NCBI GenBank assembly: GCA_021794355.1
Contig: JAJYRA010000061.1
Coordinates: forward strand, 1 to 40,894
From: Thermoplasmata archaeon
GTDB taxonomy: Archaea; Thermoplasmatota; Thermoplasmata; Thermoplasmatales; Thermoplasmataceae
Direction: 5' to 3'
DNA: 40,894 nucleotides
The position numbers and the translations under genes are program-made. Under the pieces are notes generated by a model. It was not told the origin of the DNA. It ran no database searches and saw only the letters and a list, made by a program, of their open reading frames with translations. The number at the start of each line of letters is the position of its first letter. The first letter of the stretch is position 1. This document shows positions 1 through 40,894 of the stretch, piece after piece.

Positions 1-153
1 TTACATACAGAAAGTCAAGTTCAAATGGCAAAACTTTTGGTTGTTAATTTAATACGCTTTTTCTACCCAAAAATTGGCCCGAAGATTTACCTAATGTATA
101 TTAATAGAGAAAACTCAGCTCTCAATTCTATGAAAAAGGTTCAGCAAAAATAA
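1..153 (+). CDS. 3' end of an unidentified protein (truncated by window edge)
   Basis: Frame 1 is open from the first base to a TAA at 151-153 and encodes the last 50 residues of a protein whose beginning lies outside the window. The visible tail is basic and rich in aromatic residues (NLIRFFYPKIGPKIYLMYIN), like the amphipathic C-terminal helix of some membrane-associated glycosyltransferases. That would fit the two glycosyltransferase-like genes that follow, but the fragment is too short to name. It converges on the next gene with only 5 bp between the stop codons. It could also be a chance open frame. Confidence 0.5.
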   Translation, partial: LHTESQVQMAKLLVVNLIRFFYPKIGPKIYLMYINRENSALNSMKKVQQK

Positions 154-158
154 TGGCA

Positions 159-2651
159 TCATCTTTTCTTCCCTAATATAACGGTGTAATACGCCGCAAA
201 TATGGTGAAAGTGAATGAAAAGTAGCATAATAAAAATGCTGGCACCAAATAGTATCCGCTGCCGTTATTAATTATGACTAACTTATTGATCGCTATGAAC
301 TCATTGCCACCTCCTGTTTTCTGTAAATATAAGAATTTCGAATATCCAACTTTAAATCTATCACAATTTACCTTAACAGACGAATTTCCAAGGACATTCT
401 GAATGTTAACTGTTAATTGATTTGTTTCTCGAACTTTCGATATAATCGATTCTGTATTTCCATCTATAAATACTATTTTTTCGTGGATAGGATTAACAGA
501 TCTAGAGTATGAAAAAAGGATTGAAGTATATCCAGCAAATGAATAATTAATATTGTCAAACGGATTTCCTGTGGAAATGCTTAAGTTGGAAAATGACTTG
601 GGAAATGAGATGCCATATGTCACTCCGTTTACCGTCAAAGATATAGTGTTATTCTCATAGTTCAGAGATATGACTTGCCACTGGTGTGCATTCATTTCAT
701 AGTAAATCGGTGGCGATTGTGTCCAGCCATTGCCTTGGCTATAGGTAGCAATAACTTCAAAGGACGGATACTGGGCAAGTTCAAGGACATTGTTTCCAAT
801 TTTCATATAAAATGGCAAGCTCTGAACTTCTGAGATTCTGGTTAACTTAAAGAAAAGGAGGAAATTATTGTTTTGAATCTCACTGGAATTTAATCCATAA
901 CTCACAGTCCCATTGCCATTTAAAAAATAAGTTGTGATGTTTTCATTAAGAAATGGAATTTTCTCAATTGTTTTATTAGCGTTCTGGATGTTTACTAGTC
1001 CATAAGGGTGAATCAGAGTTTTATTGTAAAATGCCCGCTTCTGTATGGACCATGTATTTGTGTATGCTATAGGACCATTTCCAGTAGAGTTGTTTATCGT
1101 CATATCTAAGTTAATGTGAGAAGACTGATTCAACATTTTCCTATATAGAAATAGGCTTGCATCAGAATTTGGAATGTGTAACGAAGGACCTGCCATAGAA
1201 TAAGAATTCTTTCCGATCGGTAGGTAAATTGAAGAATTTACCACTTTTTCAGGATAAAAATAAAGGAGTGGAAACTGTGCGGGATGAATAAGACTTGTGT
1301 CGTTATTGTTGTTATTATAAACTACAGCCATTGGGATTGCTGCACACATTATTATTACAAAGCCGATTAAAGCCAGAATTTTCTTTTTTCTAGATACTGG
1401 AGTTAATTTCTTACCTGTGTAGTGATCTAATATTAAATATTTACTAGTTTGATTACTCATGTTCCTTTCGATCAGTGAAATTACTGAAAAAAACACTAGC
1501 AAGAGGAAGAAGAAATTATAGCTCGGAATTATCACTGAATTTATCTGCTGCCCTGAAATGGAAATGCCATTACTGTGTAACAAGGGATAGAACCAATAAA
1601 AGAAACCAAAAACTCCGTTATTGGAGTAAACAATCTGGGCAAATATCACAGGAACCAAGGTCAACGCCAAAGAGGAATATAATACTTTTTTCGAAATCGT
1701 CTTATTACTATTATCAAGAATTACTAAAAAGATAAATGGCAGCAAGAACATGAAGTTGTCCATGTTTATTACAGGAGATATGAATATAAATAAAGCGAGG
1801 ATAATATAAAGTACTCTGACCTCAGTCAAATTATATCCTCTTAGAACTAAGGGCAAAAAAAATGAAGCAATAATAATGAGAGCGATCTCCGTTGAAATCC
1901 TTGATTCACCAGTTATGTGAAAATAATAGAAGAAACCAGTTGGGAGGCTACTAGGTGCGAGTGTAGGATTTGTTCCGGATAAGGATGAAATATAATTATA
2001 AAAGTATCCAGTGAACATATGAACATCTAATAAAAGGAACAATCCTCCCACCAAAAAGATCGCAATAAACATGAATAATTTATTGGTTTTTCCCTTAGTG
2101 TAGATTATAAAAGTAGGTATTAGAACTAAGGGATATAAAAAGAAAAATATTGATATTAAAAGGCTAATAACTGACAGAAATATATTTTTCATATCCACAG
2201 TACGGAATCTTATCAGATACCATGATAGTGTAACAAAAAATACTGGAATTATCTCAATTTCTGCCCATACGAAATTAACAAATAGGATCATAGGATTAAA
2301 TAGTAGCAAATATAGAATCAAGTTGTGCAACCTATCTCCTAGATTCATTTGATCTATGATGTTGTTTATAACCAAAATAAAAAGAAAATAGAAAATTAAA
2401 ATGATAACTTTGAGCATCAAGGCAGCATAATAGATATTTGCGGTGTAGTCATAGACCATTTCAATTGGGATAAATACTAGTAATGTGAAAATCCCCTGTG
2501 GGTTAAGACTATTAAAAAAAGCAGGAGTGCTCCTCGTAAACGCAAGACCGAGTTGGGTCCATGAATACAGGTTAGAGGTGTCATAGACCGGGAGTATACA
2601 AAAAATTATGTTAACTGCTATACCGAGCAAATAATATTTATTTAACTTCAT
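159..2651 (-). CDS. Large GT-C-like membrane protein with glycosylated LamG-like ectodomain
   Basis: An 830-residue membrane protein. The first ~400 residues hold roughly ten hydrophobic segments in the pattern of GT-C (dolichol-phosphate-sugar dependent) glycosyltransferases, with an NP-containing segment followed by acidic WAEIEI near residues 120-135. A basic cytoplasmic loop (KKKILALIG) leads to a membrane segment near 425-445. A ~350-residue exterior region follows, with many NxS/T sequons; its part around 600-740 has the beta-strand pattern of a concanavalin/LamG-like domain (WQVISLNYENNTISLTVNG). A last membrane helix ends in LGKKR. Its start overlaps the 3' end of the upstream GT2 gene by 14 bp, so the two are probably one transcript. 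Likely role (inference): transfer of lipid-linked sugars to surface glycoproteins or glycolipids. The catalytic acidic residue cannot be pinpointed by eye. Confidence 0.75.
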   Translation of the reverse strand: MKLNKYYLLGIAVNIIFCILPVYDTSNLYSWTQLGLAFTRSTPAFFNSLNPQGIFTLLVFIPIEMVYDYTANIYYAALMLKVIILIFYFLFILVINNIIDQMNLGDRLHNLILYLLLFNPMILFVNFVWAEIEIIPVFFVTLSWYLIRFRTVDMKNIFLSVISLLISIFFFLYPLVLIPTFIIYTKGKTNKLFMFIAIFLVGGLFLLLDVHMFTGYFYNYISSLSGTNPTLAPSSLPTGFFYYFHITGESRISTEIALIIIASFFLPLVLRGYNLTEVRVLYIILALFIFISPVINMDNFMFLLPFIFLVILDNSNKTISKKVLYSSLALTLVPVIFAQIVYSNNGVFGFFYWFYPLLHSNGISISGQQINSVIIPSYNFFFLLLVFFSVISLIERNMSNQTSKYLILDHYTGKKLTPVSRKKKILALIGFVIIMCAAIPMAVVYNNNNNDTSLIHPAQFPLLYFYPEKVVNSSIYLPIGKNSYSMAGPSLHIPNSDASLFLYRKMLNQSSHINLDMTINNSTGNGPIAYTNTWSIQKRAFYNKTLIHPYGLVNIQNANKTIEKIPFLNENITTYFLNGNGTVSYGLNSSEIQNNNFLLFFKLTRISEVQSLPFYMKIGNNVLELAQYPSFEVIATYSQGNGWTQSPPIYYEMNAHQWQVISLNYENNTISLTVNGVTYGISFPKSFSNLSISTGNPFDNINYSFAGYTSILFSYSRSVNPIHEKIVFIDGNTESIISKVRETNQLTVNIQNVLGNSSVKVNCDRFKVGYSKFLYLQKTGGGNEFIAINKLVIINNGSGYYLVPAFLLCYFSFTFTIFAAYYTVILGKKR

Positions 2652-3567
2652 ATATATACCTAAAGGATATCTTTAAATACTGTTGATTTCCAGTTAAAAA
2701 ATAAAGCACTGTATGCTTATATAGTAATGTAATGGGGTGATAGAGGAGTCTAATTTTTGAACGGGTTATTTGTTTCATAAATTTTACACGCGCTTTATCT
2801 ATATTTATTGTTCTATTAGGGTCATATAACGGCATAAAATACATTATATTATTGCCTAAATTGAGGTTAAACTTTAATATATTTATGCAATACATTGGAA
2901 AATACAAAACTCTTGAAGCTATAGACTCAATGTTCTTTCCAAGTTGCTGATAAATCATAACTTTGTTATACCTTAAGATCTTATAACCACTATTGTAAAG
3001 ACGGTTAGTGAATTCTATATCTGCATACTCTAAAAAATATTTTTCAGAGTATCCTCCTAAGGATACTGCTATCATAATATCAATCAGCATTCCAGAAGTG
3101 ATACATTGCTTTATAATATCGGTTTTTCTTCTTTTAATAATTTTTGACAAATGTTTGGGGTTATTTGATAAAGTAGGGCAAACTGCGGCAATTTTTTTAT
3201 CATCTCGCTTATATTTCTCCATGGTATCTAGCATTAATTCAAAATAATCGTCCGAAAGTTGAGCATCATCATCTAGCAAAAATGCAAATTCGAATCCGAG
3301 TTCAAGTCCTTTTTTCATTGCAATGCTCATAGCACGGGATATGCCAAGGTTTTCGTGATTTTCTATAATTACATACTTATCCTGAAACCGGGAATCAAAC
3401 TGGTTCCTTATTCCTTTAATTATGTACGGATCATTACTATTATCACTTATTATCAAACCATCAACTAAGCGAGAATCCATTGCCCTATTAATTACCGTTA
3501 AGTCTGGAGCCCTATTGTACGTTACAATTACGCAACAGTACCTATTTTTAATCTTGTTTTCAATCAT
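2638..3567 (-). CDS. Family 2 glycosyltransferase (rhamnosyltransferase-like)
   Basis: 309 residues with a GT-A fold signature: beta-strand plus VTYNR at about 13-19, SDNSND at 41-46, a DxD-type LLDDDAQ at 97-103 that binds the metal/nucleotide-sugar, and EYADIEFTNRL in the place of the catalytic-base region. The layout resembles WbbL/RfbF-like rhamnosyltransferases (about 300 residues). It should use a nucleotide-sugar donor on the cytoplasmic face. The gene overlaps the GT-C-like gene by 14 bp, which implies one operon for surface glycan assembly. The sugar is unknown. Confidence 0.85.
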   Translation of the reverse strand: MIENKIKNRYCCVIVTYNRAPDLTVINRAMDSRLVDGLIISDNSNDPYIIKGIRNQFDSRFQDKYVIIENHENLGISRAMSIAMKKGLELGFEFAFLLDDDAQLSDDYFELMLDTMEKYKRDDKKIAAVCPTLSNNPKHLSKIIKRRKTDIIKQCITSGMLIDIMIAVSLGGYSEKYFLEYADIEFTNRLYNSGYKILRYNKVMIYQQLGKNIESIASRVLYFPMYCINILKFNLNLGNNIMYFMPLYDPNRTINIDKARVKFMKQITRSKIRLLYHPITLLYKHTVLYFLTGNQQYLKISFRYIYEVK

Positions 3568-3608
3568 CTTTAATACATATAAAACTTTAGTATTTGATAG
3601 TTGTTAAA

Positions 3609-3624
3609 GAGATTTTTGGATACC
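3609..3624. repeat. Solo match to the outer end of the 29659-31776 IS terminal repeat
   Basis: GAGATTTTTGGATACC matches 15 of the first 16 bases of the IS terminal inverted repeat found at 29659 (GAGATTCTTGGATACC). No partner repeat and no transposase lie nearby. It may be a relic of an excised or decayed copy, or chance. Confidence 0.35.
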
Positions 3625-3744
3625 AGACATTGTCTATTTTAATGGATCTTTTCTCCTTTCGGATTTCAATAACCTTATGAGCATCGTTTTAAACCGGAAA
3701 ATAGTGCAGTTTTTGCTCAATGTGACTGTTCTATAGTATTTTCA

Positions 3745-3775
3745 ATTTCCAAATTATCAACGAAGATTTGGAAAT
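3745..3775. promoter_or_regulatory. Perfect 10-bp inverted repeat (operator or hairpin)
   Basis: ATTTCCAAAT (3745-3754) is matched by its exact reverse complement ATTTGGAAAT (3766-3775) across an 11-nt spacer. It lies in the divergent intergenic region between the GT2 gene and the FAD oxidoreductase, about 50 bp before the oxidoreductase start. That suits a dimeric regulator or an RNA hairpin. The regulator is unknown. Confidence 0.45.
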
Positions 3776-3824
3776 CTTGGGTATGGCAAAAAGTTAATAG
3801 TTTCAGGAAATTATCTGGAATAAA

Positions 3825-5159
3825 TTGGATCCTCAAAATGGAAATACAGTAGACAGAAATTACCATATCATAGTGGTAGGTGGAGGAATTCTTGGTGTAA
3901 CCTTATCCTACTGGTTATCAACAATTCCAAGCTTAAAAATTGCCCTCATTGAGGCATCTGATGATGTTGCGAAACATTCATCTTCACGAAATACAGGGGT
4001 GATTCATAGACCCTTTTACATGAATCCAGAGAAGAAGAAATTATTTGCGTGGGCATCCCAAAAATCTTACCTGATGTGGAAGGGTTTTGCCATGAGGTTC
4101 AACCTTCCATGGAATCCTGTGGGAACGCTGGAAATAGCCAAGAGAGAAGAGGATCTGGGAAGGTTGCATAATTTTTCAAGATGGGCTCTGCAAAACGGAA
4201 TGGAAAGTGATGAGTTTATGATACTTGACAGATCCGAGTTGAATTCCAAATACCCATTCCTCAGAGGCCATGGTGCAATCCTATCCAGAACGGATACTTC
4301 AGTGGATTTTGGAATTTTCACAAGATCCATTTTCAAATCCATAAAGAATGATAATTTTACATTCATACCGAACACATCAGTTAATGCAAAAAGCATCGAT
4401 GTAAACAAATCTTCCCTTCTGGCTTCCAATGGCAGAAGAAAAATGAGAATAGGGTTCAATCATCTTATAAATGCTGCGGGATCTGACTCTCTCAAGATTG
4501 CCCATCAAATGGGCCTGGCTCATGATAAAACTATGCTGCATTTCAGGGGAGATTACTGGAAGGTAGCAGGCAACAAACTACCTGAAATTAAAAACAATAT
4601 CTATACGATTCCAGAACATCCGGAATTCCCATTTCTGGACCCACATTTCATTGTGAGACACGATAATTCAAGACAGATCGGTCCCAATGCAGCCCCTGTG
4701 TTTTCTCCATATGCTTACGAAGGATTTTCCGAAAGGCTTCTGGATCCACTGCGAACACTCTTTGAGAAGCCTGTACTTCCAAAATTGAAACTCTTTGTTA
4801 ATCGTGAATTCTTGTCCCTTGCAGGATCTGAATGGGGAAGTTCCCTAAGCAGGAAAAAAATGGGATTGCGTGTGAAAGCATTCATTCCTGAATTTTCAAT
4901 TGAAATGCTTAATGATAAGGGCATTGCAGGCATCAGGCATTCCGTTATTGATTCTCATGGTTTCCTGGAAGACTCCATAATCTTGAAAGCTCCTACCTCG
5001 ACACATATCATTAATTACAATTCACCGGGAGCCACTGGTGCACCTGCCTATGCAGCCAGCATAGTAAATGATATGCTGGACTCCGGAGTACTTGGAGAGA
5101 GGATATATCCGCAGGAGAAGCTCAGTAATATTTGGAAGTTCGAAGAAGTTTTTCCATGA
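3825..5159 (+). CDS. FAD-dependent oxidoreductase, L-2-hydroxyglutarate oxidase (LhgO)-like
   Basis: 444 residues of the DAO/glycine-oxidase flavoprotein superfamily. The N-terminal Rossmann motif is VVGGGILG (about 17-24), followed by an acidic residue ending the second strand (ALIEAS). The stretch SSSRNTGVIHRPFYMNP resembles the H-S/T-x-x-N-S-G-V-I-H signature of LhgO, and length is close to that family (about 420). It probably oxidises a 2-hydroxy acid and passes electrons to a quinone or oxygen. The only usable start is TTG at 3825: an in-frame TAG lies at 3798-3800 and no ATG/GTG precedes the FAD motif. Downstream is a 316-bp gap, so it may be monocistronic. Substrate is inferred from similarity only; other DAO-family acids are possible. 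Confidence 0.8.
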   Translation: MDPQNGNTVDRNYHIIVVGGGILGVTLSYWLSTIPSLKIALIEASDDVAKHSSSRNTGVIHRPFYMNPEKKKLFAWASQKSYLMWKGFAMRFNLPWNPVGTLEIAKREEDLGRLHNFSRWALQNGMESDEFMILDRSELNSKYPFLRGHGAILSRTDTSVDFGIFTRSIFKSIKNDNFTFIPNTSVNAKSIDVNKSSLLASNGRRKMRIGFNHLINAAGSDSLKIAHQMGLAHDKTMLHFRGDYWKVAGNKLPEIKNNIYTIPEHPEFPFLDPHFIVRHDNSRQIGPNAAPVFSPYAYEGFSERLLDPLRTLFEKPVLPKLKLFVNREFLSLAGSEWGSSLSRKKMGLRVKAFIPEFSIEMLNDKGIAGIRHSVIDSHGFLEDSIILKAPTSTHIINYNSPGATGAPAYAASIVNDMLDSGVLGERIYPQEKLSNIWKFEEVFP

Positions 5160-5475
5160 TACTCAAAGACTGGGAATGGGAACTCCTTCCTTAAGATTTC
5201 ATTGAGCCAATCTCCACGGACTCAATTGCATTTTTATCAGAATTTATTTTATCTTCCACCCCAAGTGACCTGGCTTTACTGATGTGAAAATATATGAAGC
5301 CATGGACTTATCCAATGATTTCCACTTCTTCATAAGAACTTGTAAAATGTTAGCATGATGACAATACTATGTACGCATATACTTTCGTTCAACTCTGAAT
5401 CCCGTAGGATTTCTTGCTCAGCATAGTAAGTTTCCCAATCAGCATTTTAAATATTTATTTGCAATCACCTAATTC
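5160..5475. other. 316-bp intergenic region without a recognised gene
   Basis: No convincing ORF, tRNA or strong repeat is seen. Its right end holds the TATA region of the following MFS gene. An ATGATGA and a CTGA near 5355-5398 recall box C/D RNAs, but the D'/C' pair is missing. Confidence 0.5.
5445..5460 (+). promoter_or_regulatory. TATA box of the Fsr-like MFS gene
   Basis: TTTTAAATATTTATTT lies 16-31 bp before the ATG at 5476. This is archaeal TATA spacing for a transcript that starts at or next to the start codon (leaderless), and it supports that ATG. Confidence 0.6.
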
Positions 5476-6708
5476 ATGAACAGAGGCGTCAGATCCTTGA
5501 TTTTTACATCAATGGGTCATTTTTCCAATGATGGAAATTTCCTGCTTTTCCCGGTACTCATAACATATTACAGTCTTATACCCGGTATCAGTCTCATACT
5601 TCTTGGTGCAGTGGCCATCATATACAATGCACTTTCAGGGTTGCTTAGCACACCCATAGGTCGTTTAGCGGACAGAACAGATAGGGATGGCCTTCTTCTT
5701 GCAGCTGGAATTGCCATAAACGGCTCTTCCGTTGGTGTATTCGCCATACCATTCCTTAATCATTCTATCGCCGTTCCTTCCATCATTGCAGGATCTGTTC
5801 TCCTAGGACTTGGACAATCATTTTATCACCCCATTGGAGCAACAATCATCACGGAGAGTTATGAAAAAAAGACTGCAACGAGAATGCTTGGCATAAATGG
5901 TTCCTTCGGGAGTCTTGGAAGGGCAGTACTTCCAACAATTATTGTCGCTGTCATGATTCTTGCCGGTGATACGGACGGCCTTCTCCTCATAATGTTATAT
6001 CTAATCATATTCTCCATAATCATTTATGCAGGATTGATGAACTTCAAGAGAAACTCAGGTAAACCGAAGAAAAGGGAGGAACAGACAAACACCGTAAACA
6101 GGTCCATCGTAAAAAAATATTCAAGATTTCTTTACATATTGACTGCTGTCATATTTGTTAGATCCATGTTTCTCACAGGCACAATAACTTTCATTCCCAC
6201 CTTCCTGACAAATGTTTATCACAGCAGAACTGAAGCGGTTGCCATTGTATCCATAAGTTTTCTCACTGCCATATTCGGTCAACCCTTTTTTGGTTCACTG
6301 ACCTCAAAGTTTGGTGGGAGGAAGATTATATCATTCACCACCATTATTTCCGGTATAGCCTTTGCATCTTTTATCTATTTCTCTTCAAACCTCATCCTCA
6401 GCGCCATATCCTTCGCCCTATTCGCTTTTGTGACATATAGTGGTTTTCCTGTACTGTTAGGTTATGTGAATCAGGTTGTTCCCAGGGAGATCTCAACAAC
6501 ATCCAATGGATTAGTATGGGGGGTTGGACAGACTTTCGGAGGAGCCGTGGGAATAGCTGTTATGGACGGTTTCAAGGTTTTTGTGTCATTGGGTGATGCA
6601 CTCACGCTTATGCTCCTGTTTGCTCTGGCTGCTATCATCCTGCTTCCTCTGATACCAAGAAATAACAGGCTTCCAAAACCCGACGTTCTGTCAGGGGAAT
6701 TGCAATAG
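5476..6708 (+). CDS. MFS transporter, fosmidomycin-resistance (Fsr)-like
   Basis: 410 residues with 12 predicted membrane helices in two halves and a polar central loop (NFKRNSGKPKKREEQ near 195). The first helix GHFSNDGNFLLFPVL, the loop GRLADRTDR after helix 2 and FYHPIGATI in helix 4 match the Fsr branch of the major facilitator superfamily, whose members export fosmidomycin and other small molecules by proton antiport. It sits alone behind its own TATA box. The real substrate is unknown; a metabolite exporter is as likely as a drug pump. Confidence 0.8.
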   Translation: MNRGVRSLIFTSMGHFSNDGNFLLFPVLITYYSLIPGISLILLGAVAIIYNALSGLLSTPIGRLADRTDRDGLLLAAGIAINGSSVGVFAIPFLNHSIAVPSIIAGSVLLGLGQSFYHPIGATIITESYEKKTATRMLGINGSFGSLGRAVLPTIIVAVMILAGDTDGLLLIMLYLIIFSIIIYAGLMNFKRNSGKPKKREEQTNTVNRSIVKKYSRFLYILTAVIFVRSMFLTGTITFIPTFLTNVYHSRTEAVAIVSISFLTAIFGQPFFGSLTSKFGGRKIISFTTIISGIAFASFIYFSSNLILSAISFALFAFVTYSGFPVLLGYVNQVVPREISTTSNGLVWGVGQTFGGAVGIAVMDGFKVFVSLGDALTLMLLFALAAIILLPLIPRNNRLPKPDVLSGELQ

Positions 6709-6826
6709 ATCCAATTTAGAAACCAACAATCTAACATAAAAAGGGATATATCTCCAATATCTTACAATTGATTATTCACATGAAAGAAAAAGCTGTGACC
6801 ATGAACTTTTTTAGAAATTTGATATA

Positions 6827-6838
6827 TTTTTATATAGA
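6827..6838 (+). promoter_or_regulatory. TATA box of the secreted-protein gene
   Basis: TTTTTATATAGA lies 19-30 bp before the ATG at 6857 and favours that start over the out-of-frame ATG at 6847. Confidence 0.55.
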
Positions 6839-6856
6839 TATATGTCATGATTACCT

Positions 6857-8167
6857 ATGGTCAGTAAAAGTTCAAAGATTCTGGTAGTTATAGTGGTTGT
6901 TTTGTTTGTTGCTGTTGGCGCATTATACGCCACCGGCATGCTAAACTTTAACAATACTGGTCCTAAAACAACATCTCCAACCTCCCCAGAGGCAAAGGCT
7001 CCCAATGTTGTCAGTTCGTCTGTTGTTTCTAAGGCTTTCGGAAGCCAATGGAGAATGGATACGGGAGCAGCAGGAACATCGCTGAATGCAAGCACTTTCA
7101 TGGGAGGAGGTGCATTTCCCTTGATAATTCCAGAACATCATAATATCAACGGATTCTTTTCCTCTGGGGTTTCAATCGATCCCTTTCCCAATGTCCTTGG
7201 TCTTGGAAATAACCTGACCTATAACTCATATCAGATTGGTATATATGTTCCTCCCCAGAATGGATTTGCCATAGTTTCCTTTGCCCATTCCACCCAGAAC
7301 GTATCTCCAGGATACATAGTCAGTTACATAAATTCACAAATTTATCCCCACTTCAAGGGTAAGGCCGTAACCCCTTCAAGCGATTCCTATAAAAATGGAA
7401 CTGTCGATGGAGCCAACTATGATTTTGCTTCCATTCCACACTTTGATAACAGGTACTATCTGGAAGGTGTAATTGCAAATTACTCTGTGTATAATATCCT
7501 CTTGATATACCTCACTCCACACTTTACCGGCTATGGTAACTTCACGGAGATCCTCTCCAGTCAGATTGGCATGCTTAAGTCAGCACCAACAACTACGGTT
7601 CATTCTGTACTATTCTCATCTTCCCAGGTTAAAAGTGTAACTGGCATTTCCTTTAAACTCCAATCGACTATATCTGTAAATTTTAACAATACAAGAAAAC
7701 TCCTGTCCGAATATGAATCCTTTACAGGTGCATCTTCTTCCATATCTAAAACCAATTCCACCCTGTTGAATAACACCATAGGTAATGTGCAGACTGTAAG
7801 TGCAGAGAATTTGATACAGAGCAAAAACACCACTGAAGGAGCCATGATATATTTCTCCAATTCGTCATCCCCAGCATCTTTATACGACCTGATGACCAAG
7901 ACTTCAGAAAATAGCTCAAGCATGCATTTGGGTATCTATTCAGGCTGGCATTACATGTTCCAGAATACAACGGACTATAGCTATAGTTACAGATATAATC
8001 AAACAACGGGGAACGGAACATATACAAAAACACCTATTTTAAACACATCCTTTATCATTGCAGTAAACGGAAACTACATGTTCATAATGGAAGTGATCCT
8101 TAAAAACAAGGTCTTTGATCTCTCCATGGCACAGAGTATCCTGACAGATGAAAGTTCTCTGATCTAA
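6857..8167 (+). CDS. Membrane-anchored surface protein with probable internal duplication
   Basis: 436 residues, family not recognised. An N-terminal hydrophobic helix (about 8-28, LVVIVVVLFVAVGALYATG) serves as signal/anchor; the rest is an exported Ser/Thr/Asn-rich domain with many NxS/T sequons and no second membrane helix. The two halves look alike: a strand plus SFAHSTQNVS (about residue 145) and a strand plus YFSNSSSPAS (about 330), each followed by a loop helix and then long strands (NILLIYLT / MFIMEVILK) and a terminal helix. This suggests tandem copies of one domain. The gene converges on the ABC operon with a 4-bp overlap of the coding ends. Function unknown; a solute-binding or surface role is possible. 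Confidence 0.7.
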   Translation: MVSKSSKILVVIVVVLFVAVGALYATGMLNFNNTGPKTTSPTSPEAKAPNVVSSSVVSKAFGSQWRMDTGAAGTSLNASTFMGGGAFPLIIPEHHNINGFFSSGVSIDPFPNVLGLGNNLTYNSYQIGIYVPPQNGFAIVSFAHSTQNVSPGYIVSYINSQIYPHFKGKAVTPSSDSYKNGTVDGANYDFASIPHFDNRYYLEGVIANYSVYNILLIYLTPHFTGYGNFTEILSSQIGMLKSAPTTTVHSVLFSSSQVKSVTGISFKLQSTISVNFNNTRKLLSEYESFTGASSSISKTNSTLLNNTIGNVQTVSAENLIQSKNTTEGAMIYFSNSSSPASLYDLMTKTSENSSSMHLGIYSGWHYMFQNTTDYSYSYRYNQTTGNGTYTKTPILNTSFIIAVNGNYMFIMEVILKNKVFDLSMAQSILTDESSLI

Positions 8168-9039
8168 TCAGAGAATATCTCCTTATATTTTTTACTGAGA
8201 GGGTTATCAGTTTCTATTTTTTTAATTCTAAGTCCATTTTTTAATGCATAATCCAGCAATAGATTAAAATCTCCCATTACAGTGAGGAAGTTTTCTCCCC
8301 TATGAATCACGTTTAATTCCACAGGAATTGTTTTTTCTGTTATATTTTCATGGAAATATACGGTCGTTCTAGTTATTATTTTCAGTTCCATGGGTCCGCT
8401 CATATATCCATTTTTCAAAAAGAATATTTCATTGCATACCTTTTCAACAAAGGGAAGATCGTGGGATGTTACTATGAGGATTTTATTTTCGAGTTTTACA
8501 TATTCATTCAACAGATCATGAATTAGATCCTTTCCAAAAATATCAAGGTTCTCGGTGGGTTCGTCCAGAAGTATTATTTCAGGATCACCAACAAAGGCTG
8601 ATGCTATGCCCAATCTCTTCAGTTCCCCTGTGGAAAAAACTCCTATTCTTTCATTCTTTTTCGCTGATAAACCGACCTTTAACAGTATATCCTCGGGTTG
8701 TTTCAAGTTTTCCATTTTCCTTCCACTTCTCATTTCAGCCTGGAAGGTGATATATTCCATAGGTGTTGAGTAGGGATAAAAGGAAGGATTCTCAATAAGA
8801 TTGCCCATTTTCTTACTCAGGGAAAGTTTATTCACTCTAAGATTCAAACCGTTTATCCCTATATTCCCGGAATAACTATCCGTAACACCGCTTAAAACTT
8901 TCAGAAACGTGGACTTTCCGGAGCCGTTGGGTCCAACAATACCATATATGTTTGATGAGGAGAGAACAAGATGATCTATTTTCAGCAATGTTTTTCTACC
9001 TGCCTTCACCAACAGGGAATCAACGGAGATTTCAATCAT
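8164..9039 (-). CDS. ABC transporter ATP-binding protein (ABC-2 type)
   Basis: 291-residue nucleotide-binding subunit with all core motifs: Walker A GPNGSGKST (36-44), a Q-loop-region replacement around NLIENPSFYP (80-90), ABC signature FSTGELKRLG (135-144), Walker B IILLDEPT (155-162) and switch histidine in TSHD (191-194). The Q-loop glutamine seems replaced by an Asn/Glu pair, as in many ABC-2 exporters. About 90 extra residues at the C-terminus follow the usual NBD core. Its start overlaps the permease stop by 4 bp. It powers the permease encoded just upstream and was probably made from the same mRNA. Confidence 0.9.
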   Translation of the reverse strand: MIEISVDSLLVKAGRKTLLKIDHLVLSSSNIYGIVGPNGSGKSTFLKVLSGVTDSYSGNIGINGLNLRVNKLSLSKKMGNLIENPSFYPYSTPMEYITFQAEMRSGRKMENLKQPEDILLKVGLSAKKNERIGVFSTGELKRLGIASAFVGDPEIILLDEPTENLDIFGKDLIHDLLNEYVKLENKILIVTSHDLPFVEKVCNEIFFLKNGYMSGPMELKIITRTTVYFHENITEKTIPVELNVIHRGENFLTVMGDFNLLLDYALKNGLRIKKIETDNPLSKKYKEIFSD

Positions 9040-9872
9040 CTATACTCCCTCCTTAACATTGTTACTCCGTAGGCAATAAGAATGGAGGTGAAAGAATAGA
9101 ACAGGAGAATGGATGAAATGAAAAGAATTGTGTTTTCAGGCAGGGGAGATAGGGAGAAGGAATAGGTCAGGAAATATGGGTCTGAATTTAAGAATATCCC
9201 GTATAGAACCCTGTCAGCATTGGTTTTTATGAAAATTGCAGGTATTATTCCAGCATCTGTTCCGACCAGGGAAAATATATTGAAAATCACCAGATATACA
9301 ATGAGAAAAGCAATGGCCGAATGCCCGGAATTCTTGAAGAAAGTGCTTATGGCCACAGCCATGGTCACATCAGAAAACGTAACAAGTAATAAAAGAAGGA
9401 CATAAAAAACAAAGGTATCGTCAGGCATTCTCCTGAAATAAATCGCAACGGAAAAGAACTGGAATCCCACTATGATCAGCGTGGAAAGGAAGGAAAGGAT
9501 GGTTGCTCCCATAACCCTTGATAAAACAAACTGAAATCGAGTGATGGGGAGGGAGTACAGGTTATAAATGGTACCCCTCTCATATTCATAGGGTATGGCA
9601 GTTGATCCAAAGAAAGCTGCGGAAAGTATGGGTATATAGATAAGAATGTTTGCCCATTGAAAATTATAAACTCTTTCCCTTAGAAAGGTAGGAAGCTCGA
9701 TCTGTTTGATATTGCCAGGAACAAAACTTTTTAAAAGTGTACCGGAAGAGGACATCACAAGAAGTATGAGTATGGATATGAACACATTCAATAATGCCAT
9801 AAATACAAAAGATCTTGATCTGAAGCTATAAACAAGATAATATTTTATCAATCTGAGGAACCTGTATATCAA
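9036..9872 (-). CDS. ABC-2 type permease subunit
   Basis: 278 residues with six predicted membrane helices: about 20-42, 92-112, 127-150, 158-180, 183-205 and 247-270. The large exterior loop comes between the first two helices and the segment YEYERGTIYNLYSLPITR follows helix 2. This is the typical ABC-2 permease layout (acidic YE.E.GT...L..PI.R). Start and stop overlap both neighbours by 4 bp (ATGA-type), so three genes form one operon. It exports an unknown compound or acts in antimicrobial or lipid export. Two copies would pair with two ATPases. Confidence 0.88.
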   Translation of the reverse strand: MIYRFLRLIKYYLVYSFRSRSFVFMALLNVFISILILLVMSSSGTLLKSFVPGNIKQIELPTFLRERVYNFQWANILIYIPILSAAFFGSTAIPYEYERGTIYNLYSLPITRFQFVLSRVMGATILSFLSTLIIVGFQFFSVAIYFRRMPDDTFVFYVLLLLLVTFSDVTMAVAISTFFKNSGHSAIAFLIVYLVIFNIFSLVGTDAGIIPAIFIKTNADRVLYGIFLNSDPYFLTYSFSLSPLPENTILFISSILLFYSFTSILIAYGVTMLRREYR

Positions 9873-10678
9873 AGGGTTACACCACCTTCCATGAGAATCA
9901 TTTTCAGGAGATTATATTGCAGGAATAGAAAATTATTACTTGCTGAAGTTACTATGATTACCTTATCAAAAACCGGCAGAATCACGTATCCATTTCCAAG
10001 GATATATTGAAGCGATAATGCGAGATCCACTGCCAGTCCAATATTCTTCATTGTGATCACTGATGTTAATATGGATCCAGAGGCGTTGCCGGAGATCATT
10101 TTCACACTGCTTGAATTTACGCTGTAGGCGAAAGATATCTTATCAGACATATTCAGGTCAGATAGTAGTTTATCACTCCCTCTGTAAAATGAAGAGTTGA
10201 GGGAGCAGATCACACCACCCATGCTCCCGACCACCATAACTCCAGGCACCGGTGATGAAAAGATAATGTCATTGGAACTTATACCAATATTTCCCAATAT
10301 CAACCTGTCAAGACCTGAGATTTCACTTTTATTATTGATGGTTATGGAAATTTTAAAAATTGGGATTCCCCGATAGCAATCAACGCTCTGGAGAGAAAAG
10401 GTTGAATTGACCTTAACGATCGGAGGTACTATAATAGCCTGAGATACCTGTTTTGAATAAAATATGGCTCCAGATTGAGAATGCGTATGGAAGAGAAAAA
10501 TGTCCATGTTAGCATTGTTCATGTATGAAATGGCAACGGAATTCTTAGGGATGAAGGAAAGGTCGTTCGCTTTAATATCAACTTTATTGCCAGTCCCATA
10601 AACTAGAGTTACAGACGCACCTATGAGCATGAGAAGAATGAGAATCGGAATGAATCTGGAAAAAGACCTCACAATCAT
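9869..10678 (-). CDS. Secreted/anchored accessory protein of the ABC operon
   Basis: 269 residues, not recognised. One N-terminal hydrophobic helix (RFIPILILLMLIGASVTLVYG, about 8-28) targets the rest outside the membrane. The exterior domain is rich in beta-strand pattern and NxS/T sites (NKSEIS, NSSFYR, NASGS) and ends in a hydrophobic stretch. First gene of the three-gene ABC operon; its stop overlaps the permease start. A TATA-like AATATTTATC lies about 20-30 bp upstream of the ATG. A likely role is as exterior partner of the permease, but this is inference from the operon. Confidence 0.7.
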   Translation of the reverse strand: MIVRSFSRFIPILILLMLIGASVTLVYGTGNKVDIKANDLSFIPKNSVAISYMNNANMDIFLFHTHSQSGAIFYSKQVSQAIIVPPIVKVNSTFSLQSVDCYRGIPIFKISITINNKSEISGLDRLILGNIGISSNDIIFSSPVPGVMVVGSMGGVICSLNSSFYRGSDKLLSDLNMSDKISFAYSVNSSSVKMISGNASGSILTSVITMKNIGLAVDLALSLQYILGNGYVILPVFDKVIIVTSASNNFLFLQYNLLKMILMEGGVTL

Positions 10679-11145
10679 TCCATGTTAGTTCAATAGATAA
10701 ATATTGTGTAAAAATTAAATTGGTTAGATTTTATTGAAGTTTTGAAAAGTGAACAAAGGATATTTTCATTGAATCCTTGGAATGGATGATTTTTACCCCG
10801 TTTAATCATATTTTAAACCATTCAATGATCCGAAATCCAATTGATTTTAACTCCAGATATTGTTCCTGTATCTCCCACGGGAAATCTTCTATATCTCTCT
10901 TTACTTCAATTTCGGGATGGCATTTCTAACTGATTCTAGAAGGCATTAGTTAGTATAACTCGTATATCAATTCCCTCATGTCGGGATATTTTCAGTAGAT
11001 TGAAATGTCAGGAAGATATAAGTTACAATTCCAAGATTAACAGGTGTCCCTGCTATCCACTAACATGATTTAATAAATCCCTATGAAAGCCTAAAAAAGA
11101 ATGAAAATTTAAGAGAAAATTAAAAATTTTTTTGTATCTTAAAAA
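10679..11145. other. 467-bp intergenic region, one weak hairpin
   Basis: No convincing gene. It contains the promoter of the ABC operon at its left end and the 3' trailer of the thermopsin gene at its right end, where the minus-strand transcript would run through T-rich stretches (11095-11145). CTAACTGA at 10926-10933 can pair with TTAGTTAG at 10946-10953 (8 bp, one G-U), a possible terminator or processing hairpin. Confidence 0.5.
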
Positions 11146-14100
11146 TTAAAGTGCTGGTTTCTTTTTATTCACGAAAAAGAATACCGTTGCGCTTCCAACG
11201 GCTAGTCCTCCAATGACTCCTGCTATGATACCGACCCAGGTAAGTGCTGGAGAAACTCCGGGTTTTGCAAAGTTAACTGTCAGGGTAAAGTTCCCAACTA
11301 ACTTGGTCGATCCTGATCTCAGGGATGAAATATAACCTGTTTCGTTTTTGATTGTATAGCTCACCACTGAATTTATGGGCATGGATAGACTGATAGAACT
11401 CTTCCCATTACTGGAATAGTTATGGCCGTTTACGATCACAGTCCAGTTAGTACCTGAAGAAAGTCCAGTTTCATGGAAGGTGACCGCATAGGACACTCCA
11501 ACGAATGAAATACCCTGTATCATGTTTGAAGTTACGTCTACTGTTCCTGTGGATGAGGATGGTGAGAACAGTACTGAAGAATCTGATACGGTATATGAAT
11601 ATGTTCCCTCTGGAATGTTTGTAAATGTTATGGTGCCATTGTCTGAAGACTTTGTCTGTGAATCCATGGTCACCGTCCAGTTGGTTTTCGATGAAAGTCC
11701 TGATTCCTTGAATGTTACACTGTACTGTGGAGATTTTGTGAATGTGAGGGTTTCACTGGTTGATGTGTTAGCAACACTAACAATGCCTGTTAACTTGCCA
11801 TAGCCATAGGAAGAAGCAGTGTAACTGTAAGTTCCAAATGGGAGTATAACATTGTAATATGAAGATGTTGTCGTATAGGTTGTCCCATTTACATTGAGTG
11901 TCCAGGTGGTATTGGTCGGGAGACCACTTTCTGTGAAATTCACGGAATATAGATACTGATTGGTGCTCTGTGTTGAAACATCTCCGTATTTTATCAGAGA
12001 ACTGGAAGCAGGGGAGTTAATACTGATAAACCTGTTATGACCTATAACGTTATTACCACCATAGACTATGAGAGAGCTTCCAGCCCCTATATGATTGAGC
12101 CCCAAACTAACATCCTTCGATTCGAAAGTGTTGTACTGAACTATGTTGTTACCGTATTCAATAACTAGGCTGGATGGTGAATTGCCTCCATTTGTGTAAA
12201 ATAAGCTCTTTTCCACAGAATTCTGCCCCCCATTGAATGTTACGCTGTTCAGGTTTGGAAATGGAGTGTTCCTGGCAAACGTATTAAATGAATCTATGGC
12301 TGCAAAGGTATCCCTTGAGAATGTGTTCTTTCCAGAGAAGGTTATAATGAATGTTAAGGAAGGAACTCCACTGGGTAGGTTCAGAGAACTAGGAATAGTT
12401 TCAATTAAATTTCCAGTGAATACATTGCTAGAATCTATGGATTCGTACTCAAATCCTTCAAAGGATGAACCAGTCATGGTGAAATTTCCATACTCTGATA
12501 TTATTCTTGAACCAATGATGGCTGTTCCAGTTATGCTTACTGTCCCCTTGTCATTTGTGATACAAAGTCCTATTCCTGAACCTCCCGTTACTGATACCAC
12601 TGATTGAATAGCACTGAGTGGGCTGCGGAAGAAACTAACCCCGTACATGTTCACCATGCTCTCATCAGCAAGAATGGTAGTACAATTAAGATAAGAGCCC
12701 ATAAATGAAAGGTCAGAACCTATGGATTGTGTTGTAAGGCAACAATAGGTACCTTCCTGATTGCTTACGGTTGATTGATATAATATTTCTTGTGAGCAGC
12801 AGAAATTGTCGTTTGTTCCATTCATGGTTGAATATACGGATAAGATCTGGACACCGCAGCATTCATTGTTATCAACACTATTTACATAAGATGAAATGGA
12901 TTCTATTGAACCAGAACAAATTATGTTGCCACGCCCATTTACTACACCGGTAGTTATAATCTGGTTATCTGAGATAAAAGTGTTGCCTATCATATTTACT
13001 GTACCATCCACCTCCGTTAAATTCGTATCCGTGACTATATTATTTGCCAAGATCACGCTTCCACAATACATTGCAAATTCACCGTATTGAGTAATACCAT
13101 TCCTAGCCGTGAGTCCAGCATTTATATGATTTGAAGATAAAGTGATATCTGTGGAATTTACTGATACGAAGGGTGTAAAAGAATTTATATCAGCAAAACT
13201 CACGAAATCACTTGATGAATCCCAGAACATGATCTCTCCCACGATAAATCCTACTTCCACTGGAAGGACTGCTCCAGAGATTCTCATGCCAATCACTGAA
13301 AAGTTTTGTGATTTGTAGATAACCAAGGGCATTGTGTCGTTGAATAGAGGAATCATGTTATAGGAAAGGCGTACGGTTGGCTGGGTCTGGTAAGTTAAAT
13401 TGGTTTGTACATTCATTGTTGTCCTGTGCAGGAACAGTCCCATAAATACAGGGAATGAAAAATCACTTATCTGACCAAAAACTGGGTCCACATGCTCCAT
13501 TCCATCCAGAATGTAGGGGGATAGAACTGTGCCTTTTCCAGAGCCGGAAATGTTTGCCAATTGTGCATTGTTCATGGCGTATAGTGGTGTATATCCAGTG
13601 TAAGATTGATTGTATACAAGGGAAATTGTACCAAGGTTCACATCATTTCCAGATTTTCCGGAAATGCTTATGGTATAATTGGGTGCATAGTTGTCCAGTA
13701 ATACCTGTCCGCTGTATGTTCCTGGAGTAAGGAAGAATTTGAAGCTACCACTTATCATCAGTGGAGACCACTGGGCTGTGAGATTATTCACCATAGTTCC
13801 GGTATTCAGGAACAGGAATGCGTTTGATGGGGATATGGAACCCGTAACTTTAATATCACCTGCTTTTGCTGAACTCTGAATACCCCACATACCCTGAAGT
13901 ATGCTTGGTCCAGTATTTATTTGTGCAACATCTTTAGCAGTCCAGTAAATGGATTCACCAGATGAGGTTTCCCCAGTATCGGTACCGAAGTTGAAAGCGG
14001 ATGGCACATTCATATAACTTGAGGTGGTTGCGTTGAAATATTTCAATGTCATATTTGCATTGATGTTGTTTATATCTGTGGTACTGCCTCCCCCTGGACC

Positions 14101-15111
14101 TCCAATCATCATTTCTGCATCATAGAGCAGGTAACCGGTTGGGGTTATTTGGGAACCACTCACGAGAAAATTTGCCTGTGGTGTTGTGAATCCTGATGGT
14201 GTTCCATATGTTGAATTGAAAATAACACGATCGTAAGTGCCGTTTTTATGCAGTGTTGGAATTGAATAATTGAAGAATACGGCATTTCTGTTATTAATGA
14301 GAGTTGAATTAATATACAGGTGAACGGTGAACGGTTCATTCACAGAGAAAGTTGGGCCGAGTGCTATATGCACGCCTGGGTATGGTAATACGTTCCCGGA
14401 GGAGGAGTATATGGCGTTTGGACTCAGAATTGTTTTATTGTTTGAGAAATTCCATAGGTTATCCTCAAAACTGAGAGTGTGATGAGTGGTTGAATAAATA
14501 ATCACGTTCTGGGTCCAGAAAGTGTAAGTTGAATTTCCAAACAGGGTAACCTTATTTAACACTGTGTTAAGCTGTATTGAAATGTTTCTTGGGTTATCGT
14601 TAAGAACGTAAAGCGCTGATAGGTTGTTGATTGTGATGGAACCCTCAAAACTACTGGATGACAGATTGTAGGCCTTCAAAACACCACTTTCATTCTTGAC
14701 ACCAAAATCTCCAAGTCCCATTGGGGCTGGAGCGGATTTATATGATGGGTGTACAGTTTTATTTACCATCTTATAGTCTTGTGCGGCTTTGTAATTAGGT
14801 AAAAACAGGTTGTTTGTTAATTTCTTGTTCGTGCTATTCTGTAGATTTCCAATATTATTCTTCAGCGAAGTGGTGTTTGCACTCTTGACTGAAGATTTAG
14901 CAGTACTGTTAAAATTATTGCTATATTGCTGGAACTGACTCGTGTTCCCTGAATTTTTAACATTTCCATGATTTGACGAGGTTGACGTATTTGCAGGAAC
15001 ACCTATTCCATGATTCGGTGTGGCTGTTGTCCCAGTGCCCAATACAGCAATCGAAAAACCAATTACTGACATTAATGCTATCATCAATACCAATATCTTT
15101 TTAATTTTCAT
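11146..15111 (-). CDS. Thermopsin-family (peptidase A5) surface protease with beta-helix region
   Basis: 1321 residues. A signal peptide (about 4-24) and an Asn/Ser-rich stretch lead into a thermopsin-like domain (about 127-405), recognisable by APMGLGDFGV, the FWTQNV and FEDNLWNFS blocks and the glycine-rich IGGPGGGSTTD near 336-346. Thermopsins are acid proteases acting outside the cell. Residues about 600-1040 are short Asn/Gly-rich repeats in the style of a right-handed beta-helix (NosD/pectate-lyase-like), with an unusual row of cysteines. Three ~75-residue repeats follow (each starting Y-x-V-x-F-x-E-[ST]-G-L), then a C-terminal helix (WVGIIAGVIGGLAVGSATVFF) and KKKPAL as membrane anchor. 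Far longer than plain thermopsin (about 340). Likely function: anchored digestion of extracellular protein at low pH. A structural S-layer role is possible. Confidence 0.85.
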   Translation of the reverse strand: MKIKKILVLMIALMSVIGFSIAVLGTGTTATPNHGIGVPANTSTSSNHGNVKNSGNTSQFQQYSNNFNSTAKSSVKSANTTSLKNNIGNLQNSTNKKLTNNLFLPNYKAAQDYKMVNKTVHPSYKSAPAPMGLGDFGVKNESGVLKAYNLSSSSFEGSITINNLSALYVLNDNPRNISIQLNTVLNKVTLFGNSTYTFWTQNVIIYSTTHHTLSFEDNLWNFSNNKTILSPNAIYSSSGNVLPYPGVHIALGPTFSVNEPFTVHLYINSTLINNRNAVFFNYSIPTLHKNGTYDRVIFNSTYGTPSGFTTPQANFLVSGSQITPTGYLLYDAEMMIGGPGGGSTTDINNINANMTLKYFNATTSSYMNVPSAFNFGTDTGETSSGESIYWTAKDVAQINTGPSILQGMWGIQSSAKAGDIKVTGSISPSNAFLFLNTGTMVNNLTAQWSPLMISGSFKFFLTPGTYSGQVLLDNYAPNYTISISGKSGNDVNLGTISLVYNQSYTGYTPLYAMNNAQLANISGSGKGTVLSPYILDGMEHVDPVFGQISDFSFPVFMGLFLHRTTMNVQTNLTYQTQPTVRLSYNMIPLFNDTMPLVIYKSQNFSVIGMRISGAVLPVEVGFIVGEIMFWDSSSDFVSFADINSFTPFVSVNSTDITLSSNHINAGLTARNGITQYGEFAMYCGSVILANNIVTDTNLTEVDGTVNMIGNTFISDNQIITTGVVNGRGNIICSGSIESISSYVNSVDNNECCGVQILSVYSTMNGTNDNFCCSQEILYQSTVSNQEGTYCCLTTQSIGSDLSFMGSYLNCTTILADESMVNMYGVSFFRSPLSAIQSVVSVTGGSGIGLCITNDKGTVSITGTAIIGSRIISEYGNFTMTGSSFEGFEYESIDSSNVFTGNLIETIPSSLNLPSGVPSLTFIITFSGKNTFSRDTFAAIDSFNTFARNTPFPNLNSVTFNGGQNSVEKSLFYTNGGNSPSSLVIEYGNNIVQYNTFESKDVSLGLNHIGAGSSLIVYGGNNVIGHNRFISINSPASSSLIKYGDVSTQSTNQYLYSVNFTESGLPTNTTWTLNVNGTTYTTTSSYYNVILPFGTYSYTASSYGYGKLTGIVSVANTSTSETLTFTKSPQYSVTFKESGLSSKTNWTVTMDSQTKSSDNGTITFTNIPEGTYSYTVSDSSVLFSPSSSTGTVDVTSNMIQGISFVGVSYAVTFHETGLSSGTNWTVIVNGHNYSSNGKSSISLSMPINSVVSYTIKNETGYISSLRSGSTKLVGNFTLTVNFAKPGVSPALTWVGIIAGVIGGLAVGSATVFFFVNKKKPAL

Positions 15112-15131
15112 TGGTTGGCTTAATTTAAATC

Positions 15132-15143
15132 TCTATATAAAAC
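15132..15143 (-). promoter_or_regulatory. TATA box of the thermopsin-like gene
   Basis: On the minus strand TTTTATATAGAG lies 21-32 bp before the ATG at 15111, the usual distance for a leaderless archaeal mRNA. Confidence 0.6.
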
Positions 15144-15276
15144 TACTGGGTCTTAAATAATATGATTAATTTCTCAAATATACTCCAATGTGCATGGAAA
15201 AATTTGAAAATGGCTATTTTAAAGGAATCTAGCAATCCTTAGAAAATTTTAAAAAATGGAGATTTTCTATTTTCTC

Positions 15277-16305
15277 CTAGGATGAACTGTTTACCTTGCT
15301 CTTGGTATTGCTACTCATGAAGGTTGAAAATATAAGTCCATTGAATATTAGTAAGAAAGAGAACGCCAAACTGACTGCCACTGTGGAAGGTGCAGAAATT
15401 CCAAATCCAAATAGGTACTTAAATCCCAGGGAAGAACCAATGTTTGATATTGAACTGAGCGGTAATCCAAGGGCAGCATCAAGAATCATTGCAATTGACA
15501 TGAAAATCGAACCGTACGCCAACCCCTTTCTCGCTGTATCCTTTAACTTTCCTTTCGTAAATATATATCCCAACATGGCAATGATCATTCCAGCTAGGAA
15601 TACAAGAAGAAGTATCCAATGTAAATACCCTGAACTTCTCAATAGACTGTCTTCGACTACCAGAAATATGGCAGAACCCATGGAAATTACAAATGATGCA
15701 TAACCTGCCAATATCATCCCAGTCCTTCTCACAACCATCGGAACCAGAGCCGCAAGGATAAAAAGAATGATAACAGAAGCACCAGCTATGTCAGAACCAT
15801 AAAGACTTGTGAATGATTTTCCTGGGGTCACCTTTGAGGGGGGAGGGGTCACCTTGCTGGATGTATGATCGATAACGTTTACATGAAGGCTCGTTGATGA
15901 TGAAGATGGATCATCACCTGTGGCTGAAAAGCTAAGGGTGTAGGTTCCGTTATTTACCGATGAGGCAACTGATATTGTAGCGGTACCGCTATAAGGAGGG
16001 TCGGCATAGCCCTTAGAGAAGGAAACCGAGATTCCGCTTAAGGAATTGGAACCGATTTTTGTACCCCATGATTTACCTGATGACAGTTTTACATTATAAG
16101 AAACTGTTACAGAACCCCCAGATTTTATTGTAACGCTTGTTTTGTTAAGTGATATGGAAGAAGTACCAATAGAAAATGGACTTGCATCTTTACCAATGGG
16201 GGAATTTGTTGCGTGCACACTTGTGCCGCTTATCATTGACAAAATAAATACTGACATTACAATTAAAACAATTGCACCAAATAGCTGTTTTCTTTTAATT
16301 GTCAT
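15277..16305 (-). CDS. Membrane protein with Ig-like ectodomain and five to six helices
   Basis: 342 residues, family not recognised. A signal peptide (about 8-32, ending near SVHAT) is followed by a beta-sandwich-like domain (about 45-147) with the repeated strand patterns of bacterial/archaeal Ig-like folds (LNKTSVTIKSGGSVTVSYNV; NGTYTLSFSATG). A Pro/Ser/Thr linker (SSKVTPPPSKVTPG) leads to five hydrophobic helices from about 170 to 335. The tail is short and polar. A TATA box sits 16-30 bp upstream. It lies beside the thermopsin gene on the same strand but has its own promoter. Function unknown; a surface sensor or envelope protein is plausible. Confidence 0.7.
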   Translation of the reverse strand: MTIKRKQLFGAIVLIVMSVFILSMISGTSVHATNSPIGKDASPFSIGTSSISLNKTSVTIKSGGSVTVSYNVKLSSGKSWGTKIGSNSLSGISVSFSKGYADPPYSGTATISVASSVNNGTYTLSFSATGDDPSSSSTSLHVNVIDHTSSKVTPPPSKVTPGKSFTSLYGSDIAGASVIILFILAALVPMVVRRTGMILAGYASFVISMGSAIFLVVEDSLLRSSGYLHWILLLVFLAGMIIAMLGYIFTKGKLKDTARKGLAYGSIFMSIAMILDAALGLPLSSISNIGSSLGFKYLFGFGISAPSTVAVSLAFSFLLIFNGLIFSTFMSSNTKSKVNSSS

Positions 16306-16320
16306 TATTAAGAATCAAAA

Positions 16321-16335
16321 TTATTGTATAAATAG
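16321..16335 (-). promoter_or_regulatory. TATA box of the Ig-like membrane protein gene
   Basis: Minus-strand CTATTTATACAATAA lies 16-30 bp before the ATG at 16305. Confidence 0.5.
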
Positions 16336-16604
16336 ATTTGTAACGTAATTTTTTCATAAAAAACATTTAAATAGAACAATGGGGAAAACAATTTTTTCGG
16401 TTCTAGAAAATATTGGTGTTATCCAGTCTTTACAATGCAAGGAAGGGAAATGGATTCTTAAACAAAAAGACAATTAATAACATTTAGGAAAAAGTGAAGA
16501 GACATCATCTTAAGAACATAATAAATGGAAAAGAAAATTCTATTGTTTAGATCCTTTAAGCAGCTCCACAATAAAGAAGGTGCACAGTTTTCTTGAGTTC
16601 CATC

Positions 16605-17873
16605 TCACTCTTTCATAGTTGATTTTGAATTTGAATTAGGATTCCTCGATCTTCGATCCATATAGTTCAGGATAAAAGCTCCTACTAGATAGAGAAAACC
16701 AGATGAACTGAAGAGTGCCAGAAAACCATTATCATAAGTCTGACTGAACAGGAAGATCATGGAACCGTATAGGGTCGGGGAAAGGGCAGAGGCCATGGAT
16801 ATGGAGAGATAGAAAAACGCTATGTATCTTCCGGAATGCCCGTGGGGAGTGAGTTCACCTGCCATGGCAAAGGAAACACTGTAATAAACACCATAGGATG
16901 CACCTATGAACGAACCAAGAATGAGGAATATATAGAAATTGTGAAAGAAAGGGATCATGAATGTTGGAATGGCTGCAACTATGGCAGCTATCTCAAGTAT
17001 CCTCACCCTCCCAAGTCTATGAGAAAAATGACCAACTACTATGGATGAAATTGCGGAAATAGATAATACGGTAATTCCAGCTATTCCCACAAGAAGATCC
17101 GGATTTGATGAATGTAAGACAGTTCGAAAAAAGAAAAGTTCGAAATAAGTAAGACCAGTAATGCCAGAAAATACAAAGAATGAACCTATGGCAAGAAGTG
17201 AAAAATTTGTATTTTCAATCTCTCTGAGAGATTTTTCTCTGGTGGTTTTTGGGGGTACTGTTCTCTGGCTCCGTCTGTCGTGCATTGCTATTACGAAGGC
17301 AGAACCTATTCCCGTTATCGTAATACCTATCATAATGGAATAAATGGATGAATCATACAGACCAGAGCTGAGAAGCGTGGAAGTTATTCCAAACCCCAGG
17401 GCAGAACCCGTGAGGGTGAATAGTCCATTAATTCCAGCTGATGTACCTCTATCTGTTTCATTTCCAATCTCTGCGATTACCGGTTGAATGGATCCCATGG
17501 AAATATTTGAAAATGCCTGAATTGAAACATAACCAGCAATCAGGAAGAGGAGTGATAATTTCGTTGTAGCCTCAAATAAGAGAGATATTACAACGCCTGA
17601 AATACCAACCAACGTTACTATACATCTCATTCCCAGTTTTTTCCTTATGTGATCAACCAGAAATCCGGATCCAAGATTTCCCAGTATTCCAAATGTGTTT
17701 CCGATGGACGCCGTCAATCCAAGAATAAAGGATGCAGATGCCAGGGAAATAAACAGGGATACCTGCGTAGGAAGGATCATCGTTTCATAGGATATCCACA
17801 GATAATTCACTCCAAGGTAGATCAGATTGTAGCCCAACATAAAGGAAAGTGGTTTCCTCCCTTTTTTAATCAT
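16605..17873 (-). CDS. MFS transporter, second of a tandem paralogous pair
   Basis: 422 residues with 12 predicted membrane helices. The N-terminus GYNLIYLGVNYLWISYETMI and the block RGTSAGINGLFTLTG match corresponding stretches of the upstream neighbour (17870-19141), so the two are duplicates. Helix 2-3 loop carries GSGFLVDHIRKKLG, and helix 10 region YYSVSFAMAGELTPHGHSG also has a close match. The sugar/cation symporter-like SLC45/GPH branch is the nearest resemblance. Its start overlaps the neighbour's stop by 4 bp (ATGA), so both are translated from one mRNA. Substrate unknown; uptake of sugars, peptides or acids would suit a heterotrophic acidophile. Confidence 0.85.
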   Translation of the reverse strand: MIKKGRKPLSFMLGYNLIYLGVNYLWISYETMILPTQVSLFISLASASFILGLTASIGNTFGILGNLGSGFLVDHIRKKLGMRCIVTLVGISGVVISLLFEATTKLSLLFLIAGYVSIQAFSNISMGSIQPVIAEIGNETDRGTSAGINGLFTLTGSALGFGITSTLLSSGLYDSSIYSIMIGITITGIGSAFVIAMHDRRSQRTVPPKTTREKSLREIENTNFSLLAIGSFFVFSGITGLTYFELFFFRTVLHSSNPDLLVGIAGITVLSISAISSIVVGHFSHRLGRVRILEIAAIVAAIPTFMIPFFHNFYIFLILGSFIGASYGVYYSVSFAMAGELTPHGHSGRYIAFFYLSISMASALSPTLYGSMIFLFSQTYDNGFLALFSSSGFLYLVGAFILNYMDRRSRNPNSNSKSTMKE

Positions 17874-19141
17874 ATTTTCTGTTCCGCCTCCCTATTTTTA
17901 ATATTCCTCTCTCTCTTTAATCTATGAATAAAAAATATGATCAGTATGAGGGAAAAGAAATAGAAAATGGCTGACATTTCGAAAACGATTGTGAAACCAA
18001 ACCTGGAAGAAACAAATGATGCAAGTATCACTCCATAAAGAAGTGAAGCAATGGCGGAGGATTCACTAACAGAAATATTGTAATACGCCATGTATTTCCC
18101 CTCATTGTTCTTAGGAGAAAGATCGCTTGCCATTGCCTTAGAAACACTGAAAAATATCCCGAATCCCAATCCTATGAAAGACCCTACTATAATGAATGAA
18201 ATTAGATTATTCAATAACGGAATCAATGCAGTTGAGATACCTGAAAGAATGGGAGCAAGGACCAGGAATCTGTTACGTCCATATCTATCAGCCAGTGGAC
18301 CGAAGATCAGAGAGCCAAGAGCAGAGAAAAGGAGTACAACAACACCTGCTATGGCCACATCGGAAGATGGATTGATTATACTCAGAACATTTTCGAAGTA
18401 ATAATATTCAAAAAAACTTAACCCGGTGATTCCAAGGAAGAACATTAAACTACCCGCCACAAGAATGAAGAAGGTTTCATATCCTCTCAGCGGAGTGAAA
18501 ATCTCTCTACCTGCCTTCATAAAACCAAAGGGTTTCTTCTGGACAGGAGTTTCCTGGGAACGAATGGTAATGGTCGTAAACATTGCAGTTGCCATGAGGA
18601 CAACCATCATAATTATTAAGGAATAACTGTATTCTCCTACAGAATTGAGATATCCTGTAACAGCAATTCCAGCGGCATTTCCGAGAAGCGTTATGAATCC
18701 ATTGATACCGGCAGAGGTCCCTCTCTGATCATGTGTGATTAGATCAGGTAGCAATGGTTGGTATGAGCCCGATGAAATGTTCGTTCCAATCTGCATGGTT
18801 GCAAAGAGTATGAAAATCAGGTAGATTGTTCCTATGGAAAGCAATCCAAAGTAGAGCGATACAACTGCAACGACGGAACCAATTATAATGTAAGGCCCTC
18901 TCTTTCCCCAAAATAAGGGGTAGTTATCACTGAAAACTCCAGATAGAAGGGATATGATAACGCCGATGGTTACACCGAAGAATGCAACTAGCCCCAAGTA
19001 AAGTTCAGAAAGTGACTTTGGTTCTATGGCCTGAATCTGCATGGGAAGAATGAGACTTTCGTATGCCAGCCACAGGTAATTTGTACCAAAATGTATGGAA
19101 TTCAGGGATAATAGAAACTTCAGTGATCTTGTTTTTTGCAA
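17870..19141 (-). CDS. MFS transporter, first of a tandem paralogous pair
   Basis: 423 residues, 12 predicted membrane helices, paralogous to the following gene along its whole length (HFGTNYLWLAYESLILP; RGTSAGINGFITLLGNAAG; FFSVSKAMASDLSPKNNEG). The start is a TTG at 19141 preceded by AAGGA a few bases upstream and by a TATA-like TTTATATAAAA close in front. The spacing suggests a short leader with ribosome binding instead of leaderless initiation, or a start slightly downstream. First gene of a two-gene operon. Substrate unknown. Confidence 0.85.
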   Translation of the reverse strand: MQKTRSLKFLLSLNSIHFGTNYLWLAYESLILPMQIQAIEPKSLSELYLGLVAFFGVTIGVIISLLSGVFSDNYPLFWGKRGPYIIIGSVVAVVSLYFGLLSIGTIYLIFILFATMQIGTNISSGSYQPLLPDLITHDQRGTSAGINGFITLLGNAAGIAVTGYLNSVGEYSYSLIIMMVVLMATAMFTTITIRSQETPVQKKPFGFMKAGREIFTPLRGYETFFILVAGSLMFFLGITGLSFFEYYYFENVLSIINPSSDVAIAGVVVLLFSALGSLIFGPLADRYGRNRFLVLAPILSGISTALIPLLNNLISFIIVGSFIGLGFGIFFSVSKAMASDLSPKNNEGKYMAYYNISVSESSAIASLLYGVILASFVSSRFGFTIVFEMSAIFYFFSLILIIFFIHRLKRERNIKNREAEQKI

Positions 19142-19397
19142 TTCCTTTTTATATAAAGACGGAAGATTAAATGCTTTGCTTTTAATGAGAATATTTAATT
19201 CGAATTCATGTTTCTATTCACCGTTCGATTCCATCTTGAAAAGAAGATTCTATAAGTTCCTTTGTAAGATGAGGATAACGCTGCAGATAGTGTCACCCCA
19301 TGATCCCCTAATGAGCTATTTGGAAGAAAGTAAGGATCCTATGGAACGAATAAAAGGGCGAAGAAAAAGGGAAAAATCCTTAAGTTTTTGAGGGATG

Positions 19398-20552
19398 TCA
19401 CAAGAGGTACTTCAAAATTGGAGGAATGAGAAATATCAGGGATATTGATCCTATGATTCCAAAGGCAAGATTGAAATTGCCATAAATATCAAAGAGATAC
19501 CCAACAATTAATGGAGACATGCTACCACCAATCTGGGAACTGAAATTTATAATACCACTGGAAGATGAAACTTTGTCATCACCTCCACTGACATCAGAGG
19601 CCATACTCATAGACGGTCCTGCATAAAGTCCATAGAAGAAGCCTGACGTGGATGATAGTATAAAAATAAGATCAATATTGAGATATGGCAGGAAGATCAG
19701 GGAAATTCCAATTAATGCAGACGGAACGATGGAAAATATGGGCTTACCCCTGGTATGACCTCGGGACAGGTACCCTCCAAGGGGAGATCCAACCAATCCA
19801 CCGATGGCAGGTATCCAGGAAAGAGTATATGCGTTGGAGAATGAGCTGATGTGATCAAACACTATAAAGCTGCTGAATAGGGAAAGAAACCCTATATAGC
19901 TGAATCCTGCGGAAAATCTTATGAAGCAGACATAGACAATATCCCTGGAAATCTTACCAGCAGTTTTTTCTCTTGATTCTACAAGATCTTTCACGAAGAG
20001 CAAATTCAGGATACTCACTGCAATGAGAAGAGAGAAAATTATGATGAAGGGTGTTATTATGCTGATGCGAAACGTTTCCAGGACGAGGAATTCACCAAAG
20101 GATGCGCCCACAAAGAATCCGGTCTGGTATAATCCCACTGAGATAGCTCTCTCCCTGGATGGGGTCCACTTTTGAACTAGAGATGCATTTGTTATATAGA
20201 TAAATGCGGAAAATGTTCCCAGCAGTGCCTGTATGATTATGAGATCTATGTAGGACTGCCTGAGTATGTAGATAAATGGAAAGGTTATGGTCAAAAGGAT
20301 GAATGAAATTTTATTTAGCCTTGCAGTTCCCATCCGATCTGCAATGATTCCTGATGGTATCTGAAAGAGGGTGTACCCAAGCCAGTAGGCAGTTATGAGC
20401 AATGAACCGAGATAAACACTTATGCTCAAGGAAACAATGAGAAAGGGAAGCAGAACCGGGATGAAAAATCTCACGGTGGAATTGAGAATGAAAGAGATAA
20501 ATGAACTCATAAGGATCTGAAACTGTTCTGACCTGTTCTCATGATTCTTCAT
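19398..20552 (-). CDS. MFS transporter (nitrate/sugar-type antiporter-like), substrate unknown
   Basis: 384 residues with 12 predicted membrane helices. The helix 2-3 loop GIIADRMGTARLNK carries the MFS motif A pattern (G-x-x-x-D-R-x-G), and YWLGYTLFQIPSGI precedes it. It is only distantly similar to its neighbours and shorter than most MFS proteins, with short termini and a compact central loop (about 195, SREKTAGKIS). It sits 73 bp downstream of the sugar-porter-like gene on the same strand, so it could be read through from it. Confidence 0.82.
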   Translation of the reverse strand: MKNHENRSEQFQILMSSFISFILNSTVRFFIPVLLPFLIVSLSISVYLGSLLITAYWLGYTLFQIPSGIIADRMGTARLNKISFILLTITFPFIYILRQSYIDLIIIQALLGTFSAFIYITNASLVQKWTPSRERAISVGLYQTGFFVGASFGEFLVLETFRISIITPFIIIFSLLIAVSILNLLFVKDLVESREKTAGKISRDIVYVCFIRFSAGFSYIGFLSLFSSFIVFDHISSFSNAYTLSWIPAIGGLVGSPLGGYLSRGHTRGKPIFSIVPSALIGISLIFLPYLNIDLIFILSSTSGFFYGLYAGPSMSMASDVSGGDDKVSSSSGIINFSSQIGGSMSPLIVGYLFDIYGNFNLAFGIIGSISLIFLIPPILKYLL

Positions 20553-20625
20553 TTTGTCAACACCATTACTCCGAAGTTAAAAAAAATAAGGAATTTTTTA
20601 CTCATTTCAGGGAAATTTATGAGGT

Positions 20626-21999
20626 TTAAACATTTTCCAGTGGTTTGTTTACGGCGGAATCTCCCCAGATAAAAAGAATCAACCCGGCTATTATGGTTGT
20701 TATCCCGATGAACAGGAATCCCTTGAAGAATGACCAATCCACCACCAGAATGGGAAGTAATAGTGCACCTATGGCTCCTCCGATGTGACCTAGACCGTCA
20801 CCCATGGCAAATCCGGAAGCCCTTCCATTTGTTGGATAACTTTCCGATGTGTACATATAGGCTATACCGAGGGTAAAAGCTAGGGCGTAGGATGCGAGGA
20901 AACCTCCAGTGGCAATTATTACCGAATCATATTTGGTGCCGAATAGAATCATCCCTATGAGCCATATGAAGGAACCCATAAGAATGATGTATTTTCTGTC
21001 AAATCTGTCTGCAATGCTATAGGCCATGATTGCCCCAATGGGATATCCGATAGCACCTATGGCAATGTAGAGTATGGATGAACCCACTGTAATGCCTGTA
21101 TCAGAAAGAAGTGTGGTGGCATCACCAAGAAACGCATAATTTCCTATGTACCATAGACCCCACCATAATCCAAATATCAACATTCTCTTCCTGTAAGGAG
21201 GTTTCCACAGGTAAGAGAATGGTAATTTCTTGCTTGCTATCTCAATATTGGAGATATCCGCCTCAGTAACATCTTTCAAAGCAACCCCCTTCGAAACGGC
21301 ATATTTTTCAAGATTTTCAACGACTTTTTCTGCCTGATCTATTTTTCCATGGGTTACAAGCCACCTAGGAGATCTTGGTAGTTCAGCTCTCAGAATTACT
21401 GCTATGACCGCGATGAGTCCACCTATGAAGAACAACCAGCGCCAGCCTGCAGCATCTGACGGTGTCACAAGGGCAAGTGCAACGAAGGGGGTAACAGCCT
21501 GACCCAAAATTCCAAGGAGAAATGTGACCTCTCCCATGTGACCTCTTCTCTTGGCCGGTGAGAATTCACCAATATAGGCTGGCATCAAATTCAGATCTGC
21601 ACCAAGACCAAGTCCTGTGATGAACCTGAATATTATAAGCATATACAGATTCAGGGAACCTGCATCTCCAAAGGAGCCGCCGGCCATGAGAAGCATGGTT
21701 ATGAGCAACATTGGATATCTTCCATATTTATCTGCGAAAAAGCCTATTATGTAAGACCCAAAAACATAACCAATAAGACCTATGGAAAGTGCAAGGAACA
21801 GGCTTTCAGACCCCGTAAGATTGAACTGTGGGCCAATAGCCGGCATTGCGAATCCTATATCGGAAATGTCATAAAAGGTAAAGAAGTAACCAACCCCTAT
21901 GATTGCTAAAAATGACGCTGGAAGAGGCCATTTTTCAAATCTCTGCATCCTGGCAATAACGGAACGAACCCTATTTTCATCCGTGTTTTGATTTTCCAT
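20626..21999 (-). CDS. MFS metabolite:H+ symporter, sugar-porter-like
   Basis: 457 residues, 12 predicted helices, with clear sugar-porter/metabolite-symporter signatures: FADKYGRYPML between helices 2 and 3, RFITGLGLGADLNLMPAY in helix 4, EFSPAKRRGHMGE after it, and PRSPRWLVTHGKIDQAEKVV before the central loop. Members import sugars, organic acids or aromatic acids with protons. The start is set at ATG 21999, not the ATG at 22017. A TATA box on the minus strand (TTTAAAA) lies 22-28 bp before 21999 but only 4-10 bp before 22017, so a leaderless transcript would exclude the upstream ATG. Confidence 0.85.
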   Translation of the reverse strand: MENQNTDENRVRSVIARMQRFEKWPLPASFLAIIGVGYFFTFYDISDIGFAMPAIGPQFNLTGSESLFLALSIGLIGYVFGSYIIGFFADKYGRYPMLLITMLLMAGGSFGDAGSLNLYMLIIFRFITGLGLGADLNLMPAYIGEFSPAKRRGHMGEVTFLLGILGQAVTPFVALALVTPSDAAGWRWLFFIGGLIAVIAVILRAELPRSPRWLVTHGKIDQAEKVVENLEKYAVSKGVALKDVTEADISNIEIASKKLPFSYLWKPPYRKRMLIFGLWWGLWYIGNYAFLGDATTLLSDTGITVGSSILYIAIGAIGYPIGAIMAYSIADRFDRKYIILMGSFIWLIGMILFGTKYDSVIIATGGFLASYALAFTLGIAYMYTSESYPTNGRASGFAMGDGLGHIGGAIGALLLPILVVDWSFFKGFLFIGITTIIAGLILFIWGDSAVNKPLENV

Positions 22000-22020
22000 A
22001 TTAATAAAATAACCCATTAC

Positions 22021-22027
22021 TTTTAAA
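22021..22027 (-). promoter_or_regulatory. TATA box that decides the sugar-porter start
   Basis: Minus-strand TTTAAAA ends about 22 bp before the ATG at 21999. The alternative upstream ATG at 22017 would lie almost inside the promoter. Confidence 0.55.
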
Positions 22028-22116
22028 TGTTTTGTCCGCTTGTCCTAAATTTAAGTATAATATTGCAGAATCCACCCCATTTATTGGAAAAATTGTTTCA
22101 AGTCACAATGATGAAT

Positions 22117-22482
22117 TTAAAGTATCAGTAGTATCCCACCGATTCCGGACAGTACTGGACCGATCACAAACCCTCCCCCGAGGAAAAATATGATTATGCT
22201 CAGTACAAGGATAAGAACACCATTTTCAACCTTTCCTCTTCCTTTTTCTGCATGACCAGCATTATAAATAATTATTCCCAATACAATCCAGATGATTGGT
22301 ATGATGGCAAGAATTATGGACCCTCCAATTATGGCGAGCCCTGCCGGGTTGAATAATATCAATGAACCTACACCTGCAAGACCTGCAATAAAAATCGCTA
22401 GAAATACGAGAATACCTGATATAACAGTGATAACTGCGCCTATCGTGGTGATGAAGTAACGAACATTTGCGTTTGAAGCCAT
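22117..22482 (-). CDS. Small four-helix membrane protein
   Basis: 121 residues, not recognised. Three to four hydrophobic helices: about 8-36, 44-72, 86-103 and 104-120, with a single charged loop (NAGHAEKGRGKVENG, about 73-87). Very glycine/isoleucine-rich, like DUF4064/DUF4870-type small membrane proteins. A TATA-like TTTATATAC lies 18-26 bp before the ATG, and a 26-bp near-palindrome lies further upstream. Function unknown. Confidence 0.65.
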   Translation of the reverse strand: MASNANVRYFITTIGAVITVISGILVFLAIFIAGLAGVGSLILFNPAGLAIIGGSIILAIIPIIWIVLGIIIYNAGHAEKGRGKVENGVLILVLSIIIFFLGGGFVIGPVLSGIGGILLIL

Positions 22483-22524
22483 GATATCATATCTGCATGT
22501 AGTATATAAATATATTTTTAATAA

Positions 22525-22550
22525 AATAGAACAATATATATTATTCTATT
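22525..22550. promoter_or_regulatory. 26-bp near-perfect palindrome
   Basis: The 26 bases are symmetric at 24 positions (one mismatched pair), with outer arms AATAGAA and TTCTATT and an ATATAT centre. It lies 11 bp beyond the stop codon of the DUF2079 gene and about 43-68 bp before the start of the small membrane protein gene. It could be a 3' hairpin for the former or a regulator site for the latter. Confidence 0.45.
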
Positions 22551-22561
22551 AGCACGAATAT

Positions 22562-24508
22562 TCACAGATTATCTGGGCCAAACAGTGTCAAGTTAAAAAG
22601 CTTATTTGCATCGTATATGGGTAGATTGAAGGTTATGACAGGATTCGAATAGAAATAATTCAATGAAAATCTTAGGTGCTCAACATATGTCTTCCCAACA
22701 TTTGAGGCAGATATTTCTGTTGTATTTATTGTCGTTTTAAGAACCTGGGAATTCAACGAAAAATTGTTTATATTTACTCTTTGAGCAAATTCTGGAAACG
22801 TTATATTTAGCATATATGTCCCAGGAATTAGCATGGTTGTATAAAAATGGAGAGAGGTATTATGACCCCCAGTTTCAAGGGAAAAACATTTTTCTTGCTG
22901 GTTAATGGGGTTGTAATAAACAGGTTTATCGTGGTAGCCTTTCTTCAGGAGAACCATACCATCCTGGAACGCCTCTATGCCGTAGTTCCCACTTTTGAAT
23001 AATTTGTTCATGGATTCACACATTGTAAGGTAAGGACCCGTTGAGAAACCTTGGGAGAACCCTAAAGCGTATTGTATATTATTTGTAAATGTTAAATTTT
23101 GGAGTTCAATGGTCAGATTTTTGTTATAACCAAAAATTGTGTTAAATGCTTCCAAGCATGATAGGGCGGGGTCATGAACATCAAGATAGGGAAGATCATT
23201 CTGATAGATGACTCTAGAACAATCAGAAGGTATAAGATCGGTGACATTGACGTAATTATCATATTGTTGAATATCGGGATGTAGAATGTTCATGTTAAAA
23301 GGATTTGATGAATATCTGTTTACTGGACTATATGGCTGAAATACCAAGGCAAAAAGAACAACTGCGATGAATACGGAAATGGGCTGTTTTCTCCTTTTCA
23401 CCTCCATTACCAATTTATGAAATAATCTCGTCTTCCTTCCCTTTGCACCTTCTTTGGGGTCAGTGGCATCATTTATTCGAATTGATTCAATTAACCCAAT
23501 ATATAGGAAGGGCGCTAATGTAACCGTATATTGATAATGATAAAATCCAGGATAAATATAGACGTTATAATTATTAAAAAAGGAGATCATTATAAAGGGT
23601 GTAAGGAATATCATCCATTTCCAAGACTTTATAGGTATAAACAAAAGGGGGGAAAAAATAAGAACTATAGTAATAACCTTGTTATCGATATTCTGAAAAA
23701 ATATATCAAGAGGATTTCCAGAACTGATATGGAAATACCCACCAAGACTTCCCTTTTGTGCCAAATAATAGGGAGATTTAAATATGAGGAAATATGAAAC
23801 TGAGAGAAATATTACAAAGATTAAAAAATTCACCACAGAATAATTGAAAATCTTTCGATCCATTTTTTTATTTTTAAATAATTTGTTATAAATACCGGTA
23901 AGAAGAATTAGGACCATTAAGATAGCGGGAAAAACCAGATATGGAAATCTGACTACTCCTGAGAGAAATAAGAAGATAGAAGAAGATATGTATTTTTCTT
24001 TGGTGAAAAGGTAAAATCCCATAAGGAAAAGAAAGATAAAAAAAGCCTGAAAATGAAAATCATAATAATTAACACCAGCAAGAGGAAAATACAGGAGATA
24101 GGAAATGGAAATGAGCATGGAAGAAAGACCATCGTGAGTATAGTTCTTGGCAATTTTATAAATGATCAGGGATGGTAGTCCCAGAAATATTTCCTGGATT
24201 ATGAGCATTCCTGCTATTCCATCAATTAATATAAGGGGGCTGAAAAGAATTCTGAGGAGAGAAAAGCCTATCATATATTTCACATAGGCAAAATAATGGT
24301 AGTACAGTAGAGACTTCATGGTGAGTGATATTATTCCAGCATCAAAAACACTTTCCTGCATATTGTACATCAAAAGAATATCAATAACACTCCAGAAAAA
24401 AACAAAAATAATAAAGGCACAGAAGTTGATTAACTCGTAAGTTTCTATAGTTTTAATTGAAACAGTAATACCTTTGGTAATTCCTTTTAATTTCTGGAGT
24501 TTTTCCAT
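22562..24508 (-). CDS. DUF2079 family membrane protein, putative GT-C glycosyltransferase
   Basis: 648 residues with about ten membrane helices in the first 400 and a mostly exterior C-terminal third with NxS/T sequons. The pattern FDAGIISLTMKSLLYY near 60, YYHYFAYVKYM, a long hydrophobic helix pair, and YYDFHFQAFFIFLFLMGFYL (about 150) match the FD..l..Q / H / dFH.e signature of DUF2079. That family is related to membrane glycosyltransferases. A TATA-like TATAATATAGG lies about 24-34 bp upstream. With the GT2-like gene 150 bp before it, it probably serves surface glycosylation. Biochemical function of the family is not settled. Confidence 0.75.
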   Translation of the reverse strand: MEKLQKLKGITKGITVSIKTIETYELINFCAFIIFVFFWSVIDILLMYNMQESVFDAGIISLTMKSLLYYHYFAYVKYMIGFSLLRILFSPLILIDGIAGMLIIQEIFLGLPSLIIYKIAKNYTHDGLSSMLISISYLLYFPLAGVNYYDFHFQAFFIFLFLMGFYLFTKEKYISSSIFLFLSGVVRFPYLVFPAILMVLILLTGIYNKLFKNKKMDRKIFNYSVVNFLIFVIFLSVSYFLIFKSPYYLAQKGSLGGYFHISSGNPLDIFFQNIDNKVITIVLIFSPLLFIPIKSWKWMIFLTPFIMISFFNNYNVYIYPGFYHYQYTVTLAPFLYIGLIESIRINDATDPKEGAKGRKTRLFHKLVMEVKRRKQPISVFIAVVLFALVFQPYSPVNRYSSNPFNMNILHPDIQQYDNYVNVTDLIPSDCSRVIYQNDLPYLDVHDPALSCLEAFNTIFGYNKNLTIELQNLTFTNNIQYALGFSQGFSTGPYLTMCESMNKLFKSGNYGIEAFQDGMVLLKKGYHDKPVYYNPINQQEKCFSLETGGHNTSLHFYTTMLIPGTYMLNITFPEFAQRVNINNFSLNSQVLKTTINTTEISASNVGKTYVEHLRFSLNYFYSNPVITFNLPIYDANKLFNLTLFGPDNL

Positions 24509-24658
24509 TTCTTACCTTTAATTCTTCTACCTATATTATAATTCTCAAAATTTGCCATTCCAAATTCAAGATTGTCTATTAATCTGAGTTGGTTCTAATT
24601 TTTATCCTCTTGAGACTCAACCTTTTGCATTGTTCATTATTTCCTCAGTGGATGGATA

Positions 24659-25591
24659 CTAAATGGGAGGAGTATAGGAATCCTTATTAAATTGTGGCTG
24701 AATGATTTTCGGTTGATCGGATTCCTTGATTATTCTGTGTTCTATAAATTCTTTGTTGATACTCTTGCCCCCTTTAAGGAATTTCATGTGATAATTGTAT
24801 ATCTCTTCCCAAAAATTTTCATAATCGTGAGCTTCCTTGTATTTGTGATAAATACCGGAAAGTTGAGAATTCTCGCTTGAAAGGTCAAAACTTGAGTAAT
24901 CTTTGGTTGGTTGCAAATATCTTTTAGTTTTCATTTTATTAAAAAAATTCTCCGGGAATATGGAGTAATATTTGAATATGGGTCTTGGAAGGTAGATATA
25001 TCTCTCCGGCAATCCGCTACTGATCTTTCTGCCTTCCAATATAGACCTCAGTATTCTGCTCTTAACCCTTTTTCTGGTCCTTGAATCCATGAGATCCTTA
25101 AGGGTATATTTAAACCCCATTGTATTCGCATCATATAGTACTTTTATATCTCTTCTATTTTTTGAGAATCTTACCCTGAATTCTTCATTAAAGAGGATCT
25201 TGCTTCCCAGAATCTGATAGTAAGGAAACGAGAATACTTCGTCCCTTGGATATATATCCGGTAAGCTCCTTATGAAAGGGATGTTTTCTTCAGGGATGAT
25301 TTCATTCGCATCAATTTCAAATATGTATGTGCCCTTGCATCTGTACCTTACCATATTCAACGCATTTTTTAAAGCCGAGCCGTCGAAGCTTTTCTGATCC
25401 CATTTATCCCTGAATAACTGTATTCGTGAGTCCTGTTGGGATAGTGTTTCAAGAACTTCGTAGGTTTTGTCTTCCGAAAAACCATCGGATATGAGGAATT
25501 CATCACAGAGTGGCAGAGCGGACTTTATGGCTTCAACAAAGGGATATCCGGATGAAATACCATTTCTAATAGCCATGAAGCAGGAAATCAT
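24659..25591 (-). CDS. GT-A type glycosyltransferase (family 2-like)
   Basis: 310 residues. The N-terminus (SCFMAIRNGISSGYPFVEAI) followed by DEFLISDGFSEDKTYEVL (about 30-46) is the nucleotide-binding half of a GT2 enzyme, with the S-D-G-x-S-x-D motif. The metal-binding DxD region is FEIDANEIIP (91-100), a variant with Asp-Ala-Asn-Glu found in one GT2 subgroup. The C-terminal half is basic and has no membrane helix, so the protein is cytoplasmic or peripheral. It precedes the DUF2079 gene on the same strand with a 150-bp gap. Donor and acceptor unknown. Confidence 0.75.
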   Translation of the reverse strand: MISCFMAIRNGISSGYPFVEAIKSALPLCDEFLISDGFSEDKTYEVLETLSQQDSRIQLFRDKWDQKSFDGSALKNALNMVRYRCKGTYIFEIDANEIIPEENIPFIRSLPDIYPRDEVFSFPYYQILGSKILFNEEFRVRFSKNRRDIKVLYDANTMGFKYTLKDLMDSRTRKRVKSRILRSILEGRKISSGLPERYIYLPRPIFKYYSIFPENFFNKMKTKRYLQPTKDYSSFDLSSENSQLSGIYHKYKEAHDYENFWEEIYNYHMKFLKGGKSINKEFIEHRIIKESDQPKIIQPQFNKDSYTPPI

Positions 25592-25705
25592 TGAAACTTT
25601 ATATTAATGTATATCTTAAACTTTTTAGCCCTCCTATGGACAACACATTTCTTATTCCTCATTAAAAAGTATAATGAAAGTAACGTTTAGATGTTAAGCA
25701 ATTCA

Positions 25706-25717
25706 TATTTATAAAAG
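25706..25717 (+). promoter_or_regulatory. TATA box of the hemerythrin gene
   Basis: TATTTATAAAAG lies 17-28 bp before the ATG at 25734, consistent with a leaderless mRNA. Confidence 0.6.
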
Positions 25718-25733
25718 CAAACTATACTAATCC

Positions 25734-26177
25734 ATGGCAAAGAAAGAAGAGTTTACAGACGAACATGAACGCGTTGCATCAGATCTCAGATTTCTAGTCT
25801 CAGGTCTTCAGAGGGATGAGTTGGATTTGGACCTGTTTGATAGGATGGAAAACAGGCTCAAAAATCATATGTATGACGAGGAAAATTTCATTTTTAAAAA
25901 AATAGAAAAACGATATGAACTTGGAAACGAAATTGCCGGTTTTGAGACGGAACATGCTGCCATGTGGAGGCTTATTGATCTGATACATGATGAAATCAAT
26001 ACAGGTCATCACGTAAAAATTAAGAAATATTTTGATGAGCTCAGTGATATTTTCAGAGAACATAATACAAGAGAAGAACGTTATGTCTATTCGAAATTGG
26101 GTGAATATGAGTCAGTTACAGAAAGGGAAAGACCGAGAAACTGGATCTGCAACAGACTTAACAGGAGAACGGCTTGA
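25734..26177 (+). CDS. Hemerythrin HHE-domain protein
   Basis: 147 residues, almost all helical. Candidate di-iron ligands follow the HHE/hemerythrin order: H11 (FTDEHERV), H45 and E49 (KNHMYDEEN), H74 (ETEHAAMW), H110 and E114 (REHNTREERYVY). The family binds O2 or NO or handles iron and oxidative stress. The C-terminal ~25 residues are basic and probably disordered. It is separated by about 115 bp from the mutase operon on the same strand, with its own promoter, so joint function is not implied. Oxygen or redox sensing in the cytoplasm is the likeliest role. Confidence 0.85.
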   Translation: MAKKEEFTDEHERVASDLRFLVSGLQRDELDLDLFDRMENRLKNHMYDEENFIFKKIEKRYELGNEIAGFETEHAAMWRLIDLIHDEINTGHHVKIKKYFDELSDIFREHNTREERYVYSKLGEYESVTERERPRNWICNRLNRRTA

Positions 26178-26293
26178 ATATCCCAATGAACAGAAAATGT
26201 GTTTTCCCTCAAACCTGACTCTTTAAGTTTTTGCTGCAAATCTTATTATAAAGGAATGTTAAAGCATATATCTCTTGATTCTATTTAGTTGAC

Positions 26294-28012
26294 ATGGTTA
26301 AGACTGAGAACTTCTATAAGCTCAAGCTGAATGATATTCAAAATAGAAATTTAAAGAAAACCGATTCTGAAGAGGAGAGATGGAGAAATACAACCTTAAG
26401 AAAATGGAATGAGAAGACTGATTATAAAGAAAAGGAATACACGAATTCATCGAGTATAGAAATTAAGGATCTTTACACTTCCGGAGATCTACCGGAAAAT
26501 ATGGAATCCTACCTGGGTTTTCCTGGAGAATATCCCTTTACCAGGGGTGTTTATCCCAACATGTACAGGGGTAAGTACTGGACAATGAGAATGTTCTCTG
26601 GATTCGGAACCCCTGAAGATACAAATAAAAGACTCAAGTATCTCATAAATCATGGGGAAACTGGTCTCAGTATTGCATTTGACATGCCCACCCTTTATGC
26701 ATATGATTGTGATAACAAACGCGCAGAGGGTGAAATTGGAAAATGTGGCGTAAATGTGACTTCCCTGAAGGATATGGAAGTCATATTCGACGGGATTGAC
26801 CTTTCTAAGGTAACCACTTCAATGACCATAAACGCACCTGCTGCAGTAATAACAGCAATGTATTTTGCCATCGCAGAAAAACAGGGACTTGACCTGAGTC
26901 AGGTGGGTGGAACAGTTCAGGCAGATATATTAAAGGAATATATAGCCCAAAAGGAATGGATATATCCCCCTGAAGCTCATCTGAGAATTATTAAGGACAT
27001 GATGGTATACTGCACAAAAAAGGTTCCTAAATGGAACTATATAAGTATTTCAGGATATCATATCAGGGAGGCGGGAGCAAGTGCAGTGCAGGAGCTTGTA
27101 TTTACCCTTGCAGATGGATTCTACTACGTTGATATGGGAATCAAGGCAGGATTGGATCCAAATAAGTTTTCCCCGAGATTATCCTTTTTCTTTAACTCCT
27201 CCATCAATTTCTTTGAGGAGATTGCCAAGATGAGGGCCGCCAGGAGGATATGGGCAACGGTTCTGAAAGAGAAGTTCAATGTGACCGATCCAAGGGCCCA
27301 GATGCTAAGATTCCATACCCAGACATCCGGCTACACACTGACATGGCAGCAACCCATGAATAATATAATCAGGACCACAGTGGAAGCCATGGCAGCAGTA
27401 CTTGGTGGGACTCAGAGTTTACATACAAATTCCTACGATGAGGCAATGGCGTTACCTTCAGAGGAGGCGGTAAAAATAGCCCTTAGAACGCAGCAGATTC
27501 TGGCTGAAGAAACCGGTATTACCGATACAATAGATCCACTTGCTGGTTCCTATTATATAGAATCACTAACCAACAAAATTGAGGAGGAAGCTTACAGGTA
27601 TTTTGACAGGATAGAATCAATGGGTGGCATCTTAAGTGCAGTTAAAAATGGATATATCCAGAGAGAAATAGCAGCAACTTCATACAGAAGGCAGAAAAGA
27701 TTAGAGGAAAACAGGGAAATAATGGTAGGTGTGAACAGCCATGTGGATGAAAACGAAAAACCAATAAACATATTGAAGATCTCCAGAAAGGCTGAAGAAA
27801 TACAGCTGAATAGACTTAAAGAAGTCAAGGAACATCGGGATGAAGAGCAGGTAAAGAAGAAATTGGATGACCTGAGAAGGGCGTTTAAGGATGAAAGCGT
27901 GAATATTATGCCCTATTTAATAGAAGCAGCAAGGGCCTATGCAACTATTGAGGAAATTTCCAACGTAGGGAGGGAGATTTATGGTGGATGGAAAGAGCCA
28001 ATTATTGTTTAA
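26294..28012 (+). CDS. B12-dependent acyl-CoA mutase large subunit, isobutyryl-CoA mutase-like
   Basis: 572 residues: the TIM-barrel substrate domain of a split coenzyme-B12 mutase, without a B12 domain. Length fits IcmA (about 566). PFTRGVYPNMYRGKYWTMR (81-99), AFDMPTLYAYD, GGTVQADILKEY and SGYHIREAG (H256, the proton-handling His) are conserved. The substrate-selecting residues are Phe101 (RMFSGFG), Ala128 (SIAFDMPT) and Gln219 (IAQKEW). Methylmalonyl-CoA mutase has Tyr and Arg at the first and third positions; isobutyryl-CoA mutase has Phe and Gln. So isobutyryl-CoA to n-butyryl-CoA isomerisation is the better call. Its end overlaps the B12 subunit start by 32 bp, and the GTPase chaperone follows. 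Automated annotation would probably say methylmalonyl-CoA mutase. Confidence 0.85.
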   Translation: MVKTENFYKLKLNDIQNRNLKKTDSEEERWRNTTLRKWNEKTDYKEKEYTNSSSIEIKDLYTSGDLPENMESYLGFPGEYPFTRGVYPNMYRGKYWTMRMFSGFGTPEDTNKRLKYLINHGETGLSIAFDMPTLYAYDCDNKRAEGEIGKCGVNVTSLKDMEVIFDGIDLSKVTTSMTINAPAAVITAMYFAIAEKQGLDLSQVGGTVQADILKEYIAQKEWIYPPEAHLRIIKDMMVYCTKKVPKWNYISISGYHIREAGASAVQELVFTLADGFYYVDMGIKAGLDPNKFSPRLSFFFNSSINFFEEIAKMRAARRIWATVLKEKFNVTDPRAQMLRFHTQTSGYTLTWQQPMNNIIRTTVEAMAAVLGGTQSLHTNSYDEAMALPSEEAVKIALRTQQILAEETGITDTIDPLAGSYYIESLTNKIEEEAYRYFDRIESMGGILSAVKNGYIQREIAATSYRRQKRLEENREIMVGVNSHVDENEKPINILKISRKAEEIQLNRLKEVKEHRDEEQVKKKLDDLRRAFKDESVNIMPYLIEAARAYATIEEISNVGREIYGGWKEPIIV

Positions 28013-28427
28013 GGATAAACCAATAAAGGTTTTACTGGCAAAGCCAGGGATTGATGGTCACGACAGGGGAGTGTTAGTACTGGCAAAGGCCTTCAGGGAT
28101 GCGGGGATGGAGGTACTCTATGCCGGACTCCTTCCAACTCCTGAAGAGGTCATAGACACAGCAGTTAACGAAGACGTGGATGTAATTGCAATGAGCCTTC
28201 TGAATGGAGCCCATATGACCGTTTTTAGGAAGGTTGCAGAGCTGATGAGGGAGAGAGGAATTGATGATATTTCACTTGTGGGGGGTGGAACCATTCCTGA
28301 TGAGGATAAACCTGAATTGGAAAAGTTGGGCATAACTGGTAACTACGGTCCAGGAACACCTCTGTCCACCATTATTAACCATGTAACTGAAAGGGCTGCA
28401 GAAGCCAGAAAAATGAAATTAAGGTGA
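27981..28427 (+). CDS. B12-binding small subunit of acyl-CoA mutase
   Basis: 148 residues with the classic cobalamin-binding motifs: DxHxxG as D25-G-H27-D-R-G30 (H27 is the lower cobalt ligand), MSLLNGAH for the S-x-L loop (about 72-79), and VGGGTIPD for the GG motif (about 98-105). It pairs with the large subunit to make the split mutase, as IcmB does. Translation is coupled: the ATG lies 32 bp inside the large-subunit gene. The gene ends AGG TGA, directly followed by the open frame of the GTPase in the +1 frame. Confidence 0.9.
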   Translation: MVDGKSQLLFKDKPIKVLLAKPGIDGHDRGVLVLAKAFRDAGMEVLYAGLLPTPEEVIDTAVNEDVDVIAMSLLNGAHMTVFRKVAELMRERGIDDISLVGGGTIPDEDKPELEKLGITGNYGPGTPLSTIINHVTERAAEARKMKLR

Positions 28428-29400
28428 GTTTACGGATATAGATCAGCTCATTGTTAGAATACGGGAAGGAGATAAATCAGCCATTGCCCGTGGCATATCA
28501 CTTGCTGAGGGTGCGGGAAAGGATCTAAAAAAAGAGTTGCTGAGGAAACTTTATCCCCATACCGGAAAATCACAGGTAGTTGGTATAACAGGTCCACCTG
28601 GAATTGGAAAAAGTACACTTATAGGAAATTTATCATCTCTGCTTGCAGAATCAGGAAATAGGGTTTCCATACTGGCCATAGATGCTTCCAGCCCTTATAC
28701 AGGTGGATCACTTTTGGGTAATCGAATCAGGATGCAGGAATCTCTATGGAAAAGTGGTATCTACATGAGAAGCCTGGCAAATAGGGGTTACAAAGGAGGA
28801 TTATCCGATTCAGCACTGGGCGCCGTAAGCATTTTAGATGCTTCAGGCAGTGATTTTATTATTATTGAAACGGTTGGAGCAGGACAGGCTGATCTGGATA
28901 TCATGAATCTTGCAGATACAACGGTACTAGTCCTGGCTCCAGGACTTGGTGACCAGATACAGGCCATTAAGGCCGGTATAATGGAAATAGCAGATATATT
29001 TGTTGTCAACAAGATGGATAGGGAAGGATCCTATTTTGCCATGAAGGACATTGAAGAAACTCTCTCCCTGGATGAACGCAGGAAATTCAAAAGGGAGGTG
29101 GTTGGGGCAACCAATGCCGATCTTGAAAGTTACCGGGATCTTCTTGAGGCAATTAATAGGCACAGAGATTTTCTAAAGGGAGAAGATCAGATGGGCAAAA
29201 AAAGGCTGGAGTATGGATTGAAGTGGGTACTGGAAACTGAGCTGAACGAAAAAATTATTGAACCCATTGTCAGGAGTTTTCATGAAAACAGTTTGCTGGA
29301 AGATTCCAAAACGAATTTTTATGAGAAGGTTGAGAATTTGCTTGAAAATATTGACCTAACTGATATAATTGAGGAATTAACCAATAGGACTGATGATTGA
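28426..29400 (+). CDS. MeaB/MeaI-type GTPase chaperone of the mutase
   Basis: G3E-family P-loop GTPase that loads cobalamin and protects the mutase. From the TTG at 28537 the motifs are GPPGIGKST (19-27), AIDASSPYTGG (about 48-58), ETVGAGQ (about 110) and NKMD (about 157). The C-terminal ~60 residues form the dimerisation arm. About 37 codons upstream of that TTG encode a typical MeaB N-terminal helix (QLIVRIREGDKSAIARGISL), and this frame stays open back to 28423. It has no ATG, GTG or TTG there, so the true start is non-standard or the helix is reached by +1 slippage at the AGG-TGA of the preceding gene. Coordinates here include the helix; a conservative start is 28537. Confidence 0.85.
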   Translation, partial: EFTDIDQLIVRIREGDKSAIARGISLAEGAGKDLKKELLRKLYPHTGKSQVVGITGPPGIGKSTLIGNLSSLLAESGNRVSILAIDASSPYTGGSLLGNRIRMQESLWKSGIYMRSLANRGYKGGLSDSALGAVSILDASGSDFIIIETVGAGQADLDIMNLADTTVLVLAPGLGDQIQAIKAGIMEIADIFVVNKMDREGSYFAMKDIEETLSLDERRKFKREVVGATNADLESYRDLLEAINRHRDFLKGEDQMGKKRLEYGLKWVLETELNEKIIEPIVRSFHENSLLEDSKTNFYEKVENLLENIDLTDIIEELTNRTDD

Positions 29401-29649
29401 TACATGATTTCTGATCTTATTCTTTGATCACCCTCTTAATTGGACCTGCCCTTTCTCTGACAAGTGGAAAGCATGCATATTTCCTCCCAAAAGAACTGAG
29501 TTTTACAGCTTCCCTTAAACTCCAAGGGATAACATAATAATTTTAGGTTTGAAATATCATAAATAGATCACTAATTTCCCGAACTCCTGTCCTTATAACT
29601 ACTATGCTGTGATGAGAAAATCGATGCACTTCTATTTTTCTTCTTTATT

Positions 29650-29658
29650 CTGGACCGG
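29650..29658 (+). repeat. Left 9-bp target site duplication of the IS
   Basis: CTGGACCGG directly abuts the left terminal inverted repeat and is repeated exactly at 31777-31785. Confidence 0.85.
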
Positions 29659-29681
29659 GAGATTCTTGGATACCGAGTGAT
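29659..29681 (+). repeat. Left terminal inverted repeat of the IS
   Basis: 23 bp, identical to the reverse complement of 31754-31776. Confidence 0.9.
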
Positions 29682-29683
29682 AA

Positions 29684-31450
29684 TTAAACAGGCTCAATAC
29701 TCTTAATCCTGCTTCTCTTGAATGTCCTAACTGCATTCCTGAGGTGGCAGTATGCGGTGATGTATTTTCTCTTCCTTTCCCTGATGTCTATGATTCTTTC
29801 AGTTTTCACCGTTGATCTATCCTGGTACGTGATCTTATAGCTCTTTCCCACAATCAGCTTTGTTCTATGACCTCTCTCTGCTCTTCGACCCATGTCATCC
29901 ATGGGGTAATTCTCGTTAAACCATGCGACTGTTTCTTCCGGAGATCCGGATTGAAGCATGTTCTTTGTGAGTGCCCTCTCAAGCAGTATGCTTCTTCCTG
30001 ATCGGATAAGGGTTCCCATGTTCCCGAATGTACCCTCGCATGCGTTTGTGGTAATCTCCTTCCCGGAAAACATCTTCTGCAGAAGGCCTGTGATCCACCT
30101 CATCTCCTGAGGTCCATTCTCAACAGCTCCCTTGTATATCAGCCTGGCAGGATCACTTATCCTGACTTTCCTCTCGCTGGCCTTCTTTGATCCCGGATTA
30201 TCCTTTATTGGTTCCCCAAGAAGGGCAAGGGAAAGATCATTGACCTGTTCCTTCAGCAATGAAAACGATCTCCATGCGTTCACGATCTTTTTCTTCACCG
30301 ATCTGTTTATTCGCCTCCTGTATCCCTCCTTAAGCGCTGAAAGAACATCTCCTATCTCTTTTACCAGGGATTCTGTATCAGATTTCCTTCTTTTCAGTTC
30401 TTTCAGGGCTGCATTGAGGTCCCGCAGTTTAGCAGCCATGACGAAGTCGACCCTTCCCTTGGCATTCCAGTCCACAGATCTGACCTGATCCAGACAGTTG
30501 TGAGCGATTTTCCTGACCTCGTCCTCCGTCATCCTTCTCATGGGATTCCTGTGTGTGACGCCCTTGAGGCCTGAATACAGTTCCATAACACCTGGAGGGA
30601 GCAATGAGGATTCGTCCCTCTTTACCGTCACGGATGAGAATGCATCCGTTCTAAGGTGAAGTGTGAACCACTCTTCCCTGTGGAAATATATGAACACATC
30701 GCCCCAGATACGATGGCTCTGCAGTATTATTATTGCCTTTTTATTCCACTTTTCAAGTATCCTGTGGGCAACGCTCATCTTCATGTCCATGAGGAAGATG
30801 ATCCTGTCGGCGTGGATCTGTGCCTCCAGTGTATTGAAGAATTCATCCAGACCATCGCCAGAATCCTCGTTTCCAAGATTCCCGAATTTCAGGTCACCGG
30901 AAACACCAAGCATCAGTCCCTTGTGCCCTTTGTACATCATGTCTATGGTTACTATGCCGTATCTGGTACCATCATATTCAATGGTATCCGGTTTGCCATT
31001 CCTGGAATAATGTATCTCAGGTAAAGACATCCTCATCTCGTTGAAGAGATCCGATCCCAGGCCGTAAAGGGATGCTGTTCCTTCAGAAGAGGTGCTGTGC
31101 ACATATGACAGGAATGCAGTCAACTCCTTCCTGTACCTGAATGTGACAAGCTCGAATGTGTTGTATAACGACATCTTCCTCCTGCATTTCATACAGAGGA
31201 ATTCCTTTGTGCCGGGTCCATTCTTCCCGTCCATGACAAGAGGGAAATAGCAGAACCTGCAGCTGAAATCACCGTACTTTTCCATGATCATGGAGGCGAT
31301 GGTGTCATAGTCAAGCATTGGATCCATACAGAGCAGATATTCTGATCGTCTCTGCATCTCATCATCCGGAATATTGAGGTTCCAGTGCTGTCCATTGGTG
31401 CGGGAATTCAGGTCTCTTACAGGAGCCTTGTAATCTATCTGATAATCCAT
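29684..31450 (-). CDS. DDE-type transposase with N-terminal zinc ribbon
   Basis: 588 residues. A zinc ribbon is made by CRFC (64-67) and CMKC (86-89). The catalytic triad is read as D170 (IVTIDMMYKG), D222 (FLMDMKMS) and E472 (TTNACEGTFGN), each in a strand/turn context proper for DDE transposases. A long basic helical insertion (about 340-405, KRRKSDTESLVKEIG) separates D222 and E472. The gene spans nearly the whole element and starts one base into the stop codon of the small upstream gene (TGATG). The triad assignment is by eye. Confidence 0.85.
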   Translation of the reverse strand: MDYQIDYKAPVRDLNSRTNGQHWNLNIPDDEMQRRSEYLLCMDPMLDYDTIASMIMEKYGDFSCRFCYFPLVMDGKNGPGTKEFLCMKCRRKMSLYNTFELVTFRYRKELTAFLSYVHSTSSEGTASLYGLGSDLFNEMRMSLPEIHYSRNGKPDTIEYDGTRYGIVTIDMMYKGHKGLMLGVSGDLKFGNLGNEDSGDGLDEFFNTLEAQIHADRIIFLMDMKMSVAHRILEKWNKKAIIILQSHRIWGDVFIYFHREEWFTLHLRTDAFSSVTVKRDESSLLPPGVMELYSGLKGVTHRNPMRRMTEDEVRKIAHNCLDQVRSVDWNAKGRVDFVMAAKLRDLNAALKELKRRKSDTESLVKEIGDVLSALKEGYRRRINRSVKKKIVNAWRSFSLLKEQVNDLSLALLGEPIKDNPGSKKASERKVRISDPARLIYKGAVENGPQEMRWITGLLQKMFSGKEITTNACEGTFGNMGTLIRSGRSILLERALTKNMLQSGSPEETVAWFNENYPMDDMGRRAERGHRTKLIVGKSYKITYQDRSTVKTERIIDIRERKRKYITAYCHLRNAVRTFKRSRIKSIEPV

Positions 31451-31626
31451 CAGTCCTCTTTCTCTTCGCTCCCTGGATCAAGCCTTACAGCTCTCACCCT
31501 CTTGCCAATCCAGTGCTTCGGAACCAGTATCTTTGCAGAGGTGGCATGCTGTGTCACAACCTTCTCTATTACCTCGTATCCCTCCATCCTGATCTCCATC
31601 GGTTTCTCCGAAATCTTCTTTTTCAT
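31450..31626 (-). CDS. Transposon-encoded DUF2080 family protein
   Basis: 58 residues from ATG 31626. The core VIEKVVTQHATSAKILVPKH followed by WIGKRVRAVRLD is the DUF2080 pattern, a small family known from archaeal transposons and resembling AbrB/SpoVT DNA-binding beta-hairpins (I-E-K-V-V ... S-A-K-I-x-V-P-K-x-W-I-G-K). The start at 31626 is chosen because a TATA box lies 22-32 bp upstream. The longer frame from 31644 would begin inside a palindrome. It precedes and overlaps the transposase by one base and probably represses the operon. Confidence 0.75.
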   Translation of the reverse strand: MKKKISEKPMEIRMEGYEVIEKVVTQHATSAKILVPKHWIGKRVRAVRLDPGSEEKED

Positions 31627-31645
31627 ATTGCAATAATATTGCAAT
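31627..31645 (-). promoter_or_regulatory. 19-bp perfect palindrome at the IS transcription start (operator)
   Basis: ATTGCAATAATATTGCAAT is symmetric over all 19 bases. It occupies exactly the stretch between the TATA box (31648-31658) and the ATG at 31626. A protein bound there would block transcription or the leaderless mRNA start. The DUF2080 product is the obvious candidate ligand. Confidence 0.65.
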
Positions 31646-31647
31646 CA

Positions 31648-31658
31648 CCATTATAAAG
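31648..31658 (-). promoter_or_regulatory. TATA box of the transposon operon
   Basis: Minus-strand CTTTATAATGG, 22-32 bp before the ATG of the DUF2080 gene. Confidence 0.6.
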
Positions 31659-31753
31659 TTTTGCATTATGAAAGCCGGCAAACAAAGATAAAATAGAAGA
31701 TCATGAGACACAATTCATATCGATCGAAATTCTATGGAAGAAGTATATAAGGG

Positions 31754-31776
31754 ATCACTCGGTATCCAAGAATCTC
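31754..31776 (-). repeat. Right terminal inverted repeat of the IS
   Basis: 23 bp, exact reverse complement of 29659-29681. Confidence 0.9.
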
Positions 31777-31785
31777 CTGGACCGG
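31777..31785 (+). repeat. Right 9-bp target site duplication
   Basis: CTGGACCGG, identical to 29650-29658. It ends 3 bp before the first operator-like repeat of the AbiE-like operon. Confidence 0.85.
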
Positions 31786-31788
31786 CTG

Positions 31789-31807
31789 TTAATAGTGATA
31801 CTATTAA
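31789..31807 (+). promoter_or_regulatory. Operator-like inverted repeat 1 of the AbiE-like operon
   Basis: TTAATAGT GAT ACTATTAA: perfect 8-bp arms around a 3-bp centre, about 31 bp before the TATA box. Confidence 0.6.
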
Positions 31808-31815
31808 TACTATAT

Positions 31816-31831
31816 ACTGATAGCTATCAGT
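31816..31831 (+). promoter_or_regulatory. Operator-like palindrome 2 of the AbiE-like operon
   Basis: ACTGATAGCTATCAGT is a perfect 16-bp palindrome ending 6 bp before the TATA box. Known AbiEi antitoxins autoregulate by binding inverted repeats at their promoter. Confidence 0.65.
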
Positions 31832-31837
31832 GTAAGG

Positions 31838-31845
31838 TATATATA
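31838..31845 (+). promoter_or_regulatory. TATA box of the AbiE-like operon
   Basis: TATATATA, 22-29 bp before the ATG at 31867. It fixes that ATG as start instead of the in-frame upstream start at 31795, which would lie within the operator region. Confidence 0.65.
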
Positions 31846-31866
31846 CTATCTTTAATTACACTACAA

Positions 31867-32859
31867 ATGGAAGAAGAAAAACTACTCTACTTTCTATCAA
31901 AAAAGCTTGTTATAGACCCATCTGCTAGTGTCGCTTTCAATGTGCAGTTTTATCCAAGTAATGCTAACCTTTTATTTGATGCTGTAGTAAAAAATGGAAA
32001 TGAGACTATATATGTTGAAATAAAAAGGCGAATTTCACTCGAGAGTATTTTCCGATTTAATTCCTACAAGGATCTTGTGGATCAACAAGAGGTGGCTAGG
32101 GCGAAGTTTGTCTTTCTCGCTGTTTTTGTGGGAAATGATATTAGAGATATTGCTAAGAAGCTGAAAATTATAATCATCGAACTACCCGCTTCCTCATTGA
32201 GCGAAGTGACATATGAAAATCCAAGATACTCTCCTTCCAAGATAACTTCAAAAAGATCGTTTGATGTAATTTACCAAATGCTTTCATCAGGACCGTCTAC
32301 CATAATGGCCATATCGCAAGCGTCCGGTGTCTCTTATGGCTGGACGCATGGAATTGTAACCAGATTAATAGAAATCGGTATTGTCGAAAGGAAATTTGGT
32401 CTTTATAAAGTTGCAGATGTTAATAAATTGCTGGATTCAATTGCGTATGAGAGGCCAATAGGTTCTATTACCTCAAGAGAATATTGGACAGATTCGGACG
32501 ATATCCTGAAATTCGCTAGGGATGTATCTTCCATGGCCAAGATAAAGGGAGAAAGAGTTGCTTTTATGGGCCCGACAGCTTCCATTTTATACGACCCATA
32601 TTATGTCAAATCAGATACTTTATATGTATATATGGAGCCTCGTCAGATAGTTAGCCTTGCGGATGAACTTCACCTGAGAAGATCTGGAAACCTTAAAGTG
32701 TTAGTATATTTACCTGACAGGGATGTATTTTCTGATTCTAAAAAGCTCGACGGAGTCACTCTTACGTCACAAAAACAACTTTTACTTGATCTAGCGTCAT
32801 TTGGCGTTCTGTACAGGGAATTATTCAAGAGGAGGGTGGAAAGAATTGGCATTGAGTAG
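31867..32859 (+). CDS. AbiEi-like antitoxin/regulator with N-terminal PD-(D/E)xK-like domain
   Basis: 330 residues. The N-terminal ~120 residues hold a D...ExK arrangement (LLFDAVV with D38; YVEIKRR with E51 and K53) between strands, as in PD-(D/E)xK nuclease folds. A winged helix (about 131-181; ISQASGVSYGWTHGIVTRLIEIGIV) is next. The last ~130 residues match the C-terminal domain of AbiEi antitoxins (type IV toxin-antitoxin): a GPTASILYDPYY block, strands, and VTLTSQKQLLLDLASFGVLY. The nucleotidyltransferase gene 37 bp downstream completes an AbiE-like pair. It should bind the two upstream palindromes and repress its own operon. Whether the N-terminal domain still cuts DNA is unknown. Confidence 0.75.
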   Translation: MEEEKLLYFLSKKLVIDPSASVAFNVQFYPSNANLLFDAVVKNGNETIYVEIKRRISLESIFRFNSYKDLVDQQEVARAKFVFLAVFVGNDIRDIAKKLKIIIIELPASSLSEVTYENPRYSPSKITSKRSFDVIYQMLSSGPSTIMAISQASGVSYGWTHGIVTRLIEIGIVERKFGLYKVADVNKLLDSIAYERPIGSITSREYWTDSDDILKFARDVSSMAKIKGERVAFMGPTASILYDPYYVKSDTLYVYMEPRQIVSLADELHLRRSGNLKVLVYLPDRDVFSDSKKLDGVTLTSQKQLLLDLASFGVLYRELFKRRVERIGIE

Positions 32860-32896
32860 TATAAGCTAAAAAATCATAGAAGAGTCTAGGCTAGAA

Positions 32897-33592
32897 ATGG
32901 AAGATATGTTTGATTGGGGCACGGCAAAATTTGGCTTGGAAAATTGGCCGAAAATGTGGATAGTTGGAGGCTGGGCTGTGGATGTTTATAATCCGTGGTT
33001 CGGGTCTCGTGATATCGATATCATGGCAAAATCAAAAGTCGTTTCAGAACTGAAGAGATACCTTTATTCTGAGAGAAGCTACAAAAAATATAAGGGACCA
33101 GATGGGGTAATGCGATTTTACAAGGAAGTTGGAAGAGAGCAGATAGAAATAGACTTTATAAAATCCAAGCAAAGCTTTCAGGGAACTGATGATATTATGT
33201 CCGTAGAAATTTCTCCTGAGAATTCCGAGAATTTGCACCTAAAAAGGAATAAGATTATTATAGTACCAAACCGATCAATTCTACTGGGAATGAAGATCAA
33301 AGCGGTGTGGGACAGAAATTATATGCTTAAGGCAGGTAAATACTACAACCATTCATATGTGGAAGATAAGATTTCAAAGGATTATGGAGATATAATTGCA
33401 CTTTTGGACGATAAATACATACGAAATAAACCTTTGAATCTCCAATATTTGCACGATGAAATTCTCTCCAAAGATTATTTAAAGAAACTCTTGAAATCAC
33501 TCACGCCGCACGATTTTCAAGGTTTTAATTACCGGTCTTTGGATCCCGATGATTGTAAAGAATTAATCGACCGACTCTTATCCATCGCATAA
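32897..33592 (+). CDS. AbiEii/MNT-like nucleotidyltransferase (putative type IV toxin)
   Basis: 231 residues. The polymerase-beta-type nucleotidyltransferase motif is WIVGGWAVDVY (21-31) with G24-G25, then RDIDIM with D39 and D41, and a third acid in EIDFI (D86). This is the hG[GS]...DxD...D triad of the AbiEii/MNT superfamily. A helical C-terminal half follows. It is preceded by the AbiEi-like gene in the order antitoxin then toxin. AbiEii-type toxins use NTPs to modify an RNA or protein target and cause growth arrest, often on phage infection. An aminoglycoside-nucleotidyltransferase-like enzyme is an alternative; the partner gene favours the toxin view. Confidence 0.78.
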   Translation: MEDMFDWGTAKFGLENWPKMWIVGGWAVDVYNPWFGSRDIDIMAKSKVVSELKRYLYSERSYKKYKGPDGVMRFYKEVGREQIEIDFIKSKQSFQGTDDIMSVEISPENSENLHLKRNKIIIVPNRSILLGMKIKAVWDRNYMLKAGKYYNHSYVEDKISKDYGDIIALLDDKYIRNKPLNLQYLHDEILSKDYLKKLLKSLTPHDFQGFNYRSLDPDDCKELIDRLLSIA

Positions 33593-33633
33593 TGTTGTGA
33601 AATTTTTTTAATTGTACGTTTGAGCAACATACA

Positions 33634-33647
33634 TTTTAAATAATTTA
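33634..33647 (+). promoter_or_regulatory. TATA box of the Hsp20 gene
   Basis: TTTTAAATAATTTA, 17-30 bp before the ATG at 33664. Confidence 0.55.
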
Positions 33648-33663
33648 TTGATATAATTCATTC

Positions 33664-34053
33664 ATGACAACTGTATATGAACCGTTGAAGTTTATGGCAG
33701 ATGAGTTTGTGAGAAATGCAAATGAAAGAGCAAAGGAGGTTCTCTCCTATCTCTATCCTCCCATCAGGATGTACGAGGAGAACGGAGAGATCGTAATAGA
33801 GGCGGACATGCCGGGTTTTGAAAAGAAGGATATCAAGGTCACAACAGGCAAAATGTCCGTTGAAATATCTGCCTCCAGAAAAACACCTGACAACGTAAAT
33901 ATGTTACTGGATCAGAGACCAGATAAAATATGGAAATCTGTTAAACTTCCTGTAGAATTGGAGAACGATGGAGTCTTTTCTGCCAAGTATACTGCTGGGG
34001 TTCTTGTTATAAGAGCACCAATAAAAGGTCTGAAAACACTTAAAGTAGAATAG
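33664..34053 (+). CDS. Small heat-shock protein, Hsp20/alpha-crystallin family
   Basis: 129 residues. An alpha-crystallin domain (about 35-125) begins PPIRMYEENGEIVIEADMPG, with the conserved D-M-P-G-F, and includes FSAKYTAGVLVIRAP, the variant of the A-x-x-x-n-G-v-L conserved end. It forms oligomers that hold unfolded proteins. It has its own TATA box. The C-terminal I-x-I/V tail that docks neighbours is reduced to LKTLKVE. It lies upstream of the AAA/coiled-coil operon with no evident coupling. Confidence 0.9.
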   Translation: MTTVYEPLKFMADEFVRNANERAKEVLSYLYPPIRMYEENGEIVIEADMPGFEKKDIKVTTGKMSVEISASRKTPDNVNMLLDQRPDKIWKSVKLPVELENDGVFSAKYTAGVLVIRAPIKGLKTLKVE

Positions 34054-34105
34054 ATCATTTTTTTTATAAAGCAAACATTTTTAAGGTCATACAATATATA
34101 CTATT

Positions 34106-34492
34106 ATGGATATCACAATAATGATGAATATGGTTGCCCTAAATGCCATACCTGCGACCAGTTCGTCTTCTAATACCGTATCAAGCGTGCTAAGTAACCC
34201 CATATTTGAATTGTTTCTGATATTCATTGATGGACTTCTTTTTGGCCTTGGTATAAAGAAGGGAGTTTGGTCTGTTATACTGTTAATACTTGCTGTTATG
34301 CTGGCTGAATACATAAATTTCTCAGTTTTGCCAAAGGCATCACTCACAACGTTCTATAATGACGTAAAGGCCCACGTGGTATATATTTTAACAAATATAA
34401 ACAAGATTATACCATTTTCAAACATTGGAGCAATTTCAGTCTCACTGATTCTCTTCGTTGTAGGACTAATTATCGGATATTTAAAAGGATAA
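34106..34492 (+). CDS. Small membrane protein, three to four helices
   Basis: 128 residues, not recognised. An N-terminal Ser/Asn stretch is followed by membrane helices at about 33-50, 52-72 and 105-126, with a hydrophilic loop containing TTFYNDVKAHVVYILTNINK. The loop between the second and third helices could be a docking surface. A T-rich trailer (34510-34527) follows, then the promoter of the five-gene operon 109 bp downstream. Function unknown. Its position just before an ESCRT-like operon makes a membrane-anchor role worth considering but unproved. Confidence 0.6.
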   Translation: MDITIMMNMVALNAIPATSSSSNTVSSVLSNPIFELFLIFIDGLLFGLGIKKGVWSVILLILAVMLAEYINFSVLPKASLTTFYNDVKAHVVYILTNINKIIPFSNIGAISVSLILFVVGLIIGYLKG

Positions 34493-34565
34493 ATATCTAC
34501 ACAAAAAGAATATTTTTATTATTTTATACATTTATCTTGAATTAGTTTCAATAGTTGAGGAAAAG

Positions 34566-34575
34566 TTTTATATCC
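34566..34575 (+). promoter_or_regulatory. TATA box of the five-gene ESCRT-like operon
   Basis: TTTTATATCC lies 26-35 bp before the ATG at 34601, leaving a leader of only a few bases. A second candidate, TTTTAAATTG, is at 34578-34587. Confidence 0.5.
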
Positions 34576-34600
34576 TGTTTTAAATTGATTTGATGATAAC

Positions 34601-35206
34601 ATGCCATTTATTAACATCAGAAAACCAAAAGGTTTAGAAAGTCTTTCTCCCGACGAACTGGAGAACCTAATACAGCAGACAAAAACTGAAATATCCCTTC
34701 TCGAGAAGGATAATGAAAGAAGACAGGAAAAATTCAATACATTGATGAGGGAAGGAAGTAAGGTATCTGGATCTAAGAGAGTTCAAATTGCCAAGGAGCT
34801 TGAAACTCTAGAAAGAAAGATTCACTCCAATGAAAAAGAGATTTCCACGCGAACAAAGAGGATAGAATTAATAGAGGAAGTTAAGGAATCGAAAACCTCG
34901 GTTTCACCCAGCAGCGTGGATACCATATTATCAAATACAAATACCGCCGCGATAAGAAACGAGATATTAATAACGAAAACGAAGAAAAAGGTTGAAAATC
35001 AGAAAACAGATGATCTTCTCAATACTGTAAGGGATTTACAGATAGACGATGATGAAGGAACCTCAGTATTGGGCAGCAAATACATGGAAATGTTCAAGGA
35101 GATGGACAGAAATGATAATACCCTAAAACCCGGGAAAATAAATAAGGAAAAGAAAACCGACACAAATGAGGACGAGGACGAGCAAAATCAGGTCAAAGGG
35201 GAGTGA
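34601..35206 (+). CDS. Coiled-coil protein, first gene of ESCRT-like operon
   Basis: 201 residues, no recognised family. A helix-rich coiled coil spans about 14-95 in two arms (LENLIQQTKTEISLLEKDN and ELETLERKIHSNEKEISTRT) joined by a glycine/serine turn (REGSKVSGSKR), like the long hairpin of ESCRT-III proteins. A short predicted helix near 108-135 and a segment SVLGSKYMEMFKEMD (about 158-172) follow. The tail is charged (EDEDEQNQVKGE). Its stop overlaps the start of the Vps4-like gene by one base. Possible role: filament subunit or adaptor recruiting the ATPase. ESCRT-III membership is only structural inference. Confidence 0.7.
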   Translation: MPFINIRKPKGLESLSPDELENLIQQTKTEISLLEKDNERRQEKFNTLMREGSKVSGSKRVQIAKELETLERKIHSNEKEISTRTKRIELIEEVKESKTSVSPSSVDTILSNTNTAAIRNEILITKTKKKVENQKTDDLLNTVRDLQIDDDEGTSVLGSKYMEMFKEMDRNDNTLKPGKINKEKKTDTNEDEDEQNQVKGE

Positions 35207-36405
35207 TGGTTCTGGATTCAGATTACCTTCAGATAGGCGGGATTAAAAAGATAATTTCAGAGCACATCAAATTAGAATCGATGGCGGAGGAAAAGGGGAA
35301 ATTGAAGGAGAGTACCCTGTATTGCGAAAAAATTATCTCAAACCTGAAGATGTTAAAGAAACTTGACAGTAACAGTCCATCCTATGACAATCTGATTGCC
35401 TCATGGGAGAAGAGAAAAACCGAATTGTTGAATTCAAATGATATTACTAAATCTGTAAGGGAAAAAAATAAAACAGTCAAATCGGATGGAAAGGGCCTTA
35501 TTGGGCAGATGGAAAAGGAATTCAGGGAAAGGATACTGTCATTAATAAGCGATTCTAAGGTAAAGTGGTCTGAAATTGGAGGTTTGGAGGAACAAAAAAA
35601 CACCATTAAGGAAGCAGTTTTCTTTGCAATGGCCCAACCGGATCTGGACGTGAAGGTACCAAACCTGAAAAATATACTGCTTTTTGGTCCACCTGGAACA
35701 GGAAAAACAACCATCGCAAAGGCAATCAGTTCAAATATCGATGCAACTTTCTTTAATGTGCCTGTGTCTGAGTTGATGTCCAGGTATGTGGGAGATTCTG
35801 AAAGGATTGTTTCCTCCTTGTACGGCGTAGCAAGAGAGAAATCACCTGCTGTTGTCTTCCTTGATGAAATTGAATCCCTACTAAGGCAGAGAGGTGATGG
35901 AAATAAAAATGCAGGAGCCGTATTGCAGCAATTTCTTGCCCAATTGGACGGATTTTCAACCGATGAAAGCTTTGTCATGACCGTTGCAGCCACGAACGTA
36001 CCCTGGGAACTGGATCAGGCCATTCTATCAAGATTTGAAAAGCGTATCTATATCGGACTTCCTGACGTGGAGACAAGAAAAAAGATTTTGGAGATACATA
36101 CCTTAAAAAAGGGTTATCAGGTAGAAACGTCAATTCAATCCATTGCCGAAAAAACAACCGATTTTTCAGGAAGAGATCTCTCATTCCTGTGTTCAGAGGC
36201 AATAAGAAATATGTTGCGAAGAACCAATAGGGATCTCATGAAAGATACTGACAGGGTAATAGGCGGAGGTGAAAAGGTTACCTACCGTGTAAATCCCATA
36301 GAAGATAGGGACTTTTATGATGCATTATTGAAGATAAAGCCAGCCACGAACAATGAAATGAACAAAAAATACCAGGACTGGAGAGAAGAATTTGCAAACA
36401 ATTGA
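35206..36405 (+). CDS. Vps4/CdvC-like AAA ATPase with N-terminal MIT-like domain
   Basis: 399 residues from ATG 35206. Residues about 8-75 are three helices in the style of a MIT domain (AEEKGKLKESTLYCEKIISN). A linker leads to one AAA module: Walker A GPPGTGKTT (about 161-169), pore loop RYVGDSE (about 193-199), Walker B VVFLDEIE (about 216-223), sensor-1 AATNVPW (about 261-267). RFEKRIYIGLPD is a hallmark of Vps4/CdvC ATPases, and the end KYQDWREEF is like the Vps4 C-terminal helix. Vps4 hexamers pull ESCRT-III subunits out of filaments. The Arg-rich segment before RFEKR (RRRF in eukaryotic Vps4) is reduced to LSRF. Translationally coupled to both neighbours. Confidence 0.85.
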   Translation: MVLDSDYLQIGGIKKIISEHIKLESMAEEKGKLKESTLYCEKIISNLKMLKKLDSNSPSYDNLIASWEKRKTELLNSNDITKSVREKNKTVKSDGKGLIGQMEKEFRERILSLISDSKVKWSEIGGLEEQKNTIKEAVFFAMAQPDLDVKVPNLKNILLFGPPGTGKTTIAKAISSNIDATFFNVPVSELMSRYVGDSERIVSSLYGVAREKSPAVVFLDEIESLLRQRGDGNKNAGAVLQQFLAQLDGFSTDESFVMTVAATNVPWELDQAILSRFEKRIYIGLPDVETRKKILEIHTLKKGYQVETSIQSIAEKTTDFSGRDLSFLCSEAIRNMLRRTNRDLMKDTDRVIGGGEKVTYRVNPIEDRDFYDALLKIKPATNNEMNKKYQDWREEFANN

Positions 36406-37094
36406 TGATTGATATGGCCAAGAAAGATGATTTTGATATCCTCGTGCAGAATTTAGCATATTACCGAGGCGACAGAGGCAAAACAGAAGCATTCATGAAG
36501 AAATTCCTGGGACTATGGTCTTCATATGGAGACAGGAAGTTTTTGGGAAAAAAGGGAAAAAGAATCCTTTCTGAAAAACTGAAGGAGTTGTATGTAATGA
36601 TGGATGTATCTAGGGAAAGAATTGAAGAACTTCAAAAAATGATAGATCAAAATGAAAAAAGCTCTGCAGAAATGGATAGAATCAAGAATATCAGGGCTCA
36701 GGATTCCATAAAAGCTGAGAAGATAAAATTCAACCAACTGGAGGAACGATATAAATTCATGTCCATGCTCCACTCAATAAATGAGTTGATGTCCGGAAAG
36801 GATGCCAAATTTGTTAAATCCCTGGATAAGACCCTTAAAAATAGGAAAGTTGTCATCTCATTTCAGGATGCCATTAAGGATGAGATGAATGACCATGGAA
36901 AGATAATGGGAGAAATGGATAAACTGGAACTCTATTTTGAAACACTTTCTGACAGTTCTGGTGTTAAGATGGGAGATGCCTCAAACGAAAAGAACAATGA
37001 AAAACCTCTGTTCAATGAAGATTCAACAGCTGTAAATATGGATAGTGAGGATAACAAAGATGATGAAAAGGATACAGATATTGGGGTGGCCTAG
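36405..37094 (+). CDS. Helical protein, possible ESCRT-III-like subunit
   Basis: 229 residues from ATG 36405, whose A is the last base of the preceding stop (TGATG). The protein is almost entirely helical: a basic N-terminus (FLGKKGKRILSEKLKELYV), coiled-coil helices about 50-105, further helices about 108-180 (FQDAIKDEMNDHGKIMGEMD), and an acidic, disordered-looking tail (EDNKDDEKDTD). A basic first helix, long hairpin and acidic tail match ESCRT-III architecture, but no sequence signature is decisive. A later ATG at 36414 is an alternative start. Third gene of the operon; two bases separate it from the next. Confidence 0.7.
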   Translation: MIDMAKKDDFDILVQNLAYYRGDRGKTEAFMKKFLGLWSSYGDRKFLGKKGKRILSEKLKELYVMMDVSRERIEELQKMIDQNEKSSAEMDRIKNIRAQDSIKAEKIKFNQLEERYKFMSMLHSINELMSGKDAKFVKSLDKTLKNRKVVISFQDAIKDEMNDHGKIMGEMDKLELYFETLSDSSGVKMGDASNEKNNEKPLFNEDSTAVNMDSEDNKDDEKDTDIGVA

Positions 37095-37096
37095 AA

Positions 37097-37705
37097 ATGA
37101 GCATATTCAATAAGAAAAGTAGGGAGGAACTTGAAGTGGAAACCCAGATGAACATTAAACTCCTGAAGAAAAAGGCAGAGGATTATGCCAAGAAGTGCGA
37201 TTCAATGGCAGAAAAATATGATTCCCAGGTCCAGGCTGCCAGATCCATTAGAAATAAAAGCTTGGAGGAGACCTTTGAGGAAAAGGCAAAAAACTTGAGA
37301 TTACAGGCTTCCAAGATTCGATCCTTTGTCCTCATTATTGACGATATTGGAATGATGAAGGATCAATCATCCCTGATGAACAGTTTTGCGGACACGATGA
37401 AGATTTACGTTAAAACAATCAGCAAAGGCCAGTCTAATCCACAGTGGATGTCCCAAATGGAAGCACAGCTTGATAAGGCAGTGAATGAAAGTGAACGTGT
37501 TGGGGATTTATTTGGAGGTCTGTTGCAGGATGTGGGAACGAATCTCAATATGGAGTTTGATTCCATTTCAAAAGGAGAAAATGCAGGCAAGAATCCAGCA
37601 TCAGAAGAAGAACCAAAACTCGCTGCCGATAAGATAGATGATGTGGAAAAAAGGCTGAGAGAAAAATTGAAAAATATGGATGAAAGGGAAAAAGAGGAAT
37701 CATGA
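37097..37705 (+). CDS. ESCRT-III-like (CdvB-like) protein with MIM1-like tail
   Basis: 202 residues. Helices about 10-50 and 52-85 form a long basic hairpin around RSIRNKSLEET. Next come a helix with MKDQSSLMNSFADTMKIYVK (about 87-106), a short linker, and MSQMEAQLDKAVNESERVGD (about 118-137). This order and spacing resemble the Snf7 core, where the corresponding helices read ...VLKNMGYAAKAMK... and ...VDELMQDIADQ.... A flexible acidic linker leads to a terminal helix DVEKRLREKLKNM (about 182-194), close to the MIM1 motif (L-x-x-R-L-x-x-L-K) that binds MIT domains. Fourth gene, followed directly by the second AAA gene (stop then ATG, no gap). Likely polymerises on membranes. Confidence 0.72.
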   Translation: MSIFNKKSREELEVETQMNIKLLKKKAEDYAKKCDSMAEKYDSQVQAARSIRNKSLEETFEEKAKNLRLQASKIRSFVLIIDDIGMMKDQSSLMNSFADTMKIYVKTISKGQSNPQWMSQMEAQLDKAVNESERVGDLFGGLLQDVGTNLNMEFDSISKGENAGKNPASEEEPKLAADKIDDVEKRLREKLKNMDEREKEES

Positions 37706-38839
37706 ATGCCTGAAGAGCAGGGCCTGGAGAAATATAAAAATCGGTTAAGGATCATTTTAAGTGAAGGACAGGAAAATGGAACGAAAATTAAAAGACTAAA
37801 GTCTCTTGCACACGATCTCGTTGATAATTCAAAAAATATGGATCGAGAGAACAGAAAATACATGCTTTTTTTAGCAGAGGAATGCGTTGAGGAAATAGAA
37901 AAATTACAGAAAAAAGAGGAAAACTCCATCGTAAAAAAGGATGTAAAGGCAAATCAGCATACTGGAGATCTGTTACAAAATAATGATGCAAAGGAGTTTG
38001 TTAAGAAACTGAATCCCGCGATTTTTCAAACGGATTTTGATCACATAGCTGGTCTCGATGACGTGAAGAGAATAATAATTAATCAGGTGATCAAAGCAGG
38101 AGAGAATCCAGATATTGCAAAGATGTACGGTATTATGGGCAGGAACATTTTGCTCTTTGGTCCACCGGGAACAGGAAAAACCAGCATTGCCCAGGCAATT
38201 TCAAATAAGACCCAATTTCCCATGGTTACCATTACCCCATCATACATTCTTGATAATAAATTTGGAGAGTTTGAAAAAAACATAAAATCCCTGTTTACCG
38301 GGGCGGAGTTAATTAAGCCCATAATCATTTTTTTTGACGAGTTTGAATCTCTTGCCCCAAGGAGAACAAGCATTAATTCTTCGTATATGAAGAGGGCAGT
38401 TCCTGAAATGTTGAGACAGATGACTGATATGAGGAAAAAATCTGATGGTGGAATAATCCTCATTGGTGCCACAAACAATCCATGGGACATTGATGATGCT
38501 ATGTTGAATCCTGAACGATTCGATACCAAGATTTACGTTCCGCCACCCGATGATTTAGCCCGCGCTTCCCTATTCAGGATATTCCTTTCAGAATTGAAAG
38601 CCTCAGGTGAAATTAATTATGAAGAGCTCGGCAGGCTCTCAGAGGGTTTTACGGGAGCCGATATAAAATACATATGCAGAAACGCAGCGGAGAATGTGTT
38701 TTCAGACGTGATAGAAAAACATGAGGTCAGGGATATAACGCAAATTGACGTGGTTAATGCAATGGAAAGAGCCCCCAAATCCATAACCATGGATCTTCTG
38801 GGTAAATACGATAAATTTAGGGATAAATTCCACATTTAA
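37706..38839 (+). CDS. Second, divergent Vps4-like AAA ATPase
   Basis: 377 residues. The helical N-terminus (about 5-70; LAEECVEEIEKLQKK) could be a second MIT-like adaptor. The AAA module begins FDHIAGLDDVK (111) with Walker A GPPGTGKTS (152-160), pore loop KFGEFEK (185-191), Walker B IIIFFDEFES (D211, E212), sensor-1 GATNNPWDID, and a C-terminal helix PKSITMDLLGKYDKF like the end of Vps4. The arginine-finger region reads MLNPERFD: the first Arg of the usual R-P-G-R-F-D is Asn268. Last gene of the operon, starting immediately after the previous stop codon. It may form mixed hexamers with the first AAA protein or act on a different subunit. Confidence 0.82.
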   Translation: MPEEQGLEKYKNRLRIILSEGQENGTKIKRLKSLAHDLVDNSKNMDRENRKYMLFLAEECVEEIEKLQKKEENSIVKKDVKANQHTGDLLQNNDAKEFVKKLNPAIFQTDFDHIAGLDDVKRIIINQVIKAGENPDIAKMYGIMGRNILLFGPPGTGKTSIAQAISNKTQFPMVTITPSYILDNKFGEFEKNIKSLFTGAELIKPIIIFFDEFESLAPRRTSINSSYMKRAVPEMLRQMTDMRKKSDGGIILIGATNNPWDIDDAMLNPERFDTKIYVPPPDDLARASLFRIFLSELKASGEINYEELGRLSEGFTGADIKYICRNAAENVFSDVIEKHEVRDITQIDVVNAMERAPKSITMDLLGKYDKFRDKFHI

Positions 38840-39299
38840 TTACGAAAAATATAGTGCCAATGGTAATGAAAAAAAATAATATGTTTAACTATTCGTTTGT
38901 TTTCAGATTTAGTGAGAATTCTAATCGTAATAAAAACACTGACGACCTCTTGAAAAATATTTTTCCAAAGAAGTCTTAATTATTTTTAATAAATGCGTTT
39001 GGTCTCAACGTCATCCACTTATCGTTGCCTCAATTCCATCCTATCGATCTCATGGACATACCATTCTGGAAATCGTAAGAGTTCAGTGTTCTGAAGTTCA
39101 CTGGAATCACTAATACGAACCGAAAGATCCTTGTATAAGAAGAGCATTATAATATTATAGAAGGTTTCTAATAACCGCAAAAGTGGAATCTTTCAATTCA
39201 TTGACTCTTGATGGAAAATTCGTATTCATCTGTGTTGGGGGAAACCTGTTAAGTTAGGATTCTCCAAGAAATCGATGTTTTTAGAAATCGTCCATAGTA

Positions 39300-39735
39300 A
39301 CATTCAAGAAGGTATCCAGCGGGTTCCGATCAGAGAGGGGTGTAAGGGGCTTCGCGAGGGTATACAGCATTTTTGAATCGGACAGAAAGAAAGGAAAACT
39401 TCCATTCAGGGCTAATCCCGGATAACTTCAGATGGTTGAACTCTTACCGGAGATCCGAAGAGTAAAGGATAATCCGGTAATACACATCCGGTTCAGAGTT
39501 TTCAGAATGACCGGTTCCATTGGTGAGTTTGCCAAAGTTCCAGAAATTGTATAATGCAGAAGTGTGAGGGTTGTATCCTGGAATAGGGCGAGAAGTTTTA
39601 TGGTTTTTTTGGGAACTTTTCCAAATTGCACAATTCTTCTATTGATCTTGTGATAACAGTTCTATCCAGATTCATTTCTTTTGATATCACCTCTAGATAA
39701 GAAGCCAAATTGAACACGATTTCTTCCCTATGGTA
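39300..39735. other. Possible decayed coding region or structured RNA
   Basis: Disrupted frames exist on both strands. The plus strand 39300-39425 reads FKKVSSGFRSERGVRGFARV and then stops. The minus strand has short frames 39428-39631 and 39598-39735, the latter containing YLEVISKEMNLDRTVITRSI. None has a promoter or the usual length. TTACCGGA (39444-39451) pairs with TCCGGTAA (39473-39480), with an inner 4-bp stem. Confidence 0.3.
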
Positions 39736-39760
39736 TTAAGATGTTTTGGACGAAAAGGAT

Positions 39761-39770
39761 ATGTATAAGA
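39761..39770 (+). promoter_or_regulatory. TATA box of the small-ORF pair
   Basis: ATGTATAAGA, 17-26 bp before the ATG at 39787. Confidence 0.45.
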
Positions 39771-39786
39771 TTATTGATACCTATCT

Positions 39787-39927
39787 ATGCGTGTAGCCAG
39801 AAAGAAATTCGTGTTTAGGGCTTCTCATTCTGCTCCAGCCAAAGAGAAATCATTGGACGATAAAATAAATGAGGGTCATTTTTACATAGGTCAGCCAAAG
39901 GACTGGAATAAACATGTTGGACGCTAA
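39787..39927 (+). CDS. 46-residue hypothetical protein
   Basis: ATG at 39787, TAA at 39925-39927. Basic N-terminus (MRVARKKFVFRASHSAPAKE) and a hydrophilic end (FYIGQPKDWNKHVGR). No membrane segment. A TATA-like box at leaderless distance and a second ORF only 28 bp downstream on the same strand support it being real, but no family is recognised. Confidence 0.4.
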   Translation: MRVARKKFVFRASHSAPAKEKSLDDKINEGHFYIGQPKDWNKHVGR

Positions 39928-39955
39928 ATGCATTGATGTGTGATTTCACTACAGA

Positions 39956-40348
39956 ATGATAGTCAATAATTTGCTTATCGGTTTAACAATTTTCCTTATA
40001 GCCTTAACAAGCGTGCTGATTGTATTAACGTTTTTCCTAGTATACTATTCAGCTAAAGCACTCAGAGTTATTGGTCACACAGACGAATTAATCAAGATTG
40101 GGATTGGCGGTGCATTCTCTTGGGTGGTGGAACTTGAAAATTCATGCTTTAACAATTTTGAGGAATTGAGAAAACAAATAGGGTTGAAGCCTGAAATATG
40201 GACCTTAACTGAAAGTAGCGAGGGCAATTTTAAATTGAGCTATTACTTACATTCAGAGAGTGATTTAGAAAAACTACTTCTGGATTATGCAAACCCAGAA
40301 TGCATTGACACAATCAAGAAACAGGTGAGCTTTTTCAGAAAATTATGA
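39956..40348 (+). CDS. Small membrane-anchored hypothetical protein
   Basis: 130 residues. A single long hydrophobic helix (about 5-32, LIGLTIFLIALTSVLIVLTF) is followed by a cytoplasmic domain of ~95 residues with mixed helix and strand (FEELRKQIGLKPEIWTLTES). No recognised family. No TATA box at the expected place, so it is likely read with the 46-residue ORF upstream. Codon use is ordinary for the window. Confidence 0.55.
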   Translation: MIVNNLLIGLTIFLIALTSVLIVLTFFLVYYSAKALRVIGHTDELIKIGIGGAFSWVVELENSCFNNFEELRKQIGLKPEIWTLTESSEGNFKLSYYLHSESDLEKLLLDYANPECIDTIKKQVSFFRKL

Positions 40349-40525
40349 ATCCCAAACCTTGGAGACAAAGATTCCATCTTTCCAAAATCAATTAGGTTAC
40401 ATGCTCTCTTATCCTGATACTGTCTGATCAATCATTCAAATAATGCATTCTCCTAACATGATTTCCTATATTCTGAAATCTAAAACATATACAGAATCAC
40501 TATGTAAATCTGAATCGTTTTAACA

Positions 40526-40894
40526 TTAACCAAGAACCCTTTTAGTGAACAGTTCTGGTTTCAGTCCAAGGGTTTCTGCCAGTTCCCTGACTTTCTTTGG
40601 TATTTCTGCCATTATTGTTCTGTCAGGTATATTTTTGATAACTGCAGCAATGCGTCTTTCACACTTATTCTTGTATTGATCTTCTTGCTCTTAAGCAACT
40701 TGAGTATCCTGTAATACGCCACGAGGGATATGAATGATGCGAACACATATCCTCTCAAAGTATCATCATCCCTGAGATAGGGTGTATCCACCTGTAAAAG
40801 GTTCTTGAAAACATCAAAAGCCTCTTCCACATCGTTCCTGAACTTGTACAGCTCAAATATTCTCTGTGGTTTCTCCCTTACGTTGGTGATGAGA
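40526..40894 (-). pseudogene. Frameshifted C-terminal end of IS4/IS1634-like transposase
   Basis: The frame entering from the window edge reads FELYKFRNDVEEAFDVFKNL, then a conserved LRGYVFASFISLVAYYRILK. This is the C-terminal catalytic (E-containing) block of IS4/IS1634-type transposases; the Glu in DVEEAFD is the candidate. It stops at 40612, but a +1-shifted frame continues without a break (DRTIMAEIPKKVRELAETLG) to a stop at 40526-40528, giving the usual transposase tail. A single-base indel near 40620-40632 explains this. The rest of the element lies outside the window. Confidence 0.75.

Follow-up and report, generated by a model that had tools for sequence, protein, structure and literature searches.

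The window, by which we mean the whole 40,894-nt stretch of archaeal DNA analyzed here, encodes a gene pair that we read, with a probability of roughly 0.7, as an AbiE/MenAT-like toxin-antitoxin operon of two genes that represses itself, a reading that draws on sequence relationships and predicted structures. The pair is most likely a divergent member of a known AbiE-type kind of toxin-antitoxin system, and its antitoxin begins with a domain for which structure prediction gives a restriction-endonuclease-like (PD-(D/E)xK) fold. The toxin-antitoxin nature of the pair is well supported, since the second protein carries DUF1814 motifs I-IV and matches the fold of MenT1, the putative operator is conserved among relatives, and decay of the locus strikes only the toxin. 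The antitoxin gene lies directly upstream of the DUF1814-type nucleotidyltransferase gene, on the same strand and 37 nt away, which is the layout by which AbiE systems are recognized. The locus is composed of the following features:

31789..31807, no strand: operator-like inverted repeat TTAATAGTGATACTATTAA, in alignment with the first TATCACTGATA site (near -87) of relatives
31816..31831, no strand: operator-like perfect palindrome ACTGATAGCTATCAGT, overlapping the position of the -45 site of relatives
31867..32859, plus strand: AbiEi_2-like antitoxin gene, 330 aa, ATG to stop, with full-length profile homology to PF09952-positive antitoxins
31867..32211, plus strand: N-terminal PD-(D/E)xK-like domain, about residues 1-115 (D38, E51, K53), the span being an estimate from AlphaFold secondary structure
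32239..32421, plus strand: winged-helix domain, about residues 125-185, from the predicted structure and weak TrmB/HVO_A0114/MarR matches
32422..32859, plus strand: C-terminal AbiEi_2-like domain, about residues 186-330, from profile comparison
32897..33592, plus strand: nucleotidyltransferase toxin gene, 231 aa, ATG to stop, from its motifs and the Foldseek match to MenT1

An in-frame GTG is located 72 nt upstream of the antitoxin ATG, within the operator region. The paralogue of the antitoxin in the same genome (contig C39) opens exactly at the corresponding ATG and also has 330 aa, so the ATG at 31867 is the likely start. The host genome is one in a set of archaeal genomes of 1-2.3 Mb, and its genes suggest a Thermoplasmatales-type archaeon.

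Placement of the antitoxin in the AbiEi_2 branch

Neither window protein has a match above the cut-off in Pfam, NCBIfam or PADLOC, and PF09952 does not match the window antitoxin itself with the gathering score as the detection threshold; the family assignment was therefore made through relatives. Four archaeal relatives that the window protein retrieves, one of them in the same genome, reach PF09952 (AbiEi_2) with E-values down to 5.5e-12 and possess the same N-terminal domain with its D and [ED]-x-K; the PF09952 cut-off is reached only in the homologous A3/A4 proteins. Comparison of the profile of the window clade with that of the AbiEi_2 family extends over 321 columns (probability 99.2, E=1.7e-19) and places the E-x-K of the one on the E-x-K of the other, and a second comparison of the two returns E=3.4e-13. 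The resemblance of the end of the protein to AbiEi antitoxins, recognized in an earlier sequence-only reading, is thus part of a whole-length homology to AbiEi_2. Falling below the PF09952 cut-off yet homologous over its whole length, the window antitoxin is best described as a divergent AbiEi_2 relative rather than a Pfam-defined member.

The N-terminal domain is widespread among these relatives. One of the PF09952-positive archaeal proteins, used as a query against plasmid records, gave 82 matches; in 68 of them a single place spans at least 80% of the query, and hence most of the N-terminal domain. Most of the matches listed bear the annotation 'type IV toxin-antitoxin system AbiEi family antitoxin', and an AbiEii gene usually adjoins them. 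A scan of 84,980 species with profile A4 yielded 192 loci. Among the best 80 bacterial loci of these 192, the N-terminal domain aligns in 79 and a toxin-family ORF is found nearby in 77. The genome-contig scan with the window protein alone as the query returned no relative, the relatives being found with profile A4; there was no match to P0001 in phage records and none to the archaeal relative L012 in plasmid records. Weak matches to Dsc3_N, methylmalonyl-CoA mutase and similar families were taken as chance. Judged from these alignments, the nuclease-fold domain is a standard part of the AbiEi_2 branch, present in nearly every member examined, bacterial and archaeal. The earlier proposal that the extra domain sets this antitoxin apart is overturned by its presence in 79 of those 80 bacterial loci.

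That proposal had taken classical AbiEi, with a winged helix and a C-terminal domain only, as its reference, a description that is accurate for the COG5340 branch but refers to the wrong branch for this protein, the homology of which is to AbiEi_2. The AbiEi antitoxins fall into two unrelated groups, COG5340 with two domains and COG4861, the latter paired with COG4849 toxins (Dy et al. 2014, PMC3985639). AbiEi_2 probably corresponds to COG4861, to which type, together with COG4849, the pair Rv0836c-Rv0837c of Mycobacterium tuberculosis belongs (PMC3968373). The AbiEi_2 antitoxins examined have the same three-domain layout as the window protein—a restriction-endonuclease-like N-terminus, a winged helix and an AbiEi_2 C-terminus—and systems that combine them with COG4849/DUF1814 toxins, Rv0836c-Rv0837c included, share the two-gene order and toxin motifs of the window pair. 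The archaeal clade has diverged from AbiEi_2, to which it is 20% identical in the profile alignment, and it stays below the Pfam cut-off; its loop between strands 2 and 3 is shorter, and it lacks a four-residue insertion with G-Q-P after E-x-K, while the Arg is kept (R55). Streptococcal AbiE, a COG5340 AbiEi with AbiEii, resembles the window pair in being bicistronic with the antitoxin first, in its winged-helix regulator, in the inverted repeats over the promoter and in its pol-beta nucleotidyltransferase with motifs I-IV, but the COG5340 antitoxins have only two domains and, according to Dy et al., no sequence identity with COG4861 (PMC3985639). A Thermoplasmatales genome is on record as containing AbiEi-AbiEii pairs (PMC10354927), and Thermoplasmatota are listed as retaining AbiE (PMC12988326). 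We found no description of the N-terminal AbiEi_2 domain as nuclease-like in the searchable papers, a coverage that leaves out most subscription papers.

Fold of the N-terminal domain and loss of its triad

The sequence-only reading had pointed to extra N-terminal residues with D38, E51 and K53 in the order of a PD-(D/E)xK active site. The positions are correct, the spacing is D-x12-E-x-K, and the predicted structure agrees: in an AlphaFold2 model based on 21 homologues (mean pLDDT 82.6), residues 3-105 adopt the a-b-b-b-a-b-a-b order of the PD-(D/E)xK core, followed by the winged helix, which had also been anticipated, and the C-terminal domain. D38 lies on the second predicted strand (35-43), and E51 and K53 lie on the third (46-55), the placement that characterizes this core. 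The list of Foldseek matches in the PDB is headed by the PD-(D/E)xK nucleases Bax1, AF1548 and EndoMS/NucS, with Cdn1 and Can2 just behind, and the probability is about 1 for NucS/EndoMS, Bax1 and Can2. Full-length TM-scores to these nucleases are low, as expected when one domain of three aligns. NucS/EndoMS, Bax1 and Can2 share the fold and the order of active-site residues with the antitoxin domain; they differ in being dedicated nucleases at 11-20% identity, whereas the antitoxin family does not keep the triad strictly. A PDB sequence search gave no useful match.

In the close relatives with coverage of these residues (n=24, mostly at 24-31% identity to the query), D38 is retained in all 24, E51 in 23 and K53 in 20. 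A chance occurrence of the D/E/K order is ruled out by this conservation together with the predicted fold. The expectation that the triad would be conserved in homologues holds in the close relatives and less consistently across the branch: D-[DE]-K is intact in 60 of the best 80 bacterial loci (of 192) and missing in 20, one of these being an alignment gap. The D-column counts for AbiEi_2 and bacteria in a wide MAFFT alignment were not used, since that alignment sets D38 four columns off owing to the longer strand 2-3 loop of AbiEi_2.

Loss of the triad leaves the partner gene largely untouched. Where the triad is not intact, 18 of 20 bacterial members have a toxin ORF of at least 200 aa, compared with 56 of 60 where it is. 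Among distant archaeal relatives, L060, L062, L064 and L065 are without E and/or K yet keep toxins of 240-250 aa. Because the triad-lost members, bacterial and distant archaeal, nearly all keep the toxin, catalysis by the N-terminal domain is, on the comparative evidence, not needed for the system in general, and the earlier suggestion of cutting finds no support as a general rule. The domain is ancestral to the AbiEi_2 branch, and since its fold persists while the triad has been lost repeatedly, we regard it mainly as a nuclease-derived module for binding or sensing nucleic acid or for structure. For the window copy either sensing or cutting by the domain would be possible, and with its triad intact it may possess residual nuclease activity.

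A tentative reading along these lines is that the domain senses nucleic acid, such as broken or viral DNA, without cutting it, and that binding releases the toxin or the promoter. Retention of the fold, but not of catalysis, across the whole branch would suit such a sensor, as would the position of the domain next to the DNA-binding winged helix, and catalytically dead restriction-like folds that bind nucleic acid exist; the domain could, however, equally serve dimerization or operator contact. We regard it as rather doubtful that in the window copy the domain acts as a working nuclease on foreign or damaged nucleic acid, which would make the antitoxin itself an effector in a two-weapon defence. 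All three residues are present in the window copy and frequent in its close relatives, the closest folds are true nucleases, and in the window clade the toxin is broken in 3/3 triad-lost loci versus 5/18 others (Fisher 0.04), in a test on small numbers that counts K53R as kept and uses classes set after the data were seen. The loss of the E/K pair in the four distant archaeal relatives with intact toxins and the absence of the triad beside a toxin of at least 200 aa in 18 bacterial members argue against this nuclease, as does the G-Q-P-R motif that follows E-x-K: in the best 80 bacterial loci its G is found in 77, and its P and R (79/80 each) outlast E (65/80) and K (71/80).

To our knowledge, what makes AbiE systems respond to phage is not settled, and a nuclease-fold domain common to this entire branch of the AbiEi antitoxins is an obvious candidate sensor. 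The patchy triad across AbiEi_2 provides natural active-site mutants for testing the domain.

Toxin, candidate operator and decay of the pair

The toxin contains G24-G25, D39-I-D41 13 residues further on, K133-x-K135-A136-x-W138-D139-R140 and K161-D162-x-x-D165. These columns are almost all invariant in 14 homologues and fit DUF1814 motifs I-IV as defined by Dy et al. (hG[G/S]x9-13DhD; K..A..R; +DxxD), each of the four being required for AbiEii toxicity (Dy et al. 2014, PMC3985639). The toxin model is of moderate quality (pLDDT 70, below 50 at the N-terminus), and MenT1 structures (8an5/8an4) occupy its first three Foldseek ranks (E=2e-4 with probability 1.00, then 5e-4 and 8e-3). MenT1 (Rv0078A) of MenAT1 is thus the best structural match, but its antitoxin is of another type, and TM-scores of only 0.3-0.4 indicate the fold class, not close kinship. 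The partner had been called a 'clear' AbiEii/MNT nucleotidyltransferase: motifs and fold bear out the assignment, the clarity less so, as the toxin does not reach the PF08843 cut-off (gathering score as the detection threshold). Among the toxins of relatives a weak PF08843 match is found only in L062 (E=0.083). That the pair is no toxin-antitoxin system, but a regulator beside a small-molecule nucleotidyltransferase, for example of the aminoglycoside-modifying type, is very improbable: the toxin's one Pfam signal, to Aminoglyc_resit (E=0.0057), stays below threshold, and LinB and ANT(4'') appear low in its Foldseek list, whereas MenT1 heads that list, DUF1814 motifs III and IV are present, the AbiEi_2 homologues adjoin AbiEii genes and decay hits the toxin only.

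At its N-terminus the window toxin falls about 17 residues short of its relatives. Upstream of its ATG (32867-32897, plus strand) the frame remains open and relative-like for about 9 codons with no ordinary start codon; to judge from this, the original start of the toxin may be gone, along with about 17 N-terminal residues.

Nearly all relatives carry TATCACTGATA near -87 and TATCAGTGATA near -45 upstream of the antitoxin gene, often with extra copies near -65 and -23, which amounts to a phasing of roughly 21 bp. Shuffling leads to an expectation of 0.04-0.14 matches per promoter, and almost none occur further upstream. The palindrome ACTGATAGCTATCAGT is identical in the C39 paralogue and occurs once in the window. 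Autorepression by a winged-helix dimer is known for AbiEi, and by analogy the conserved repeats fit a candidate operator for such repression.

In the toxin-antitoxin reading that we prefer, the antitoxin would use its winged helix to bind the phased operator at its own promoter and so hold the operon low, and its C-terminal AbiEi_2-like domain would neutralize the toxin. A fall in antitoxin activity, for instance on virus takeover or loss of the element, would free the pol-beta-type toxin, which would then add nucleotides to an essential RNA, most likely the tRNA acceptor end as in MenT, and growth would stop. MenT nucleotidylates tRNA acceptor ends. By analogy with known systems, a role of the pair in phage defence is plausible.

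We surveyed 117 genomes of the order with the toxin profile and with the antitoxin for signs of decay. Eight loci have an intact antitoxin with a broken or missing toxin (G104, G061, G060, G050, G074, G088:C3, G083 and G093:C119) and none has a full-length toxin without an adjacent antitoxin (sign test 0.008), counts that rest partly on draft genomes. Assembly error is unlikely for G104 and G060, each of which is a single contig; the antitoxin of G039, an open frame with no ordinary start codon, was left out of the count. Between the window pair and its C39 paralogue dN/dS is 0.16 for the antitoxin, with 0.19 in its N-terminal domain, 0.19 in its winged helix and 0.12 in its C-terminal domain, and 0.21 for the toxin, indicating that all parts of the pair are under purifying selection. 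The conserved operator and the toxin decay make the archaeal clade a good comparative set.

The C39 copy of the pair (G000:C39:1946-3668, L002) displays 80% and 75% identity to the window proteins. Two more AbiEi_2 loci are present in the same genome (G000:C79, L003/L031; G000:C71, L038), for a total of four AbiE-like loci.

Cassette arrays at tRNA-Ala and neighboring genes

A 38-nt direct repeat, TATTC[C/G]CTTAAAAC[A/T]TTAA[T/G]CAAATCCCGACCGGTCCA, stands on either side of the pair in several relatives, and its last 19 nt are the 3' end of tRNA-Ala. The repeat is present in 50 of the 117 genomes, with zero matches in a reversed control, and in the four single-contig genomes checked (G048, G073, G104 and G101) it lies on the same strand as an intact tRNA-Ala gene and 3' of it, within about 52 kb. 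The arrays of relatives and the repeat copies of the host genome are located as follows:

L221 (G073), 5768-8788: repeat array
L222 (G074), 4121-12116: repeat array
L241 (G104), 67-17803: repeat array
L219/L220/L223 (G048): repeat arrays
G000:C13:71961, C35 and C85: 38-nt repeat in the genome of the window

The intervals between repeats measure about 0.4-4 kb, with a few longer, and carry toxin-antitoxin and other small genes; G074 has eight repeat copies at a spacing of 388-1963 nt. Between the repeats lie PIN-domain and Fic genes in G074, a ParE-type toxin in G073, and further small genes. One interval of about 1964 nt is formed by the AbiE pair in G073, G074, G078, G042 and G104, and in two genomes the pair directly follows an intact tRNA-Ala. 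No tyrosine recombinase (PF00589) is found inside the arrays in the genomes checked. The window copy is without the surrounding repeat even at 13/38 mismatches, and the C39 paralogue is likewise unflanked. From their sequence organization, the arrays look as if small cassettes had been integrated one after another at tRNA-Ala, and they recall integron arrays without an integrase. A narrow literature search found no description of tRNA-Ala cassette arrays in the papers searched. The arrays suggest integron-like stockpiling of toxin-antitoxin and defence genes in archaea, which, if confirmed, would be weightier than the pair itself.

A wider conjecture, which we consider unlikely, is that the N-terminal domain acts as the trigger: it would recognize, and in copies with an intact triad process, foreign or broken nucleic acid, whereupon neutralization would cease and the tRNA-modifying toxin be released, the pairs spreading as recombinase-less cassettes in arrays anchored at tRNA-Ala.

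Two further observations concern the surroundings of the pair. On the minus strand, 29684-31450 encodes a protein of 588 aa that starts with a zinc-ribbon-like region and ends in a WYL domain (PF13280, E=4.8e-7), while its middle part may be DDE-transposase-like. Since full copies of this protein occur in two other genomes and many decayed fragments in its own and related genomes, it is probably a mobile element adjoining the pair. On the plus strand, the translations of 34601-38839 comprise two Vps4-like AAA ATPases and three small coiled-coil proteins, a cluster that may be an archaeal membrane-remodelling operon of the ESCRT/Cdv type.
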